Shown: positions 1 to 64,000 of the stretch, one piece after another
Layout: every line of letters starts with the position of its first letter
Numbering within the stretch: position 1 is the first letter of the stretch
From: Bdellovibrio sp. GT3
GTDB lineage: Bacteria; Bdellovibrionota; Bdellovibrionia; Bdellovibrionales; Bdellovibrionaceae
Length of the DNA: 64,000 nucleotides
Reading direction: 5' to 3'
NCBI RefSeq assembly: GCF_037996765.1
Contig: NZ_JBBNAD010000006.1
Span: 1-64,000, forward strand
The notes under the pieces: generated by a model
Told to the model about the DNA's origin: nothing
The model's input: only the letters and a program-made list of their open reading frames with translations
Database searches by the model: none
Position numbers and translations under genes: made by a program

Positions 1-309
1 AGCTGCCATGGAGCTGAGATTGCAATTGAAACTCCTCACTTTTCTTGGATTGATTCATGGAATGACCCAACGCATTTTTGGCATTTTTCAAGTGGTTGGT
101 CACGTCGGATGGAAAAAGGTGAATATCTTAGTCACATTGTAGGTGAGTTTGAAACGATCGAAAGCAGAATCGAGTTCAATCAAACCTTTAGAAGCATAAT
201 TCCAAAACTTATTTCAAGGATTTTGGGCCAAGATACTTACGAAAAGTATTATGCATTTATTTTTCCCGCAAGAAACATTCACACACGACTTCGAGTAGTT
301 AAAAATTAA
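1..309 (+). CDS. C-terminal end of a SAM-dependent methyltransferase (partial)
   Basis: The reading frame is open from the first base to the stop at 307-309, so the gene begins outside the window; an internal ATG at 109 is not the true start. The 102 visible residues include a stretch (about residues 11-30) with the pattern ETPHFSW...DPTHFWHFS. This is typical of the C-terminal part of class I methyltransferases found in polysaccharide clusters, where an acidic PHF...DPTH...F segment follows the Rossmann fold. The SAM-binding half is not in the window, so the substrate cannot be inferred. It lies 45 bases before an O-antigen ligase gene on the same strand and probably belongs to the same cluster. 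Family assignment is from motif memory only. Confidence 0.6.
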   Translation, partial: SCHGAEIAIETPHFSWIDSWNDPTHFWHFSSGWSRRMEKGEYLSHIVGEFETIESRIEFNQTFRSIIPKLISRILGQDTYEKYYAFIFPARNIHTRLRVVKN

Positions 310-354
310 ACTCCTATTAAAGCTTAGATTTTTTGGACAGCGGAGAGTACATCT

Positions 355-1587
355 ATGTCGGAACGCCATAAATCAACAATAGTTTCTATTCTTGTTGTCA
401 GCTGTATTGGTGCTGCATTGGTATCTTGGCGCATTTTTGATGCTTTGATTGTCATATTTGCTCTAGTTATGATGAGCTTTTACACAAAGGATATGCGCAA
501 ATGGATACGCGAAAAAAGATTCTCTGGTCCCGGAAAGTTTACAAATTGGCTTATTCCGATTTGGCTTATTGCGGTAACGCTTAGTTATGCTACCCAGCAA
601 AGTTTTGGCCAAGATCAACTAGATGATATCTTGAGTTTTAGATGGATGCTTGCTTTATTTCTGTTCGTTTGGGCTGGCACTAAAATTACTTTTTCAAAAA
701 GATTTCTCACTTCAGTCTTTAGCTCAATATGTATTTTTTTAATTGCAGGACTACTGTGGCAATTTATTATTTTGCCTACAATTTCACCGTCAGTTCAACT
801 CGACACTCGTTTTATTGGTTTTTTTCACAATGCAAATCACTACGGCTTAGCAGTTGGAATTCTATTTTCCTTCACCGCGGGCATTCTAACTTTATCCATA
901 GTCCAAAATGCATCAATCCGCACATCTGCTGCAGCCTTACTTATATCTGGAATTTGTACATTCGGAAGTCAAACACGTAGTTCCTGGCTTGGTATTGGGT
1001 TAGCAATCCTCTTCATTTTGATCATATTTAAACGAAATAAACGCATCACGTATCCACTTATAGCATGCGCAGTTGTCACCACACTAGTTTTTGCTTTTGA
1101 TATTGGACCACTTAAAAGTCGCCTGCTTTACGCTTTCGATTCATCAGGCACTTCTTCAACAGGAATAAGGATGGACCTATGGAAGGCAAACATACAAATT
1201 TTTAAAGAACATTGGATTTTCGGTGCAGGTTACTACGAAAATATACGTTTGCTTCCAGAATACTTTAAGAAACTTAATATCAATCAGACATTCATTGGTC
1301 ATGCCCATAATCAATATTTACAGGTACTTGCTGGTACGGGAATTGTTGGCTTCGTGGTATATCTGGCTTTCTTTGCGAAATACTTGCGCTTTTTCTGGCT
1401 AAAGTTCACTCAACTCAAGGATACAAATTCGATGCAAATTTCCTTTGCATCGATTCTCGTATTAATTACCTTCTTAGCCCAATCATTAACAGAATGCCCT
1501 TTTAATCTAAGAGAACCCAGAAGTATCATGATAATCTTACTGGGAACAACGTACGGATACCTTTCGAAATTAAGTCCAGAATCATAG
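355..1587 (+). CDS. O-antigen ligase / polymerase family membrane protein (WaaL/Wzy-like)
   Basis: 410 residues with about ten to twelve hydrophobic membrane segments. A large periplasmic loop holds the O-antigen ligase signatures: FFHNANHYG near residue 157, SQTRSSWLG near 206, and HAHNQYLQVLAGTGIVG near 317, where a conserved His and the N-x-x-L/G pattern occur. Family members transfer O-antigen from undecaprenyl pyrophosphate onto lipid A-core (WaaL) or polymerise repeat units (Wzy); sequence alone does not separate the two. The ATG at 355 follows a CGGAGAG ribosome site. The gene is AT-rich compared with downstream housekeeping genes, as is common for O-antigen genes. An AT-rich hairpin lies directly after it. 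Confidence 0.8.
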   Translation: MSERHKSTIVSILVVSCIGAALVSWRIFDALIVIFALVMMSFYTKDMRKWIREKRFSGPGKFTNWLIPIWLIAVTLSYATQQSFGQDQLDDILSFRWMLALFLFVWAGTKITFSKRFLTSVFSSICIFLIAGLLWQFIILPTISPSVQLDTRFIGFFHNANHYGLAVGILFSFTAGILTLSIVQNASIRTSAAALLISGICTFGSQTRSSWLGIGLAILFILIIFKRNKRITYPLIACAVVTTLVFAFDIGPLKSRLLYAFDSSGTSSTGIRMDLWKANIQIFKEHWIFGAGYYENIRLLPEYFKKLNINQTFIGHAHNQYLQVLAGTGIVGFVVYLAFFAKYLRFFWLKFTQLKDTNSMQISFASILVLITFLAQSLTECPFNLREPRSIMIILLGTTYGYLSKLSPES

Positions 1588-1589
1588 CT

Positions 1590-1614
1590 AAAAAGTAAAA
1601 GGAATTTACTTTTT
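1590..1614. terminator. Bidirectional AT-rich hairpin between convergent genes
   Basis: A perfect 10-bp inverted repeat (1590-1599 with 1605-1614) with a 5-base loop. The arm sequence gives an A-run on one side and a T-run on the other, so it could end transcripts in both directions. It overlaps the stop codon of the minus-strand gene and begins just after the plus-strand stop. The stem is AT-rich, so termination strength is uncertain. Confidence 0.5.
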
Positions 1615-3117
1615 CACGATGGTTGATTTCAATTTACTCGCAATCAGATCTGGTGGATAGATCATTGCTTTATAAACACCGCAATCTATTATCTCGATTG
1701 GTGTACCAAAATCTGCAGTCAGCTGCTCTACCGTCTTGTCGAACTCTTGGCGATAAGTATTATGGGCAATGACAAAATCATACTTGTCTGTAAATACATT
1801 TTTATTAGTAATCCAGTAATGGTATTTCATTTCATCCATATTCATTTGTGCAAGCTGCAACCCTGTCTTACTCGTGTACGCAATACGTTTTGCGTCCCAA
1901 TACCCAGAAATACCATGGCGAATTCCCTTAGAACCAAGCTGTTCATCTAAACATCTAACTTCTTCAGGATAATAGGTTCGAAGATTCGCCAATGCTTCCG
2001 ACTTTTCTAATCCAACCAAACTTCCAAACAACAATAAAGCGCACAGACCACTTAATGCCAGGCCAACTTTCTTCCGATCAAAAACCTGATCTAACAAGAA
2101 CGGTAAAAACAAAAATGGACCATAGACGATATTAAAGGCATATCGCAAAGGAGCTCCTAGCTGACTTGGAAGAACCACCAGATTTGCAGCCATCGAAACC
2201 AATAAAAACAGAGCTATGAACCATGCCTTACTGTCACTTTTTTTGAACTTCCACATTCGCCAAAGAACCACCACATTCAAAACCAAAAAAACTAAACCGA
2301 TGATCAGGAAAGACAGACTATTGTTAATAAGATCTTGCAGATTGTCTGCGTAAACATTTAAGTTTGCTTTAATTCCATAATAAGAAGTGAAATAACTAAT
2401 GGCTTTATAAATTCCAAATGAAATTAAAGTGCTATAAAAAACAAAGAGCGCTTTGCTTTTGCTCTCCTGCACCGGAAGGATTTTCATCCACCCCATCACT
2501 AAGAAAACAAAAATCGCGGGCAACACAAACTGCAAGATAATTATCTGATCAGAAAGAAGAATACAAAATAAGATAACTACTTGAGCACACTTAATCAGTT
2601 TGTTTGATGGATTTCTAAATCCCAAAAGGACAACCCACAAAAGCGCCAAGGTGCAGATATAGGCACCAATATGAAATGCGGACTGCAACCATAAATTGTA
2701 ATCAAGCGGAAGCAACCCCTGACCAAGAACGGAAAATAAAACAACAAACCCAGCAAGCCTGATCCAGGTTTCATTTTTCTCAAGCTCTCTGTAGATTAAG
2801 TAAACAAAAAGCACCAGCATTAGTAGTTGAACCACACCATATGCCCAAATCATCAGGTGCTTATCCGCAAAGATCTTCCACATCGCAAATATGTTAAGCA
2901 TGTCAGGAAATATGTATAACGCAGGACCAAGACGCCATTCAGAAAGACGAGCACCATTTGAAAGAATATCTATCGCAAGAGTTGGGAAATAGACTGCATC
3001 GGAGTTATAAAAAAGTTCCCTATCTATAACACCACGACCAATTGCTCCTAGATAATTCCAAAAACAAAGAAGAAACGAAAAAACAAATATGATGGATGTG
3101 GAGTACTTTTTAAACAT
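1606..3117 (-). CDS. Large polytopic membrane protein, possibly a GT-C glycosyltransferase
   Basis: About 503 residues from the ATG at 3117; a TTG six bases earlier is also in frame. It has some eleven to thirteen hydrophobic helices through residue ~400 and a soluble C-terminal tail of about 120 residues. The first extracytoplasmic loop (RELFYNSDAVYFPTLA, near residues 35-50) carries acidic residues in the place where GT-C enzymes hold their catalytic Asp/Glu. This supports a polyprenyl-phosphate-sugar-dependent transferase but does not prove it. I do not recognise a specific family. The gene follows the GT17 gene on the same strand with a 67-base gap, so it is probably part of the rfbB-rfbA-GT17 unit. 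It may modify lipopolysaccharide or a glycoprotein on the periplasmic side. Confidence 0.6.
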   Translation of the reverse strand: MFKKYSTSIIFVFSFLLCFWNYLGAIGRGVIDRELFYNSDAVYFPTLAIDILSNGARLSEWRLGPALYIFPDMLNIFAMWKIFADKHLMIWAYGVVQLLMLVLFVYLIYRELEKNETWIRLAGFVVLFSVLGQGLLPLDYNLWLQSAFHIGAYICTLALLWVVLLGFRNPSNKLIKCAQVVILFCILLSDQIIILQFVLPAIFVFLVMGWMKILPVQESKSKALFVFYSTLISFGIYKAISYFTSYYGIKANLNVYADNLQDLINNSLSFLIIGLVFLVLNVVVLWRMWKFKKSDSKAWFIALFLLVSMAANLVVLPSQLGAPLRYAFNIVYGPFLFLPFLLDQVFDRKKVGLALSGLCALLLFGSLVGLEKSEALANLRTYYPEEVRCLDEQLGSKGIRHGISGYWDAKRIAYTSKTGLQLAQMNMDEMKYHYWITNKNVFTDKYDFVIAHNTYRQEFDKTVEQLTADFGTPIEIIDCGVYKAMIYPPDLIASKLKSTIVKK

Positions 3118-3190
3118 AGACAAAACACTAAGTTATTCACTATATGCTTGCAAGACAGACAGCAATTGTCCTATTGCATTATCAGCACCA

Positions 3191-4018
3191 CTACTCCAAA
3201 ATTAGCTCACCCAGTTTTGCCTTATGGGTTCGCACGTACTCTGGAAAACTCTCATCAATCTTAACAAAACGAGAATCCAATTGATCACCATAAAGACTCC
3301 CACCATTACGGATAATCTCCTCAACCTTATTAGGATCCTTGAACTCATCTTTATTGTGTTCTTTATGAGCGTAAGCTTCGATCTTTTCGATAACCTTTTT
3401 CGCCCCGCCTAGATAACTAAAATGCCAACCACCGTTAGGTACGACAGTGATTTTATCAGTACTGACGCGATTTTCACGGTACAGGCGAGTTTTTTTAATT
3501 GTTTTGATATCGGAGTAGTTAAGCATAACCGTTCCATACCAAGGCATATAACCATCAACCAATGGGATAGGCTCTGGGTAAGTCTTAATGAAGCAATTCA
3601 AATAGTAGTAGTAAAGCTTTTGTTGAAACACCTTGATGCCAGGTTTCGAAGCATATTCCTTCACTAGCTCTGGACGTGGAATTTCATCCACATCGGAAAC
3701 AATGATCACATCATTGGGCTTACAGTTTTTAAGTCCATAAAGGATGCCTTCTTTTTGATGATCATCGTAATCCCAAGTTTTAGGAACGCGCCACTTGGAA
3801 AAAAAGTTTGGATATTTATCAACAACAACGTGCTCGATTTTATGCAAGAATGGCTTGAAGCGCTCTTTGTTTTGTTCGAAGTAAAGAGGCTTTTCTTTCT
3901 TCTGAAACGTACGCGTGGCTTCAACCAGTACAAACTTATCAACAACTTCATTCAATGTGTTTAAACGAATCTCAAGAAGGTCCAGCTCATTAAAAAAAGC
4001 AAAGCAATCGTAAATCAT
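3191..4018 (-). CDS. Glycosyltransferase family 17 protein
   Basis: 275 residues from the ATG at 4018, preceded by ATAGG with good spacing; a TTG at 4045 is an alternative that would overlap rfbA. The N-terminus MIYDCFAFFNELDLLEIRL and the following LVEATRTFQKKEKPLYF are typical of GT17, the family of the eukaryotic bisecting beta-1,4-N-acetylglucosaminyltransferase. A VSDVDEIPR segment near residue 97 gives the DxD-type metal-binding acidic cluster. Bacterial GT17 members sit in surface-polysaccharide loci and their acceptors are mostly unknown. It lies 19 bases after the rfbA stop in the same direction and is probably co-transcribed with rfbB and rfbA. It is predicted to be cytoplasmic. Confidence 0.8.
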   Translation of the reverse strand: MIYDCFAFFNELDLLEIRLNTLNEVVDKFVLVEATRTFQKKEKPLYFEQNKERFKPFLHKIEHVVVDKYPNFFSKWRVPKTWDYDDHQKEGILYGLKNCKPNDVIIVSDVDEIPRPELVKEYASKPGIKVFQQKLYYYYLNCFIKTYPEPIPLVDGYMPWYGTVMLNYSDIKTIKKTRLYRENRVSTDKITVVPNGGWHFSYLGGAKKVIEKIEAYAHKEHNKDEFKDPNKVEEIIRNGGSLYGDQLDSRFVKIDESFPEYVRTHKAKLGELILE

Positions 4019-4037
4019 AAACAACCTATTTTCTGGA

Positions 4038-4910
4038 TTAATCAAGTTCCGAGCTGATGGAAATCAAATACTGACCGTAAGCATTCTTCTTTAATGGCTC
4101 AGCTAACTTTAACAGCTGCTCTTTGCCGATATAACGCATACGGAACGCAACTTCTTCAGGCGAGGCAATCTTTACGCCCTGACGCTTTTCGATGGTTTGA
4201 ATAAACATGCTGGCTTCAAGCAAACTCTCGTGAGTTCCTGTATCCAACCATGCAAATCCACGTCCCATGACTTGAACGTTGAGGTTGCCTTTCTCAAGAT
4301 ACACGCGATTAAGATCCGTAATCTCAAGTTCACCACGATGTGAAGGTTTAAGTGCCTTTGCATATTCAACTACGTGCTTGTCATAAAAATACAACCCGGT
4401 GACAGCATAGTGCGACTTAGGCTTTGTTGGTTTTTCCTCCAAAGATACTGCATTGCCAGATTTATCAAACTCAACAACACCGTAACGTTCTGGATCGTGA
4501 ACTTTGATCGCAAAAACTTCAGCTCCATTTTTTAGCTTTGCTGATTCCTGCAATAGTCCCATAAACCCATCACCGTAATAAATATTATCACCAAGGACCA
4601 ATGCACACTCGTCACCGTCGATGAATTTTTCACCAATGATAAAGGCTTGAGCCAGACCATCCGGAGAAGGTTGAACTGCATAAGAAAGCTTAATACCCCA
4701 CTGCGAACCATCACCAAGGAGTTGTTCAAATCGTGGCGTATCCTGTGGTGTAGAGATAACTAAAATATCGCGAATTCCCGCCATCATCAGAGTTGTCAGC
4801 GGATAGTAAACCATCGGCTTATCGTAAATCGGAAGAAGCTGCTTACTTACAACTGTTGTTGCAGGATAAAGTCTAGTACCAGAACCGCCGGCAAGAATAA
4901 TCCCCTTCAT
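4038..4910 (-). CDS. rfbA: Glucose-1-phosphate thymidylyltransferase RfbA
   Basis: 290 residues, the usual length. It makes dTDP-glucose from dTTP and glucose-1-phosphate, the first step of dTDP-deoxysugar synthesis. The N-terminal nucleotidyltransferase loop [11 protein letters not shown] (residues 8-18) and the [16 protein letters not shown] segment match the family, and [11 protein letters not shown] (near 109) carries the metal-binding Asp. The start codon overlaps the rfbB stop by one base (TAATG), which indicates translational coupling. No rfbC or rfbD lies in the window, so the final dTDP-sugar cannot be told. Confidence 0.95.
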
Positions 4911-5974
4911 TACTTACGTCCCCCATAATTTTTATCCAACCATTCGCGGTAACTACCAGAAACAATGTTTGAAACCCAAGTTTCATTATCTAGGTACCAC
5001 TGGATAGTCTTAGCCAATCCAGTTTCGAAATTTTCTTTGGGCATCCAACCCAGCTCTTTTTCAATCTTAGTGGCATCAATGGCATAGCGCTTGTCGTGCC
5101 CCGGACGATCCGTCACATACTTCTTCTGTGATTTATAACTCTGGCCGTCTTTGCGAGGACGAATTTTATCCAAAGTATTGCAAATTGTATCTACGACCTC
5201 GATGTTCTTTTTTTCATTCCAACCACCGACGTTGTATGTTTCGCCCAGGCGACCCTTTGCAAGTGCGAGCTCGATCGCCTCACAGTGGTCAACCACATAG
5301 AGCCAATCGCGGATATTAGAGCCGTCGCCGTAGATTGGAAGATCCTTACCATTCAAAGCATTATGTATCATTAGCGGGATCAACTTTTCCGGAAACTGAT
5401 ACGGCCCATAGTTGTTTGAGCAATTCGTGGTTACAGTCGGCAATCCATACGTGTGATGGTAAGCGCGCACCAAGTGATCACTTGCAGCCTTAGAAGCAGA
5501 ATACGGACTATTTGGCTGATAAGGAGTTGTTTCACTGAACGCGGGGTCATTTACTTCCAAACTTCCATAAACTTCATCCGTAGAAACATGCAGGAAGCGG
5601 AATGCTTTCTTTTCGGCTTCCGGAAGTTGTGACCAGTATTCTTTAGTTACTTGAAGCAAGTTAAAGGTACCAACAATGTTGGTCTGAATAAATTCGCCTG
5701 GACCATGGATCGAACGATCGACATGGCTTTCCGCCGCAAAATTCAAAATGGCGCGGGGCTTATGCTCGCGAACCAACTTCTCTAATGCAGGCAAATCCAA
5801 AAGATCTGCTTTGGCAAAAATATATTTGGAATTACTTTCCACAGATTTTAAATTTTCGAGATTACCTGCGTAGGTCAATTTATCGATATTAACAACAGGC
5901 TCGTTGTTATTTTTCAACCAATTCAGAATAAAATTGGAACCGATAAATCCAGCTCCGCCTGTTACGAAAATCAT
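4910..5974 (-). CDS. rfbB: dTDP-glucose 4,6-dehydratase RfbB
   Basis: 354 residues, the expected length. An extended SDR enzyme that converts dTDP-glucose to dTDP-4-keto-6-deoxyglucose using bound NAD. It shows [10 protein letters not shown] (residues 6-15) for the Rossmann fold, STDEVYGSL with the family Asp-Glu pair near 132, and YSASKAASD with the catalytic Tyr and Lys near 158-162. It is the first gene of a minus-strand unit rfbB-rfbA-GT17-membrane protein. It is divergent from a GT4 gene across a 162-base gap that probably holds both promoters. Confidence 0.95.
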
Positions 5975-6023
5975 AGTAATAACCCCAATTTAACAAAGAT
6001 AAAAATGTACCTTAGAACATTCG

Positions 6024-6054
6024 AATATCCAACGGAATGCAACGCAAAATGATT
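6024..6054 (-). promoter_or_regulatory. Candidate sigma-70-type promoter for rfbB
   Basis: On the minus strand, TTGGAT and TACATT are separated by 17 bases, about 45-50 bases upstream of the rfbB start. Matches to consensus are partial (four of six each), so this is only a candidate. Confidence 0.3.
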
Positions 6055-6136
6055 CTTTCTATGCAGGCCTCAACCCCTGTGTTACCAAATATAGAAGGCC
6101 AATTAGATCAAGGACAACACTTTGCAGCAATCACCT

Positions 6137-7201
6137 ATGACGATCTACTTTGATATCAGCACACTCAACCCAGACAAGGTTACGGGCGTAGGTGTCTATA
6201 TGCTTCAGCTATGGGAGCGTCTCCGCAAAAGGACCGATCTAGTCGTCATTCCCGTGCTAAAACTTTCACGCATCAAAAAACGCGCAAAACTTGAGCAGTT
6301 CTTAAACTCTAAAATTCAGCTAATTTGGCCGTGGACGGGAATGGGTTCGAAAAATGCCCTCTACCACGGGCCTGATTTTAAAGTACTTATGAATGCCTTC
6401 CTTCCCCGCGTGGTCACCGTTCACGACATGGTGGTTTTTGAAAAGTCGTACAACAATCCAGCTTTCTACACCAAAGGCATTAAGGAACTAACTCAGGTTC
6501 TCAACAAAAAACTAAACGCCGTGGTCGTTAATTCTGAGTTCACAAAATCTGAAGTATTAAAGCACTTCCCAGAGTTAAAACAAAAAACTCACGTCACCTA
6601 TCTTGGTTGCGACCGTACTTATCCCCCTCAAGTGCCATTCGAAGACGATAGACTTGGCAAGTATATTTTGTTCCTGGGAACTTTGGAAAAACGCAAAAAT
6701 CCAGTTGCAGTTCTTGATGCTTTTAAAATCCTTTGCGATCAAGGTACCGATTTAAAATTAGTTTTAGCCGGAACCTGGGGTTATGGCGAAAACGAAATCA
6801 AACAAGCCTTGGTGCGATTTCCATATCCAGACAGAGTCTTTCATTTAAACTACGTTCCTAACAATCAAGTTGCTGGCTTATTCAAAAATGCCCAAGCGTT
6901 CGTTTTTCCGAGCCTGTATGAAGGTTTTGGCATTCCAGTATTGGAAGCCATGAGCCTGGGGTGCCCTGTAATCACTTCAGATAAAGGGGTATTGAGAGAA
7001 ATCACGGGCGATGCCGCATTACACGCATCCCCGACTGAGCCGAATGAAATTGCGCAATCTCTGATTCGTCTACTTGGTTCGGAAGAATTAAAACAAAGCC
7101 TGATCACGAAGGGTCGCATTCAGGCCGCTAAATTTACGTGGGATAAATGCGCAGAAGAAACGGTCAACATTTACAAGTCCATTTTAAAAGCGACTATTTA
7201 A
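6137..7201 (+). CDS. Glycosyltransferase family 4 protein
   Basis: 354 residues from the ATG at 6137; an in-frame TTG at 6122 is possible. It has a GT-B fold with the C-terminal UDP-sugar-binding signature SLYEGFGIPVLEAMSLGCPVIT near residue 258-278, which carries the E-x7-E motif of retaining GT4 enzymes. The N-terminal half starts with MTIYFDIS and a Gly-rich acceptor loop (TGVGVYM). Such enzymes add mannose, glucose or related sugars to lipid-linked oligosaccharides on the cytoplasmic face. The 3' end overlaps the convergent SGNH gene by 8 bases. Donor and acceptor cannot be assigned. Confidence 0.88.
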   Translation: MTIYFDISTLNPDKVTGVGVYMLQLWERLRKRTDLVVIPVLKLSRIKKRAKLEQFLNSKIQLIWPWTGMGSKNALYHGPDFKVLMNAFLPRVVTVHDMVVFEKSYNNPAFYTKGIKELTQVLNKKLNAVVVNSEFTKSEVLKHFPELKQKTHVTYLGCDRTYPPQVPFEDDRLGKYILFLGTLEKRKNPVAVLDAFKILCDQGTDLKLVLAGTWGYGENEIKQALVRFPYPDRVFHLNYVPNNQVAGLFKNAQAFVFPSLYEGFGIPVLEAMSLGCPVITSDKGVLREITGDAALHASPTEPNEIAQSLIRLLGSEELKQSLITKGRIQAAKFTWDKCAEETVNIYKSILKATI

Positions 7202-8207
7202 GCGCCTTCAATACCGGCTCTAACATTCGCATTGAACCGTAACAAGTAAAGTGAACGCCATCATTCCAGAACTTAGGGGAACCATCATCCCCTTCGATCC
7301 CTTGAAAAGCATCAACGATCTTAACTTTTGAATTCTTTGAGAGCTCGATCAATTCCTGAATCCACTTTTCATGCCGCGCATATATTTCAGCATGCTCAGC
7401 CTTTAATTTTGCCAGAAACACGGGATTGTAAGGAATCACGACAACGACAACTTCAACGCCATTGTCAGACAAGGACCTCACTTGATCCGCAAATAGCTTC
7501 CAGGCGTTTTCACTTTGGGCAGATTTAATTGGGCCGTTTACGTAGTTCTGATAAAGCATCTGCACTTCGCGTGAAAGACCCTCGACCGACTCATTGCCTT
7601 TGAATCCTGGATCCATGCAGCGCTCATAAAGCTCACTACCCGGGCCTTGGTTTACTGCGACTGAATTTTTATGTTTCACATGATGAAGTGATGCTTCAAA
7701 GGTATTATGATCAATAAGAGACTGCCAATGGGAAGCTCTTAACCAAGGATTTTCATGCGCGCTTGTATCAGGCAAATATTTTCGAAGAGCTTCAGTGTTT
7801 TTAATTCTTGAATCCGTGTTTTCAGAAATCAACTCGAAGTAATCAGCAAACCAGATCACTCTTTTCAATTTGGTTTTTTCTTTGGCCATATTGCTGAAGA
7901 TGATTTTAGTCATGACTTCGGCACCTTCGGTGGCGCCGTTAATTGTTTTTAACCCCGTCACTTGCTCTACCCATTGGGGCGGAGTGGTTTGCGCGCGAGA
8001 GGATCCTAGAATCAACTGCTCAGCTTCTGGATGCGCCAGAATTGTTTGAGCTGTTTTGTAGTAAATATTCAAACTTGATCTTTTTAGGCTTACTTCAGAA
8101 CAGTTGTAAAAACACTGCGGGTCGGTTTGATAATTAAACAGAGCAATGCCACCCAATAGTAAAATGATCGTCGCTATAAGCAGATAGAGAGCTTTTAAAG
8201 AAGACAT
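7194..8207 (-). CDS. Membrane-anchored SGNH/GDSL-like protein paired with an MBOAT acyltransferase
   Basis: 337 residues with a single N-terminal hydrophobic segment (about residues 7-24), so the domain is probably periplasmic. LILGSSRAQ near residue 65 fits the nucleophile block of SGNH hydrolases, and FWNDGVHFT near 320 gives the closing Asp-x-x-His. A GGGGAG ribosome site precedes the ATG. It follows the MBOAT gene by 12 bases in the same direction. In AlgI-AlgJ/X, DltB-DltD and PatA-PatB systems an MBOAT moves acyl groups across the membrane and an SGNH-type partner transfers them to a polymer. By analogy this pair probably O-acetylates or acylates a surface glycan. Confidence 0.7.
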   Translation of the reverse strand: MSSLKALYLLIATIILLLGGIALFNYQTDPQCFYNCSEVSLKRSSLNIYYKTAQTILAHPEAEQLILGSSRAQTTPPQWVEQVTGLKTINGATEGAEVMTKIIFSNMAKEKTKLKRVIWFADYFELISENTDSRIKNTEALRKYLPDTSAHENPWLRASHWQSLIDHNTFEASLHHVKHKNSVAVNQGPGSELYERCMDPGFKGNESVEGLSREVQMLYQNYVNGPIKSAQSENAWKLFADQVRSLSDNGVEVVVVVIPYNPVFLAKLKAEHAEIYARHEKWIQELIELSKNSKVKIVDAFQGIEGDDGSPKFWNDGVHFTCYGSMRMLEPVLKALK

Positions 8208-8219
8208 AAACTCCCCTTC

Positions 8220-9635
8220 CTAGAACTGGAAGTAGAGGAACGGAGATTCCTCGCCCATATAAGTTAAACAAACTACAAACATCAGCGCCAACAACACCAC
8301 TCGCCACGCGGAAGGCTTAAACTTGATTTCCCAAGTGTTGCGAGCAAATAGTGCAATCGGCAGCGCTAAAATCAAAGCTGCGAAGAAGCGATCACGGTGC
8401 TTGGTTGCAATAAACAGAATATCCCAACTGACCGGTCCCTGGATCATGAAGACTTTAGACAGCCATAAATTCGCTGTGTGTATATCCGGCGCCCTAAAGA
8501 ACACCCACGCCACGTTCACAGCCAGGAACGTCAAAATCCACTTTAACCATTTAAACTTAAACAAATCCCAACCGCGGTTCGTAAAGAATCGTTCGACAAG
8601 CAATAAACTGCCATGGAAGCAGCCCCAAACCACATAAGTCCAAGCAGCACCATGCCACAGACCACCGATCGCCATCGTCAGAAACAGATTACGATAGGTT
8701 TTCAATTTGCCGGCGCGATTACCACCCAAGGAGATGTACAAATAATCCCGTAACCAGGCCGACAAGCTGATATGCCATTTTTGCCAGAACTCAGTGATTG
8801 ATTTGGATTTGTACGGGGAATTGAAGTTTTGTGGGAATTGGATGTTCATCATCAATCCCAAACCAACGGCCATATCAGAATAGCCACTGAAATCAAAATA
8901 CAACTGCATGGTGTATCCCACCATCGCGAGCCACGACTCCCCTGTGGAAAGTTGCGCCATATTGCCAATCATCGGATCGATAACAATGGCAATGCGATCG
9001 GCGATCAGCATCTTCTTGGTCAAACCAAAGATAAAGAAGTAACAGCCGCGCCAGAAGTTTTCGGCCTTGAATACATAAGTTTCATTAGCCTCTAGCTGGG
9101 GAACGATCACATTATGACGAACCAATGGTCCCGAGATCTGATGCGGAAATAAAGTCACATAACCCGCAAATTCCAACAAGTTAGCGTGAGCATCTGAAGT
9201 CTTACGATAGACGTCGATCACGTAAGACATCGACTGAAATGTGTAAAATGAAATACCAATCGGCAATACCAACGCCAAATGAGGAAGCAACGCCTGAGAA
9301 ACCCCTGCGCTTTGAAAAACTCCATTCATAGATTCAGCGAAGAAGTTGTAATACTTAAAGAATCCCAAAATAGAGAGATTGCAAATCACCGACGTCAGCA
9401 GCAGCGCTTTTCGCATCCGCTGAGTTTTTGCATAGTAGATAGCCTTGGCTAAGTAAAAATCCAGGACAACCGTGAACAACAATAGAAAGACGTAGGTTTT
9501 ACTCCAGTACGCGTAAAACACGACGCTTGAGAAAAATAAGAACCACAACTGCAGATTCTTTTTTGTGATCAGGTAATAGCCCAACAACGTGAGCGGCAAA
9601 AATAAGAATAAAAATGAGTACGAATTAAATAACAT
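8220..9635 (-). CDS. MBOAT family O-acyltransferase (AlgI-like)
   Basis: 471 residues with about ten membrane helices. It has the AlgI-type block SYVIDVYRKTSDAHANLLEFAGYVTLFPHQISGP (described here by its ends near 155 and 190) and the active-site region GGLWHGAAWTYVVWG near residue 340, whose His is the conserved MBOAT histidine. A second family marker, FWQKWHISLSAWLRDYLYI, lies near 290. The enzyme is expected to pass acetyl groups from the cytoplasm to a periplasmic partner, here the SGNH gene just downstream. It is divergent from galE across a 188-base gap. Confidence 0.92.
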   Translation of the reverse strand: MLFNSYSFLFLFLPLTLLGYYLITKKNLQLWFLFFSSVVFYAYWSKTYVFLLLFTVVLDFYLAKAIYYAKTQRMRKALLLTSVICNLSILGFFKYYNFFAESMNGVFQSAGVSQALLPHLALVLPIGISFYTFQSMSYVIDVYRKTSDAHANLLEFAGYVTLFPHQISGPLVRHNVIVPQLEANETYVFKAENFWRGCYFFIFGLTKKMLIADRIAIVIDPMIGNMAQLSTGESWLAMVGYTMQLYFDFSGYSDMAVGLGLMMNIQFPQNFNSPYKSKSITEFWQKWHISLSAWLRDYLYISLGGNRAGKLKTYRNLFLTMAIGGLWHGAAWTYVVWGCFHGSLLLVERFFTNRGWDLFKFKWLKWILTFLAVNVAWVFFRAPDIHTANLWLSKVFMIQGPVSWDILFIATKHRDRFFAALILALPIALFARNTWEIKFKPSAWRVVLLALMFVVCLTYMGEESPFLYFQF

Positions 9636-9773
9636 TGCAGCGAGACTATAGAAGAGCTTTCATTAGAAACCAACCGTCTTAAGATGTGCCAAATCGCGTC
9701 AAGGCATAGGCGCTAAACCCACGAACAGCCCCGTAGATCACCAAAAATGCAATTTCCAAATTGTGCGAAAATA

Positions 9774-9800
9774 TTGATAAACAATTACAATCAGTATAAA
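9774..9800 (+). promoter_or_regulatory. Candidate promoter for galE
   Basis: TTGATA at 9774-9779 and TATAAA at 9795-9800 are separated by 15 bases, 24 bases before the galE ATG. Both hexamers match the sigma-70 consensus in five of six positions, although the spacer is short. Confidence 0.42.
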
Positions 9801-9823
9801 AATCTCAGTTCGTGAGGTTCATA

Positions 9824-10804
9824 ATGAAGATTTTGGTTACTGGTGGCGCCGGTTATATCGGGTCACACACAGCAAATAGGCTTTTAGAATCAGGATTTGA
9901 AGTAGTCATTTTTGATAAACTGACAACGGGATTTCGCAATGCCGTACCCTCAAACGCAAAGTTTATTGAAGGCGACATCAGAAATGAGGCGTTTCTTGCT
10001 GATGTATTGATTTCTGAAAAAATAGACGCAGTTATTCACTTTGCGGCGAAGCTTAATGTTAAGGAATCTACACTAAAACCTCTTGATTATTACGACAACA
10101 ATACCGGCGGCGTCCTTACTCTTCTTAAAGCCATGGAAACGGCAAAGGTACAACGTATCGTATTTTCTTCAACCGCTGCGATTTTTGGGGATAAGGTCCA
10201 AGATCGGGCTATCTTCGAAGATGATCCCAAAGCCCCCCTCAATCCATATGGTTATACTAAGCTAATGAGCGAACAAATCCTACAGGACGCCTCAAACGTG
10301 GGATCTATCAAGTATTGCGCTCTGAGATATTTCAACGTAGCGGGCGCAAGCGATTCTGGAAACAATGGACAACGAACTGCGGATGCTTTCCATTTGATTC
10401 ATCTAGGCGTCCAAGCTGCTATTGGAAAAAGAAAAAACCTTCAGCTGTTCGGAACGGACTATCCAACCAAAGATGGCACTTGTGTTCGCGACTATATCCA
10501 CGTTGAAGATCTGGCTGACATTCACCTTTTAGCTTTGCAGTATCTTTTAGCTGGCGGAGATTCCAACTACTTTAACTGTGGTTATGGTTTTGGTTATTCA
10601 GTTAGAGAAGTCATTGAAATGATCAAGAAGGTCTCGAATACTGATTTCCCGGTCATTGAAGGCGAACGCCGCCCGGGAGATGCAGCCTCTTTGGTGGCAG
10701 ATTCCTCCAAACTGAAGTCCGTTTTGAATTGGAAACCAAAAAGAGCTGATCTTGAATTGATTTGCAGATCAGCTTACCAATGGGAAAAAAGCCTGAAAGA
10801 ATAA
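9824..10804 (+). CDS. galE: UDP-glucose 4-epimerase GalE
   Basis: 326 residues from the ATG at 9824, which has GAGG eight bases upstream; the GTG at 9812 is less likely because it overlaps that ribosome site. The enzyme interconverts UDP-glucose and UDP-galactose, supplying precursors for surface glycans. It has GGAGYIGSH at the N-terminus, the SSTAAIFG segment near 118 and YGYTKLMSE with catalytic Tyr and Lys near 146-150, plus the GalE markers ALRYFNVAGA and DGTCVRDYIHV. It lies three bases before a GT-C-like gene on the same strand. Confidence 0.93.
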   Translation: MKILVTGGAGYIGSHTANRLLESGFEVVIFDKLTTGFRNAVPSNAKFIEGDIRNEAFLADVLISEKIDAVIHFAAKLNVKESTLKPLDYYDNNTGGVLTLLKAMETAKVQRIVFSSTAAIFGDKVQDRAIFEDDPKAPLNPYGYTKLMSEQILQDASNVGSIKYCALRYFNVAGASDSGNNGQRTADAFHLIHLGVQAAIGKRKNLQLFGTDYPTKDGTCVRDYIHVEDLADIHLLALQYLLAGGDSNYFNCGYGFGYSVREVIEMIKKVSNTDFPVIEGERRPGDAASLVADSSKLKSVLNWKPKRADLELICRSAYQWEKSLKE

Positions 10805-10807
10805 AAC

Positions 10808-12235
10808 ATGATTAGTGTTAAGAGCAAAAATATCACATGGTTCGTTTTAGCAACCGTATTTATCGCCTTCATTTATTCTTTAATCGGTCGCCCAATCCAT
10901 ATCGATGACGCCTGGTTAGGCGAATACTCGTATTGGTGGGCACAACTTGGATATGTGAAATCAGAAGCTCTTAGAGGGTATTTTGGCGCCGAAAACAAAC
11001 TGTTCGTTTATCATAAACTATTTGCCCAGCAAGGCGGACTTCTTATTCGGGCCACCGAATTCAATGTCTACATATTAAAGGCACTACCCCTTGCATATTT
11101 ATGTCTAGCTTTTATTTTGGGCTTTCTCTTTTTCAAGAAATGGATGTCCACACTTTCTTTGTGCCTGCTGTTCATTTTGGTTCTGTGTTTTCATCAGATT
11201 GTCGGCTTAAGTTTCACCTTTAGACCTGAAATACCGGTCATGTTTTTTGGAATGTTGGCTGCTTACTTTCTTATTCGTGAAGAAAAGACTGAAAAAAAAT
11301 TCATTTTTATATCAGCGTTTTTTGCAGCTATTGCCGCCGCTAATCACTTAAACGGCATGGTCTACATTGGTGCTGGAGTGCTGTATTTATGGATCCAAAA
11401 AAAATGGCTGCAAGGCTTTATATACGGGGTCATCGGATTCTTTGGAGTTTGCTATTATTTCATCGATGTCAGATCTCTGGAAGATCTAAAAACTCTTCAT
11501 CTTCAATTTACTAATTGGAGAGATGTGGCTGGTGAAAAGGTGGGATTACTTCAACTGCCTTTACGAGTACTGAGAGAACAGGAACGCTTTTTTCATACTC
11601 CACCGGAAATCGCCTACAGTTTGCTTTTACTAACCAGTTTGTTCGTTTACTTCAACGAAAAGATCGGCTCTTTTCACAAGGAAACCTATCGTCTTTTACT
11701 TTATGCTGCCTTGGTTACTTTCTGCTTAAGTATTTTGGCGCACGGCAAGAGCACAAAATATATCGTATACGCGGTTCCATTTTTTATGGCTTTCATTGTC
11801 TTAGTTTGTCAGTACGCCCGTCGTGGCAAAATGGCAATTTTGGTAGTGGGTTCTTTGTATGTATTAACAAATCTCATTTATAATTTTAACGCCTTCAAAG
11901 GTGCACCTTTGTTTAGCCATGAAATTGAATATGCGGCAAAGCAAATACCTGCCGGAGCAAACGTAGCCGCACATTATCCTTATATTTTTCTGGGAATTCC
12001 ATTGGGACAGAAAGTTCAGGCAACTGTAATTTATGAGGATATGGAACGCGCCAAGGTACTTCCCCCTACCGCCGAAGACTTTTTCGAACAAGCAGCGAAG
12101 TTTAATATTGATTACGCCCTAATTCAGGCCGAAGACCGTGCGCAATTTCATATTGCCTACGAAAAAGTAGGCCAATACGAGCCAATTTATAGGGGCGAAC
12201 AGGATTCAGTCTGGTTATTTAGAAGAATCCGGTAG
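10808..12235 (+). CDS. GT-C-type membrane glycosyltransferase (GT39/ArnT-like)
   Basis: 475 residues with about ten membrane helices and a soluble C-terminal part of about 100 residues. The first periplasmic loop IHIDDAWLGEYSYWW (near residue 30) carries paired Asp and a Glu, as in PMT/ArnT enzymes that use polyprenyl-phosphate sugars. It starts three bases after galE, so the two are probably co-transcribed. The opposing gene downstream encodes a GT2 enzyme of the kind that makes polyprenyl-phosphate sugars, and the 3' ends overlap by 21 bases; this is a suggestive functional pairing. Acceptor unknown. Confidence 0.65.
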   Translation: MISVKSKNITWFVLATVFIAFIYSLIGRPIHIDDAWLGEYSYWWAQLGYVKSEALRGYFGAENKLFVYHKLFAQQGGLLIRATEFNVYILKALPLAYLCLAFILGFLFFKKWMSTLSLCLLFILVLCFHQIVGLSFTFRPEIPVMFFGMLAAYFLIREEKTEKKFIFISAFFAAIAAANHLNGMVYIGAGVLYLWIQKKWLQGFIYGVIGFFGVCYYFIDVRSLEDLKTLHLQFTNWRDVAGEKVGLLQLPLRVLREQERFFHTPPEIAYSLLLLTSLFVYFNEKIGSFHKETYRLLLYAALVTFCLSILAHGKSTKYIVYAVPFFMAFIVLVCQYARRGKMAILVVGSLYVLTNLIYNFNAFKGAPLFSHEIEYAAKQIPAGANVAAHYPYIFLGIPLGQKVQATVIYEDMERAKVLPPTAEDFFEQAAKFNIDYALIQAEDRAQFHIAYEKVGQYEPIYRGEQDSVWLFRRIR

Positions 12236-13186
12236 CGTACCCTGATCAATAAAGAACTGAGGGCGGCCTTTACTTTCGAGGTATATTTTACCCACGTATT
12301 GGCCAATTACGCCAAGTGAAAGAAGCTGGACGCCGCCCAGAAAGTAAATTGATATAATCAAGGACGTCCATCCAACCAATGTGTTGCCGGTGAAATATCG
12401 GTAAAGTGCATAGACTCCCAACAAGACCGTAACACCACAGATAATCAATCCTAGGGCAGAAATCATTTGCAATGGCTTATTGCTAAACGAGGTGATTCCG
12501 TTCCAGGCAAAAGTTAACATTTTTTTCAGTGGATACTTTGATTCACCAGCAACTCGCTCATTTCGATCATAGTACACAATGCTTGAATTCTTACTTGTTA
12601 GAAGGACTAAACCACGTAGAAAAAGGTGCACTTCTTGAAACTGCCCCAGGTAACTTAGAGCTTTCCTTGATAACAGCCGATAGTCCGCATGATCGTAGAT
12701 TACATTAGTGCCCATTTTTTTCATCAATACATAAAAGGCGCGGGCAGATATTCTTTTAAAGAAAGTATCTTTTTCGCGGCGGCGGCGAACTCCGTAAACT
12801 ACATCGTTTTTATCTTTAACGAAATGCTGAATCATTTCTTTGGCACAACCAATATCGTCTTGCAGATCCGCATCGATACTAATCGCACAATCAACCAACG
12901 GTGTTGAATACTTTAAACCAGCTAGAAGGGCGGGTTGGTGTCCCACATTTTGTGCCAGTTTAAGACCATGTACCTTCGAACTGTTGGCGCGCATTTTCAA
13001 AATTGTTTCCCACGTTTGATCTTTGCTGCCATCATCAACAAACAAAATGAAACTCTCCGGGCTGACCAGACCTTCATAAATCCAGGACTCCAATGCACTT
13101 AAAAATTGCGGCGTCGACAAAGGCAAAGCTTCGGCTTCGTTGTAACAAGGGCTCACGATGGCAACAATTGGAGGTGTGGTATTCAT
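12215..13186 (-). CDS. GT2 glycosyltransferase with C-terminal membrane helices (GtrB/ArnC-like)
   Basis: 323 residues from the ATG at 13186; an upstream in-frame start at 13222 is possible but adds an unconserved tail. It has VSPCYNEAEALP at the N-terminus, FVDDGSKDQTW, and SIDADLQDD (near residue 95) with the DxD metal motif. Two hydrophobic helices follow near residues 235-255 and 270-290, and the end is the family tail IGQYVGKIYLESKGRPQF. This is the layout of undecaprenyl-phosphate glucose/aminoarabinose synthases. Such enzymes load a sugar onto undecaprenyl phosphate for use by periplasmic GT-C enzymes, one of which is encoded convergently next door. Confidence 0.88.
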   Translation of the reverse strand: MNTTPPIVAIVSPCYNEAEALPLSTPQFLSALESWIYEGLVSPESFILFVDDGSKDQTWETILKMRANSSKVHGLKLAQNVGHQPALLAGLKYSTPLVDCAISIDADLQDDIGCAKEMIQHFVKDKNDVVYGVRRRREKDTFFKRISARAFYVLMKKMGTNVIYDHADYRLLSRKALSYLGQFQEVHLFLRGLVLLTSKNSSIVYYDRNERVAGESKYPLKKMLTFAWNGITSFSNKPLQMISALGLIICGVTVLLGVYALYRYFTGNTLVGWTSLIISIYFLGGVQLLSLGVIGQYVGKIYLESKGRPQFFIDQGTLPDSSK

Positions 13187-13289
13187 AAATATTGTATAAT
13201 GGGTCCAAGACACTAGGTCCATACTGTTAAGTTATGCCGGGCGTTATTTCAAGCTCCAACAAACCGTTGTTGTGCTTTACTACAACTCC

Positions 13290-14018
13290 ATGAATCATAG
13301 AGTGATGATCGCCTTGATAGTCCCCTGCTACAACGAAGAAGAACGCATCAACCTGGACGCCTTTGTTCAGGGTGACTCTATGGGCATTGAGTTCTATTTC
13401 GTCGACGATGGTTCGAAAGATCGCACTGCAGCTATTATCGAAGAAGCCTCCAAGAAGTATCCGTTCATTCATCTGATTAAACTTGCCCAAAATTGCGGCA
13501 AGGCCGAGGCCGTTCGCCAAGGGATGATCGAAGTTCAGAAAAAAGTGAGCTTTGATGATGACTCTTGGATCGGATTTTGGGACGCGGATCTGGCGACTCC
13601 ACTTTCGGAAGTTCCTAAGATGATCCAGTACGCCAATCACTATCGCCACGTGGACTCGGTCTGGTGCAGTCGCGTTTATCGCTTGGGTGCTGACGTGCGC
13701 AGATCCCCGCTGCGCCATTATCTGGGCCGCGGATTCGCGACCTTGGTGGGCGAGCTTTTACACGTTAAAAGTTACGACACTCAATGTGGTGCAAAACTTT
13801 TTAAGCCTTCGACAATTCAAACAGCGTTTAGCGAAAAGTTTATCGGCAAGTGGGTCTTTGATGTTGAGATTTTACTGCGCTTGAAAAACTTTACGGTGAT
13901 TGAGTACCCCGTCACCGAGTGGCGAGATGTGCCCGGTTCAAAAGTCAAAATCAGCCGCGAGATCTTTCGCGTACTCTGGGAAATTTTGAAGATTCGTAAG
14001 AAGTATATTAAGAACTAG
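13290..14018 (+). CDS. GT2 glycosyltransferase, dolichyl/undecaprenyl-phosphate sugar synthase-like
   Basis: 242 residues from the ATG at 13290; ATG at 13305 and GTG at 13272 are alternatives, and none has a strong ribosome site. It shows IVPCYNEEERIN, FVDDGSKDRT and GFWDADLATPLSE, whose Asp pair binds the metal-sugar nucleotide. The tail ends without membrane helices, which resembles the cytoplasmic catalytic part of dolichyl-phosphate glucosyltransferase-type enzymes. It is divergent from the previous GT2 gene over about 100 bases. It may make a polyprenyl-phosphate sugar donor; the sugar is unknown. Confidence 0.8.
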   Translation: MNHRVMIALIVPCYNEEERINLDAFVQGDSMGIEFYFVDDGSKDRTAAIIEEASKKYPFIHLIKLAQNCGKAEAVRQGMIEVQKKVSFDDDSWIGFWDADLATPLSEVPKMIQYANHYRHVDSVWCSRVYRLGADVRRSPLRHYLGRGFATLVGELLHVKSYDTQCGAKLFKPSTIQTAFSEKFIGKWVFDVEILLRLKNFTVIEYPVTEWRDVPGSKVKISREIFRVLWEILKIRKKYIKN

Positions 14019-14182
14019 CCAGATCCACTCCCGCTACGCATTGGATATTTCCGCCGTTCGTATTCAATAACCCTCATCTAAAGCACACAGAACAAACAGC
14101 AACGACCAAAGATTGCATCGTTAGTTTCTCAATATAATCCTGCATTTACGCAGTATTTACATTGAATATACGGTGTGCTATT

Positions 14183-14449
14183 ATGGTTTTTGAATGGGAC
14201 GATACTAAAAACATCTCAAACAAGAAAAAGCATGGGATTTCATTTGAAAATGCCTTGTTGATTTTTAAGAGCGAGTTTTCAATCGTCTACGACGAATTAC
14301 ACTCTAGCCCATCGGAAGAGCGCTTTTGGGCGATTGGAAGAATCCATGCTGGCTTGATTATTGTGGTATTTACAGAAGTAATTGACGATGTAATTCGCAT
14401 CATCTCCGCCCGAAAGGCGACACCAAGTGAGATTGAAAAATATGGGTAA
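14183..14449 (+). CDS. brnT: BrnT family ribonuclease toxin
   Basis: 88 residues from the ATG at 14183, the usual BrnT length. The N-terminal FEWDDTKNISNKKKHGISFENAL matches BrnT, where the W-D-x-x-K and KHG-V/I-x-F segments are hallmarks; WAIGRIHAGLIIVVF and IRIISARKAT near the end are also typical. BrnT is a RelE-fold ribonuclease that blocks translation and is neutralised by BrnA. The downstream brnA start overlaps the brnT stop by 8 bases. The pair sits between two polysaccharide transcription units. Confidence 0.92.
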   Translation: MVFEWDDTKNISNKKKHGISFENALLIFKSEFSIVYDELHSSPSEERFWAIGRIHAGLIIVVFTEVIDDVIRIISARKATPSEIEKYG

Positions 14450-14717
14450 AACGAAATCAATAAAAGACGCAATGAAATCTGCCAAGGTAAGCAAACAACC
14501 GCAAAAAACCGCAGCTCTGAATGAAGTGGATGTTAAGGTCAGTATTTCAATTCGCTTGGATTTGGATGTTTTGAATTGGTTGAAAGAAGAAGGGGAAAAT
14601 CAAGGTATCCCTTATCAGACTTTGGCGAATTCAATTTTAAAGAAAGCTTCCAAAGATACTTCACTGGAAGAACGATTGGCAAAGATCGAGAAAGCACTTT
14701 CTCTTAAACACGGATAA
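14442..14717 (+). CDS. brnA: BrnA family antitoxin
   Basis: 91 residues from the ATG at 14442; a GTG at 14427 is also in frame. It has a basic N-terminal tail, then VKVSISIRLDLDVLNWLKEEGE (residues ~36-57, given by its ends), the ribbon-helix-helix DNA-binding element of BrnA, followed by GIPYQTLANSILKKA. BrnA binds and inhibits BrnT, and the dimer usually represses its own operon. Overlap with brnT fits translational coupling. Confidence 0.9.
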   Translation: MGKTKSIKDAMKSAKVSKQPQKTAALNEVDVKVSISIRLDLDVLNWLKEEGENQGIPYQTLANSILKKASKDTSLEERLAKIEKALSLKHG

Positions 14718-14720
14718 CCA

Positions 14721-14735
14721 CATCCGAATCGGATG
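14721..14735. terminator. Small hairpin between convergent genes
   Basis: CATCCG and CGGATG flank a three-base loop in the 30-base gap between brnA and the convergent SDR gene. The run of T after it is short, so it is a weak terminator candidate. Confidence 0.3.
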
Positions 14736-14747
14736 CAGCAGTGCGTT

Positions 14748-15752
14748 TTAGCCGAAATACTGCTTATACCACTCCGCCGTTTTTTGCAGGGCTTGCTCGG
14801 CTGACACTTGGGATTGCCATTGCAGTTCGGCTTGGGCCTTTTCGCAATTAAGCAGCCCGTGTTTTGAACCCTTGGTTGTTAGCTCGAATTTCTGAAACGG
14901 GTTTCCTAAATACTTTGCTTTAAAAATCTGTGCCGCCTGACCAACCGGTAGCTGATGATCTGCACCCACGCCGAAGTTCCACTCTCCGGAGGCTTGGGGG
15001 CCTTTTTCAAGTAAAGCCTGCGCCAATGTCAGCAGAGCGCTGACGCCGTCATCAACGTGCATCCAAGGACGAATGGAATCGGGGTTTTTCAGTGGCAGAT
15101 CAAGCCCGCCTTGAGCGGCTTGGGCCAGCTGCCAAATCAAACTTTCATTGGCAAAATCTCCGCCACCAATGACGGCTCCCATGCGAGCGGAAGCCAATGC
15201 AATTTTATGCTTGTTGTATTTTTCAGGCGCAAAGACACTTTGCAGATAGGATTCTAAAACCAAATCCGTACAGGCCTTCGCTGTTGCCGCGGGTGAGCTT
15301 CCTGCCAGTGGATCGGATTCTTTAAGATCCGCACCTGCTTGCGGGCGATAGACTTTATCGGAAGACATCATCACCACAGCACGAACGGTCGCAGTTTCAC
15401 GCAAAGCTTCTAGGAAGTTAATTGAACCCATCACTTGCGACGAATAAGTGTCGCTGACACGATCCCAGGAATCGCGCAAGCCACCGCCGCCAGCTAAGTG
15501 AAAAACCACATCAGCTTGAGAGTATTCCAGCGCCGCCTTTAGCGCAGCAGCGTCGCGCACGTCCCCAAAGGTGGAGTTCATGCCCTGCCCGATATTTGCG
15601 ACTTCAAAAAAATTTGGATTGGTGGCTGGGGGAAGAGAATATCCAAAAACGAGGGCTCCGGCATTTTTTAAAGCCAAAGCCAGATGACTGCCGCGAAAGC
15701 CCGTGTGACCGGTTATGAAAACCCGGCGATCGCGCCAGAAATCAAGATTCAT
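14748..15752 (-). CDS. SDR-family protein related to CDP-glucose 4,6-dehydratase, catalytic Tyr missing
   Basis: 334 residues. GHTGFRGSHLALAL (residues 15-28) and SSDKVY (130-135) are those of RfbG-type CDP-glucose 4,6-dehydratases, where GHTGFKGSW and TSDKVY are usual. The YxxxK motif is altered: the Lys is kept at 159, but the residue four before it is Ala155 in PAATAK, where relatives have PYSASK. The usual FHLAAQP is FHLAGGGG. An enzyme of this family without the Tyr should be inactive or strongly changed. It overlaps the preceding 100-residue gene by ATGA and is the last gene of a five-gene minus-strand run with NfrA- and NfrB-like genes. Confidence 0.75.
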   Translation of the reverse strand: MNLDFWRDRRVFITGHTGFRGSHLALALKNAGALVFGYSLPPATNPNFFEVANIGQGMNSTFGDVRDAAALKAALEYSQADVVFHLAGGGGLRDSWDRVSDTYSSQVMGSINFLEALRETATVRAVVMMSSDKVYRPQAGADLKESDPLAGSSPAATAKACTDLVLESYLQSVFAPEKYNKHKIALASARMGAVIGGGDFANESLIWQLAQAAQGGLDLPLKNPDSIRPWMHVDDGVSALLTLAQALLEKGPQASGEWNFGVGADHQLPVGQAAQIFKAKYLGNPFQKFELTTKGSKHGLLNCEKAQAELQWQSQVSAEQALQKTAEWYKQYFG

Positions 15753-16051
15753 CCGCGAAGACCTTGCTCGACACCTTCAGCTCTGTGAGTGGGATGCACC
15801 CACAAAGTTTCATTGCCATCGTAGTTCCAGTAAAAGCCTACTGGGTCGGTATCGTGAATCACCACGCGCAACTTCCCATGGCCTTCGGTGGCTTTCATCT
15901 TAAGTAGTGTCTGTGACAAAGACTGCTTATTCAAATTGCCGCCGGACGAAGGAACGCAGTGTTCTTCGTACATGCGCGCCAACAACGAAAGCTCGACTAG
16001 GTTGAAAACAGATTCGCGAATAAAATATTTATCAGAGTGAAATGATGACAT
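15749..16051 (-). CDS. Small protein with a GNAT-like C-terminal motif
   Basis: 100 residues. The segment DPVGFYWNYDGNETLWVHPTHRAEGVEQGLRG (about 69-100, described by its ends) resembles motif A of GNAT acyltransferases, in which a beta strand and V-x-P-x-H-R are followed by a Gly-rich loop. The protein is shorter than a full GNAT domain (about 140-150 residues) and stops right after that loop. It may be a truncated acetyltransferase or an unrelated small protein. Its stop overlaps the next start by four bases, so it is translationally coupled with the SDR gene. Function not assigned. Confidence 0.5.
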   Translation of the reverse strand: MSSFHSDKYFIRESVFNLVELSLLARMYEEHCVPSSGGNLNKQSLSQTLLKMKATEGHGKLRVVIHDTDPVGFYWNYDGNETLWVHPTHRAEGVEQGLRG

Positions 16052-16093
16052 TTAGATATTCTAAGAAACCCTGAAACCAGGTTCAAGGACTTA

Positions 16094-16777
16094 TTAGCCT
16101 GGACCAGCCACAGTTTGCAGATGAATCAGCTTATTGCGCGGTCGTGCCCCGACAAACTCCCCCAAAAACTCCTGAAAGACATTTCCAAAGTTCACATCCG
16201 CCAGATAGTACAGGTTTTTGGAGCGCACAAGATAAGGAGTCAGTTCCCGCTCACGAATACGGGTTTCAGCCATGATTTGAATTTGCAACTCATTGGTGGG
16301 AATCGTTTCGGGATGCATGGAAAGGCCAGCCTCGGAGCATCGATTGCTAAGTCCTTTATAGAAGTAACGACAACGATCAAAACTGACCTTCGAAAACGAT
16401 CCCATGTAGCGAAGACCCAATTTACGAGTTAATTGATCCCCCAAGGTCCAGATATTGTATCCCATCCACACCACACGGCGCTTGGACTTTAAATAGTCCT
16501 CGATAAGTCTTTTAGGAACTTGATTGTCGAATTCGGAATTTACAATGAAACTTGCCTGACAGCGTTCCAGCTCCCCACTGGAATAGGTGCTCATCTCAAT
16601 CATGACCTTTTGAAAGTCAGGGAACTGCTCAAATATTTTCGCAACACCCGCTATACTTCTGGAGCTGTCATAGACCACGGCAATGCATTTCTCCTCGGGC
16701 TTTTGCGAAATCTTTACCGCGACCAATATCGCAGTCGCAGACAGCAGAAAAAAGCCAAAGAAGAAAAGTGTCCTCAT
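16094..16777 (-). CDS. Signal-anchored protein resembling the N-terminal domain of DUF2334 proteins
   Basis: 227 residues with an N-terminal hydrophobic helix (residues 3-21) and a soluble remainder, probably periplasmic. CIAVVYDSSRSIAGVAKIF followed by IEMSTYSSGELERCQASFIVNSEF and RRVVWMGYNIWTLGD recalls the region before the deacetylase fold in DUF2334 proteins, where a receptor-like alpha/beta domain precedes the catalytic part. The catalytic NodB-like part is absent here. It overlaps the NfrB-like gene by four bases (ATGA). I infer a role with that export system; the homology is from memory and weak. Confidence 0.45.
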   Translation of the reverse strand: MRTLFFFGFFLLSATAILVAVKISQKPEEKCIAVVYDSSRSIAGVAKIFEQFPDFQKVMIEMSTYSSGELERCQASFIVNSEFDNQVPKRLIEDYLKSKRRVVWMGYNIWTLGDQLTRKLGLRYMGSFSKVSFDRCRYFYKGLSNRCSEAGLSMHPETIPTNELQIQIMAETRIRERELTPYLVRSKNLYYLADVNFGNVFQEFLGEFVGARPRNKLIHLQTVAGPG

Positions 16778-18174
16778 TTTATGTGCACCTCAACTGAATC
16801 CGGCGTTTCGACTCCAAAATGAGCAGGCATCTGATGATCCGTTTTAATCCATGCCGGTCGCTTACCGGTGCGCTGACTTTCACGATACTGACGGTGCGCT
16901 TTTAAACTGGCCAAAACATTCACTGCATTTGCCACAAGCCAACGCACCGGCACCATGGTCGCCTGGCTAAAGTCATTCACCCGATGCACAGCCAACATTC
17001 TTTGGATAATCCTTAAAATCATGGCCGCCGCGTTGAATGCCAACAAAAAGGCGAAGGCCTCTGTGCGCAGAATGGCCGGAATTTCAAATCCAGAAATCGC
17101 AATTCCAATCATACCAAGAAGAACGACCAAAGATAGTACAGTCAGAATACTGCACGCCGGCCCCTTGCGATCACGAAGCAGGAAGTAGCGATCCACCCAG
17201 CCCCCGTGCCATTGAATATTCGCCAACCCCTGATAGGCAATCCCCAAAGTCCAGCGGGATTTCTGTCTGACACTGGCAGAGAATCGATTTGGGAAGTATT
17301 CACGAGTCGCGATAAACTCCCGCTCCCCGTTTTCATGAACAATCTCGACACAGGCAAAATGAGATCTAAAACCCAAGGGTTTGGCGATAATCCCCAGGTG
17401 ATAGTCTTCGGTCAGGGTGTCCTCTTTCATGAGTTGACCCTCTTGCTGAGTCATCATGGTCTTAACGAACTCCCTGGAGATACAAGTTCCTACCCCTGCC
17501 GACGGGATTGCAGCCCCCATCGCCTGGCGCACCAGAAGATCTTTGGTATGCGACTCGCTGAATTCATCGATGTACACTCCCCCAACCAGCGAGGTCTTGG
17601 GAACATCGAATGAAAATACAGGAATTTGAATAAAGTCAGCCTGATTGCTGTAATAGTTTAACAGAGTAAAGGCATGAGGATGCACGACGTCCTCTGAATC
17701 CTGCAACAGCAACAAATCCATGCTTTTGCCCGTGGACTGTTCGGATTCAATAATTTTTTTGGCAATTTCGTTCAACATCTGTCCCTTGCTGGTGGGACCT
17801 GGTTGCGAGTTGACGACGACGACGACTTTCTCGGGATACATTTTCTCGAGGCGCGCGGCCTCTTGCCAGGTTTCCGTGTCGTTGGGATAAACACCCAGGA
17901 AGAATGTGTAGTTTTCATAGTCAATGCCGCGCACGTTTCCGCGAATCATCGGGCCGATCACATCGGACTCTTTCCAGTTTGCGATCATGATGGCGATGTG
18001 TTTTTGCGGAATTCCTTTCATACGACGCAGAGATTTCAGCGGCAAACGCAAGGGTCTTAAGCGCTTCACCAACGCCACTGAATCAATGAACAGATCATCC
18101 AAAATAAACAGGGTGGTTGCAACCACGACCATGACTGTGAGGCCTGAAAATATATCATCAAATCCAAACCACAT
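16774..18174 (-). CDS. NfrB-like inner-membrane glycosyltransferase (GT2)
   Basis: 466 residues. One N-terminal membrane segment (about 10-32), a GT2 catalytic domain, then several C-terminal helices (about 340-420). Family signatures are QDSEDVVHP (158-166), EDTLTEDYHLG with the TED acceptor motif (251-261), and RQKSRWTLGIAYQG (303-316). These are characteristic of NfrB, the inner-membrane partner of the phage N4 receptor, which builds a secreted exopolysaccharide in Escherichia coli. The E. coli protein is much longer and has an extra C-terminal MshEN-type domain, which is lacking here. The gene directly follows the NfrA-like barrel gene, so synthesis and export appear coupled. Confidence 0.8.
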   Translation of the reverse strand: MWFGFDDIFSGLTVMVVVATTLFILDDLFIDSVALVKRLRPLRLPLKSLRRMKGIPQKHIAIMIANWKESDVIGPMIRGNVRGIDYENYTFFLGVYPNDTETWQEAARLEKMYPEKVVVVVNSQPGPTSKGQMLNEIAKKIIESEQSTGKSMDLLLLQDSEDVVHPHAFTLLNYYSNQADFIQIPVFSFDVPKTSLVGGVYIDEFSESHTKDLLVRQAMGAAIPSAGVGTCISREFVKTMMTQQEGQLMKEDTLTEDYHLGIIAKPLGFRSHFACVEIVHENGEREFIATREYFPNRFSASVRQKSRWTLGIAYQGLANIQWHGGWVDRYFLLRDRKGPACSILTVLSLVVLLGMIGIAISGFEIPAILRTEAFAFLLAFNAAAMILRIIQRMLAVHRVNDFSQATMVPVRWLVANAVNVLASLKAHRQYRESQRTGKRPAWIKTDHQMPAHFGVETPDSVEVHIK

Positions 18175-19013
18175 TAGAACTGCCCTCCCACTGCGAGCAA
18201 TCCTTCAAGTTCACCGTTGGTCGTGTGTTTTTGAAATGGATGATATAGCAAAGCACTGACACTCCAGGATTTTTCAGCCAAGGTCACACGCCCACCAGCA
18301 CGCCACTCGGTGATCGTGGGACCGAGGTCAACGCTGTTACTGACTCTTTGATAAATCTCTCCGTAAGCGTCCATGGAAACGGTGCCACCCGCAAACCAAC
18401 GATAGCCCTGCTTAAGCCACACGAGGGACACGGGTGTGAGATCGATGCGCGGCACGTAGGCGGATTCAAGGTAGCCTTCTGAAAAGTTTTGCGTAAGGCC
18501 CCACATCTGCAAATGACCTGCGCTGAAAATCATACGCGGATCCCAAGTGCTGACGGGATCCTGACCATCCATCGACATAAGCGTGCGGTAGCCCACCTGC
18601 CCTTGCAGCTTCACTCCCGGATAGAACTGAAATTGCAGGCCCACGTTCGGGTTCACCGTATTGTCATAATACTTTGAGAGAGCGCCTGGTGACTGATACT
18701 GGATGTTTGCACCCATGTAGGCTGATAAACCAACAACACCAATTTCGGTGATTGGCTGATAGTAGCGAAGGCGAGAATCGGTCACGAAGTCGTATTCGAA
18801 GTAGTAGCTGCTTTCAGAATAGAAATCGAAGAAGCCTTTTTTTAGGAACGCATCAGCTTCCTCGGAGATTGTCGTCGTGGATCGATTAAGAACGTCGGGC
18901 GCGGAGGCATCCACGTTTCCGCCTTGAGATTGCGCGAACGCCGATGCACCGCCGAGAAGTGAGGATATCAAAGTACCCAGAAGAAGAGCTGATTTCATTC
19001 TTAATTGCTTCAT
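18174..19013 (-). CDS. Outer-membrane beta-barrel protein, NfrA C-terminal-domain-like
   Basis: 279 residues from the ATG at 19013, which has AGGAG five to six bases upstream; the longer in-frame extension to 19214 lacks a signal and is rejected. A signal peptide (residues ~6-27, ending SAFAQ) precedes alternating polar/hydrophobic strands with many aromatic residues, and the protein ends in Phe as outer-membrane barrels do. The segment WGLTQNFSEGYLESAYVPRID resembles the C-terminal barrel domain of NfrA. It has no room for the TPR-rich periplasmic part of full NfrA. Adjacent to the NfrB-like gene (shared base at 18174), it probably exports the polymer. Confidence 0.65.
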   Translation of the reverse strand: MKQLRMKSALLLGTLISSLLGGASAFAQSQGGNVDASAPDVLNRSTTTISEEADAFLKKGFFDFYSESSYYFEYDFVTDSRLRYYQPITEIGVVGLSAYMGANIQYQSPGALSKYYDNTVNPNVGLQFQFYPGVKLQGQVGYRTLMSMDGQDPVSTWDPRMIFSAGHLQMWGLTQNFSEGYLESAYVPRIDLTPVSLVWLKQGYRWFAGGTVSMDAYGEIYQRVSNSVDLGPTITEWRAGGRVTLAEKSWSVSALLYHPFQKHTTNGELEGLLAVGGQF

Positions 19014-19180
19014 AAAACTCCTGTCCATCCCGACAAAAAATGACGTTAATGGATGGAAAAACCAAAGAGGAGTTACAGGAATGAAAGTTCCGAATCCTTG
19101 TCGGAAAACAGATTTCCTTGATGATGGCTGGGTGCATCGAAACGGTGCGTATATCAATTCACAAAAGTCAGGAGTAGTCT

Positions 19181-19564
19181 TTGGGAATGAGTGAAAGAAT
19201 AGATATCGAATCAAACGTCATGGATGATCGCCGCACGACTGGCTATCTGGAAATTAATAAATTTAATCCGGCTGAGAAAACCAGAACGGCATTGAAGAAG
19301 CTTGCCCTATGGTGGGGACTGTCTTTGCTGTCGGTGCTGATTCCGGTATTTCACTTTGTACTGGTGCCGCTGTTTTTCTTTTTGGGGTTTTTCTTTGCTC
19401 GCAAAGGCTACAAATCAGAAGGCCAGGTTTTAAGCGGCCAAACCACATGCCCTCACTGTGGCACTGAAATCAAAGTCGCCAAAGCTGATTTGAATTGGCC
19501 CATGACGGAAATCTGCCAAAGTTGCGCCCGTGTGGTGCGAATGGAAAAGAAAGACGTTGTTTAG
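19181..19564 (+). CDS. Small membrane protein with C-terminal zinc ribbon
   Basis: Up to 127 residues. A TTG at 19181 sits six bases after AGGAG; the ATG at 19187 is the alternative, with a spacing of twelve. Two closely spaced hydrophobic helices lie near residues 44-75, followed by a CPHC pair (residues ~89-92) and a CQSC pair (~112-115), which should bind zinc. Function unknown. It is divergent from the NfrA-like gene and its stop overlaps the convergent HNH gene by four bases. Confidence 0.7.
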   Translation: MGMSERIDIESNVMDDRRTTGYLEINKFNPAEKTRTALKKLALWWGLSLLSVLIPVFHFVLVPLFFFLGFFFARKGYKSEGQVLSGQTTCPHCGTEIKVAKADLNWPMTEICQSCARVVRMEKKDVV

Positions 19565-20526
19565 GTTGGCGATTCTTTGTTCTGAATGTTCGCCTCTTGC
19601 TGGTACTTGAACTTGTTGTGGGCTGCACACAGGGCTTGCAGATTAGTGAGAGCATGCCCGCCCCCAGCCCATTGTGCCTGCCGGTGATCGACTTCAAGCC
19701 CGTAGGTGCTGCCGCACTTTTTTCCGGTTTGTTTGTCTATGTATTGGCAACTTTGATCGCGGGCGAGAATCAGGGAACGCAGTCTGGGAGTTATCGTTTT
19801 TGAGGTTCCGATGCTGGAAGCGGAAACTGTTGCTGAAGTGTCAGAGGATTCCACCGGATTGTGACTGTGATCACGTTCATTAGATCTAACCACAGCCAAC
19901 TTCATTTTTCCGACAATATAGCTACGTGATAAGATTTCAAAAAATGAAGACAAGGAATGATCCTTGTTATTGTCTTGAAGCAGATGGGCGGCTTTGTCTT
20001 TCGCCTGCATAACGGTTTCGTGCTGGTTGCGAGAGAATGTCAATGAAACATGAACAGACTCGTCTCTTTGCATGCGGACTTGCTCTGGTTTTTTGAGTTT
20101 GATTTGCAAACCCTCTGCAATCTCCCTCTGAGTTTCCAGCGTACTTTTTCCACTAATTTTTTCGATGATCTCAGATTTTTGCTGCGTGGATATTTCTATA
20201 CCCTCTTTGCCTTTTTCTTTAACGGCACGAGCCAGCTCGGAAAGCTGAGACAGATTGACGGAACCTTCGTGAATTTTTCGGGCTACAGATGGAATTTCCC
20301 CAAGGACTCGGGCCGCTTCCAAACGTCGCATTGCCGCTGATCCAGAATACCGGAGTTCTTTGGTTAAGTATTCGTACATTGTCGGATAGCCACGCTGAAG
20401 AAAAATGCGTCGGATTTCAACTTCTTTGATATGCGCCAAAACCAAATGCAACAGCTCTCGCTCTTTTTGGGAAAGGTATTTTAGCCGGGATTCGACCTCG
20501 ACGTCGCTTAGAGTATGGATATTCAC
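19561..20526 (-). CDS. HNH endonuclease family protein (DUF222/13E12-like layout)
   Basis: 321 residues from a GTG at 20526, which has GGAGGA just upstream; an ATG at 20565 adds 13 residues. A long helical N-terminal part (LSDVEVESRL...ERELLHLVLAHIKEVEIRR) precedes a C-terminal HNH domain: CQY...KKCGS, LEVDH, GGGHALTNLQALC and HNKFK near residues 265-315, with the Cys pairs and the DH/N residues expected. Proteins of this shape are often present in many copies per genome and behave like selfish elements. It reads away from a 171-bp palindromic element whose edge is about 60 bases upstream. Biological target unknown. Confidence 0.82.
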   Translation of the reverse strand: MNIHTLSDVEVESRLKYLSQKERELLHLVLAHIKEVEIRRIFLQRGYPTMYEYLTKELRYSGSAAMRRLEAARVLGEIPSVARKIHEGSVNLSQLSELARAVKEKGKEGIEISTQQKSEIIEKISGKSTLETQREIAEGLQIKLKKPEQVRMQRDESVHVSLTFSRNQHETVMQAKDKAAHLLQDNNKDHSLSSFFEILSRSYIVGKMKLAVVRSNERDHSHNPVESSDTSATVSASSIGTSKTITPRLRSLILARDQSCQYIDKQTGKKCGSTYGLEVDHRQAQWAGGGHALTNLQALCAAHNKFKYQQEANIQNKESPT

Positions 20527-20588
20527 GATTCCTCCGATCATTAGGTTCGGAGTTGCTACAGACATGCCAAGACAAATTGGATTCTCAA

Positions 20589-20759
20589 AGAGTGGTGACG
20601 TCGGACATCTTACTTTTCAAAAAACTAGGGGCTCTACTTATTTACGGCACGGCCATCCGGGCCTCACTGCGCTTTTCTACCGCATCGTGCGGGCGCAGAG
20701 GCCGTACATAAGTAGAGCCCCTAGCTTTTTCAAAAGAAGAGAATTGGCGTTACCACTCT
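20589..20759. repeat. 171-bp MITE-like palindromic element
   Basis: Outer arms 20589-20600 and 20748-20759 pair with one mismatch. After unpaired spacers of about 12 bases, inner arms 20613-20648 and 20701-20736 (36 bases each) pair with three mismatches. The 52-base centre folds further (GCCTC...GAGGC and CCGCA/TGCGG). No coding potential is evident. Long terminal inverted repeats, structured core and placement next to an HNH endonuclease gene suggest a small mobile element or a structured RNA. No target-site duplication was seen. Confidence 0.75.
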
Positions 20760-20962
20760 GCGGAACCCAGCTTTTTTTTACATTACATAACTCAATGCAG
20801 AACCGATGTCGGTTCCGCATTGCGCCAGAGAGAGAGTTTGTGTGTGAAAGATAGAAAGAAAGAATAAAGAAGAGAGAAGTTTACATATGAAAGAGAGACC
20901 CAAAAAAAAAAGCAATCTCCAAACGCAAAATCAAAGACAACCAAACGAAGCCACAAAAACCA
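20760..20962. other. Purine-rich intergenic stretch with a third palindrome
   Basis: No convincing gene. A 26-base near-perfect palindrome lies at 20795-20820 (arms of 12 with one mismatch). From 20820 to 20912 the plus strand is strikingly rich in A and G, with short GA repeats and an A-run at 20902-20910. An ATG at 20887 opens a 53-codon frame that runs into the next palindrome; its composition is not protein-like. Confidence 0.5.
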
Positions 20963-21085
20963 GGAGCGGTCAAAAAGGTCTGAGTGCAAGGCGGAGGGTA
21001 ATCCCCGCAGCGCAGGCGTGCTCAATGCACGTCGGAGCGAGGAGATAACCCGACAACGCAGCAATCAGGCCTTTTTCACCGCTCC
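20963..21085. repeat. 123-bp palindromic element after pstB
   Basis: Arms 20963-20983 and 21065-21085 match in 19 of 21 positions as an inverted repeat. The 81-base centre is GC-rich and has its own short stems, for example CGTGC/GCACG around 21018-21034. It starts nine bases beyond the pstB stop codon, so it may also end pst transcription. The layout recalls dispersed intergenic repeats seen in other proteobacteria, but this was not checked. Confidence 0.7.
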
Positions 21086-21093
21086 GAGTAGGG

Positions 21094-21867
21094 TTAGCCG
21101 AAGCGGCCTGTGATATAATTTTCCGTTTTCTGATCTTTGGGATTTGTGAAGACCTGATCACTCCCCCCAAACTCAATCAAATCACCCAAATACATAAAGG
21201 CCGTATAATCAGAAACACGGGCCGCCTGATGCAGACTGTGAGTAACGATTGCGATGGTCACGTCTTTACGAAGTTCCTGAATCAGTTCTTCGATATGACG
21301 AGTGGAGATCGGATCCAAAGCAGATGTAGGTTCGTCCAATAGCAAAATCTCAGGTTCAGTAGCCAATGCACGCGCAATGCACAGACGCTGCTGCTGACCA
21401 CCGGACAAAGCCGTGGCCGAGGAGTTCAAGCGGTCTTTCACCTCAGTCCACAATCCGGCTTGCTGCAGGGATTTTTCCACGCGCTCTTCCATGAAAGCTT
21501 TCTTTTTCACACCACGGACTTTTAAGCCGTACGCGACGTTTTCGTAAATGCTTTTTGGAAATGGATTTGGCTTTTGGAAAACCATCCCGATACGCATGCG
21601 CACTTCCATCGGATCGATTTCTTTACCCAGAATATTGATGCCGTCTGGATGCAAAGTGATTTCACCCTGATAATGGGCATTGGCATAAAGATCGTGCATG
21701 CGATTGAAACAACGAAGAAGAGTGGTTTTACCGCAACCAGAGGGTCCGATCAAAGCCGTCACACGATTTTCGTAAATTGGCAGAGTAATGCCGTTCAAAA
21801 CTTTCTTTTCACCATAGGAGAACATCAAGTTTTTAACGTCTGCTCTTAATACTAGTTCGTTGTTCAT
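21094..21867 (-). CDS. pstB: Phosphate ABC transporter ATP-binding protein PstB
   Basis: 257 residues from the ATG at 21867, preceded by AGGATACTTT; an upstream frame to 21921 is not needed. It powers high-affinity phosphate uptake. Walker [10 protein letters not shown] (near 38), the signature [15 protein letters not shown] (near 150) and Walker [14 protein letters not shown] are complete, and NRMHDLY is the PstB-specific Q-loop neighbour. It is the last gene of pstS-pstC-pstA-pstB. The gap to pstA is 122 bases with two hairpins, unlike the tight spacing upstream. No phoU follows; a palindromic element does. Confidence 0.97.
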
Positions 21868-21904
21868 AAAGTATCCTATCTTACTAAATAATTTTTCAAA
21901 ATTC

Positions 21905-21924
21905 GGTTTGGACTTCACCAAACC
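21905..21924. other. Hairpin 1 in the pstA-pstB gap
   Basis: GGTTTGG and CCAAACC, seven bases each, flank a six-base loop. It lies in the leader between pstA and pstB and could affect processing, stability or pstB expression. Confidence 0.4.
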
Positions 21925-21938
21925 AACCAGTCACCTAT

Positions 21939-21972
21939 GACTTACTCACTCGGAATCCGGAGAAAGTAAGTC
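21939..21972. other. Hairpin 2 in the pstA-pstB gap
   Basis: GACTTACT and AGTAAGTC, eight bases each, enclose a loop that has a further short GGA/TCC stem. There is no T-run, so it looks more like a stability or processing element than a terminator. Confidence 0.4.
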
Positions 21973-21989
21973 CGTACCTCAACAACCTT

Positions 21990-22907
21990 TTACCACTTCA
22001 TCTTTTTGCGGAAGCGGCTGCGGAGCCAGATGGCGCCGCCGTTCATTACTAAGGTCATTACTAACAATACAATCCCCGTCGCGGCTGCATTTACGTGGAA
22101 TTCAGCTTGTGGGCGGGACAACCAGTTGAACATCTGAATTGGCATCACCGTGAATGGGTCCATCAGCCATTTGAAATTCAAATAAGGCAGATGAGTGTCA
22201 ATCGGTGACGTCGGCAAGAATGCAATGAACGTCAAAGCACCAATCGTAATCAATGGAGCCGTCTCTCCGATCGCGCGCGATAAAGAGATGATTACACCCG
22301 TTAGAATACCGCCGGAAGAGTATGGCAAAATATGATAGCGGATCGTTTGCCATTTGCTGGCACCCATCGCGTAACTGGCTTCACGGATGATATTGGGAAT
22401 AGAGCGAATGGCTTCACGTGTGGTTACGATGATGATGGGCAAAACCAATAATCCCAATGTCAGACCAGCAGTCAGGATACTTTGGCCCAGTTTCAGTTTA
22501 TAAACGAACAAGCCAAGCGCCATCAATCCATAGGTGATCGACGGAATGCCGGCAAGATTTACGATATTGAGCTCAATCAAACTGGAAACCCAGTTTTTCT
22601 TGGCATACTCTTCCAAGTAGACACCCGCCGCCACTCCCAGTGGAATTGCACAGAAGGCCGTGGTCAGCATGATACAAAATGACCCCACCCAAGCGGATAG
22701 AATCCCCGCCTTTTGCGGGAAGCGAGATGGGAAGTTCGTGAAGAAATCAAAATTAATTCGTGGCACGCCGGTTATGGCCAGATCCACGATCAAAGCCAGC
22801 AACGTCACCAGGGCAAACATCAATGCCATTAAGCCCGCAAGAGCAAAACAGAAGTCCCACATCTGGCGGCGTTTGATATTGGAAAGAAGGTCCTGTCTTG
22901 ATTCCAT
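21990..22907 (-). CDS. pstA: Phosphate ABC transporter permease PstA
   Basis: 305 residues with six predicted membrane helices. The permease EAA loop occurs as REASYAMGASKWQTIRYHILPYSSGGILTG near residue 175-205 (described by its ends), and GETAPLITIGA near 225 is a PstA hallmark. It forms the inner-membrane channel with PstC. Its start directly follows the pstC stop without a gap, indicating co-translation. Length is normal. Confidence 0.95.
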   Translation of the reverse strand: MESRQDLLSNIKRRQMWDFCFALAGLMALMFALVTLLALIVDLAITGVPRINFDFFTNFPSRFPQKAGILSAWVGSFCIMLTTAFCAIPLGVAAGVYLEEYAKKNWVSSLIELNIVNLAGIPSITYGLMALGLFVYKLKLGQSILTAGLTLGLLVLPIIIVTTREAIRSIPNIIREASYAMGASKWQTIRYHILPYSSGGILTGVIISLSRAIGETAPLITIGALTFIAFLPTSPIDTHLPYLNFKWLMDPFTVMPIQMFNWLSRPQAEFHVNAAATGIVLLVMTLVMNGGAIWLRSRFRKKMKW

Positions 22908-23846
22908 CTATTCCTTCTCCTGAAACTTTTTACGTAGCCACAGGCCGAAAATATTAAAACACAAAGTCAAACACAGTAGGCTTAAACCTGCGACATAGAT
23001 TGACTGATAGCCGATGGAGCCGTGAGGAAGGTCGCCCAAGCTCACTTGCACGATAAAGGCTGTGATGGTTGCCGAAGGCTCCAAGGGATTCAATGTCAGA
23101 TTCGGCTGCATACCTGCGGCGATGGCCACGACCATGGTTTCACCGAGCGCACGGGAAATACCCAGAATATAGGCTGAAGTGATCCCGGAAAAAGCGGCAG
23201 GAATCACCACGCGGAAAGCTGTTTGAATGCGCGAGGCCCCCACTGCAAAGGAAGCTTCACGCAAGTGACTTGGCACCGAGCGCATGGCATCTTCGCTAAG
23301 GGAACTGATGTAAGGAATGATCATCACACCCATTACCAAGCCCGCTGACAAAACGTTAAAGCCACCCATGGATGGAAAAACTTTTTGCAACAGAGGTGTC
23401 ACAAACAACAATGCAAAGTAACCGTAAACGACTGTCGGAACGGCCGCCAGCATTTCAAGGACGGGTTTTAAAATCTCTCGCACATTGGGGCGCACGTACT
23501 CGCTGAGGAAAGCTGCTGCCACCGTGCCCAGTGGAATCGCCACAAGCAAGGCAATGATCGTTGTTAGAAAGGTTCCGCACAACAAAGGCAAAATACCGTA
23601 GTGAGCATTCTCGAACAAAGGAGTCCACTCAGGGTCTGTGATAAACTGCCAAAAACTGACGTGTTCAAAGAACGGAATACTTTCCGTTACCAGAATTCCG
23701 ACAATCCCCAGGGTCACAAACACCGAACTTGCTGCCGCTAAGAAAAGAATGCTTTCGATCAAAGCTTCCTTCAAACGTCGCATGCGGCGAACAGGGTGGT
23801 TCGCCGAGGTGAATTCAGATAATTTCTTTAGTTGTTTTTTACTCAC
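22908..23846 (-). CDS. pstC: Phosphate ABC transporter permease PstC
   Basis: 312 residues with a basic N-terminal tail of about 30 residues and six helices. PTVVYGYFAL near residue 135, LREASFAVGASRIQTAFRVVIPAAFSG (EAA loop) and SRALGETMVVAIAAG are PstC family markers. It pairs with PstA to form the phosphate channel. It follows pstS by 12 bases and abuts pstA. Confidence 0.95.
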   Translation of the reverse strand: MSKKQLKKLSEFTSANHPVRRMRRLKEALIESILFLAAASSVFVTLGIVGILVTESIPFFEHVSFWQFITDPEWTPLFENAHYGILPLLCGTFLTTIIALLVAIPLGTVAAAFLSEYVRPNVREILKPVLEMLAAVPTVVYGYFALLFVTPLLQKVFPSMGGFNVLSAGLVMGVMIIPYISSLSEDAMRSVPSHLREASFAVGASRIQTAFRVVIPAAFSGITSAYILGISRALGETMVVAIAAGMQPNLTLNPLEPSATITAFIVQVSLGDLPHGSIGYQSIYVAGLSLLCLTLCFNIFGLWLRKKFQEKE

Positions 23847-23858
23847 GATGGCTGCTTC

Positions 23859-24869
23859 TTACTTTGCACTTTCGCGCTTCATCAGGTCTTCGACCTTTAC
23901 GCCGATCTCGGTGTGACCACCGAAAACGGTGCCCACCTTTCTGGCTTTCACGTGATCTTGTCCGATTTTGTAGGCTGCAGCAGGTAGCGCCACATACTTC
24001 ACTTCAGGAACGATGGTTGGACAGTTTTGCAAAAAGAAATTTGTGAATTCCAGAATTTCAGCCTTCGCCAACGACTTTTCATTTACATAAATGAACACTG
24101 GGCGGGACAACGGGAAATACTCCCCGCTTTCAACTGTCTTACGAGCTGGAATTATTGGTTCATTTTTTTTAGGCGATTTAGGGCCACCCACCACCGGCAC
24201 AATGCGCAGCTTAGCGATGTTTTCTTCGGCATAAGCCAAAGGAATGTAACCAAGGGCATTCAGGTCATTTGCGACACCGGTCACTAGGGTGTTGTCATCC
24301 TCGCTTGCCGTGTAGTCACCACGTGACGATTTGGATTTCCCCATAATCGCTTCGGTGAAATAATCAAAAGTTCCGGAGTCAGAGCCTGCACCGAACAATT
24401 TCATTTTTTCTTTCGGCCAAGCGGGATTCACATCAGACCACAACAAAATCTTTCCTTGAGCCGTGGGTTCCCACATTTTTTTAAGTTCATCTGTGGTGAT
24501 GGATTTTAGCCAGGTGTTTTTGGGGCTCACGATAATTGCCGTCGCATCGAAAGCGATCGGCAGCTCAAGGAAACGAACTCCCTTTTCCTCGCATTTTTTT
24601 ATTTCAGCTGCTTGAATGGGTCTGGAGGCGTTTTGTACGTCGGTTTCACCACGACAGAATTTTTTAAAGCCACCACCGGTACCGGAGATTCCCACGGTCA
24701 CGCGAACTTTTCCGCGCTTCATAGTTTGATACTCCTCAGCCATGGCTTCCGTGATGGGGAAGACCGTGCTTGAGCCGTCGATACGGATCACGGGCACCTG
24801 AGCGTAAGCCGGTGATACAAAGTTGAACGACAAAGTCAAAGTTGCTAAAAAAGTAAGCAGTTGTAACAT
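23859..24869 (-). CDS. pstS: Periplasmic phosphate-binding protein PstS
   Basis: 336 residues with a signal peptide ending PAYAQ (cleavage near residue 24). The mature start has [12 protein letters not shown], whose Ser/Thr residues contact phosphate; [24 protein letters not shown] and [14 protein letters not shown] supply the other binding loops. It delivers phosphate to PstCA. As first gene of the operon it should be expressed most under phosphate starvation. It is divergent from a histidine kinase gene across 86 bases, where a Pho-type operator would be expected. Confidence 0.95.
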
Positions 24870-24955
24870 GTTAGAAATCTATCACGGGGTATTTTTAGAG
24901 TATTGTTAAGGTTTGATTAGGATTTAGCCATTTTGCGTTATACGCCATTTCGAGT
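24870..24955. promoter_or_regulatory. Divergent control region between pstS and a histidine kinase
   Basis: 86 bases that must hold both promoters. On the pstS strand, AATCAA and TAACAA half-sites occur with starts 10 bases apart, loosely like the repeated halves of a Pho box, but neither fits the Escherichia coli consensus well. A TATACG at 24939-24944 may be a -10 box for the kinase. Confidence 0.35.
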
Positions 24956-26482
24956 ATGATTTTAATCACTATGGCAGATGAAGATTTGAACTCCGAAAAG
25001 AAAACATTGATAGAGCAGGTTTTTGAAGTCTTGCCCAGCGCCGTTTACATATTTGATATTCACGCTGGCACAATGGCATGGTTTAATGAAAATGTGGCGA
25101 GTCGCTTTGGCTGGAAACAAGAGCAACTCATTGCCATGGGACACAATTATTGGCCAACTGTCATGCATCCAGACGACCTCCCTGCTTTACAAAGATCCCG
25201 CGATTACATTTTGAACCAAATGGTCGACGGCGAGATCATGCATTTTCAATATCGCTTCAAAGATGTCTGGGGACAGTATCACTGGATTGACGACCGAGTC
25301 ATCATTTTCAAACGTGATGAAAAAGGAGTTCCGCTCAGTGTGGTCGGAATCGCTGCCGTCATCGACGACCAAAAATTCCACGAAGAACAGCTGGCCGAGA
25401 CACTGAACACTTTAAATCTTTCTTTATCCGCCGCCAAGATGGCGACGTTTTCTTTGGATGTTGTGAATGCCATTCCAAAGTGGGATCGCCGTATGTTTGA
25501 ACTGCATGGCGAGGAACCCAACGACGATCCAATGGAAACTTATCGCCGCCGCATCCTACCCGAGGACCGCGAGCCGACAACGACGCATTTCTATGACTCC
25601 TACAACCGAAACGATCCGGGAATTTCAATCCACTACCGAGTTCGGCATGACGATGATTCCATTCATCACATCACGATGTATGGTCGAAAAAATGAATCCC
25701 GCCCCGGAGCGCCTTTTTTTGGTGTGGCTTGGGATTCCACACGGGAAATCCAATCAGAAAAGAAGATTGAAGAATCCAACGCAAAAATGGTTGCCACCGC
25801 AAAAATGGCGGCCTTGGGGGAAATGTCCGGAGGGATCGCTCATGAAATCAACAATCCTCTGACCGTCATTCAGGCGCGCTCCTTTCAGTTACAGCAAATG
25901 GTGGAAAACGGAAGTCTGGATCCGGAGAAAATTAAGCAGGCCGCAGAAAGCATCAGTAAAACTGCGGATAAAATTGCCCGAATCATCAAATCTTTGCGCT
26001 CATTTTCCCGTGAAGGCGACAAAGATCCCTTTGAATTGGTCAGCGTAAAAAGTCTGATTGATGAGACTTTGGAGTTCTGCCGCACCCGATTTTACAATCA
26101 CGAAGTCGAACTTAAGGTTGGAAATATCGACGAGGATTTTGAAATCGAATGCCGCTTGATTCAAATCGAGCAGGTCCTGCTGAATCTGCTAAACAACTCT
26201 TTTGATGCCGCCCAGGCTTCAGAGAAAAAATGGATCTGCGTTGAAGCGGCCGAGCATTTTGACTTTATTGATATTAAGATCATCGACTCGGGCCCGCGAA
26301 TTCCTGATGATGTGGCAGAAAAAATCATGCAACCTTTTTTCACCACCAAGGAAATTGGCAAAGGAACAGGCCTTGGACTGAGCATTTCAACAGGTATTAT
26401 CAAGGCGCACAAAGGGGACTTGTTCCTGGATCGCACCGCCGAACACACCACCTTCGTGATGCGCCTGCCTCGTTTGCAATAG
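24956..26482 (+). CDS. Soluble PAS-containing sensor histidine kinase
   Basis: 508 residues without membrane helices. Two PAS-type domains (about 20-135 and 150-265) are followed by a HisKA domain with the H-box GGIAHEINNPL (His296) and an ATPase domain with N-box EQVLLNLLNNSFDAA (405-419), G1 box DSGPRI (444-449) and G2 box GKGTGLGLSIS (468-478). G1 normally reads DNGPGI; the change is modest. No response regulator gene is adjacent. Its divergent position beside pstS suggests, but does not show, a link to phosphate control. The H-box type is common in kinases that also signal to CheY-like or NtrC-like regulators. Confidence 0.9.
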   Translation: MILITMADEDLNSEKKTLIEQVFEVLPSAVYIFDIHAGTMAWFNENVASRFGWKQEQLIAMGHNYWPTVMHPDDLPALQRSRDYILNQMVDGEIMHFQYRFKDVWGQYHWIDDRVIIFKRDEKGVPLSVVGIAAVIDDQKFHEEQLAETLNTLNLSLSAAKMATFSLDVVNAIPKWDRRMFELHGEEPNDDPMETYRRRILPEDREPTTTHFYDSYNRNDPGISIHYRVRHDDDSIHHITMYGRKNESRPGAPFFGVAWDSTREIQSEKKIEESNAKMVATAKMAALGEMSGGIAHEINNPLTVIQARSFQLQQMVENGSLDPEKIKQAAESISKTADKIARIIKSLRSFSREGDKDPFELVSVKSLIDETLEFCRTRFYNHEVELKVGNIDEDFEIECRLIQIEQVLLNLLNNSFDAAQASEKKWICVEAAEHFDFIDIKIIDSGPRIPDDVAEKIMQPFFTTKEIGKGTGLGLSISTGIIKAHKGDLFLDRTAEHTTFVMRLPRLQ

Positions 26483-26487
26483 AGCTT

Positions 26488-27078
26488 TTAAGGTGAAAAC
26501 TCAAAACCCTGCTCGGAACTCCAATTGATTCGATACACAATGCAATTTGGAATCGGCAGGGGCTCCGTCAGATCCGGGCGCAAGGAATGCAGGAATCTTT
26601 TCAGCATTAAACCGTGTGTGCAAAGACCCGCCGCCTGAAAGCTGTGCGTTTTGCATATTTCCATCAAACCCACCTTGAACCGCTCAATCGCATCATGGGC
26701 ACTCTCACCGTTTTGATAAGTGAAGGAAAAATTCTTAATTTCGTGGGAAGTCCAACGTAGCCAGCTGTCCTCACCATGTGTTTCCTTGATTTCATCCTGG
26801 GTCATGCCCTCGATGTCACCCAGAAACACTTCACGGAACTTTTCAGAGACATAGGTGGGCGCACTTATTTTTTCATTGGCGATCCGGGCGGTTTGTTGTG
26901 CGCGCATCAGATCACTGGTGAACATCATTTCCACGGGATGGCTTGCGAAAAACTCCTGCAGACTGAGAGCCTGTTTGCGTCCTTCATCGTTAAGCGGGAT
27001 ATCGGAATGACCCTGCATACGACGAAGCAAATTCCAATCTGTTTGCCCGTGTCTGAATAGATAAATTGTTTTTCTCAT
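26488..27078 (-). CDS. Histidine phosphatase superfamily protein (phosphoglycerate mutase-like)
   Basis: 196 residues from the ATG at 27078; an in-frame alternative at 27102 adds eight residues. The catalytic RHG motif is in YLFRHGQTDWNLLRRMQG (residues 6-22), a second Arg lies in LMRAQQTA near 57, the acid Glu is in EKFREVFLGDIEGM near 80, and the second His is in GLCTHGLMLKR near 155. Substrates of such proteins vary from phosphosugars to nucleotides and cannot be told here. It is convergent with the kinase gene (6-base gap) and divergent from the EI24 gene. Confidence 0.85.
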   Translation of the reverse strand: MRKTIYLFRHGQTDWNLLRRMQGHSDIPLNDEGRKQALSLQEFFASHPVEMMFTSDLMRAQQTARIANEKISAPTYVSEKFREVFLGDIEGMTQDEIKETHGEDSWLRWTSHEIKNFSFTYQNGESAHDAIERFKVGLMEICKTHSFQAAGLCTHGLMLKRFLHSLRPDLTEPLPIPNCIVYRINWSSEQGFEFSP

Positions 27079-27131
27079 AGGCCCCGATTGAAACACTTGC
27101 AACGGGAAATTAAAAGAGGAAAGATACTTAC

Positions 27132-27857
27132 ATGCACAAGATTATCAGAACTTTCCGCAGGTCTTTTGAGTCTTTGTTTAGTTTTCGTCTGCTCTTGCTG
27201 ACGTTCGTCCCGCCTATTCTGGCGGTCCTTGCCGTGTTTATGGTTTTTTTCTTTTACTGGGGCAGTTGGACTGTGGGGCTTGAAGGATTTCTGCAAGGTC
27301 TTTGGCCTTTCCAGTGGCTGCATGATTTCACGGGCTGGGGAGGTTATGTCGACGCAGTGGCCGCCATTGTTCTGGTGCTGTTGTTTATCCCTGCCTGCTT
27401 TTTACTGGCGCTGATTTTTGTTTCCATTTTTGTTTTGCCGGTGGCTTTAAAGTGGATCGCTGAAAAGGATTATCCGCACTTGGAGAAAAAGCACGGTGGA
27501 TCCCTGATGGGCAGCTTGTGGAATACCGCCTATACTTCCGCTTTATTTATATTCTGGTTTTGTGTCACCCTGCCCCTGTGGCTCTTACCTGCGGGAGCGA
27601 TTCTGGTCCCGTTAAGTCTGACTTCGTGGCTTAATAAAAAGGTTTTCCTGTACGATGTTTTGCAGGACTATGCGAGCCAAGAAGAGCGCCAGGCCATCGA
27701 GTCCGCAGAGGCAAAACCCCTCTTCGGCATGGGATTGATCATTGGAATATTTTCTTATATCCCCTTTGCCCTGTTCTTTTTGCCGGTGTTTGCAGCCATC
27801 TGTTACACCCATTACGGTTTAAACGCCCTTTCAGTCCTCAGATCCAAGAAATCCTAG
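27132..27857 (+). CDS. EI24 / CysZ-like membrane protein
   Basis: 241 residues with four or more hydrophobic segments (about 18-48, 75-107, 135-165, 205-235). The N-terminal pattern FRRSFESLFSFRLLLLTFVPP and the placing of helices fit the EI24 domain family, which includes the sulfate transporter CysZ. AGAGGAAAG lies before the ATG. Substrate not assigned; no sulfur genes are nearby. Confidence 0.7.
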   Translation: MHKIIRTFRRSFESLFSFRLLLLTFVPPILAVLAVFMVFFFYWGSWTVGLEGFLQGLWPFQWLHDFTGWGGYVDAVAAIVLVLLFIPACFLLALIFVSIFVLPVALKWIAEKDYPHLEKKHGGSLMGSLWNTAYTSALFIFWFCVTLPLWLLPAGAILVPLSLTSWLNKKVFLYDVLQDYASQEERQAIESAEAKPLFGMGLIIGIFSYIPFALFFLPVFAAICYTHYGLNALSVLRSKKS

Positions 27858-27912
27858 TGTATTCCAATTTCCCGGGGTGGCTTTTTAGCTGAAGTTCGGC
27901 TATCTTGCCCCC

Positions 27913-28362
27913 GTGAGCAAATGCAGTCAGGAACGTAAAAATATCGATATCGACACTCTGGAAGAAAGAGTGCGCAAAGCCGGGATGAAACTCACCCAGC
28001 AGCGCAGTCAGATGCTAAAAATCCTTTTGCATCATCCGGAGCCTATTTCTGCTGACGAGATTTTTAAAAAAATCGGTGGCAAAGAAGCCGGCGCTGATCT
28101 GGTGACCATCTATCGTATTCTTAAAAAATTTGAAGAGTCCTTGCTGGTGAATCGCCTGGAGTTCGGTGATGGCGTTGCGCGCTTTGAACTGACTTTGGAG
28201 TCCGGCCACCATCACCATCACGTCATCTGCCGCAATTGCCAGCGCGTGGAAGCCCTGCACATCTGCGACCTGGATCAACACATCCAGATGGTTGAAAAGA
28301 TGGGCTACAAGTCTGTATCCCACCGTCTGGATTTCTTTGGCCTTTGTTCCAAGTGCCAGTAG
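27913..28362 (+). CDS. Fur family transcriptional regulator
   Basis: 149 residues from a GTG start. An N-terminal winged helix (about 15-90) has the recognition region AGADLVTIYRILKKFEE. The dimer domain carries GHHHHHVICRNCQRVEAL, with the sensor His cluster and first CxxC (near 107-110), and ends CSKC, the second CxxC of the structural zinc site. It could be Fur, PerR or Zur; the RNC spacing and short length do not decide. Downstream lies the cis/trans isomerase gene in the opposite direction. Confidence 0.9.
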   Translation: MSKCSQERKNIDIDTLEERVRKAGMKLTQQRSQMLKILLHHPEPISADEIFKKIGGKEAGADLVTIYRILKKFEESLLVNRLEFGDGVARFELTLESGHHHHHVICRNCQRVEALHICDLDQHIQMVEKMGYKSVSHRLDFFGLCSKCQ

Positions 28363-28404
28363 TGCTAACGCATTGCTTACGTAACTAGGACCTGGCACCT
28401 TTTA
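28355..28404. terminator. Candidate terminator between fur-family gene and cti
   Basis: GTGCCAG at the end of the regulator gene and CTGGCAC about 35 bases later can pair, and the second arm is followed by a T-run. The loop is large, so this is uncertain. Confidence 0.3.
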
Positions 28405-30741
28405 GAGGCTGTAGCGAGTTAGATCCAGGTATCCGGCATCAATCGGGTCATATGCCAAATAAGCCTTTTGCAACTCATCGTAAGCCTTCCAAAAATTAGG
28501 ATTCTGACGACGAACGCCCCACTTACTCACAAGACCCTCATAGTCTTTATCACTTTTGATTTGGCTTACTTGCCGCGTGAACTCCGGCAATTGTTTTTCA
28601 CTGAGTTCAAAAATCATATTGGGATACGAGGCCCAGAACCCCTCTCGCAAAGTCAGTGTGTCCTCTTTCGGCGCCATACGCAGACTCTCGGCCGTAATCC
28701 AGGAAACGTTTTCGTGTTCCTTATTATGAATCAAAGTGAAGACCCGGGAAGCACCCGCTTTCGGGTGAACCATGACATAGGCCACATCGGGGAAATAGCG
28801 CGCAAAAGGAGATTTCCCCTGTGCTTTGATGGATGAAATTTTGCGGAATTGCTCATCCATGCCTTTTGCTTGCACCTTGAGGTTGGCACTCTGAGGTGGC
28901 ACCACGACCCGCCAGTTGATCGGATCCACGGCACCGCGAACTGTATCGTTCATGCGGTAAAAAAGAATTTTTTCCACCATCTGACGTTTGGTTTCAGTCT
29001 CTTCGGTGAAACGCACTCCAGTGGGCTCAGCCGAACCCACCGGGGGAAAAATATAGCCCATCTTGGCACTCGTTAAAACACCTTCATACCACTTACGACG
29101 ATAAGAAAGGCGCTGCTCGGGCGGCAGAAATCTTAGGAACAGCTCCTCGGCTTCCATGCGAATCATATCCATGTAAACGCGGGTTAAAAGCTGATGTCCC
29201 ACATTCCCGAAGACGTCAAAATTCACAACCAGGTTGTAAACAAGTCTTTCCAACAACGGATAATCCAAAACGAAAACAGTTTTGGACAAGTCCCCGACCG
29301 CGCCTTTCATCACCACAGCATTTTGATCATGCCTGAAGACCGTCAACGCCGCATTTGGATTGGTATTGTCGCCATCCCAGATATCATTCAAGGTGTAGCC
29401 ATTAGGTCGAACTTTACTTAGTTCCTCGCTGCGCAGTTTGCGATAGGACTCCCGAAAATCCGTAATATCCTTAAGGTCTCCGGGCGCTGATGAAAACTTA
29501 ACGTCTGAACCAAACTGCCCTGGCATTTTTAACAACGGGCTTGCGCGCTTTTCGTACTCCGGCGAGAGCACCATTTTGTCCGCTTCGGGATTTAAGAAGA
29601 AAACATAGAACTGCTCTTGAATGGAGTTGACCGCCATGGAGCCGTTGCACACGGGTCCTTTGATAAAGGTCGACACATGATATTGAGCATCATCAAGCAG
29701 GAACTGATAGCGTTTTTTTACTGGGATACTTTGAAAAGCCAGGTAAGGGTTTTCCGCGACCCCAGCTTCATAGGAGGGAAGCTTTTCGATATCCCACTCT
29801 GATTCATTAAAGAGGTGCTTGAAGCGCGCTAGCTTTTGCGTTGAAAACTCGTAGGGCAAATGAGTTTTTGCGACAATAGTTCCCGGAAAGCGGATAAGGC
29901 AATATTGAAATCTTTTAACTCCGGGATCATCATTCGGCCTACGCGAGGCGATCTCATCCGGCTTTTCGCAGGCCGTTTTTGATCGGATCAGTCTGTAAAA
30001 CTCGCGGGGCTCTTCCTTGAAATAGATATGCGCCAAAAACAAATGCTCGTAAAGATACCGACTGATCAGCTTTTGCTTTAAATCGGAATGATTCAGATAC
30101 TTTTCCCAGTCGGCAATTTGCCGATGCAGCTTTTCAGAGGGTGTGCTTGCTTTTTTCAGGGCTTCTTTACCGGGACCGGGAGCACCTTTGGCGATCCACG
30201 ATTTAATTGATTCAAGCTCCGCGTCGTTCAAAGCCGGCAGACCATAGGGCATTCCCAACTGCGGCTGAGTCTTTTTCAAGTTTTCAAGCTCGGTCATGTT
30301 TGCAGCACAGATGTGGCTTTCGTGAACCTGCGCTTTAACAGATGCTGAATTGACTGCGCGCATATTAAGCATCTGGAAAAAGAGGCTTTCCTGAGGGTCC
30401 ACTGAGGTATGAACCGTAAAAAACTTACGGGTCCGCCAGGCTTCCGTGGTCTTTTCATCAATCCAGATGCGCGATGGGACGACACTGTCCATCCGAGTGC
30501 CATCATAGACATTCAGTTTGTTCGCACCGCGGGCAAAACCTTCAAAGTTCTGCAGATTCAGCTGACAAGGGGCATTGAAACAGCTGTGGCAAGACAGGCA
30601 GCGATTATCGAAGATAGGCTGAATTTTATGAGAGTAGAGGTCCTCGGGATGGATGAAATCTGCATTTGCCTCCTTCGCGCTGACTGAGAGCGAAAAAAAG
30701 GACAAAATAAAACAGAATACAAATGTCTTAATGAATTGCAT
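28402..30741 (-). CDS. cti: Fatty acid cis/trans isomerase Cti (periplasmic cytochrome c type)
   Basis: 779 residues from the ATG at 30741, with GGGGAG upstream and an excellent signal peptide (residues 1-22, SVSA). The frame stays open 68 codons further upstream, but that part lacks a signal and is rejected. A haem-binding CLSCH (48-52) follows YSHKIQPIFDNR, as in Cti. The enzyme converts cis to trans double bonds of membrane phospholipids, stiffening the membrane within minutes under solvent, heat or osmotic stress. The length matches the family. It is divergent from an acidic protein gene over 55 bases. Confidence 0.85.
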   Translation of the reverse strand: MQFIKTFVFCFILSFFSLSVSAKEANADFIHPEDLYSHKIQPIFDNRCLSCHSCFNAPCQLNLQNFEGFARGANKLNVYDGTRMDSVVPSRIWIDEKTTEAWRTRKFFTVHTSVDPQESLFFQMLNMRAVNSASVKAQVHESHICAANMTELENLKKTQPQLGMPYGLPALNDAELESIKSWIAKGAPGPGKEALKKASTPSEKLHRQIADWEKYLNHSDLKQKLISRYLYEHLFLAHIYFKEEPREFYRLIRSKTACEKPDEIASRRPNDDPGVKRFQYCLIRFPGTIVAKTHLPYEFSTQKLARFKHLFNESEWDIEKLPSYEAGVAENPYLAFQSIPVKKRYQFLLDDAQYHVSTFIKGPVCNGSMAVNSIQEQFYVFFLNPEADKMVLSPEYEKRASPLLKMPGQFGSDVKFSSAPGDLKDITDFRESYRKLRSEELSKVRPNGYTLNDIWDGDNTNPNAALTVFRHDQNAVVMKGAVGDLSKTVFVLDYPLLERLVYNLVVNFDVFGNVGHQLLTRVYMDMIRMEAEELFLRFLPPEQRLSYRRKWYEGVLTSAKMGYIFPPVGSAEPTGVRFTEETETKRQMVEKILFYRMNDTVRGAVDPINWRVVVPPQSANLKVQAKGMDEQFRKISSIKAQGKSPFARYFPDVAYVMVHPKAGASRVFTLIHNKEHENVSWITAESLRMAPKEDTLTLREGFWASYPNMIFELSEKQLPEFTRQVSQIKSDKDYEGLVSKWGVRRQNPNFWKAYDELQKAYLAYDPIDAGYLDLTRYSL

Positions 30742-30796
30742 CGCGTGAATCTCCCCTGTATTCTCTGCCATAGTAAACACAGTTAAGAGGAATAGC

Positions 30797-31315
30797 ATGG
30801 AAAAAATCCCATTTGAAGTTGTACAAGATTCTATCGACGTGATCTGCGGTATGGAGACAGAAGCTGATCTTGAAAAAGCGTCTGAGCACCTGTTTGATGT
30901 GCAGCCGGATTTGGGCGGCTTTTTCATGGAGTTCATCGAAGACATGAGCGAAGGCGCTCAAGACCTGGGCTTCATGATGGCCTTGATTCTGAATCGCGCC
31001 TATGAAGAAAAATACGGAAAAATGCGCGCGATCACTGAAGATGAAGTTGTGGCTCGCTTTGAAAAAGCGGAACCAGAAATGGAATCCTTCCTGCAAATGA
31101 ACGACGAAATGATCGTACAAATTCAGGAGCGCGCAAAAACTGAAGGTCAACCTGAGCTTATCAACTACATCATTGAAGAGCTTTTCATGTCCCCAGACCT
31201 TGAGCCTTCCTTGGAAGCTGATGAGCAAGTTCACTTGTTCATGGTCTGCAAATTCTTTGCTGATTGCTTGAATGATGTGGCTAAAGAAACTGCAGCGGAT
31301 ATCGTTCGCCACTAG
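30797..31315 (+). CDS. Unassigned acidic helical protein
   Basis: 172 residues, clearly acidic, with a helical pattern throughout and no signal peptide or membrane helix. AGAGGAA precedes the ATG. Segments such as LGGFFMEFIEDMSEGAQDLG and ELINYIIEELFMSPD show amphipathic helices. I do not recognise a family. Codon use is like the neighbours, and a strong terminator follows, so it is a genuine single-gene unit. It is probably cytoplasmic. Confidence 0.75.
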   Translation: MEKIPFEVVQDSIDVICGMETEADLEKASEHLFDVQPDLGGFFMEFIEDMSEGAQDLGFMMALILNRAYEEKYGKMRAITEDEVVARFEKAEPEMESFLQMNDEMIVQIQERAKTEGQPELINYIIEELFMSPDLEPSLEADEQVHLFMVCKFFADCLNDVAKETAADIVRH

Positions 31316-31354
31316 TTCTGTCCTCAGTCTTGCAAAATGATAAAATTCTCTGAA

Positions 31355-31385
31355 AAAGGCTCTCTTGCGAGAGTCTTTTTTTTTA
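31355..31385 (+). terminator. Rho-independent terminator
   Basis: A GC-containing hairpin (GGCTCTC, loop TTGC, GAGAGTC) is followed at once by a run of eight or more T. It ends the acidic-protein gene and separates it from the purine operon. Confidence 0.85.
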
Positions 31386-31438
31386 TTTTAGACCTCTGAC
31401 TACTTGCTAGGTCACAGTTTTCATGAGACGCCTATAGG

Positions 31439-32917
31439 ATGACTCAAATCACAAAAAGAAATCATCTTATAGTGAACGTAAATGGTGAGAATATTCAGGT
31501 CTCTGCCGACGAGGCTTTTCAGCCCTTGGCACAGTTCTTACGCAACACCCTCCATAAGCCAGGCACCAAGGTTGTTTGCGCAGAAGGCGACTGCGGAGCC
31601 TGCTCCGTTGTGACCTCCACTCTGCGCGCTGATGGATGGACTCCTCTACGCACAATCAATTCCTGCATTGCTCCCGTTTATCTTTTTGATCTGTCCTGTA
31701 TCGTCACCGTCGAAGGTATGAAGGACGCCGAAGAACTGAGCGAAGTTCAAAACAAGATGCGCGACTTTCATGGGGGCCAGTGCGGATTCTGCACACCGGG
31801 TATGGTGTGCTCCATGGCGCAACTCGCAGAGGACTGCAAAACCTCGGGCAGTGCCATCACCGAGAAAAAAGCGCGAAACTACCTGACGGGAAATCTTTGC
31901 CGCTGCACGGGATACGAACCGATTCTAAAGGCGGCAACGCATTTGGATTTAAACAAGTGGCAACTCCTTTCTGAACGCTACCTGACCACGGATCTTACTT
32001 CTAAATTCAAATCCCACCTTTCTGAGGGAATTGAAATCCAGAGTGAAAATAAAAAGCTCTCCATGCCCACCGTTTTGACGGAAGCCCTGCGCATTAAATC
32101 CGAGAATCCGGCGGTGCGCCTGGTGGCAGGAGCGACAGACCTGGGTGTTTTGATCAACAAGGCAAAAACATCTCTTCAGGAAATCATGGTCTTAAATAAA
32201 ATTCCGGGCACACAAATCGTCAGCGGTTCTGCTTCTGGAATTTTGATTGGTGCCATGGCGACTTTGACGGACGTGGAAAATTTCGTAAAGTCAGATCATC
32301 CGGAACTAAAGCGCCTGCTGCATATTTTTGCTTCGCCACAAATTAAAAATCAGGGAACCTTGCTGGGAAATATTCTAAATGGCTCCCCGATAGGCGACAG
32401 CATTCCTCCATTGATGACTCTGGATGCAGAAATTCAGTTTCAATCCGTACGTGGCGCCCGCTCTGTAAAACTGAGTGAGTATTACAAAGGGTACAAAGTG
32501 TTCGACAAGGCCGAAGACGAAATCGCCACCGGACTTTTTGTTCCAGCACTGGTTGGAAACTATGTGCATCGTTATTTCAAAGTTTCGCTTCGCAAGGATT
32601 TGGACATTTCCGCTGTCACTTTTGCGGCAGTTTTAAAACTGGATGGCGGCACAATCACGGAAGCCCGCATCAGCATGGGCGGCGTGGGCCCAACGGTCGT
32701 GCGCATGCCACAGGTTGAAAGCCTGCTGGCAGGACATTCTTTTAGCGAAAAGACTTTTACTGCAGCTGGAGCTTTGGCATCCAGTCTGATTAAACCCTTG
32801 TCGGATCTGCGCGCGAGTTCTGAATATCGCCATCTGGTCACCGAGAATTTATTTAAAAAATGCTTCCATGAATTGAATGCAGAAATGAATTCCAAAATGG
32901 AGGCTGTATGTCCATAG
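31439..32917 (+). CDS. xdhA: Xanthine dehydrogenase small subunit (2Fe-2S and FAD domains)
   Basis: 492 residues. An N-terminal ferredoxin-like 2Fe-2S domain has CAEGDCGACS (near 47-56), then a second cluster domain with GGQCGFCTPGMVCS (near 112-125) and NLCRCTGYEPI (near 151-161). The FAD domain begins near 210 with RLVAGATDLGV and ends with the CO-dehydrogenase C-terminal fold. It carries electrons from the molybdenum centre of XdhB to NAD. This fused FeS-FAD subunit is the Rhodobacter-type arrangement. It overlaps xdhB by 10 bases. The ribosome site is poor (AGG directly before the ATG). Confidence 0.95.
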   Translation: MTQITKRNHLIVNVNGENIQVSADEAFQPLAQFLRNTLHKPGTKVVCAEGDCGACSVVTSTLRADGWTPLRTINSCIAPVYLFDLSCIVTVEGMKDAEELSEVQNKMRDFHGGQCGFCTPGMVCSMAQLAEDCKTSGSAITEKKARNYLTGNLCRCTGYEPILKAATHLDLNKWQLLSERYLTTDLTSKFKSHLSEGIEIQSENKKLSMPTVLTEALRIKSENPAVRLVAGATDLGVLINKAKTSLQEIMVLNKIPGTQIVSGSASGILIGAMATLTDVENFVKSDHPELKRLLHIFASPQIKNQGTLLGNILNGSPIGDSIPPLMTLDAEIQFQSVRGARSVKLSEYYKGYKVFDKAEDEIATGLFVPALVGNYVHRYFKVSLRKDLDISAVTFAAVLKLDGGTITEARISMGGVGPTVVRMPQVESLLAGHSFSEKTFTAAGALASSLIKPLSDLRASSEYRHLVTENLFKKCFHELNAEMNSKMEAVCP

Positions 32918-35241
32918 GGAAAAACATCCCCCACGATTCTTCCACGGGTCATGTCAGTGGCACCAGTGTCTTTATCGACGACCGCCCTTACATGCAAGGT
33001 GAAGTCCTGGTCTTGCCCGTGGGTGTCCCGGCGGCGGCGGGTATTTTAAAATCCATCAACTATGAAAAAGCCCTTAAGGCGCCTGGCGTTTTAGCGGCCT
33101 TTACCGCAAAAGATCTGCACCACAATGTTTGGGGCACCATCGTTGTTGAACAGCCTATTTTGGTTGAAAGCAAAATCGGTTACTACGAAGAACCGGCGAT
33201 GATTTTGGTCGGCACTGATTACGATTTACTTTTGCAGGCCAGAAATCTGATAACCTTTGAAATTGAAAAAGCTGAAGCCGTATTAAGCATTGATGCGGCG
33301 ATTGAGAAAAACCAGTTCATGTACCATGGCGGCCCGATGAAGTGTGGTGATGTGGATCAGGCCATGGCCAGCGCCCCTCACCGCTTAAGTGGCGCCTTTG
33401 AATGCGGCGGCCAGGAGCATTTCTATCTGGAATCCCAGGCCTGCGTGGCTTACCCGTTGGAAGATGGACAGATTGAAGTTCACTCAAGCTCCCAACATCC
33501 CACCGAGACCCAACATCTTGTTGCAGAAGCCTTGGGCCTTTCGCTACATCAAGTAGTGTGCGTGGTAAAACGCATGGGTGGCGGCTTTGGCGGCAAAGAG
33601 AGCCAAGCTGCACCATTTGCTGCACTAGCTGCTTTGGTTGCGCAAAAACTAAATCGTCCCGCAAGATTGATACTTTCCAAAGATGACGACATGGCGATGA
33701 CCGGCAAACGTCATCCGTTTAAAAACTTCTGGGACGTGGCCTTTGATGACAATGGCATGATCCTGGGACTTAAATGCCACCTCTATGCGGATGGCGGAGC
33801 TTACGCCGATCTTTCCAGTTCTATTTTGGATCGCGCACTTTTTCACATTGATGGCGCCTACTACCTACCGAACGCCTTCATTGAAGGACACGTGGTGCGC
33901 ACGAACATGTATTCAAATACCGCCTTCCGTGGCTTTGGGGGACCGCAAGGGACCATGACTATTGAAAGCATCATTGAAGAAATGGCCGCTTACCTGAAAA
34001 TCGATTCATTGTTGATTCGTGAGCGCAATTGCTATCAAGAGGACTCACGCAACACCACTCACTACGGTCAACGACTGGAAAACGCTCCTTTGCCTGAGCT
34101 GTTTGCACGCCTGCGCAAAGACAGTGATTACCAAAAGCGCCGCAGTGAAATCGAGGAGTTCAATAAAAACTCCCACGGTAAGGTGCGCGGACTTTCGGTC
34201 ACGGCCACTAAATTTGGTATCGCCTTTACGGCGCGATTTTTAAATCAAGGCAACGCCTCCGTGAACGTGCACAAGGATGGAACTGTCCAGGTTTCCACAG
34301 GTGCGACGGAAATGGGCCAAGGTGTAAACACCAAGATTCAACAAATCGTCGCTCACTGTTTTGGTATTCCTGCCGAACAGGTTCGCGTGATGGCGACCTC
34401 GACAGAGAAAAACCACAACACGTCACCGACAGCGGCTTCCAGTGGTGCAGATATTAACGGCGCGGCTGCACATAAAGCAGCCATGGGAATTCGCAAGCGC
34501 CTGGCTTGGGTATTTCAGCAAACGCTGGCAAAAGCGCCCATGGATGACATCAACGAATGCCCGGCATTTGATGAGACTAATTTAAAATTTGAAGAGTTTG
34601 ATTTTAGTAATTCCAAAATCACCCACCTTCCGACCAAGACTGAAATGACTTGGGTGGATTTGATTTTGAAAGCCTATTTTAATCGCTTAAGTCTTGGCGA
34701 ATACGCGCACTTTAAAACTGAGGGACTGGGCTACAGCAAAACCACAGGCAAGGGCACGCCGTTTAAGTACTTCACCAACGGTGTGGCAGCGACAGAAGTT
34801 GAAATTGACACTTATACGGGTGAATACAAAATTCTTCGTACCGACATCCTGATGGACCTGGGAAGACCTTTGAATCCAGGGATCGACCGCGGTCAAGTGA
34901 CCGGCGCTTATGTTCAGGGTATGGGCTGGGTGACTTCTGAAAAGCTTTACCACAATAAAGACGGAAAACTTCTAAGCCACTCGCCGACCACCTACAAAAT
35001 TCCCAACGTTCAGGACACGCCTCGTGTTTTCAATGTGGACTTCATTGAAAACAACGGTAACACCGCTAACATTCACGGCTCCAAGGCCGTGGGCGAGCCG
35101 CCGTTCTTGTTGGGGATCAGTGCGTGGACCGCTATCAAGGATGCACTTCGCTACAAAGCTCAGGGTAAAATTCCGCAGATCGTTTCACCTGCCACTCCCG
35201 AGGTGGTTCTCATGGAGCTGAGCCGTTATGACCGGACCTAA
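32908..35241 (+). CDS. xdhB: Xanthine dehydrogenase large subunit (molybdopterin)
   Basis: 777 residues, normal length. It oxidises hypoxanthine to xanthine and xanthine to urate at a molybdenum centre. Seen: the N-terminal GHVSGTSVFIDD, GGGFGGKESQ (near 224-233), FRGFGGPQG (near 338), SSGADINGAA (near 512) and VGEPPFLLG near 730, whose Glu is the catalytic base. The protein has no signal peptide, so it is cytoplasmic. It overlaps xdhA by 10 bases and xdhC by 14. Confidence 0.95.
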   Translation: MSIGKNIPHDSSTGHVSGTSVFIDDRPYMQGEVLVLPVGVPAAAGILKSINYEKALKAPGVLAAFTAKDLHHNVWGTIVVEQPILVESKIGYYEEPAMILVGTDYDLLLQARNLITFEIEKAEAVLSIDAAIEKNQFMYHGGPMKCGDVDQAMASAPHRLSGAFECGGQEHFYLESQACVAYPLEDGQIEVHSSSQHPTETQHLVAEALGLSLHQVVCVVKRMGGGFGGKESQAAPFAALAALVAQKLNRPARLILSKDDDMAMTGKRHPFKNFWDVAFDDNGMILGLKCHLYADGGAYADLSSSILDRALFHIDGAYYLPNAFIEGHVVRTNMYSNTAFRGFGGPQGTMTIESIIEEMAAYLKIDSLLIRERNCYQEDSRNTTHYGQRLENAPLPELFARLRKDSDYQKRRSEIEEFNKNSHGKVRGLSVTATKFGIAFTARFLNQGNASVNVHKDGTVQVSTGATEMGQGVNTKIQQIVAHCFGIPAEQVRVMATSTEKNHNTSPTAASSGADINGAAAHKAAMGIRKRLAWVFQQTLAKAPMDDINECPAFDETNLKFEEFDFSNSKITHLPTKTEMTWVDLILKAYFNRLSLGEYAHFKTEGLGYSKTTGKGTPFKYFTNGVAATEVEIDTYTGEYKILRTDILMDLGRPLNPGIDRGQVTGAYVQGMGWVTSEKLYHNKDGKLLSHSPTTYKIPNVQDTPRVFNVDFIENNGNTANIHGSKAVGEPPFLLGISAWTAIKDALRYKAQGKIPQIVSPATPEVVLMELSRYDRT

Positions 35242-36037
35242 TTTTGAAAACTTCCTGAGTGCTTTTAAGCGCCTTCAGGATTCCGGCAAAAACTTTGTTG
35301 CCGTAACCCTGGTGAAACAAATCGGATCGTCTCCGCAGGACGTGGGCGCAAAAGCCCTGGTCAGTGCTGACGGTCTGGAGTTTGGCACAGTTGGCGGTGG
35401 CAAAGTGGAAAATGCCGCCATCAAAGAAGCCCAGCGCATGATTCAAGAAGACCACAAGAATCACTTTGTGGATTGGAACCTGCAAAAAGATATCGGCATG
35501 ACCTGTGGTGGCGTGGTGAGTTTCTTTTTTGAACTGCACAAGGCGCAAAACCCCTTTCACATCGCCGTATTTGGCGCAGGCCACATCGCTCAGGAATTTG
35601 TCCGACTGCTGCTGTTTTTGGATTGCCAGGTCACGTGTTTTGATCAACGCGATGAATGGCTGAGCCGTTTACCCAAGTCACCCAAATTAAAAACTATTCT
35701 AACAGAAAGACTTTCTGACGAAGTCGCAAAACTTCCAGACGGCACCTATGTCACACTGATGACCATGGGTCACGGGACGGATTTACCGGTCTTGATTGAA
35801 ACGATGAAGACCCGTTCCCGCTTTAACTATGTCGGCAACATCGGCAGCGAGCAGAAACGCAAACGTCTGGACAGTGATTTGAAAGCGGCTGGAATCGCTG
35901 AGAGCTTGATCAAGGATTTTCACTGTCCGATGGGAGACCACTTTGGCGGCAACAATCCCGCCGAGATCTCCTTTAGTATCGTCGCACAATTACTTAAAAC
36001 CCGCGACACCCTTATGATTTCAAAAAACCAGGAGTAA
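35228..36037 (+). CDS. xdhC: Xanthine dehydrogenase accessory protein XdhC
   Basis: 269 residues. XdhC binds molybdenum cofactor, promotes its sulfuration and inserts it into XdhB. The N-terminal domain has GSSPQDVGAKALV and TVGGGKVENAAI; the C-terminal Rossmann domain starts IAVFGAGHIAQEFVRLL near residue 113. It ends with the family segment CPMGDHFGGNNPAEISFSI, where relatives have CPIG...PxEIA. It overlaps xdhB and is followed four bases later by ade. Confidence 0.93.
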   Translation: MTGPNFENFLSAFKRLQDSGKNFVAVTLVKQIGSSPQDVGAKALVSADGLEFGTVGGGKVENAAIKEAQRMIQEDHKNHFVDWNLQKDIGMTCGGVVSFFFELHKAQNPFHIAVFGAGHIAQEFVRLLLFLDCQVTCFDQRDEWLSRLPKSPKLKTILTERLSDEVAKLPDGTYVTLMTMGHGTDLPVLIETMKTRSRFNYVGNIGSEQKRKRLDSDLKAAGIAESLIKDFHCPMGDHFGGNNPAEISFSIVAQLLKTRDTLMISKNQE

Positions 36038-36041
36038 TATC

Positions 36042-37802
36042 GTGTCTTTGCAGAACAAAAAAACTCAAGGCATTCCCCGCACCGAACTTCCCACTCGCCT
36101 GGCTCAGGCACGTGGTGATGAAAAAGTCGATATTCTGATTAAGAACATCCAAATTCTTAATGTCATCACTGGTGAAATTTATCCTTCGGTCATTGCCATC
36201 GGTGGTGAATACATCGTGGGCGTGGGCCTGGAATACGCTGACGCCCCGGCTCGTCGCGTGATTGATGGCGGCGGCGCCTTTATCACTCCCGGCTTCATCG
36301 ATGGTCACTTGCACATTGAATCCTCGATGATGTCGCCTTTTGAGTTTGAAGCAGCAACTTTGCCACTGGGAACGACGACGGCAATCTGTGACCCTCACGA
36401 AATCACCAACGTCATGGGCGCGCGTGGATTTGAGTGGTTCTTAAGATGCGCAGAGATCACCAAACAAAACCTTTTCGTGCAAATGTCCTCCTGTGTCCCC
36501 GCTCTTCCGGGATTTGAAACCACGGGCTCGGATTTTACTTTGGATGAAATGAAGAAACTTAAAAATCATCCGGCCGTTTTAGGACTGGCCGAAATGATGA
36601 ATTTCCCTGGCGTTATTAATGCTGACAACAGTGTTCTGGATAAGGTCGAAGAGTTTTCCGATCTGAATCTGGACGGTCACGCACCGCTATTGCAAGGCAA
36701 AGCCCTGAATGCCTATTTGCTTGCCGGAATTCAAAACTGCCACGAAACCGTGACATTGGAAGAAGGCCGCGAAAAATTGCAAAAAGGCATGGGTCTTATT
36801 ATTCGCGAAGGCAGTGTAGCAAAGAACTTAAAAACCCTGGCTCCCTTGGTGAGTGAGTTCTCCTCTCCACAGTGTTTGTTATGCACAGATGATCGCAATC
36901 CCTTTGAGATTGCGCATGAAGGACATATCAATTTTATAATCAAAGAACTTATCAATACGCACAAAGTCCCAGTGCATGTGGCATACCGTTTGGCCACTTA
37001 TTCAGCGGCAAAACACTTTGGTTTAAAACGTCTGGGGCTGGTGGCTCCAGGAAAACGCGCGGACCTGGTTTTGTTAAAGGATCTGACACAGGTTTCAATT
37101 AAGGACGTGATGATTGCGGGCGAGTTGGTTTCTGAGTTGAAGCTTTCAGATAAAGTTTCCGAGAAACTTTTAAAATCAAATCCCCCAATGGAAAACACCA
37201 TCAAACGCACTCCCATTAAAGAGAGCGATTTGCCATTCCCTGACACGAAGGGCACCTATAACGTCATTGAAATCGTGCAGAACGAAATTATCACCAAGCA
37301 TTTGAAATGTTCCTTTGACGGTATTTCCTTTGATCAGGATGACGTTTTGTTCATGGCCAATATTGAACGCTACGGACAAAATCTACCAGCGGGTTTGGGT
37401 TTTGTTCGCGGCACGGGTTTAAAATCCGGCGCCCTGGCAAGTTCGGTGGCCCACGACTCCCATAACATCATGGTGATTGGCACCAACGTCGCCGACATGT
37501 GTGTTGCGGTTAATGAAATCATTCGCATGGGCGGTGGCTTCGTCGTTGCCGACAAGGGTGCGGTTCAGGCTTCTGTAGAGTTGCCCATTGCAGGTCTTTT
37601 GAGTCTGAAAAGTGCTGATGAAATCAAAAAGGGAATTGAAACCTTAAAGGTCGCGTTCAAACGTCAGGGCGTGATTTTGGAAGAACCATTTATCCAAATG
37701 GCCTTCTTGGCACTTCCGGTGATTCCAACTTTAAAACTGACGGACAAGGGCTTGGTGGATGTGACTCAGTTTAAGTTCATCCCTCTGGAAGCAACTGTCT
37801 AA
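36042..37802 (+). CDS. ade: Adenine deaminase
   Basis: 586 residues from a GTG, with CAGGAG at the end of xdhC as ribosome site. It converts adenine to hypoxanthine, the substrate of the xanthine dehydrogenase encoded just before it. Metal-binding motifs GHLHIESSMM (near 88) and CDPHEITNVMG (near 116), LDGHAPL (near 207) and LCTDDRNP (near 283) are those of the bacterial Ade amidohydrolase family, and the C-terminal adenine-deaminase domain is complete. It closes a four-gene purine catabolism operon. Its stop overlaps the convergent gene by four bases. Confidence 0.95.
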   Translation: MSLQNKKTQGIPRTELPTRLAQARGDEKVDILIKNIQILNVITGEIYPSVIAIGGEYIVGVGLEYADAPARRVIDGGGAFITPGFIDGHLHIESSMMSPFEFEAATLPLGTTTAICDPHEITNVMGARGFEWFLRCAEITKQNLFVQMSSCVPALPGFETTGSDFTLDEMKKLKNHPAVLGLAEMMNFPGVINADNSVLDKVEEFSDLNLDGHAPLLQGKALNAYLLAGIQNCHETVTLEEGREKLQKGMGLIIREGSVAKNLKTLAPLVSEFSSPQCLLCTDDRNPFEIAHEGHINFIIKELINTHKVPVHVAYRLATYSAAKHFGLKRLGLVAPGKRADLVLLKDLTQVSIKDVMIAGELVSELKLSDKVSEKLLKSNPPMENTIKRTPIKESDLPFPDTKGTYNVIEIVQNEIITKHLKCSFDGISFDQDDVLFMANIERYGQNLPAGLGFVRGTGLKSGALASSVAHDSHNIMVIGTNVADMCVAVNEIIRMGGGFVVADKGAVQASVELPIAGLLSLKSADEIKKGIETLKVAFKRQGVILEEPFIQMAFLALPVIPTLKLTDKGLVDVTQFKFIPLEATV

Positions 37803-39163
37803 GGCTTGCGGGGAGTATCCATCCGGGCGATGTAACCGCGACGGAATTTAAAGATCTCCTCCACATCCTTGCGGACCATCTTACTGGCCGTCAGCCAGCC
37901 CAAATACCCCAGCGGTAATTTATAGCGAACCCGGTCAATCATCAGAGTCCCACCCAGGAATGGTTTGAATTCATGGGTGTGATGCCACAGCTGATAGGGG
38001 CCTTTCTTTTGGTTATCAACAAAACGAAACGGTGGTTTCCACTCGTCGATCTCTGTGACCCAGCTTGCCGGGATGCCACGAATTTTTAGCTTATAGTTTA
38101 TCAACGTCCCCTGCTCGATCTCGGCTGTCGAAACGCTTTGAATATTAAAATTCAAACTCGGCGGAGTGATGGCTTCCAGATTGTGGGGATCTCTGAAGAA
38201 CGGAAACAGCTTCTCGGGAGGCTGGGGCACAAATTGCTCAGCGTAAAATACTTCCTCGCCCTCTTTGTAGGCTGAACAAATATTCTCCAAGGCGTTTCGC
38301 AGAGTCGGATATTGAAACTCATAGCCCAAGGCCATCGCCTTTTCTGCTGAACCGCGAATTGAGCTCAGCACGACTTCAGATGCTTCTCCAAACAAAGCCT
38401 TCAAAGCAATCGGCGGCACCGCGGGTCCAAGTTTTTTATTCAGAGAGCTTGCAAGGACTTCTGAAAATTCGCGATTCGTCACGGGATGTGGCGAACACCC
38501 GTTGATCGGTCCGACATAATCATTGTTCTTAAGTGCTTCTGCAAAAAGACCCACGATATCGTCGATATGAATCCAACTCATCCAGTGCTTGCCATCCCCT
38601 AGGACACCACCCACACCGGCTCTGAACGGGAAAAGCATTTGTTCCAGGGCACCACCGTGCGGAGCCAAGACAATACTGGTGCGAATAAAAACCTTGCGAC
38701 CTGGAGCATGACTTGCAGCCCGCTCCCATTCTTTGGAGACCTCGGAAAGAAAATCCATTCCCGCTTGATGATCTTCGCGCAAAATTGTTTCACCACAATG
38801 ACCATAAATACCTATCGCTGAGCCATGAACAAAAACTCTCAGGTCACCAGGCAAGGATTTTATAAGATTCTCTGTGGCATTCACCCGGGATTGAAAAATG
38901 TTTTTCTTTTTCTCCTCTGTCCAGCGCATGCCTATGACAGGTTCGCCAACCAAATTGATAACGGCTTCGATGTTTTCAAGTTTTTTATCGTGCAAGGGCC
39001 CCTGGACCAGATCACCGACCACCACGTCACAGGGAAACGGCAACACCTCGCGGGCCTTGCTAAGACTGCGACTGATCACCGTGATCTCATGTCCGTCAGA
39101 GGCAAGTTTTTTACCAAGTTCTTTTCCGATCAGTCCTGTGGCTCCAGTGATGAGTACCTTCAT
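37799..39163 (-). CDS. TIGR01777-type epimerase fused to a SRPBCC domain
   Basis: 454 residues in two parts. Residues 1-300 form an extended SDR of the TIGR01777/YfcH family: ITGATGLIGKEL at the start, INLVGEPVIGMRW (near 89) and SGSAIGIYG-like GSAIGIYGHCGE near 114. Residues about 305-454 form a SRPBCC (polyketide cyclase/START-like) domain beginning AEQFVPQPPEKLFPFFRDPHNLEAITP. This order is known in some bacteria; the function is not established. It overlaps the photolyase stop by ATGA and so is probably co-expressed with it. Confidence 0.88.
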   Translation of the reverse strand: MKVLITGATGLIGKELGKKLASDGHEITVISRSLSKAREVLPFPCDVVVGDLVQGPLHDKKLENIEAVINLVGEPVIGMRWTEEKKKNIFQSRVNATENLIKSLPGDLRVFVHGSAIGIYGHCGETILREDHQAGMDFLSEVSKEWERAASHAPGRKVFIRTSIVLAPHGGALEQMLFPFRAGVGGVLGDGKHWMSWIHIDDIVGLFAEALKNNDYVGPINGCSPHPVTNREFSEVLASSLNKKLGPAVPPIALKALFGEASEVVLSSIRGSAEKAMALGYEFQYPTLRNALENICSAYKEGEEVFYAEQFVPQPPEKLFPFFRDPHNLEAITPPSLNFNIQSVSTAEIEQGTLINYKLKIRGIPASWVTEIDEWKPPFRFVDNQKKGPYQLWHHTHEFKPFLGGTLMIDRVRYKLPLGYLGWLTASKMVRKDVEEIFKFRRGYIARMDTPRKP

Positions 39164-40470
39164 ATCGGTCGTCCTTTATTTTTTAAAGCCTTGGTGAAGG
39201 CCTGTAGACATCGTCCCCGCGCTTCATTGTGGTCAATCATAGGTTCAGGATAAGCGTCAGTGCCGTATTCAGGCACCCATTTTTTAATATACTTTAATTC
39301 CGGATCAAACTTATCCGCCTGAGTTTCGGGATTGAATATTCTAAAGTAAGGTGCGGCATCACAACCAGACCCCGCGGCCCACTGCCAGTTGCCATTGTTC
39401 GCTGCCAAGTCATAATCCAAAAGTTTTTTCGCGAAGTATCTTTCGCCGTGATACCAGTGAATCAGCAAGTGCTTACATAGAAAGCTTGCAACCACCATGC
39501 GCACACGATTGTGCATAAAGCCCGTTTGATTAAGCTCCCTCATTCCGGCATCGACCAGCGGATACCCCGTGCGCCCCTCACACCAGCGCGTGAAATCGGC
39601 TTTCGATTTTCGCCAGGCAATTTTATCGTATTCAGGGCGGAAACTGCGTTTTTCAACTTCCGGAAAGTGCCACAGTATCTGCAAAAAAAAATCCCGCCAG
39701 ATAAGTTCACTTAACCACACCGGAGAGTATTTCATCCCCTCACGCGCAAGCTCCCTGACACTGACTGTCCCAAAGCGCAGGTGCAAACCCAAGTGCGAGG
39801 TGCCCCCTTCCACGGCCGGCAGATCACGATCCTTGGCGTAGTTTTTTAACATTTTGCTGGAGAGCTCAATCGGAGGAAACTCCAATGAGGAACGCTCAAA
39901 ACCCAGGGACTTTAACGTCGGCATTTTTTCGGGTTTGGTTTTGGTGTAGGAACTTTCATAAAGATCATTCGGATAGGACTTCAGGTAAAATGGAGTCAGA
40001 GATTTCAAGACATTATTTTTATAAGGCGTATAAACAGTATAAGGCTTCCCTTGCCCCGTGAGGATTTCGTCCTTTTCGAAAAGAGTTTGATCCTTGTAGG
40101 TTTTGAATTCAATCTTCAAGGACTTTGCAAGCTTGGCAATAGCGGCGTCTCTTTTGCGGGCCGCGGGCTCGTAGTCGTGGTTCGTGTAGATCGCCGCCAC
40201 GTTATGTTGCACCAGCAACTCTTTAAATACTTCCAGGGCATTGCCGTGGCGAACCCACAGATCAGACTTCTTTTTTTGCAGGGTGGCTTTAAGCGCACTC
40301 ACGGTGTCGTAAATAAACGTCACCCGGGCGTCCTGCTTATCGTCCAATTTATCCAGAATATCCGTATCAAAAATGAATAAGGGCTGAACCTCGGTGGATT
40401 CCTTCAACGCATGAAATAGACCCGCATTGTCATTCAATCGCAGATCTCGTCTAAACCAAAATAGTACCAT
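39160..40470 (-). CDS. phr: Deoxyribodipyrimidine photolyase
   Basis: 436 residues from the ATG at 40470, which has AAGGAA upstream; the longer frame to 40536 is rejected. It repairs UV-induced pyrimidine dimers with light and FADH. The antenna domain begins MVLFWFRRDLRLNDN; FAD and DNA contacts are in GRTGYPLVDAGMRELNQTG (near 300) and HNRVRMVVASFLCKHL, with NNGNWQWAAGSGCDAAPYFR following. It is divergent from a ubiB-like gene. Confidence 0.94.
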   Translation of the reverse strand: MVLFWFRRDLRLNDNAGLFHALKESTEVQPLFIFDTDILDKLDDKQDARVTFIYDTVSALKATLQKKKSDLWVRHGNALEVFKELLVQHNVAAIYTNHDYEPAARKRDAAIAKLAKSLKIEFKTYKDQTLFEKDEILTGQGKPYTVYTPYKNNVLKSLTPFYLKSYPNDLYESSYTKTKPEKMPTLKSLGFERSSLEFPPIELSSKMLKNYAKDRDLPAVEGGTSHLGLHLRFGTVSVRELAREGMKYSPVWLSELIWRDFFLQILWHFPEVEKRSFRPEYDKIAWRKSKADFTRWCEGRTGYPLVDAGMRELNQTGFMHNRVRMVVASFLCKHLLIHWYHGERYFAKKLLDYDLAANNGNWQWAAGSGCDAAPYFRIFNPETQADKFDPELKYIKKWVPEYGTDAYPEPMIDHNEARGRCLQAFTKALKNKGRPI

Positions 40471-40523
40471 GATTTCCTTTTGCCCACCGACACACTCATG
40501 CAGTGCGTGGGACATTTTGGGTT

Positions 40524-40549
40524 TAACATTGAACAAGATTTAGGTAAAA
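40524..40549 (+). promoter_or_regulatory. Candidate promoter for the ubiB-like gene
   Basis: A TTTAAC box and TAAAAT (40544-40549) are separated by about 17 bases. The -10 box ends only nine bases before the ATG at 40559, and no ribosome site is seen, so the transcript may be nearly leaderless. Confidence 0.35.
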
Positions 40550-40558
40550 TTTTGAAGC

Positions 40559-41986
40559 ATGGATGAGAAAAAGTCTGCCAAAAAACAAAATAGCAATGCG
40601 CAACAGGCAAAGCCCGAAACGGGTCTGAAAAAGATCAAGTCATCGGTTTTTTCCCGAGGACTGTCCATTGCAAAAATCACTTTGCAGACGGGAGCTTCCG
40701 TCGCCAGCCACGGTGTCACGACTGTTTTAAAATCCAAAGAGTTCAAAGAAGCCAATTGGAAAAAGCTTTTGGAAACTCAAGCCTCGAATATCAGCGTGGA
40801 ACTAGGGCAACTCAAAGGCAGCCTTATGAAAGCAGGACAAATGCTTTCCATGTATGGCGAGCACTTTCTTCCACCCGAGGCCAACGAATTTTTAAAATCC
40901 CTGCAGTCAGACTCCCCATCCCTTAATTGGACGGCCATTGATAAGCGCCTGAAAGAACTTTTACCTCAGGAAAAGCTGGACTTACTGGATATTGAAAAGG
41001 AAGCCCTGGCATCGGCCTCCATGGGTCAGGTGCATCGCGCTCGCATCAAAGCCACGGGCGAGTTGATTGTTCTGAAAATTCAATATCCCAATGTGGATAA
41101 GGCCATCGACAGTGACTTGCGTGCTCTGAAAACCATGCTCTCAACCCTGAAACTGATTCCGAAGGATTTTAACACAGATTCTCTGTTTGCAGAAATTCGG
41201 GAGATGTTGATTCAGGAGACTGATTATCTTCAGGAAGCGGATGCCACCGAGGATTACCACCGGCGTTTAGACGGTGATCGTCGCTTTGTCGTACCAAAAG
41301 TGTATCGGGAGTTTTCAGGTCCGAAGATTCTTGCGACCTCCTTTGAGCGTGGCTTGCGAGCAGATGATCCGGTCATTCAAAGTCTGGCCCAGGAACGTCG
41401 CAATCGCCTGGCCTTGAATTTTCTGGATTTATATTTCAAAGAAATTTTTGAATGGGGCGTAGTTCAGACGGATCCCCACAGCGGGAACTACCGCATTCGC
41501 ATTGACCCTCAGGGGCATGATCAGTTGATTCTGTTGGATTTTGGTGCAACCCGCACCTACGATGACTCTTTCCTGGGCCCCTATCGCCGCATGGTGAAGG
41601 GTTCATTATTCAATCAGCAAAAAGTATTCATGGATGCCGCCCTGGAGCTAGGTTTTGTTCGCGCGACAGACAGCCCGGAATTAAAAGCTGTGTTTGAGTC
41701 CTTCTGCTATGAAACTGTTGAGCCCTTTATTGAACACACAGATCCGCGCAACACCTTGGGCGTGATTGATGCCCAGGGAAATTATGACTGGAAAAACACG
41801 GATCTCCCGCAGCGTCTGTCCAAGAAGGTCTTCCAGATTGCCCGACAGTTTTCGCTGCGCGCCCCGCCTCGCGAAATCATTTTCCTGGATCGCAAGACCG
41901 GTGGTGTTTTTATATTCTTATCCATTTTAAAAGCCAAAATGCGCGGTCGCGACGTCTTGCTTAAACATCTGAACTCCGTGGAATAG
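40559..41986 (+). CDS. ABC1/UbiB family atypical kinase
   Basis: 475 residues. The family KxGQ motif is in LMKAGQMLSMYGE (near 93-100), the nucleotide loop in ALASASMGQVHRA (near 142), the catalytic Lys in LIVLKIQYPNVD (near 170), QTDPHSGNYRI (near 304) and LLDFGATR (near 325). UbiB-like proteins are atypical kinases/ATPases that support coenzyme Q biosynthesis or lipid metabolism. No other ubiquinone genes are nearby, so the specific role is not known. No clear membrane helices at the C-terminus, unlike UbiB itself. Confidence 0.85.
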   Translation: MDEKKSAKKQNSNAQQAKPETGLKKIKSSVFSRGLSIAKITLQTGASVASHGVTTVLKSKEFKEANWKKLLETQASNISVELGQLKGSLMKAGQMLSMYGEHFLPPEANEFLKSLQSDSPSLNWTAIDKRLKELLPQEKLDLLDIEKEALASASMGQVHRARIKATGELIVLKIQYPNVDKAIDSDLRALKTMLSTLKLIPKDFNTDSLFAEIREMLIQETDYLQEADATEDYHRRLDGDRRFVVPKVYREFSGPKILATSFERGLRADDPVIQSLAQERRNRLALNFLDLYFKEIFEWGVVQTDPHSGNYRIRIDPQGHDQLILLDFGATRTYDDSFLGPYRRMVKGSLFNQQKVFMDAALELGFVRATDSPELKAVFESFCYETVEPFIEHTDPRNTLGVIDAQGNYDWKNTDLPQRLSKKVFQIARQFSLRAPPREIIFLDRKTGGVFIFLSILKAKMRGRDVLLKHLNSVE

Positions 41987-41990
41987 TTTT

Positions 41991-42491
41991 ATGTTACGTG
42001 CTCTTTTTATCCTGATTGCTCTTACTCTGCCCTTCGTCTCCGCTGCGAGCGAAGGGGAAAACAAAATCACGGTGCAATGGAACTCCTTGCCCGGGGAATC
42101 CCTGAATCAGCACAAAATCAAATTTTCTGAGCTTAAAGGAAAAGTCGTGGTTGTGGATTTTTGGGCGACCTGGTGTGAGCCCTGCAAAGAGGCTTTGCCC
42201 CATTATATGGAGTTTCACAAAAAGTACAAATCCAAGGGACTGGTTATCTTGGCGGTGAATGAAGATGACACCGTGGCGGACCGGGATGCTTATTTAAAAA
42301 AGACTCCCTATCCATTCCCGGTTTTTGCGGATCCCGGCAGAAAAATGCTGGAGACTTTTGGCGTCGCTGCCATCCCCACCGTTTTTATCTTTGATAGAAA
42401 CATGAAGCCTGTGACTTTCGTTCGCGGGTTTGATGCGAAGAAAGCACAGGCAATAGAAAAGGCTATTCAGGATTTAATCGTCGCGAAATAG
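41991..42491 (+). CDS. TlpA/ResA-like periplasmic thioredoxin
   Basis: 166 residues with a signal peptide (residues 1-19). The thioredoxin fold has DFWATWCEPCKEALP near residues 53-67 with the WCEPC active site, and a cis-Pro in GVAAIPTVFIFD. Such proteins reduce disulfides in the periplasm, for example in cytochrome c maturation. It starts five bases after the ubiB-like gene. Its stop abuts the convergent calcium-protein gene, whose product and neighbours are rich in conserved cysteines. Confidence 0.88.
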   Translation: MLRALFILIALTLPFVSAASEGENKITVQWNSLPGESLNQHKIKFSELKGKVVVVDFWATWCEPCKEALPHYMEFHKKYKSKGLVILAVNEDDTVADRDAYLKKTPYPFPVFADPGRKMLETFGVAAIPTVFIFDRNMKPVTFVRGFDAKKAQAIEKAIQDLIVAK

Positions 42492-43763
42492 TTATTTCGT
42501 ATCTGCTAGATTGGTTTGGATGTAAGGTGCAAACCAAATATCGTAAATTTTCCCGGTTTTGGTTTTACCTTTGGCATCGGTGTACCAGAACTTGGAGCGT
42601 TCACGAATTTCCGCGTTCTTACCACGACTCTCGAAGTTCTTTTCATACTTCAACGAAATCTTAGTCAACTTCAGACTGGCTTTGGACATTTCGGACTTTT
42701 GCGAAACGCCGTCGCCGTTTTTGTCCTTCCAAAGAACCAGACGCTGGAAGTCCTTGTCTTTGGCATCAATCATTCCATCTTTGTTGGTGTCGAGCTTTCT
42801 GAGTGCTTCAAAACCATTGATGTCGATGCTGTTGTCACCAAAGAGTTCGTTCTTTTGATCGATGCGTCCGTTCTTATCACGATCCATCGCCAGGAAAAAC
42901 CCTGGATGATCAGCATTTGGCCAGTAGACTTTTCCACCTGGATTCAGAGGGAAATCACTGACGTTTTCAAACTCTGGCAACTTGTCATCAAAGAACACCA
43001 TCAATGGCGACCAGTAACCACCACAGAATCCGGTTTCACCCGGGAAGCTGATAAAGATCTCGGCAATGGATCTGTCTGGAGAAACGTTGAAACCACCAAT
43101 CGTGGCCGTCACGTCCCCGTCCTTACCCATGAAGTCACCACAGCCATACGTCGGCATTTGCGCTGACCAGCCATAATCACCAAATACGGGCCCGGTGTTA
43201 CAGTCCAAAACCTCTTGTTCAAACTTCATAGCACCCAGTGCCACGGTTGCTTTACTAACCGTGATATTACCTGAGTCATCCACAGAGACATCGGTTGGAA
43301 TTTTTGTTTTAAACTCAACGATATTACCGAAAATCGCGGCGGTTCCGCCCGCAGGGACCATTTTCACTTTTGAAGATTTGATATTGGCGATTTGACCATT
43401 TCCCACAGTCCCGGAACCCTCTTTGGTCACCACAACTGCCGGATACTCGGCGCCCAGATTATAGGTCTTGGTCCCAATCAGCAGGTTAATATCTGCTGTG
43501 ATCAAAGAACTTTTCGCCAGAGGATTTGTCACTGCACGCAGGTTCGTTGGAAAACACGAGTTAATCAACCGGATGGTCATCGTGTCTTTACCCGCACGTG
43601 TGACGGTTCCAGATGCAGGCGCCCCCACAACTGACTCCCCGGCACTGACCGAGTTGACAGCCATTGGAACGTCCTTACTGACGGCCAAAACGTTGTTTTG
43701 GTCTGCCATCGCAGTGCTCGTCAGCAATGCAATTGAAGCCCCCCAAAAAACTGCTGTTTTCAT
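42492..43763 (-). CDS. Secreted EF-hand-type calcium-binding protein, cassette copy 2
   Basis: 423 residues with a signal peptide cleaved near residue 20 (TAMA/DQ). A beta-rich N-terminal part (about 30-240) is followed by FFDDKLP and three calcium loops: DRDKNGRIDQKNE (294-306), DTNKDGMIDAKD (325-336) and DKNGDGVSQKSE (347-358). The layout ELFGD...NGFEALRKLD...VLW.DKNGDGVSQ is the one found near the ends of large RTX-type adhesins. Four Cys (70, 188, 208, 247) are conserved in the paralogue at 48478. It is the last gene of a four-gene pseudopilin cassette. By position it may correspond to PilY1, a calcium-binding pilus-tip protein; this is inference. Confidence 0.75.
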   Translation of the reverse strand: MKTAVFWGASIALLTSTAMADQNNVLAVSKDVPMAVNSVSAGESVVGAPASGTVTRAGKDTMTIRLINSCFPTNLRAVTNPLAKSSLITADINLLIGTKTYNLGAEYPAVVVTKEGSGTVGNGQIANIKSSKVKMVPAGGTAAIFGNIVEFKTKIPTDVSVDDSGNITVSKATVALGAMKFEQEVLDCNTGPVFGDYGWSAQMPTYGCGDFMGKDGDVTATIGGFNVSPDRSIAEIFISFPGETGFCGGYWSPLMVFFDDKLPEFENVSDFPLNPGGKVYWPNADHPGFFLAMDRDKNGRIDQKNELFGDNSIDINGFEALRKLDTNKDGMIDAKDKDFQRLVLWKDKNGDGVSQKSEMSKASLKLTKISLKYEKNFESRGKNAEIRERSKFWYTDAKGKTKTGKIYDIWFAPYIQTNLADTK

Positions 43764-43780
43764 AACTCCCCCTTAAACGA

Positions 43781-44794
43781 TCAAATCTTGGTTTTCTTAA
43801 CCTTATGAATCTTAAAATAAATCATTCTTTTCATGACCGAGTCGCGGCGAAGAACCATTTTCTCGACCCCGTCCGAAAGCATGGTCAGCGTGACCCATTT
43901 GCCATTTCGATATTCAGCAGCATACAAGCTTAGCGGTTGCTTATCGTAATTAGCTGCATTTTTGTTTTTATCAATCTCTACATAGTACTTGATGATTTTC
44001 ACCACCCGCGCGCGAACAACCGTCTGACCACCACCCACTGAGGGAAGTGTTCTTAGGAAATTATCCAGGCTGGTGATCGCATTGCCATTATATGGCTGTG
44101 TCATCTTAAACATTTTCTCAACACCGCCGGAAATATTCTGCAGATTATCCCCTGCCTGTGCGGCGATGGAACCCAGATAGAAAGGACTGCGTGGTGGAGT
44201 TAAAACATCCACTTCGCCATTTTTCAAAGGGCGAATTCGGCTTGGCGTATCGAAGAACAAAATATTTCCATCCTTCCAAAACCCTGCACGACCACCGTTG
44301 GCTTCGTTGGAAATCCATTTACGACTTTTAGCACCGTTGAAAGTCAACGAAGCTGGCTTATTGGGATCTCCCGGATCCGCACCCACATCGTAGGCCCAAA
44401 CCGGGTCATAGTTCAACAAAGGCCCCGAAGCAAAGTCCTGAGTCACCACAAAGAACTCGGATCTTCCGGAGCTGAGGCTCAGCGTGAATTCGCGATCCGC
44501 TCTTTTGACCAAAACGTTTTCTGTGACATCGGGATAGAAATCATAAAAATTGTTTCCGTTATCATCGTTAACCACGATGTTGTTATAGGAAACCTCAAGA
44601 CCATTGAGATTCTTAAAGATAATACGCTCGGCCAGATTCTGGTCAATAGAGTCATCCAGCTGACGAGTCAGCTTCGTTTGCTCTTTGGCCATCTGTACTT
44701 GCACGGCGACAACAACAAGAATCACAATCGCGGATAAACCTATCCCGACCATGAGTTCAACTATTGTTAAGCCTTTCTGATTGCGCATCATCAT
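43781..44794 (-). CDS. PilW/GspJ-like prepilin, cassette copy 2
   Basis: 337 residues. The class III signal is NQKG/LTIVELMVGIGLSAIVILVVV, with Gly before the cut and Glu at +5, as recognised by prepilin peptidase. The large C-terminal domain (about 300 residues) is bulky for a minor pilin and suits a GspJ/PilW-type tip subunit. Its start overlaps the PilV-like stop by ATGA. The paralogue at 49766 is very similar over its full length. It should be inner-membrane anchored until assembly. Confidence 0.82.
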   Translation of the reverse strand: MMMRNQKGLTIVELMVGIGLSAIVILVVVAVQVQMAKEQTKLTRQLDDSIDQNLAERIIFKNLNGLEVSYNNIVVNDDNGNNFYDFYPDVTENVLVKRADREFTLSLSSGRSEFFVVTQDFASGPLLNYDPVWAYDVGADPGDPNKPASLTFNGAKSRKWISNEANGGRAGFWKDGNILFFDTPSRIRPLKNGEVDVLTPPRSPFYLGSIAAQAGDNLQNISGGVEKMFKMTQPYNGNAITSLDNFLRTLPSVGGGQTVVRARVVKIIKYYVEIDKNKNAANYDKQPLSLYAAEYRNGKWVTLTMLSDGVEKMVLRRDSVMKRMIYFKIHKVKKTKI

Positions 44795-45249
44795 TTTGCA
44801 CTCACCACGAATGTGTAATCCCGGAATTTCTCCGGTGCCCAGCTTTTATGGGTCATTCTTAAAGTCACAAGATAAAGTCCACGGTAAAGTTCATAGGGCT
44901 GAATGATATAGCCGAAGCTTCCCTCACAGGTATCGCAGTTCCCACGCTCGGCCACGCGCCCGATATCCCACAGCATGGGAAGATTATCGGGAGGCAGGAA
45001 TTCATCGATCTTGGTTTGATCGTAATTGAAATTCACCTGATAGTCCTGCACACCGGCTTTGATGTTTTCAGCAATATCTGAAACCTGGCGATCCGTGGAA
45101 CCCGCCATCAAACTTTGTTGCGAAGTCTTATACAAAGATGCCATGCCACCCGCAAAGGTCAGCCCAATGACTGAGATCAATCCCAAAGCCACCAGGGCTT
45201 CGATGATAGTTTGACCGTCCCTGTTTTTGAACAATGATTTTTTCATCAT
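44791..45249 (-). CDS. PilV/GspI-like prepilin, cassette copy 2
   Basis: 152 residues. The signal DG/QTIIEALVALGLISVIGLTF has Glu at +5 and the hydrophobic helix of type IV prepilins. A CDTC pair lies near residues 100-103 of the globular domain. By my count it differs from the paralogue at 50770 at about 24 of 152 positions (about 84% identity), with most changes near the N-terminus. It overlaps both neighbours by four bases, so the cassette is translationally coupled. A minor pilin of the GspI/PilV class is the likely role. Confidence 0.85.
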   Translation of the reverse strand: MMKKSLFKNRDGQTIIEALVALGLISVIGLTFAGGMASLYKTSQQSLMAGSTDRQVSDIAENIKAGVQDYQVNFNYDQTKIDEFLPPDNLPMLWDIGRVAERGNCDTCEGSFGYIIQPYELYRGLYLVTLRMTHKSWAPEKFRDYTFVVSAK

Positions 45250-48200
45250 AGTCCTTGCCCTTCTCTGGCTTGCTCTACTACGTAGTAGTGGTAAATACGA
45301 CGTTTACAAGTCGGCACAGTTTGCGTTGCCCCTACCGGGATACCGCAATCCGGATCCACCGCGGTCCACTTAAATGGATCCGCTTTTGCGCGCAGACTGA
45401 TTACGTTACAGTTCATACGATCTGCTGTTTCTTGAATCGAAGGCATTGGATGCCAAATTGGAGACGGCAGATTGTCGCATTTTGTTCTATTGTTCGGATC
45501 CGAAAGAGGATACAGGATACCGCGAGCACGAAGCTCTTGGGTTGCTTGTGGATAGTAGATACTGGTCCACGTGATCCCTGTACGAACCGCCTGTTCGTGG
45601 ATCTTCAATGATTTACCAATGATGAAAGTTCCCACGATGCGCAGTGGTTTTGTACGACCGCCCTCGATCACGAGGTTGTCACAAGTATAAAGACCCGTCA
45701 CAAATGAAGCACCGGCTTTGATGGTGCAATCCCCAATGATGGATCTTACCATGAACTTCTGATCATCCACCGACCAGGTTCTGTTCGCGGCCACTGGATC
45801 TGCTGTCGTTGCATTGTCCTCTCCGGCAAAGTTCCAGGACTTACGAGTCGAAGATGAGAAGCTTGAACCCCAGTTGGCAGCACCGAAGGACTGCGAGTTG
45901 ATCATATTATAGTACTCATCACACTTTGCAACCAAGTCAGCGGATTCATCATCAACTGTACCAGTACCTGCGTTCGTCGTCAGAGACAACGCCGTTGGAC
46001 GAGTCAGGGAGCCGTTGCTTGCAATTTGGAAATTCAAGTAACCAGACAAGTGATTTGGATCGGCATTGGAACGAATCGGAGTACTGTTATAGTAAGTCCC
46101 GTCGTAACCTCTGAAACGAATCGACAACGAGTTTATTCTTACACCGTCTTTATTAACCAGGTACTGTCCGTTTGTGATCGTGACCTGCACGTCAATACGG
46201 TCCTTATACTCTTTTCCGGACCAGCTATAAACCTTGTCCAGGTCAATCTTCACGACCGGTAAGTGATCCTTCAGCTCTTCATAGTCATCAAGTTGTGCCT
46301 GATACTTGGTTACATTCGCTTGCGCAGTATCCTTGGCCGAAGACGTCGCCGGCATTTGCACATTCTCAAGAGAAGCGATCTGTTGATTCAAATCACTGAT
46401 TTTTGTATTCAGTTTCGTAATTTTCATTTCTAACTTTTCAATTTCATCCGGATCCTGATATGTACCAGGAGGCACCGGAGTTGGAGAGACTGTCGGAGAC
46501 GGACTCACAGTTGGAGAGACTGTTGGAGATGGCGATGCTGTCGCCTCTGGGTCCGGAGTTTCCGTGGCTGTCGGAGAAGGAGAAACCGTCGCCGTCGGAG
46601 ACGGCGTTGGGGTAGCCACAGGCTCAACAGGTTTTGCCATTTCAGCTGCAAGATCCGCTTTTGCGACTTGCAGATCCGCTTCAGCAGTTGATTTTTGTGT
46701 TTTCAAACTACTTAGATTTGAACTTTGCTGATCACTTGTATCCTGGGCATTTTTCAACGCTGTTTTTGCATTATTCAAATTCGTTTTAATTGTGGCCAGA
46801 CGTGCCGGATTCAAGACTGGTGGCGTGATCTCCACGAAACCGTCTTTAACAAGATCGACCGCAAACTTACGTTCGTCTGAGCCAGAGCCATAGAGCATTT
46901 CCAACTTGGCAATGGCACCCGAGTATTTGTCTTTGTTATCAATTTCCCACTTACCGGTTGACCAATCTCCCGTCAAAGTAGGGTTTGTTGGCAATTGGTT
47001 TTTCTGAGCATAGAAAGTGTTGTAATTGGTAAGAACCGTACGATAGTTCGTGTAATAGCCTTCACCATTTTTGGTCGGATCCGTAGACTCCGTCTTTTTC
47101 GCAGTCACATCGGAAGCTTCCATGTATTCCAAGTTTGAACTTTTTTGATTCAACTCAGAACAGATTTTATTCCAATCATATTCAGTACCCGATGAGCCCG
47201 AGGCACGGCCCGACATGACGTCCAATCCCAAGTCGCGCATACCATCGTTTTCAATACCGCCCAGAAATCCACCAAACACGCGGGAGTCGGACCAGAAGCG
47301 ATCCGGTAGCGAGCCTTGTGTAACAGGAGCATAGGGACTGTTATCCGGTCTTAAAATCCAACCATTACCCATATAGACACGGTCCGCGAAAGTAACACCT
47401 GCATAGCTTGAGTTACCACCACTACCCGAATCATATGGCAAAGTGATATTGCCGTTCACGAAGACGGGACTTTTAAAGACCAACCCCGTGCTGTCACCTA
47501 GATCATTCTTACTGTTGAATTTGTGGAATACGACCTCACCTTTATCCGTTTGGGAAGCATTCCATTCTTTATCCATGCGCAAGTTGCCGGGAAGTACCAA
47601 GGCAAACGAACCCACTTCACGTGGATAAATTGCAAGTTGAGCGCGAACTTGCAGTGGTGCACGGCCTACTTGAACAACTTTATCTGTTTTATCTATCAAA
47701 GAAACCTGTGCTTGAACGTAAACTTCGCGACCTGCTTTTGGCAAATAACCCGCATTCGCTGGACGAGTCAGGAGTACTTTAATGGCTTTCACCGGCACGA
47801 CCGCGCCTGAAACTTCATCCACCACATTTTTCAAATTATTTACAACCGGGAATAGAGGATGGTTTGCTGACACCGGAAACACCAAGGATAATTCAATTTT
47901 ATCCAGGCGCAGTTTATCCAGATCTTTATCATGCGGACCAATATTCGTCCCGGATGCCGCCATCGCCTGCAAGGATTGCAATTGTTCATCAGACATCACC
48001 AGGCGTTCAACGTTACCGGCGTGATTCCAATCACAGCTTGTTGTATTTTGCATTAAGGTGTTGTTTTCAAAACAATACTTTTGACGAACACCGAAGACCA
48101 CGTAGTCCAGCGCACTGTTCACCGCGAACTTTAAGTTCACCACGTTTTTGGTTTTAACGACTTGTTTACGCTGACCGATGACGTAAGAGGATAAAAAATA

Positions 48201-48281
48201 AAAACTGATGCTCATCACGACCATGGCCGTGAGAACCTGCATTATCGCGTTACCTTTTTTATTTCCAATAGTCCTATACAT
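45246..48281 (-). CDS. Large PilX/GspK-like pseudopilin with coiled-coil arms and Thr/Ser-Pro tip, cassette copy 2
   Basis: 1011 residues from the ATG at 48281 (AGGAAAC upstream); the in-frame extension to 48326 is rejected. KKG/NAIMQVLTAMVVMSISFYFL is a prepilin-like signal lacking Glu+5, as in GspK and PilX. A beta-rich region (to ~490) is followed by a coiled-coil arm (~493-550), a proline-rich repeat of TVSPSPT type (~555-605), a second coiled-coil arm (~610-670), and a C-terminal domain with several Cys and a beta-helix-like stretch. The two arms could fold back as a hairpin with the Pro-rich part at its tip. A GspK-like first pseudopilin at the pilus tip is inferred. Confidence 0.75.
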   Translation of the reverse strand: MYRTIGNKKGNAIMQVLTAMVVMSISFYFLSSYVIGQRKQVVKTKNVVNLKFAVNSALDYVVFGVRQKYCFENNTLMQNTTSCDWNHAGNVERLVMSDEQLQSLQAMAASGTNIGPHDKDLDKLRLDKIELSLVFPVSANHPLFPVVNNLKNVVDEVSGAVVPVKAIKVLLTRPANAGYLPKAGREVYVQAQVSLIDKTDKVVQVGRAPLQVRAQLAIYPREVGSFALVLPGNLRMDKEWNASQTDKGEVVFHKFNSKNDLGDSTGLVFKSPVFVNGNITLPYDSGSGGNSSYAGVTFADRVYMGNGWILRPDNSPYAPVTQGSLPDRFWSDSRVFGGFLGGIENDGMRDLGLDVMSGRASGSSGTEYDWNKICSELNQKSSNLEYMEASDVTAKKTESTDPTKNGEGYYTNYRTVLTNYNTFYAQKNQLPTNPTLTGDWSTGKWEIDNKDKYSGAIAKLEMLYGSGSDERKFAVDLVKDGFVEITPPVLNPARLATIKTNLNNAKTALKNAQDTSDQQSSNLSSLKTQKSTAEADLQVAKADLAAEMAKPVEPVATPTPSPTATVSPSPTATETPDPEATASPSPTVSPTVSPSPTVSPTPVPPGTYQDPDEIEKLEMKITKLNTKISDLNQQIASLENVQMPATSSAKDTAQANVTKYQAQLDDYEELKDHLPVVKIDLDKVYSWSGKEYKDRIDVQVTITNGQYLVNKDGVRINSLSIRFRGYDGTYYNSTPIRSNADPNHLSGYLNFQIASNGSLTRPTALSLTTNAGTGTVDDESADLVAKCDEYYNMINSQSFGAANWGSSFSSSTRKSWNFAGEDNATTADPVAANRTWSVDDQKFMVRSIIGDCTIKAGASFVTGLYTCDNLVIEGGRTKPLRIVGTFIIGKSLKIHEQAVRTGITWTSIYYPQATQELRARGILYPLSDPNNRTKCDNLPSPIWHPMPSIQETADRMNCNVISLRAKADPFKWTAVDPDCGIPVGATQTVPTCKRRIYHYYVVEQAREGQGL
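46465..46617 (-). repeat. DNA repeat coding the Ser/Thr-Pro linker, copy 2
   Basis: Imperfect tandem repeats of about 12-18 bases on the plus strand built from GTTGGAGA and GTCGGAGA units. They encode the SPTVSP-type linker of the large pseudopilin. Such repeats can change length by slippage. Confidence 0.7.
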
Positions 48282-48287
48282 ACCGAC

Positions 48288-48320
48288 GTTTCCTATATGA
48301 GTCCTTATCGGACAGGAAAC
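48288..48320 (-). promoter_or_regulatory. Hairpin able to hide the ribosome site of cassette copy 2
   Basis: Minus-strand GTTTCCT (48314-48320) pairs perfectly with AGGAAAC (48288-48294), which holds the presumed ribosome site seven bases before the ATG. A second short stem GTCC/GGAC lies inside. It would form only if transcription starts upstream of 48320. Confidence 0.4.
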
Positions 48321-48332
48321 GAACAAGATTTA
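48305..48332 (-). promoter_or_regulatory. FliA-like promoter candidate upstream of cassette copy 2
   Basis: Minus-strand TAAATCTT (48325-48332) and CCGATAA (48305-48311) resemble the sigma-28 consensus TAAAGTTT and GCCGATAA, with a spacing one base longer than in Escherichia coli. The same arrangement lies before copy 1. The start site would fall about 20-25 bases before the ATG. Confidence 0.5.
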
Positions 48333-48477
48333 TTGAAAAATCGCAATAATCCCAGAATTCTTAAGTAATTAGCGTGTGATACTACTTAAAGTTCGATTTC
48401 GGACCGCCACTTTGTATCATTCCGAACCATAATGGCGTGTTACCAAAGAATTCTTGTGGATTCATGCAAACTTATTA

Positions 48478-49743
48478 CTATTTACCTCCGGCAAGATTTG
48501 TTTGAATGTACGGAGCAAACCAAATGTCATAAACATTGCCTTTTCGGGTCTTCCCTTTCGCATCGGTGTACCAGAATTTGGATCGTTCACGAATCTCTGC
48601 GTTCTTTCCGCGGTTTTCAAAAAACTGCGTGTAGTTGAGTGAAATCTTATTCAGTTTGAGACTCGCTTTTTTCATCTCGCTGGACTGAGAAACCCCATCG
48701 CCGTTTTTATCATTCCATAAAACCAGGCGTTTAAAGTCCTGATCCCTGGAATCAATGACGCCGTCTTTGTTGGTGTCGAGTTTTTTCAACGCTTCAAAAC
48801 CATTTACGTCAGAGTTATTATCTCCGAACAGTTCATCTTTTTTATCAATAATCCCATTCTTGTCGCGATCCAGTGCCAGAAAAAATCCAGGGCTGTTCGC
48901 TCTGGGCCAAAAGACTTTCCCGCCAGGATTCAGAGGAAAGTCAGAGACATTGTCAAAGATCGGAAGCTTATCATCAAAGAACACCATCAAAGGTGACCAG
49001 AAGCCACCGCAAAATCCCGTCTCTCCAGGATAACTGATAAAGATTTCAACTATAGAGCGGTCAGGCGAAACATTCAAACCACCAATTGTCGCACTCACCA
49101 AGCCATCTTGCCCCATGAATTCACCACAGCCATAGGTAGGCATTTTTGCCGACCACCCGTAGTCACCAAACACCGGGCCTGTGTTGCAATCAATGATTTC
49201 CTGTTCAAAAGACATTGTGCCAAGCCCGACTGTTTCTTTGCTAATTGAAATGCCGCCAGAGTTATCAACCGTCACATTCGTTGGAATTTTAGTTTTAAAT
49301 TCCAGAATATTTCCGTAAATGGCAGCCGTGCCTCCCGCAGGAATCATTTTTACTTTCGACGAACTGATGTTTCCGACCTGGCCACTACCCACCGTGCCGG
49401 ATCCTTCGCGAGTCACAATGACAGAGGGAAATTCGGCACCAATATTGTAGATTTTGGTTCCCACCAGAATATTGATGTCTGCCGTTACCAGAGAGCTCTT
49501 AGCAAGAGGATTCGTCACTGCCCGTAAGTTGGTTGGAAAGCAGGAGTTTATCAGACGAACCGTCATCGTATCTTTACCAGATCGTGTGACCGTCCCCGAT
49601 GCCGGCGCACTGGAAATAGTTTCACCTGCATTTACTGAATTCACTGACATCGGCACTTCGGTGCTGTTCGAAAGTACGTTTTGATCAGCATACACGCTAA
49701 ATGTCGGCAGCAAGACCGCTAACGATAAAACAGCTGCTTTCAT
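48478..49743 (-). CDS. Secreted EF-hand-type calcium-binding protein, cassette copy 1
   Basis: 421 residues with a signal peptide ending SVYA/DQ near residue 19. It is closely related over its whole length to the protein at 42492. The three calcium loops (DRDKNGIIDKKDE, DTNKDGVIDSRD, DKNGDGVSQSSE) and the four conserved Cys are retained, as is the C-terminal RERSKFWYTDAKGKTR region ending near FAPYIQTNLA. It is the last gene of the upstream cassette. No obvious terminator separates it from copy 2, about 150 bases further on. Confidence 0.75.
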   Translation of the reverse strand: MKAAVLSLAVLLPTFSVYADQNVLSNSTEVPMSVNSVNAGETISSAPASGTVTRSGKDTMTVRLINSCFPTNLRAVTNPLAKSSLVTADINILVGTKIYNIGAEFPSVIVTREGSGTVGSGQVGNISSSKVKMIPAGGTAAIYGNILEFKTKIPTNVTVDNSGGISISKETVGLGTMSFEQEIIDCNTGPVFGDYGWSAKMPTYGCGEFMGQDGLVSATIGGLNVSPDRSIVEIFISYPGETGFCGGFWSPLMVFFDDKLPIFDNVSDFPLNPGGKVFWPRANSPGFFLALDRDKNGIIDKKDELFGDNNSDVNGFEALKKLDTNKDGVIDSRDQDFKRLVLWNDKNGDGVSQSSEMKKASLKLNKISLNYTQFFENRGKNAEIRERSKFWYTDAKGKTRKGNVYDIWFAPYIQTNLAGGK

Positions 49744-49765
49744 TGTATCCCCCTCATAGCGACCA

Positions 49766-50773
49766 CTATTTCTTTTCTGCTTTATAAATTTTAAAATAAA
49801 TCATTCGCTTCATAACCGAATCACGGCGCAGAATCATTCGGTCCACACCATCAGAAAGCAACGTCTTGCCTTCCCATTTACCATTTGAGTACTCGGCGGA
49901 ATATAAATTCAAAGGTTGAACTTTATAGTCAGCAGCATTTTTCTTGGTGTCCGGCTCCACATAGTACTTCACGAGTTTCACCACGCGGGCGCGCACAATT
50001 GTCTGACCACCACCCACAGCCGGGAGTGCTCTTAGGAATACATCCAGGTTGGCAATTTCTGCGCCATTTGATGGCTGAGTCATTTTAAAAATGCCTTCGG
50101 CATCACCTGTGATATTCTGCAATTTATCCCCTGATTGCGGGTTGATCGAGCCCAGATAATAGGGACTGCGTGGTGGAATCAATCTATCGACCACACCATT
50201 AACAACCGGACGAATTCGATTTGGTGTATCAAAAAACAAGATATTCCCTTCGCGCCAAAACCCAGGTCGTCCCCCGCTGTCCTCATTGGAAATCCATTGA
50301 CGACTTTTACCGGGACTGAAAGTCAACGATGCTGGTTTATTGGGATCCCCCGGATCCGGGCCGACGTCGTAGGCCCAAACCGGATCGAAATTCAGCATTG
50401 CTCCTGAAGCAAAATCCTGAGTCAACGCATAGAATACTTTGTTGGCTTTACTTAGATTCAAAGTGAAATCACGATCTGCTCGTTTCTTTAAAACATTCGT
50501 GGTCAGATCAGGATAGAAATCATAAAAGTTATTTCCATAGTCATCTTCAACTTCAATGTTATTATATGAAACATCGATACCATTCAGATTCTTAAAGATA
50601 ATTCTTTCCGCCAGGTTCTGGTCAATGGAATCATCCAGCTGTCTGGTTAATTCAGTTTGCTCTTTCGCCATTTGAACTTGAACCGCGACCACGGTTAAAA
50701 CAACAAATGCCGACAGGCCCAGTCCCACGACAAGTTCAACAAGAGTGATACCTTTTTGATTATGAATCATCAT
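49766..50773 (-). CDS. PilW/GspJ-like prepilin, cassette copy 1
   Basis: 335 residues from the ATG at 50773, which overlaps the PilV-like stop by ATGA; a longer frame to 50821 is not needed. The signal NQKG/ITLVELVVGLGLSAFVVLTVV has Gly before the cut and Glu at +5. The globular part matches its paralogue at 43781 closely, for example in DSIDQNLAERIIFKNLNG and in the PGDPNKPASLTF segment. Length and context point to a GspJ/PilW tip subunit. Confidence 0.82.
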   Translation of the reverse strand: MMIHNQKGITLVELVVGLGLSAFVVLTVVAVQVQMAKEQTELTRQLDDSIDQNLAERIIFKNLNGIDVSYNNIEVEDDYGNNFYDFYPDLTTNVLKKRADRDFTLNLSKANKVFYALTQDFASGAMLNFDPVWAYDVGPDPGDPNKPASLTFSPGKSRQWISNEDSGGRPGFWREGNILFFDTPNRIRPVVNGVVDRLIPPRSPYYLGSINPQSGDKLQNITGDAEGIFKMTQPSNGAEIANLDVFLRALPAVGGGQTIVRARVVKLVKYYVEPDTKKNAADYKVQPLNLYSAEYSNGKWEGKTLLSDGVDRMILRRDSVMKRMIYFKIYKAEKK

Positions 50774-51228
50774 TTTGCACTCACCACGAAAGTGTAATCC
50801 CGAAACTTCTCCGGCGCCCAACTACTGTGAGTCATTCTTAAGGTGACTAAATAAAGACCGCGATAGATTTCATAGGGTTGAATAATATATCCGTAACTAC
50901 CGCGACACTTATCACAGTTTCCCCTCTCGGCGACCATCCCCACATCCCAAAGCATGGGTAAATTTTCCGGTGGAAGAAAATCATCAATCTTAGTTTGGTC
51001 GTAATTGAAATTAACCTGATAGTCCTGAACACCGGCTTTGATATTTTCCGCTATATCGGAAACCTGACGATCTGTCGCAGAGGCCATTAAACTTGCTTTC
51101 GAGGTATTTCGCAACGAAACCATTCCACCCGCGAAAGTAAGACCAATCACGGAGATCAACCCTAAAGCCACAAGTGCTTCGACTATAGTTTGCCCTTGAA
51201 TGCCGCCAAATTTATTCTTCTTAATCAT
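50770..51228 (-). CDS. PilV/GspI-like prepilin, cassette copy 1
   Basis: 152 residues, the same length as the paralogue at 44791 and about 84% identical by my count. The signal QG/QTIVEALVALGLISVIGLTF is intact with Glu at +5. The Cys pair (CDKC) is kept. The most variable part is the first twelve residues, which are removed by prepilin peptidase, and a stretch just after the membrane helix. It overlaps both neighbours by four bases. Confidence 0.85.
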   Translation of the reverse strand: MIKKNKFGGIQGQTIVEALVALGLISVIGLTFAGGMVSLRNTSKASLMASATDRQVSDIAENIKAGVQDYQVNFNYDQTKIDDFLPPENLPMLWDVGMVAERGNCDKCRGSYGYIIQPYEIYRGLYLVTLRMTHSSWAPEKFRDYTFVVSAK

Positions 51229-54200
51229 AGTCCTTGTCCTTCACGGGCTTGCTCGATCACGAAATAGTGGTAAAGGCGTCGTTTACAATTCGGTACCGTT
51301 TGCGTGGCACCGACGGGAATACCACAATCCGGATCAACGGCGGTCCACTGGAATGGATTGGCCCGGGCTCGCAGACTGATCACGTTGCACGACATACGAT
51401 CGGCCGTCTCTTGAATGGATGGCATCGGATGCCAAATCGGAGAAGGCAGCTGATCGCATTTTTTTAGATTTCCGGGCTCCGACAACGGATACAAGACACC
51501 ACGGTCGCGCAGTTCCTGTGTGGCTTGTGGATAGTAGATGCTACTCCAAGTGATCCCTGTACGAATTGCCTGCTCATCAATCTTCAGGGATTTTGCAATA
51601 ATAAAAGTCCCCACGATGCGCAGTGGTTTTATACGACCACCCATGATCGTCAGGTTTTCACACGTATAAAATCCTGAAACAAAACTTGAACCCGGTTTAA
51701 TCACGCAGTTCTTAATGATCGATTTGACATAGAAGTCCTCATCATCAGAATCCCAGATTCTGTCGGCCGCTGCGTATTCAACCTTGGCAGTCGTAGTGAC
51801 ATCACCGGCAAAATTCCAGGAATTTCTGGTTGAAGCCGAAAAGCTTGCACCCCAGTTGGCGGCGCCAAAGGATTGAGAATTGATCATGTTGTAATACTCT
51901 TCGCACTTGGCGGCCAGATCCGCACTTTCCTCGTCATCTGTCCCCGTTCCAACACCTGCCGTAGTGGTAAGTACTGTGGGCCGTGTTATTTCACCCGAAG
52001 AACTGATGCCGAAATTCAAATAACCCTGCAAGTGATCCGCAGGAGTCGATGCGCGAATAGGCCTACTGTTAAAGTAAGTACCATCGTAGGCTTTGAACTT
52101 AACCGACAGCACATTGATTCTATTGCCATGGGAGTCTATCAGATTCTGACCATTCTTAATGGTGACCTGCAGATCAACCCGATCTTTATAGGTTTTTCCA
52201 GTCCAACTTTTTGCATTATCCATGTCGACTTTAATTTCCGGCTGATTCTCTTTAATCTCTTTATAGCGATCCACTGCATTCTGGGCACTCTGCACATCAG
52301 ACTCAGCCTCGCTCTTGGCTTTGGCACTGGCCTTGCCTTCTTCGTCTTCTTTTTTGGCAATATCAGAAATCAATTTATTCAAATCGTTTTTCAAAAGTTG
52401 TATTTTGTCTTCCATCTCCTTAATTTTTACCGGATCCTGATAAGGTGAATCGGCTGCAGGAGTCGGTGACACTGTTGGAGAGGGTGATACAGTCGGAGAT
52501 GGTGAAGCTTCTGGTGTGCCCGTCGGTGATGGTGAGGCTGTCGGATCTGGTGAAACCGTGGGAGAGACTGTTGGTGAAGGTGACGGCGACGGCGACGGAG
52601 TTGCCACAACCACTGGCTGAACGGGTTTTTCCTTCTCAAGCTTTAACGCATCTTCAGCATTTTTTAGCTCTATTTCTTTGGCCGCTTTTTTGTTTTTTAA
52701 ATCTGTCAGAGCTGCGCTGGGCTGTCCTGCAGAATCCACAATCTTTTTATAATCCTGCTGGGCTTTGCTTAAAATGGAAGCGAGATTTGATTCAAGGGCA
52801 GGATTCAGAGTGGGCAACTTCACTGTTATAAAAGCATCGCGAACCAAATCCACAGTGACTTTTTTATTTTCACCATCTTGCCCGTAAGTGACTTCAATAG
52901 AAACAATGGCACCCGTTTCTTTGCCTTTATTATCAACAGCCACACTTCCTGAACTCCAATCACCGTTCGTCACGTAACCAGGCAAAGGATTTTTCTGGGC
53001 ATAAAAAGTGTTATAGTTAGTCAGAGTCAGGCGATAGTTTGTGTAATAGCCGTCTTCATCAGGTGGATCTTTATCTTCATTCTTTTTTGTCGCCTTTAAG
53101 TCAGAGGCTTCCATGAATTCGAACTTGGTACTTTTTTGATTTAAATCCGCGCAAAGTTTATTTAAATCAAACTCCTCACCATTGGAACCATTCGAACGAC
53201 CCGACAACACATCCAGTCCCAAGTCACGCATGCCATCGTTCTCAATTCCCTTTAAGAATCCTCCGAATACGCGGGAGTCCGACCAATAACGATCCGCCAC
53301 CCCACCCTGTGTGACGGGTGCATATTGAGAATCATCGGGTCTAAGAATCCAGCCATTACCCATATACACCCGGTCTGCGAAAGTCACACCCGCGTAAGCA
53401 GATTTCCCCTGAGCCCCACCATCATTTGGCAGGTTAATATTACCATTAACAAAAACGGGACTGGTGAAAACCAACCCCTGACTTTCACCCAAAGCACCTT
53501 TGCTGTTAAATTTATGAAAGTACACCGTACCTTTATCATCTGAAGGTGGCGTCTCGTTCCACTCTTTATCCATGCGCAAATTACCTGGTAGCACCAAGGC
53601 AAAGGAACCTATCTCACGAGGATAAACCGCCAGCTGAGAACGCACGGTAAGTGGAGCCCGCCCGACTTGAATCACATTCCCTGCATTATCCAAAAGAGAC
53701 ACTTGCGCTTGAATATAGACTTCTCGTCCAGCTTTAGGGAGATAGCCCGCATTCGAGGGTCGAGTCAGCAGCACGCTCATGGATGACACCGGCACCACCG
53801 CACCCGAGATTTCATCAACGACGTTTTTCAGGGAGTTGACCACCGGAAACAAAGGATGCGCTGAGGACACCGGGAACTTCAGCGACAATTCAATTTTATC
53901 CAAACGCAGTTTCTCGAGATCCGGGTCATGAGGACCAATATTGGTACCCGCGATCGCCATCGCCTGCAACGACTGCAACTGTTCATCCGACATCACCAGA
54001 CGCTCGACATTCCCGGCATGTTTCCAGTCACAACTGGTTGTGTTTTGCAAAAGCGTGATATTTTCAAAGCAATATTTTTGGCGGATACCAAAGACCACGT
54101 AATCCAGGGCACTGTTGACAGCGAACTTCAGGTTCACCGTATTCTTGGTCTTAACCACTTGCTTGCGCTGTCCAATGACGTAGGTTGAAAGGAAATAGAA

Positions 54201-54278
54201 GCTGATGCTCATCACCACCATCGCGGCGAGAACCAGCAAAATCGCATTGCCTTTATTATTTGGATTTTTATTGAACAT
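51225..54278 (-). CDS. Large PilX/GspK-like pseudopilin with coiled-coil arms and Ser-Pro tip, cassette copy 1
   Basis: 1017 residues. The signal NNKG/NAILLVLAAMVVMSISFYFL lacks Glu at +5, like GspK. The order of parts is as in copy 2: beta-rich region, coiled-coil arm (~493-553), Ser/Thr-Pro repeat (~558-611), second arm (~616-676), and the Cys-containing C-terminal domain ending AREGQGL. The N- and C-terminal regions are much more alike between copies than the arms and linker, where sequence drifts but pattern and length persist. The ATG at 54278 has AGGGG about nine bases upstream. Confidence 0.75.
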   Translation of the reverse strand: MFNKNPNNKGNAILLVLAAMVVMSISFYFLSTYVIGQRKQVVKTKNTVNLKFAVNSALDYVVFGIRQKYCFENITLLQNTTSCDWKHAGNVERLVMSDEQLQSLQAMAIAGTNIGPHDPDLEKLRLDKIELSLKFPVSSAHPLFPVVNSLKNVVDEISGAVVPVSSMSVLLTRPSNAGYLPKAGREVYIQAQVSLLDNAGNVIQVGRAPLTVRSQLAVYPREIGSFALVLPGNLRMDKEWNETPPSDDKGTVYFHKFNSKGALGESQGLVFTSPVFVNGNINLPNDGGAQGKSAYAGVTFADRVYMGNGWILRPDDSQYAPVTQGGVADRYWSDSRVFGGFLKGIENDGMRDLGLDVLSGRSNGSNGEEFDLNKLCADLNQKSTKFEFMEASDLKATKKNEDKDPPDEDGYYTNYRLTLTNYNTFYAQKNPLPGYVTNGDWSSGSVAVDNKGKETGAIVSIEVTYGQDGENKKVTVDLVRDAFITVKLPTLNPALESNLASILSKAQQDYKKIVDSAGQPSAALTDLKNKKAAKEIELKNAEDALKLEKEKPVQPVVVATPSPSPSPSPTVSPTVSPDPTASPSPTGTPEASPSPTVSPSPTVSPTPAADSPYQDPVKIKEMEDKIQLLKNDLNKLISDIAKKEDEEGKASAKAKSEAESDVQSAQNAVDRYKEIKENQPEIKVDMDNAKSWTGKTYKDRVDLQVTIKNGQNLIDSHGNRINVLSVKFKAYDGTYFNSRPIRASTPADHLQGYLNFGISSSGEITRPTVLTTTAGVGTGTDDEESADLAAKCEEYYNMINSQSFGAANWGASFSASTRNSWNFAGDVTTTAKVEYAAADRIWDSDDEDFYVKSIIKNCVIKPGSSFVSGFYTCENLTIMGGRIKPLRIVGTFIIAKSLKIDEQAIRTGITWSSIYYPQATQELRDRGVLYPLSEPGNLKKCDQLPSPIWHPMPSIQETADRMSCNVISLRARANPFQWTAVDPDCGIPVGATQTVPNCKRRLYHYFVIEQAREGQGL
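52445..52605 (-). repeat. DNA repeat coding the Ser/Thr-Pro linker, copy 1
   Basis: Imperfect short tandem repeats (GGTGAAGG, GTTGGAGA and GGCGACGGCGAC types on the plus strand) coding SPSPTVSP-like repeats. Repeat number and order differ from copy 2, which suggests independent expansion. Confidence 0.7.
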
Positions 54279-54319
54279 ACCAGTGGCCCCTATATGTGAG
54301 TACTTATCGGGGCTGGTAT
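54279..54319 (-). promoter_or_regulatory. Hairpin around the start of cassette copy 1
   Basis: On the minus strand ATACCAG pairs with CTGGTAT, which includes the first two bases of the start codon, and CCCC pairs with the GGGG of the ribosome site. The paired sequence differs from that in copy 2 but the position is the same. It would require transcription to begin upstream of about 54319. Confidence 0.4.
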
Positions 54320-54331
54320 CAAAAAGTTATA
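54304..54331 (-). promoter_or_regulatory. FliA-like promoter candidate upstream of cassette copy 1
   Basis: Minus-strand TATAACTT (54324-54331) and CCGATAA (54304-54310), with the same spacing as in copy 2. The CCGATAAG core and the ACTCA that follows are kept while surrounding bases have diverged. Confidence 0.5.
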
Positions 54332-54435
54332 TAGAGCAACTGTGGGTACCCAAGCTGTTTTGCAAATTACCTTTGGGGTACACCATCAGTTCGTTAGGAG
54401 TTTCACTGAATTGAAGAAGTACGAAACAGTTTCAC

Positions 54436-55362
54436 TTAGGCGTGCTGTGGATCCAGACAGGAAACACCCTGTATTTCAGTCTCGACGGTCGCTTCGATGA
54501 TGCCAAAGGCTTTCATTCTTTTTTTGATTTCGTTTTTCACCGTCTGCATTTCAAGCAAAGTGGCTTCTTCCTTTAACACCACATGGCCGGTGAATACGTG
54601 ATTTTCACCATCCAAAGACCACAAGTGAGCATGATGCACATCCACCACGTTTTCGATTTTCTTGATCTCTTCAACGACCGCTTCAACCGAAGATCCTGAA
54701 GGTGATGCCATCAAAAATACTTTTGTCGCCTCACGCAGATTTTTAAAGACGTTAAACAAGATCCACACGGACAAGGCAATCGCCAATCCCGCATCCACTT
54801 GTGGCAGATCCCAGAACTTCATCACCAGGGCGCCAATCAACACCAGCACCCACCCCATCACGTCTTCAATCATGTGCCACATCAACATGCGCTCGTTCAA
54901 TGAAGTCCCTTTGGAAACTCGCAACGCTGCGATGCCGTTGATGGTCACGCCCAACAATGCGAGCAATAACATTCCATTGGCATGAGGCTGCTGCGGATTG
55001 ATCAAACGAGGAACGGCCTCCACCAAAATGAAAACAGAGCCCACGATCAAAATCATCCCGGTGATCACCGCCCCCAAAACTGAGAAACGTCGGTAGCCGT
55101 AGGAAAAATTCTGATCACTGGATTTGTGGGAAAGTTTCTCCATGAAGATCGCAATAATCATAGCCAGTGCATCACCGAAATCATGAAGAGCATCACTCAT
55201 GATTGCGACGGAGTTTGTCAGATAGCCGCCCACCAGTTCCACCAGGGCAAAGCCCAGGTTCAGAACAAACGCAAACCGCATGCGTCCTATGACTCCACCG
55301 TGGCTGTGATGATGGTGATGGCCGTGACTATGACTGTGATGATGATGGTGTCCGTTACTCAT
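54436..55362 (-). CDS. Cation diffusion facilitator (CzcD-like) with His-rich N-terminus
   Basis: 308 residues from the ATG at 55362; an ATG nine bases upstream is possible. The first 25 residues are mostly His, Ser and Gly and may gather metal. Six membrane helices follow, with the transport-site motif SVAIMSDALHDFGDALA near residue 55 (HDxxD) and a second acidic pair in the fifth helix. The C-terminal metallochaperone-like domain holds HHAHLWSLDGENHVFTGHVV. It exports zinc or similar divalent metals from the cytoplasm. The cargo is not determined by sequence. Confidence 0.92.
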   Translation of the reverse strand: MSNGHHHHHSHSHGHHHHHSHGGVIGRMRFAFVLNLGFALVELVGGYLTNSVAIMSDALHDFGDALAMIIAIFMEKLSHKSSDQNFSYGYRRFSVLGAVITGMILIVGSVFILVEAVPRLINPQQPHANGMLLLALLGVTINGIAALRVSKGTSLNERMLMWHMIEDVMGWVLVLIGALVMKFWDLPQVDAGLAIALSVWILFNVFKNLREATKVFLMASPSGSSVEAVVEEIKKIENVVDVHHAHLWSLDGENHVFTGHVVLKEEATLLEMQTVKNEIKKRMKAFGIIEATVETEIQGVSCLDPQHA

Positions 55363-55419
55363 GCTGTCCATTACAGCCGTTTATTGACCGAGTTTCAAGC
55401 TCATGATAGCCCTTTGCAC

Positions 55420-56337
55420 ATGATGACACGCGCTCAATACAAGAAATTTGCATTTGGACTTTTGATTTACACAATCCTGGTCATTTTATGGGGCGCGTGG
55501 GTGCGAATTTCCCACTCAGGAGATGGTTGCGGCGACACTTGGCCACTGTGCAACGGCCAACTGATTCCTGAAGCGCAACGCGGTAAAACATGGGTGGAGT
55601 ATGGACATCGCCTGATGTCAGGAATCTATGGCTTTGTCGTGATTTATTTTTACTGGGCGGCTCGCAAAATCTATCCTGTGGGTCACTTCGCCCGCAAAGC
55701 CGCACTGGCGACTTTGGTGTTCATGATCACTGAAGCCCTGCTTGGCGCAAAACTTGTGCTGTTTGGCCTGGTCACCACCAACGACACTCCTTATCGCGCC
55801 TTCATCATGGCTCTGCATCAGATCAATTCGTTCATTCTGACCGGCTCCGTGGCTTTGGCATTTGCTGCCGCAACCCTCAGCGACACCACGCCGACCCCGA
55901 TGCCAGGCTATCGTAAATTTAAATATCTCCCGTTGATCATTGTGATCCTGGGCATCACCGGAGCCTGGGCTTCACTCTCAAACTCTTTGTTTCCAACTGA
56001 TAATTTGTTTGAAGGCTTTATGGCTGATCTCTCCACTGATTCTCACTTCCTGGTGCGCCTGCGCGGCCTGCATCCTTTGCTGGCCGTTCTTGGTGCCGGC
56101 AGTCTGGCACTGTTTTTCTGGCTGAAGTCCCAATCCGCCTCGCACCCTTTGGTGCAAAAAAAATCCGCTCAGATGAGCGGTATCCTGATCCTGGGAATTT
56201 TATTTGGAATTGGGACGCTGGTATTTCATGCCCCGACGTGGATGAAAGTCACTCACCTGTGTCTGGCCCATGTCATCTGGGTGACCTTGCTACAATGGGT
56301 GTTTTTTATGCGCAACGCTGACAAGACCCCGGCTTAA
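55420..56337 (+). CDS. ctaA: Haem A synthase CtaA/COX15-like
   Basis: 305 residues from the ATG at 55420 (a second ATG follows at once). The frame is open for 98 codons upstream, but that part is antisense to the cation-efflux gene and is rejected. Eight hydrophobic helices are seen. GAWVRISHSGDGCGDTWPLCNGQLIPE near the start, VEYGHRLMSG near 65 with a haem-ligand His, ALHQINSF and the later LRGLHPLL and HLCLAHV histidines are the family marks. It converts haem O to haem A for cytochrome oxidase. No oxidase genes are in the window. Confidence 0.85.
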   Translation: MMTRAQYKKFAFGLLIYTILVILWGAWVRISHSGDGCGDTWPLCNGQLIPEAQRGKTWVEYGHRLMSGIYGFVVIYFYWAARKIYPVGHFARKAALATLVFMITEALLGAKLVLFGLVTTNDTPYRAFIMALHQINSFILTGSVALAFAAATLSDTTPTPMPGYRKFKYLPLIIVILGITGAWASLSNSLFPTDNLFEGFMADLSTDSHFLVRLRGLHPLLAVLGAGSLALFFWLKSQSASHPLVQKKSAQMSGILILGILFGIGTLVFHAPTWMKVTHLCLAHVIWVTLLQWVFFMRNADKTPA

Positions 56338-56951
56338 GTAGTCAGTTCATTGGACTCGGTAAGACGGTGGAGAAAATCCACCTTCTCGTTGATGTCGTTA
56401 ATTTCCAGCACCATCTGCTGCAGATCATAGTCCCTGACCATATAAGATGCGAAAGACCCCACGACTTCTTCGGGCAAATTCATATTTCTTAAAAACATGT
56501 CGCGCTGTGCGGGATCTGGAATATGGGTGTGAATCCAGCGTATCAGAACTTTATGCAGCCCCTGAAGACGCACCAAATGCTGTGGATCCACCAAAGTTTG
56601 CTCGGGAATGATATCGGCCTCACACACAATGTACGGCGTCTTGTGGTCAACTGTATGCTTCAAACGTAACTTGCCTTGCCCCTGCAAAAAGACCAGAAGA
56701 GTTCCGTTCACTCGCTCTTCGATAATCTGAGCGTAGCCGTAACCTGCGATTTCACGCACGAATGGCACGGGCTCACCCGGAGATACCGGACCCACCTTGG
56801 AAGGGTCTTCAATAAAGCCCATGGCAATAGGCTTATTGTGAGCTACGGCATTCTTCACCATAGTCAAATAGCGAGGTTCAAAAATATTCAGGGGCTTTGT
56901 TGTATGTGGAAACAATGTCACGTTGACTAACGGAAACAGAAATACTTCCAT
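56334..56951 (-). CDS. Lon N-terminal-domain (LON substrate-binding) protein
   Basis: 205 residues. VFLFPLVNVTLFPHTTKPLNIFEPRY at the N-terminus is the start of the PUA-like Lon N domain, and GYAQIIEERVNGTLLVFLQGQGKLRL follows. The ATPase and protease parts of Lon are absent. Stand-alone proteins of this type are common but their role is unclear; substrate recognition or adaptor function is presumed. It is convergent with ctaA (four-base overlap) and divergent from the DCC gene. Confidence 0.88.
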   Translation of the reverse strand: MEVFLFPLVNVTLFPHTTKPLNIFEPRYLTMVKNAVAHNKPIAMGFIEDPSKVGPVSPGEPVPFVREIAGYGYAQIIEERVNGTLLVFLQGQGKLRLKHTVDHKTPYIVCEADIIPEQTLVDPQHLVRLQGLHKVLIRWIHTHIPDPAQRDMFLRNMNLPEEVVGSFASYMVRDYDLQQMVLEINDINEKVDFLHRLTESNELTT

Positions 56952-56982
56952 AGCTAAGGACCCCCACAGCTTGTTTATGTAT

Positions 56983-56988
56983 TATAAT
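56983..56988 (+). promoter_or_regulatory. Perfect TATAAT -10 box before the DCC-family gene
   Basis: TATAAT 20 bases before the ATG at 57009, with TAGGATT as ribosome site between them. No convincing -35 box was found at the usual distance. Confidence 0.45.
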
Positions 56989-57008
56989 GATTGTAACCTA
57001 GGATTGCT

Positions 57009-57419
57009 ATGGAAAATGTCGATGCTAAAATGAGAAATGTGGTCTTTTTCGATGGAGTCTGCCACCTTTGTAATGGCTTTGTCGACGCCGTGATCTCTCG
57101 CGATCCGAATCATTATTTTTTATTTGCCCCACTTCAAGGCACCACTGCAGAAAGTCTTTTGCCAGCCCAGGACCGTGAGTCTCTGGACACTGTGGTTTAC
57201 TACGAGTCAGGTCGCATTTACCATCGTTCAGCAGCTGTACTTAAAATTCTTTCTGGACTGGGTGGCGTCTACAATGTGTCTCGACTGGGTTGGATCATTC
57301 CAGGATTTATTCGGGACTCACTTTATAAAATGGTTGCAAAAAACCGCTATACTTGGTTCGGTCACCGCGATTTTTGCCGCCTGCCGACAGCTCAGGAGCG
57401 AAGCTATTTGCTGCCTTGA
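57009..57419 (+). CDS. DCC family thiol-disulfide oxidoreductase
   Basis: 136 residues; an internal ATG at residue 8 is an alternative. The N-terminal VVFFDGVCHLCNGFVDAVI holds the DxxCxxC motif that names the family, within a thioredoxin-like fold. Such small proteins are thought to act in thiol redox reactions but substrates are unknown. The 3' end overlaps the convergent NUDIX gene by 16 bases. Confidence 0.88.
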   Translation: MENVDAKMRNVVFFDGVCHLCNGFVDAVISRDPNHYFLFAPLQGTTAESLLPAQDRESLDTVVYYESGRIYHRSAAVLKILSGLGGVYNVSRLGWIIPGFIRDSLYKMVAKNRYTWFGHRDFCRLPTAQERSYLLP

Positions 57420-57817
57420 AGCACCTTTACAAAAGGGCGATCCGCCCCCGACAACTCCTCGGTCACAATCTCCCCGGCTTTCATCCATTTCAATGCATCA
57501 TGCTCACTTAACGTGATCTGACTGTCGGTGGTCGTTGCCTCGTAGACTCTTAAGCGAATGGTCTTGGAGGGATAATCAAAATCCAACTCCCCGACCAAGT
57601 CACCCACGGAGATCTGAATCCCCAGCTCCTCATCAATTTCCCGTCGCAAAGCCTGCTCCGGAGATTCACCCGGCTCCACTTTACCTCCGGGGAACTCCCA
57701 AAAGCCCGCACCGCTTTGACCGGGTCCTCGACGCACCAGCAAAATGCGCATTTCCGAGTCATCCTTTTTGCGAATGACCGCCGCCACAACCAAAACCGGC
57801 TTTTTAAGATCTGCCAT
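57404..57817 (-). CDS. NUDIX hydrolase, MutT-like
   Basis: 137 residues; GGAGGAGAG precedes the ATG. The NUDIX box runs GGKVEPGESPEQALRREIDEELGI (about 42-65, given by its ends) and is complete, including the REIDEE catalytic glutamates. FWEFPGGK upstream is typical of MutT, which removes 8-oxo-dGTP from the nucleotide pool. Other NUDIX substrates are possible. Confidence 0.9.
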   Translation of the reverse strand: MADLKKPVLVVAAVIRKKDDSEMRILLVRRGPGQSGAGFWEFPGGKVEPGESPEQALRREIDEELGIQISVGDLVGELDFDYPSKTIRLRVYEATTTDSQITLSEHDALKWMKAGEIVTEELSGADRPFVKVLQGSK

Positions 57818-57884
57818 GAAACTCTCCTCCGAGGTGGACTCAGCATAAATCAGAATTCGCCCTTCCTTAAACGAAAAATGGTGC

Positions 57885-57890
57885 TATGAT
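57885..57890 (+). promoter_or_regulatory. Extended -10 box before the Na/Pi cotransporter gene
   Basis: TGCTATGAT (extended -10) ends eight bases before the ATG at 57899, with a TTCCTT box 16 bases upstream. No ribosome site lies between, so a leaderless transcript is likely if this promoter is used. Confidence 0.4.
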
Positions 57891-57898
57891 GAATCTTT

Positions 57899-59506
57899 AT
57901 GATTGATACACAGAATTCCTATTTCATCATCTTGATCAGCGGCGTGGCTTTGTTCCTGTACGGCATGAGCATGACCAGTTCTTCCCTTGAAAAACTGATG
58001 GCCGGTAAAATCACCCATCTTCTGAATCACCTTTCGCAAAACAAGCTGCTTTCCATTTTGACGGGCGTGGGGCTGACAACCCTGATGCAAAGTTCAGGAG
58101 CGGCGACCTCGATGCTGGTAGGCCTCGGCTCTGCCCGTGTTATCAATCTTCGCCAAGTGATGGGTGTGATCATCGGAACTGCGATTGGTACAACGATCAC
58201 GGTTCAATTGATCTCGTTTGACCTGACCCAATATGCGCTGCCCTTGTTTGCCATTTCTTTTGCGTTTTATTTTAAATCCAAAAAGACCGTATTCAAAAAT
58301 CTGTCTCTGGTCTTGATGGGATTTGGTTTGTTGTTCCTGGGGCTGAAGCTGGTTTCCACATCTTCACATCACTTTGCCGAAAACCCGATGTTGACGGAGT
58401 TCTTTCAAAGTGTCCGTGATAATCCTGGATACTCGTTGCTGATTTCCATCGTCTTTTGCGCTTTTGTGCAAAGTTCGGCGATCACCATTGGTCTGGCGAT
58501 GAGCTTGGCAGCAGTTAAAGCGATCACTTTTTACGATGCCATGATTTGGGTTTACGGTGCCAACATTGGAACGACTTCGGTGGCCTTGATCTCGGCCGCT
58601 GGTGGAAATTACATCGGACGCCAGGTGGCCTGGGCGCATTTCTTCTATAAAACCATCAGTGTCGTGATCTTCTATCCGTTCACGCAGATATTCATCGACT
58701 TCCTGATGACCTTTGATACGACGGTGGCGCGATCCATCGCCAATGCCCATTTAATTTTCAATGTCATTTCTGCGATCATCTTCTATCCATTCATCGATAA
58801 AGGTGCCCAGTGGATTGAAAAGATGTTCCCGAAGGCGGCTTCCGAGGAGTTTGGTACCGAGTTCGTGAACATGAACAATTACCAAAGCTCCGCCCTGGCG
58901 GTGTCCTACGCAAATCGCGAAATCATGCGCACAGCGGATATCGTTCTGGGTATGATCAAGGACTCCATCAAACTCTTTGAAACCAATGATCCCAAAGTCT
59001 TTGATTCCATCAAGGATCGCGATAACAAAGTGGACTTCCTGTACCGCGAAACCAAAATGTTCCTTTTGGACCATGCCAATAAATCCAGCACAGTCGTGCA
59101 TCAAAATATCATGAACATGATCATGTTCCTGTCTGATGCGGAACGTGCGGCGGATGCCATCGACATCAACATCCTGGCCTTGGCGATCAAAAAGAACGCC
59201 TTGAAGCTTGAGTTCTCCGGCGAAGGCTGGGCCGAGATTCGCGAGATGCACGAGCAAGTGGTGAAGGTTTCTGCCATGGCTATTAATGCCTATCAGAACC
59301 GTGAGCTTTGCGAAGAGGCCATTCAACTGAAACGGGATCTCGCGAAATTGGAAATCTCCCTCAGAGAGAATCACATTAGTCGTTTGAACCGTGGTTTGAA
59401 TACGTCCATCAACACCAGTTCCATCCATTTGGATTTGCTGAGTGAGTACCGCCGCATTGCCAGCTTGCTGTGCAATCACGCTTACAACCAAAGGTCTCAT
59501 AAATAA
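57899..59506 (+). CDS. Na/Pi cotransporter family protein with PhoU-like domain
   Basis: 535 residues. The N-terminal ~310 residues have about eight helices with two QSS-type repeats characteristic of Na/Pi-cotransporters: TTLMQSSGAATSMLVG (near 60) and CAFVQSSAITIGLAM (near 185). Residues ~340-530 form a helical PhoU-like domain. The protein probably moves phosphate, perhaps outward, or senses it. Its gene is far from pstSCAB, and the PhoU-type domain here is the only one in the window. The stop overlaps the next start (TAATG). Confidence 0.9.
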   Translation: MIDTQNSYFIILISGVALFLYGMSMTSSSLEKLMAGKITHLLNHLSQNKLLSILTGVGLTTLMQSSGAATSMLVGLGSARVINLRQVMGVIIGTAIGTTITVQLISFDLTQYALPLFAISFAFYFKSKKTVFKNLSLVLMGFGLLFLGLKLVSTSSHHFAENPMLTEFFQSVRDNPGYSLLISIVFCAFVQSSAITIGLAMSLAAVKAITFYDAMIWVYGANIGTTSVALISAAGGNYIGRQVAWAHFFYKTISVVIFYPFTQIFIDFLMTFDTTVARSIANAHLIFNVISAIIFYPFIDKGAQWIEKMFPKAASEEFGTEFVNMNNYQSSALAVSYANREIMRTADIVLGMIKDSIKLFETNDPKVFDSIKDRDNKVDFLYRETKMFLLDHANKSSTVVHQNIMNMIMFLSDAERAADAIDINILALAIKKNALKLEFSGEGWAEIREMHEQVVKVSAMAINAYQNRELCEEAIQLKRDLAKLEISLRENHISRLNRGLNTSINTSSIHLDLLSEYRRIASLLCNHAYNQRSHK

Positions 59507-59844
59507 TGCTTCAGTATGTAAGCCCTCTCGTGCTGCTATTGATCTCCAACGTCTTTATGACCTTTGCGTGGTACGGACATTTAAAAAACTTCAAAAGCTC
59601 GGCCCTGTGGATTGTGATCCTGGGAAGCTGGGCCATCGCATTGTTTGAGTATATCTTTCAAGTGCCGGCGAATCGCCTGGGTTCTGAAGTCTACACACTG
59701 CCACAGCTTAAGATCATTCAGGAAGTCATCACCATGGTGGTCTTTGCCGGGTTTTCTTATTGGTATATGGGACAGCCTTTAAAGCTGGATTACCTGTGGG
59801 CCTCCCTGTGTCTGGTCGGTGCGGTTTACTTTCTATTCAGATAA
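59506..59844 (+). CDS. DUF486 / DMT-type small membrane protein
   Basis: 112 residues with four predicted helices. FMTFAWYGHLKN, YIFQVPANRLG and TLPQLKIIQEVITMVVFAGFSY are typical of the DUF486 family, related to half-size drug/metabolite transporters. Function is not established. It is translationally coupled to the Na/Pi cotransporter gene by a one-base overlap. Confidence 0.9.
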   Translation: MLQYVSPLVLLLISNVFMTFAWYGHLKNFKSSALWIVILGSWAIALFEYIFQVPANRLGSEVYTLPQLKIIQEVITMVVFAGFSYWYMGQPLKLDYLWASLCLVGAVYFLFR

Positions 59845-59910
59845 ATTCCCACATCGAGACAGTGGTCCAGTAATCTGGTTTTTAGTCTCATTCCAATATA
59901 CAATAGTAAT

Positions 59911-61506
59911 ATGAAGTTCATCCTGATTTTGGAAGACGACGAGAGAACCAGTCAGGATCTATATGACAGCCTAAAAAGTATAGATCCTCAGCTCTCTATT
60001 CGCTTTTTCAAAGACTTGGCTTCATTTCATGAATTCCTTAAGATCGCGATGGTTGAGGGCCCCAAAGCCCTGGCAAACGCAGGTCACAAACACCCCTCTG
60101 ATCTCTCTGACACTCCAGAACCCACTGTCGCTGATGAACTGCGCCTGGTGGTTGCCAAGAATGAATTCTTGGGCACGCAAAACATGGGACTGGTACGCAG
60201 AGCCCGGGATTTCTTTATTCGCAAAAAAATGTGCTCTGAACAAGAGCCGACAGCCCTGATCCTGACAGCCTTCGATAATCCGGATTTTGATATCAAACTG
60301 GCTGAGGAGCGCATCATCAATAATGTGCTCTACAAGCCCTTTGATAAATTGATCGTCAAAGAACATCTGCAATACGCCCTCACCGGACATCATCCTGTGA
60401 CCAGCACAACACTGACGGCGGCGAAAATTTCAGCCACTATTGAGATGCTTAAGGACATTCAATTTCAATCCCTGTCTGAAATCGGCTTCACCAGTCTGAA
60501 TAATCACGAAATTAAGATTGGCGCGATCACCAAGTACTACAGTGATTCATTCTCATCAGACAGCAAGAAAAGTATTATCGCGGTCTGCGTGGCCTGCAAG
60601 GAGATATCCATTAAGGAATTTCTGTGCACATTCCAATTCGTCGCCGCCGACCCCGCGCAAATCACGAAAATCCGCCGCGACATCATCCAGAACAAAGACC
60701 ACAAGACCATTGATTTGCAGACACCCAAGGGCAATACCAAAACCAGCATCATTCTTTTGAATGACGATGAGACTTTGGATATTGAATTCAAAACCATGCT
60801 GAATCAACGCTTCCAGAATGTGGAGGTCTTCAGCTATAAAAGCCAGGGACAATTACTTTCAGACCTGCAGGATCTGGACAGTAAAGATCGCCAGAATCCC
60901 GCAATCAATCCTGACCTTGTCATCGTGAACTATCACATGCTGGATGTTGAAAAGGAAAAAACCTGGCAGTCCCTGGTTGAAAAGATGCAGGCCCGGGGCA
61001 AAAAACACAGTGTGGAATGGAAAGGCACTCCGCAGTTAATCATTCTTTCCAGAACCAAGATCGCTCCGCCGGAGGTTATGGACATGAGCCGCTGGTGCAA
61101 AGACATTTTCTTTGCACCGCTGGATAAACCTTATATCGCGAAAAAACTGATCACGAATTTCGCGATCACCACGGTAGAGTCCACGTCCCTCCCCTATATC
61201 AAAGGCATCGTATCAGCCAAAGTTGCAAACCCCGTTGAGATCACGCAGATTTCCGAGGCTGGACTTGTCATGAAGTATCACCGCGCCATTTCCACCGGAG
61301 CCTTCCGCGAATTTATCCTGTGGCGGGTTCAGGAGCACCAGAATCCCGAAATCATTGCCACCGTGAATTACTCCGAGGAAAACAAAGCCTCTGAGGGCTA
61401 CTTAAACCATTTCGTATTCTTTGGCATGAAAGACGGATTTCTAAAACACATCAGACTTTGGTTGGTAGATGCTCATATCAAAGCGAAGGAAAAAGACTCC
61501 GCCTAA
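59911..61506 (+). CDS. Protein with two degenerate response-regulator receiver domains
   Basis: 531 residues, soluble. The first receiver-like domain begins FILILEDDERTSQDL (residues 3-17) and ends with NNVLYKPFDKLIVKEHL; it carries an insertion and no Asp at the phosphorylation site (LVVAKNEFLG). The second begins SIILLNDDETLDIEF near 288, and its site reads VIVNYHMLD with Asn for Asp, followed by FFAPLDKPYIAKKL. Both keep the acidic pair but lack the acceptor. The regions between (about 185-280) and after (about 430-525, with QISEAGLVMKYH) vaguely recall PilZ-type barrels. It is likely to act through protein contacts rather than phosphorylation. Confidence 0.65.
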   Translation: MKFILILEDDERTSQDLYDSLKSIDPQLSIRFFKDLASFHEFLKIAMVEGPKALANAGHKHPSDLSDTPEPTVADELRLVVAKNEFLGTQNMGLVRRARDFFIRKKMCSEQEPTALILTAFDNPDFDIKLAEERIINNVLYKPFDKLIVKEHLQYALTGHHPVTSTTLTAAKISATIEMLKDIQFQSLSEIGFTSLNNHEIKIGAITKYYSDSFSSDSKKSIIAVCVACKEISIKEFLCTFQFVAADPAQITKIRRDIIQNKDHKTIDLQTPKGNTKTSIILLNDDETLDIEFKTMLNQRFQNVEVFSYKSQGQLLSDLQDLDSKDRQNPAINPDLVIVNYHMLDVEKEKTWQSLVEKMQARGKKHSVEWKGTPQLIILSRTKIAPPEVMDMSRWCKDIFFAPLDKPYIAKKLITNFAITTVESTSLPYIKGIVSAKVANPVEITQISEAGLVMKYHRAISTGAFREFILWRVQEHQNPEIIATVNYSEENKASEGYLNHFVFFGMKDGFLKHIRLWLVDAHIKAKEKDSA

Positions 61507-61620
61507 TCAGGCAGTGGAGTCCTGTATCATTCAGAGACATTCTGATTTCGCCCGGCTTACCATTAGCCAGTCTAAACAATAATGAATCAAGTTTCAGTGA
61601 AATAATCCGAAAAATTATTC

Positions 61621-64000
61621 ATGAAAACAACTATGATTTCAATAACATCTCTTCTTCTGATGACTGCTTCCTTGACTGCCCACGCGGATTGGATGAGCGA
61701 GCAGGAAGCGAATTTCACCATCGTCAATTCAACAGACACAGTCACTGTGGATAAGAATGGCCTTGCAGAAAGCGTGATGGAATCAGAGCTGCAAGTGCTC
61801 AATGAAAAAGGTCGCAACGAGTTAGTGTTGCAGACCATTCCTTTTGTTCCCGATGCCGTCACTGTTACTTTTATCAAAGCCTCCACAATGACAGAGGGCG
61901 TGGAATCCCAGGTGAATGCCAAAGACGTTACGATTCGTGCTGCCAAGGGCCCTGTTCAGGGTTTAAGTCATTTACGTGAAATGGTGATTCCGTTTAATAA
62001 CCTGAAAATCGGTTCCGTCACCAAATACTCAGTTAAAATTAAATACAAAAAAAATGTTCATACGGGACTGTTTAATCAATCCTATGTGATCGGGCTTCAC
62101 GCCCCGGAAAAAGCCGGCAAGGCCAAAATCAAATCCCTTCTTCCCTTGTATTGGCACGTGAACGATCCGTGGAATGTACTGACAAAAAAAGAAAGCCGCG
62201 AAGGCGAATACTACGTGTTTGAGTTTGAACAGATTAAACCCCTCTTCAAGGTACCCAAAGAACCCCTGGCGGTTTTAAACAGGGATCTGGTTTCGCGCGT
62301 GGACATCTCAACCATGAATGACTGGAATAATTTTGTCGCTCCGCTGGCAAAAAAGTACGAAGCCATTCTGGCGGTTAAATCCCTGCCCGCGCCATTTACC
62401 CGCATCGTGACCAAAGCAAAAAAAGGCAAAACAACGGCCGAGAAGATCGACATCGTCACTTCTGAGTTATCGAATATCATGACTTATTCCGGCAACTGGA
62501 CAAGCCTTGAAAAAATGGTGATAGCCCAGCCATTAAAAGATATCTCCAGAACTAAAACCGGCGATTGTAAGGACTTTTCCCTGGCGACAACAGCGATGTT
62601 AAGAGCCTTGGGGATCGACGCCAAGGTCGCTCTGGTTCGCAGAACCTCCATCCAGGAAGCAAGCCGCATCACCATGGAGGCCATCGCTCCGAATCTGGTT
62701 ATGGCCGAACGCTTTAATCACGCGATTGTGAAAGTGACTGAAGGTGACAAGATTTACTGGGTGGATCCAACGAATATCGTCAGCAACTCTGACTTTGTTT
62801 TCTCTGATATCGCAGGCTCCAAAGCATTGGAAGTAAGCCTTGCCGCAAAGGACCTTGAAACTGTTCCTCACCCCACTGCTGCCCAATCCCGTCTGACTTT
62901 TGATAAGACCATCAAAATCAACATGGACCGCAGCAGCGACACCGTCACAAACTTTGAGGCTCTGGGCGACTATGCCAAATATATCTCCGAAGCTTCTTTT
63001 GCAACCAGCGAAGACTCAGCCAAGAAAACATTGATGACTTATCTTCGTAACGACAGCAAAAATGCCAAAGGTATCTACGAAGGAATTAACTTCCGCAATC
63101 GTATTGCCAGCTCCCTCACGGGCACACAAAAAACCATCGGCGAGGAAATCGTCAAATGGGAAGATCAAAAACTTCTCTTGAACCTGGGCTTCCCCTTGTC
63201 CGCTTTGACGCCGATGGCCCTGAACGGCTACCGTGTCACCCCGGCCACTTTGATTGGAAGATTTTCTGAATCCACTGTGACTCACATCACTGGCTATGAC
63301 TTTGTCGGCTATGAGCTGGGCTGCAATATTTTGACCCCGTGGTATAGAATCACCCGCGACTTCATCAAAGAAGACAAAGGTTTCAAAGTCGTCGACGAAG
63401 TCACCTTTGAACAGGTGCAGGTCTCTGCAGATGATCTGAATTCAGAAAAATTCCAATACATGCTGGGCTCCCTGGCTGACTGTATGGAAAGCAGTATCGT
63501 GAAAATAACGCCACTGGCGCCAGCCGATACCCTGCAAGGTCGTCTTGATAAATACACAGTCCAAATCGCAGAAGACAAAATGGCAGTGGGTGGACCAAAA
63601 TCCATTGATGGTGCCCGCGAGGCCTATCACATTGCCGGACAGATTTTATCAAAAGAACCAGAAAACAAAGAGGCTCTATTAATTCGCGCACGCGCAGTAC
63701 GCCGAGTGAATTACTTTAACAACAGCATCGACAGTTCGGAATACCTGAACGAGTCAGCAAAAATTCTGGACGCTCTTGAACTTCGCTACCCGCAAGACCC
63801 CAAAGTCCTGCAACAAAAAACCTGGGTGGCGGTTTATCGCAATGATAAAGAGAAAATCTCCGGGCTTTTCAACCAAGCGTACAAAACGTCTCAGAAGGAC
63901 TATGAGTTGTACAAACTGGGTGGCCGCGTTTTGGAAGACATGAAACAAACCCAGGCTGCCATTGGCTCTTATACAAAGGCCTTCGAGCTTGCTAAAAACC
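61621..64000 (+). CDS. DUF3857 / transglutaminase-like secreted protein (partial)
   Basis: 793 codons are visible and the frame runs off the right edge. A signal peptide (residues 1-22, TAHA/D) is followed by a DUF3857-type beta domain (about 30-270). A transglutaminase-like domain follows with Cys in GDCKDFS, His in RFNHAIVKV and Asp in YWVDPTNI (near 319, 373 and 382), a complete triad. The last ~130 residues look like TPR helices (SIDGAREAYHIAGQILSKEP, AIGSYTKAFELA). Such proteins occur in envelope settings in many bacteria; substrate unknown. The ATG at 61621 has no strong ribosome site. Confidence 0.8.
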   Translation, partial: MKTTMISITSLLLMTASLTAHADWMSEQEANFTIVNSTDTVTVDKNGLAESVMESELQVLNEKGRNELVLQTIPFVPDAVTVTFIKASTMTEGVESQVNAKDVTIRAAKGPVQGLSHLREMVIPFNNLKIGSVTKYSVKIKYKKNVHTGLFNQSYVIGLHAPEKAGKAKIKSLLPLYWHVNDPWNVLTKKESREGEYYVFEFEQIKPLFKVPKEPLAVLNRDLVSRVDISTMNDWNNFVAPLAKKYEAILAVKSLPAPFTRIVTKAKKGKTTAEKIDIVTSELSNIMTYSGNWTSLEKMVIAQPLKDISRTKTGDCKDFSLATTAMLRALGIDAKVALVRRTSIQEASRITMEAIAPNLVMAERFNHAIVKVTEGDKIYWVDPTNIVSNSDFVFSDIAGSKALEVSLAAKDLETVPHPTAAQSRLTFDKTIKINMDRSSDTVTNFEALGDYAKYISEASFATSEDSAKKTLMTYLRNDSKNAKGIYEGINFRNRIASSLTGTQKTIGEEIVKWEDQKLLLNLGFPLSALTPMALNGYRVTPATLIGRFSESTVTHITGYDFVGYELGCNILTPWYRITRDFIKEDKGFKVVDEVTFEQVQVSADDLNSEKFQYMLGSLADCMESSIVKITPLAPADTLQGRLDKYTVQIAEDKMAVGGPKSIDGAREAYHIAGQILSKEPENKEALLIRARAVRRVNYFNNSIDSSEYLNESAKILDALELRYPQDPKVLQQKTWVAVYRNDKEKISGLFNQAYKTSQKDYELYKLGGRVLEDMKQTQAAIGSYTKAFELAKN

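Follow-up and report, generated by a model that had tools for sequence, protein, structure and literature searches.

Tandem Bdellovibrio cassettes predicted to encode a GspK-I-J-like filament tip set with a removable coiled-coil rod and a variable loop

The attachment of Bdellovibrio to its prey is still largely unexplained. Two operons of B. bacteriovorus, Bd2209-Bd2212 and Bd2723-Bd2726, are expressed in attack phase, and transposon insertions in Bd2210, Bd2211, Bd2212 and Bd2723 lead to a loss of predation (PMC12034629). Another report describes a Bd2210 mutant that is defective in the attachment, killing and rounding of prey (PMC6561027). The products of Bd2212, Bd2211, Bd2210 and Bd2209 (995, 153, 328 and 414 residues) were presented as novel complexes of mostly hypothetical proteins, and they are predicted to assemble with Bd2212 as a hub (ipTM 0.852) that contacts all three partners in AlphaFold-Multimer models; the main text of that study contains neither "pilin", "pseudopilin" nor "coiled", and no mention of a tip complex or a variable linker (PMC12034629). 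Among described tip proteins, ComZ of Thermus thermophilus (6QVI) has a pilin part that is nearest to GspK, binds DNA and is argued to sit at the filament tip (PMC6561018). Among the KilLMN pilins of Myxococcus xanthus, KilN4 has an extra domain that includes two long helices, and the same authors report a Bdellovibrio tip that was found by structure search and whose genes are unnamed in the main text; that tip possibly overlaps with the operon described here (PMC12075869).

We analyzed a 64,000-nucleotide stretch of the Bdellovibrio sp. GT3 genome, called the window below. Its minus strand carries two cassettes of four genes each, arranged in tandem and each encoding a giant pilin-like protein, a PilV/GspI-like protein, a PilW/GspJ-like protein and an EF-hand-like protein. 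In copy 2, the large GspK/PilX-like minor pilin (51225..54278, 1017 residues) is the predicted Bd2212 orthologue by synteny and size (PMC12034629). It is followed by a 152-residue PilV/GspI-like minor pilin (50770..51228, Bd2211 orthologue by its N_methyl match and synteny), a PilW/GspJ-like minor pilin (49766..50773, Bd2210 orthologue on the same grounds, with the ATG at 50773 preferred over a TTG at 50821) and a 421-residue protein with a signal-like N-terminus and a weak EF-hand match (48478..49743, Bd2209 orthologue by domain match and synteny). Copy 1 has the same layout, established by homology or domain searches and synteny: a large minor pilin of 1011 residues (45246..48281), a 152-residue PilV/GspI-like pilin (44791..45249), a PilW/GspJ-like pilin (43781..44794, N_methyl E 1.3e-5) and a 423-residue protein that again combines a signal-like N-terminus with a weak EF-hand match (42492..43763). 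We favor the ATG at 48281 as the start of the large copy 1 gene, rather than the listed TTG at 48326, because of homology and the short prepilin leader that it leaves.

Protein sizes and synteny assign both cassettes as tandem copies of the Bd2209-Bd2212 operon. The corresponding locus of genome G001 encodes proteins of 995, 153, 328 and 418 residues (the last from a TTG start), matching Bd2212, Bd2211, Bd2210 and Bd2209, and it shares with the window flanking genes for a cation efflux protein, a COX15-like protein, a LON-like protein and a Na/Pi transporter. A second paralogue set (384, 325 and 162 residues) matches Bd2723-Bd2725. The Bd2726 type is absent from the window's clade, in that the best matches in this and the most closely related genomes are Bd2212-type copies at 33-39%, compared to 66% for the true Bd2726 orthologue in G001. 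Single-sequence searches found the family in 23 of the 24 genomes of the genus, counting one genome (G005) identified by a low-complexity match only, and a profile search recovered it from 26 of 144 genomes sampled from the phylum. In a phylogeny of the protein bodies, copies 1 and 2 are sisters and lie apart from another duplicated pair in G014 and G016, a topology that suggests either two independent tandem duplications or homogenization.

The large proteins begin with class III prepilin leaders, KG/NAILLVL in copy 2 and KG/NAIMQVL in copy 1 (the slash marks the cleavage site), with a glycine before the cleavage site and no glutamate at position 5. Absence of Glu5 in this motif is a known trait of GspK and PilX. 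In copy 2, the leader continues into a predicted N-terminal pilin helix (residues 8-67, 54078..54257). Both small pilins of the cassettes match the N_methyl family, with no TadE, TadF or TadG match reported for them, and the gene order is conserved in loci with complete flanks. Searches with the giant proteins against Pfam, NCBIfam and PDB sequences returned only low-complexity matches and weak generic coiled-coil matches, the latter to the arms described below, and no GspK (T2SSK) or PilX Pfam match was found among 18 relatives. We considered and rejected the idea that the cassettes supply the pseudopilins of the type II secretion system (T2SS), as the genome encodes a separate G-H-I-J-K set within a complete T2SS operon at another location. 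Since that set is complete, the cassettes are additional sets, probably tip sets for type IV pili. The genome also encodes several secretion ATPases. The beta-propeller PF05567 of PilY1-type tip adhesins was found in none of the 144 phylum genomes, in a search where no positive control genome matched either.

A sequence-only reading of this DNA had proposed that, in both large proteins, a proline-rich repeat lies between two heptad-like arms that pair as an antiparallel coiled-coil rod. The Pro/Ser/Thr stretch and its flanking arms are indeed present in both copies, and AlphaFold models predict the arms to be long, confident helices rather than disordered linkers. In copy 2, arm 1 comprises helices 493-517 and 522-549 (52632..52802), arm 2 is a single helix of residues 616-677 (52248..52433), and the Ser/Thr-Pro linker at the hairpin tip is disordered (residues 550-615, 52434..52631, mean pLDDT ~37). 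Copy 1 was modeled as a fragment spanning the Ig-like domain and hairpin (45993-47141), in which helices of 57 residues (fragment residues 112-168, 46638..46808) and 62 residues (fragment residues 231-292, 46266..46451) flank a linker that falls mostly below pLDDT 50 (46452..46637). This fragment was predicted with a mean pLDDT of 84.5, a pTM of 0.70 and arm values of up to 98, and the full-length copy 2 model has a mean pLDDT of 73 and a pTM of 0.48; with shallow alignments (18 and 15 rows) and that full-length pTM, the models leave the angle between rod and body free.

In each model, the two arms together can be superposed on antiparallel hairpins of solved structure, with root-mean-square deviations of 1.4 to ~4 Å over 113-133 residues. 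The matched structures are CT670/YscO (Z 11.1, 2.7 Å over 128 residues), EmrA, MacA, colicin E3/E9 (E9, 2.4 Å over 131), moesin (1.4 Å over 113) and the dynein stalk (1.9 Å over 129). According to the search tool's own note, Z-scores of 11-13 are common for long helices, and the matches found here (Z 10-12) speak to shape and are no proof of kinship. Computed at 1.5 Å per residue, the rod would be ~9 nm long. A Foldseek search with the full-length copy 2 model returned nothing below E 0.001, and the hairpin matches, like the ComZ match described next, emerged only on VIA re-alignment of that model.

Outside the hairpin, the copy 2 model points to a nested architecture. Residues 391-761 look Ig-like on the basis of weak matches and contain the hairpin, which divides the putative domain into a first part (residues ~391-490, 52809..53108) and a second part (residues ~680-761, 51996..52241). 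This domain in turn lies within residues 220-979, which match ComZ weakly (Z 8.8, 3.4 Å over 179 residues) and several beta-solenoid ice-binding proteins, so that a solenoid-like body would be built from a first half with approximate boundaries (residues ~220-350, 53229..53621) and a second half (residues ~837-979, 51342..51770). The predicted order of insertion, from the outside in, is thus pilin, solenoid, Ig-like domain, coiled-coil rod and loop.

Comparing the two copies reveals how differently these parts have evolved. Measured at fixed boundaries, the arms are 62 and 70 residues long in both copies, and the linkers are 61 residues in copy 2 and 57 in copy 1. The bodies are 73-76% identical between copies and the arms 32-34%, yet there is no gap in either arm. 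The sequence-only reading had held that arms and linker vary while the flanks are conserved; this is borne out for sequence and fails for arm length, which is constant. At a body identity of 60-70%, arm identity averages 31% within the window's clade, compared to 41% elsewhere. When averaged over the clade, arm hydrophobicity is most strongly periodic at 100-102 degrees per residue (~3.5-3.6 residues per turn), a periodicity that stands out against shuffled sequences in the window's clade (p = 0.009 and 0.0002 for the two arms) and in the other genes (p = 0.007 and <0.0002), but is not significant for arm 1 of either copy taken singly (copy 2, p = 0.07; copy 1, p = 0.24).

Arm lengths across the family are also constrained. 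Among 23 parsed Bd2212-type genes, 16 have arms of 54-55 and 60-63 residues, and the seven of the window's clade have arms of 62-63 and 69-70, with a correlation of 0.97 between the lengths of arms 1 and 2. The additional seven residues in both arms map to a single branch of the body-only tree and count as one evolutionary event. With arms locked at ~55/63, or 62/70 in the window's clade, that branch added exactly one heptad to each arm. The matched lengthening, together with the finding that the arms are either both there or both missing, lends the coiled-coil reading independent support, and sequences and models together support an antiparallel coiled-coil hairpin in both copies.

In contrast to the arms, the linker varies widely, which agrees with the expectation that strains would differ at this position. 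Its length ranges from 11 to 96 residues among the 23 Bd2212-type genes, including 11 residues in genome G010 versus 82 in G003 and G006 with bodies that are ~90% identical, 13 in G019 versus 53 in G021, and 13 in G022 versus 48 in G023. Linkers were gained or lost independently at least three times, and their composition differs among relatives, which have Ser-Pro, Thr-Ala, Thr-Gly, Ser-rich or Glu-rich sequence at this position. Other, unrelated proteins encoded in this genome contain similar Ser/Thr-Pro stretches. Since the linker is as short as 11-13 residues in some predators, a long loop is not required. The distant paralogues L039, L042-L044 and L046 go further and have a turn of 1-4 residues between the arms. 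Finally, both arms are absent from paralogue 3 of this genome, its counterpart in G011 and L048, in which 24-25 residues join the same two strands. Because these relatives bridge the strands by a short turn, the hairpin is a removable insertion. It sits in the Ig-like domain of a minor pilin that has, by a weak fold match, a ComZ-like body. Two insert-less paralogue-3 cassettes (L053 and L063) still encode the two small pilins along with the EF-hand protein, implying that the insert is an accessory element that the set does not need.

Two alternative views of the arms themselves can be weighed against these data. One holds that they are separate disordered or helical linkers that resemble heptads by chance, for which the weak periodicity of single arm 1 sequences could be cited. 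We consider this highly improbable given pLDDT values of up to 98, superposition over both arms, the matched heptad insertion and the loss of both arms together. The other holds that the arms pair between molecules, either copy 1 with copy 2 or as homodimers, rather than within a chain. Two paralogues are encoded side by side, and amphipathic arms of such length have several possible pairing modes, but relatives with a turn of 1-4 residues can hardly avoid folding back, the same arms occur in single-copy genomes, and the models fold back as well. Intermolecular pairing in general is therefore improbable, and pairing between the two copies was rejected, mainly on the relatives with the shortest turns.

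The reading we lean towards, with modest confidence, is that the cassettes encode GspK-I-J-like tip sets whose hub carries a removable coiled-coil rod and a variable loop used at prey contact. Each cassette would encode a tip complex that initiates a type IV filament. In this complex, the very large GspK/PilX-like minor pilin acts as a hub and is joined by the PilV/GspI-like and PilW/GspJ-like pilins and the secreted EF-hand protein. From a beta-turn of the Ig-like domain within the beta-solenoid-like body, the ~9 nm hairpin would grow outward to end in the low-complexity loop, and the rod would most likely be displayed at the end of the filament when the predator meets its prey. It would hold the loop off the pilin body, leaving the loop and the rod surface to change freely. 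Starting from the gene set, the modeled arm geometry, the length-locked arms, the variable linker and the dispensable insert, all seen in the sequences and models, we infer the tip position, the outward projection and the direct contact of the rod with prey. More tentatively, the cassettes may supply interchangeable prey-contact tips, each a length-measured stalk with a hypervariable and possibly glycosylated loop, and tandem duplication with rapid arm divergence would then provide a single predator with several tip types that differ in prey preference. Selection may have driven the change of the tip, and a permissive hairpin loop that drifts neutrally would fit as well.

The strongest rivals to this presented tip are a loop that is neutral and a rod that docks. 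Low-complexity repeats may simply expand and shrink at a tolerant hairpin tip, giving a long linker with no function of its own; this is compatible with the rod and competes with the proposed role of the tip. With at least three independent gains or losses, a composition that is not conserved across relatives and like stretches in unrelated proteins of the genome, we regard a neutral linker as a plausible account, if not our first choice. It sits less easily with the fact that most Bd2212-type genes keep 48-96 hydrophilic low-complexity residues despite differing repeats, which suggests a retained need for length or disorder. Alternatively, like those of EmrA or MacA, the hairpin may be a docking device that reaches another part of the envelope, with the secretin, the EF-hand protein and the filament shaft as candidates and the loop as a spacer. 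The structural matches include the EmrA and MacA hairpins, the arms are held to a narrow range of lengths and the loop is not, as expected for a measured reach, and the hub binds all three partners in the published AlphaFold-Multimer models (PMC12034629). However, the insert-less cassettes L053 and L063 keep the same partners, and ~33% arm identity between tandem copies with 73-76% identical bodies is loose for a conserved docking surface, leaving docking rather unlikely as a substitute for a presented adhesin stalk.

If the presented tip is correct, predation-essential proteins that were "hypothetical" can be seen as parts of one defined assembly, an additional GspK-I-J-like tip set whose rod and loop are removable. 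The model strain depends on the gene set of the hub for attachment to prey and for killing, which makes the rod a specific candidate, open to testing, for the part that makes contact with prey. The natural rod-less and loop-less relatives pinpoint the segment that would separate assembly from prey contact. The role of the operon in predation is already published; what is new is the predicted architecture and the recognition of the operon as a pilin tip set. Our literature search found no description of a pilin with nested insertions ending in a coiled-coil stalk.

Compared with known systems, the cassettes are closest to Bd2209-Bd2212 of B. bacteriovorus, an orthologous four-gene operon with its large protein as the hub, and they depart from the Bd2209-Bd2212/Bd2723-Bd2726 arrangement in having two tandem Bd2212-type copies in a clade that lacks the Bd2726 type. 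The GspI-GspJ-GspK pseudopilin tip of the T2SS likewise combines one large subunit lacking Glu5 with two small pilins, whereas the window's set has no T2SSK Pfam match, adds an EF-hand protein and has a different gene order. ComZ, to which sequence searches found no similarity, is a large minor pilin whose pilin fold holds an inserted beta-solenoid, an arrangement that the window proteins may share; it is about half the size of the window proteins, and the available text describes no coiled-coil hairpin or disordered tip for it (PMC6561018). KilLMN offers several paralogous three-pilin tip sets that are used in predation and have a large subunit with variable domains, but its members are TadE/F/G homologues (PMC12075869) and the small pilins of the cassettes match the type IVa/T2SS N_methyl family. 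Finally, PilB of Streptococcus sanguinis provides a precedent for grafting a functional module onto a pilin for presentation at the tip (PMC8179133). In PilB that module is a vWA domain, while in the window it would be a nested Ig-like domain with a coiled-coil rod and a variable loop.

The source genome carries one more four-gene cassette of the type found twice in the window, its third, at positions 77854-83000 of contig C6 (13854-19000 of the extracted locus L053), about 14 kb past the window. Its large protein, of 835 aa, does not contain the predicted coiled-coil hairpin, and next comes an EF-hand-type gene. Another, divergent minor-pilin cluster occupies 5137-9815 of locus L077 (contig C5, about 662-667 kb), where genes for pilin-like proteins of 255 and 341 aa lie opposite a gene for a cysteine-rich protein of 967 aa. 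This protein has an N_methyl leader with Glu5 present and is a second kind of giant pilin.

Ser/Thr-Pro linkers of this type apparently serve as general spacers in this genome, because similar low-complexity stretches occur in unrelated proteins (C3:32708-32929, C5:1073763-1073978 and C6:393740-393859).

Within the window, a zinc-type transporter gene (54436-55371) encodes a His-rich N-terminus by means of a 30-bp repeat. For the COX15-like gene (55126-56337), the GTG listed as its start overlaps this transporter gene; the true start is probably the later ATG.

In genus-wide and family-wide searches, the protein family of the window's giant pilins is absent from the relatives' genomes G005 and G015 and from each of the seven genomes sampled from the same taxonomic family but another genus. 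G028, a relative, may be the epibiotic B. exovorus JSS, which may indicate a link with prey invasion.
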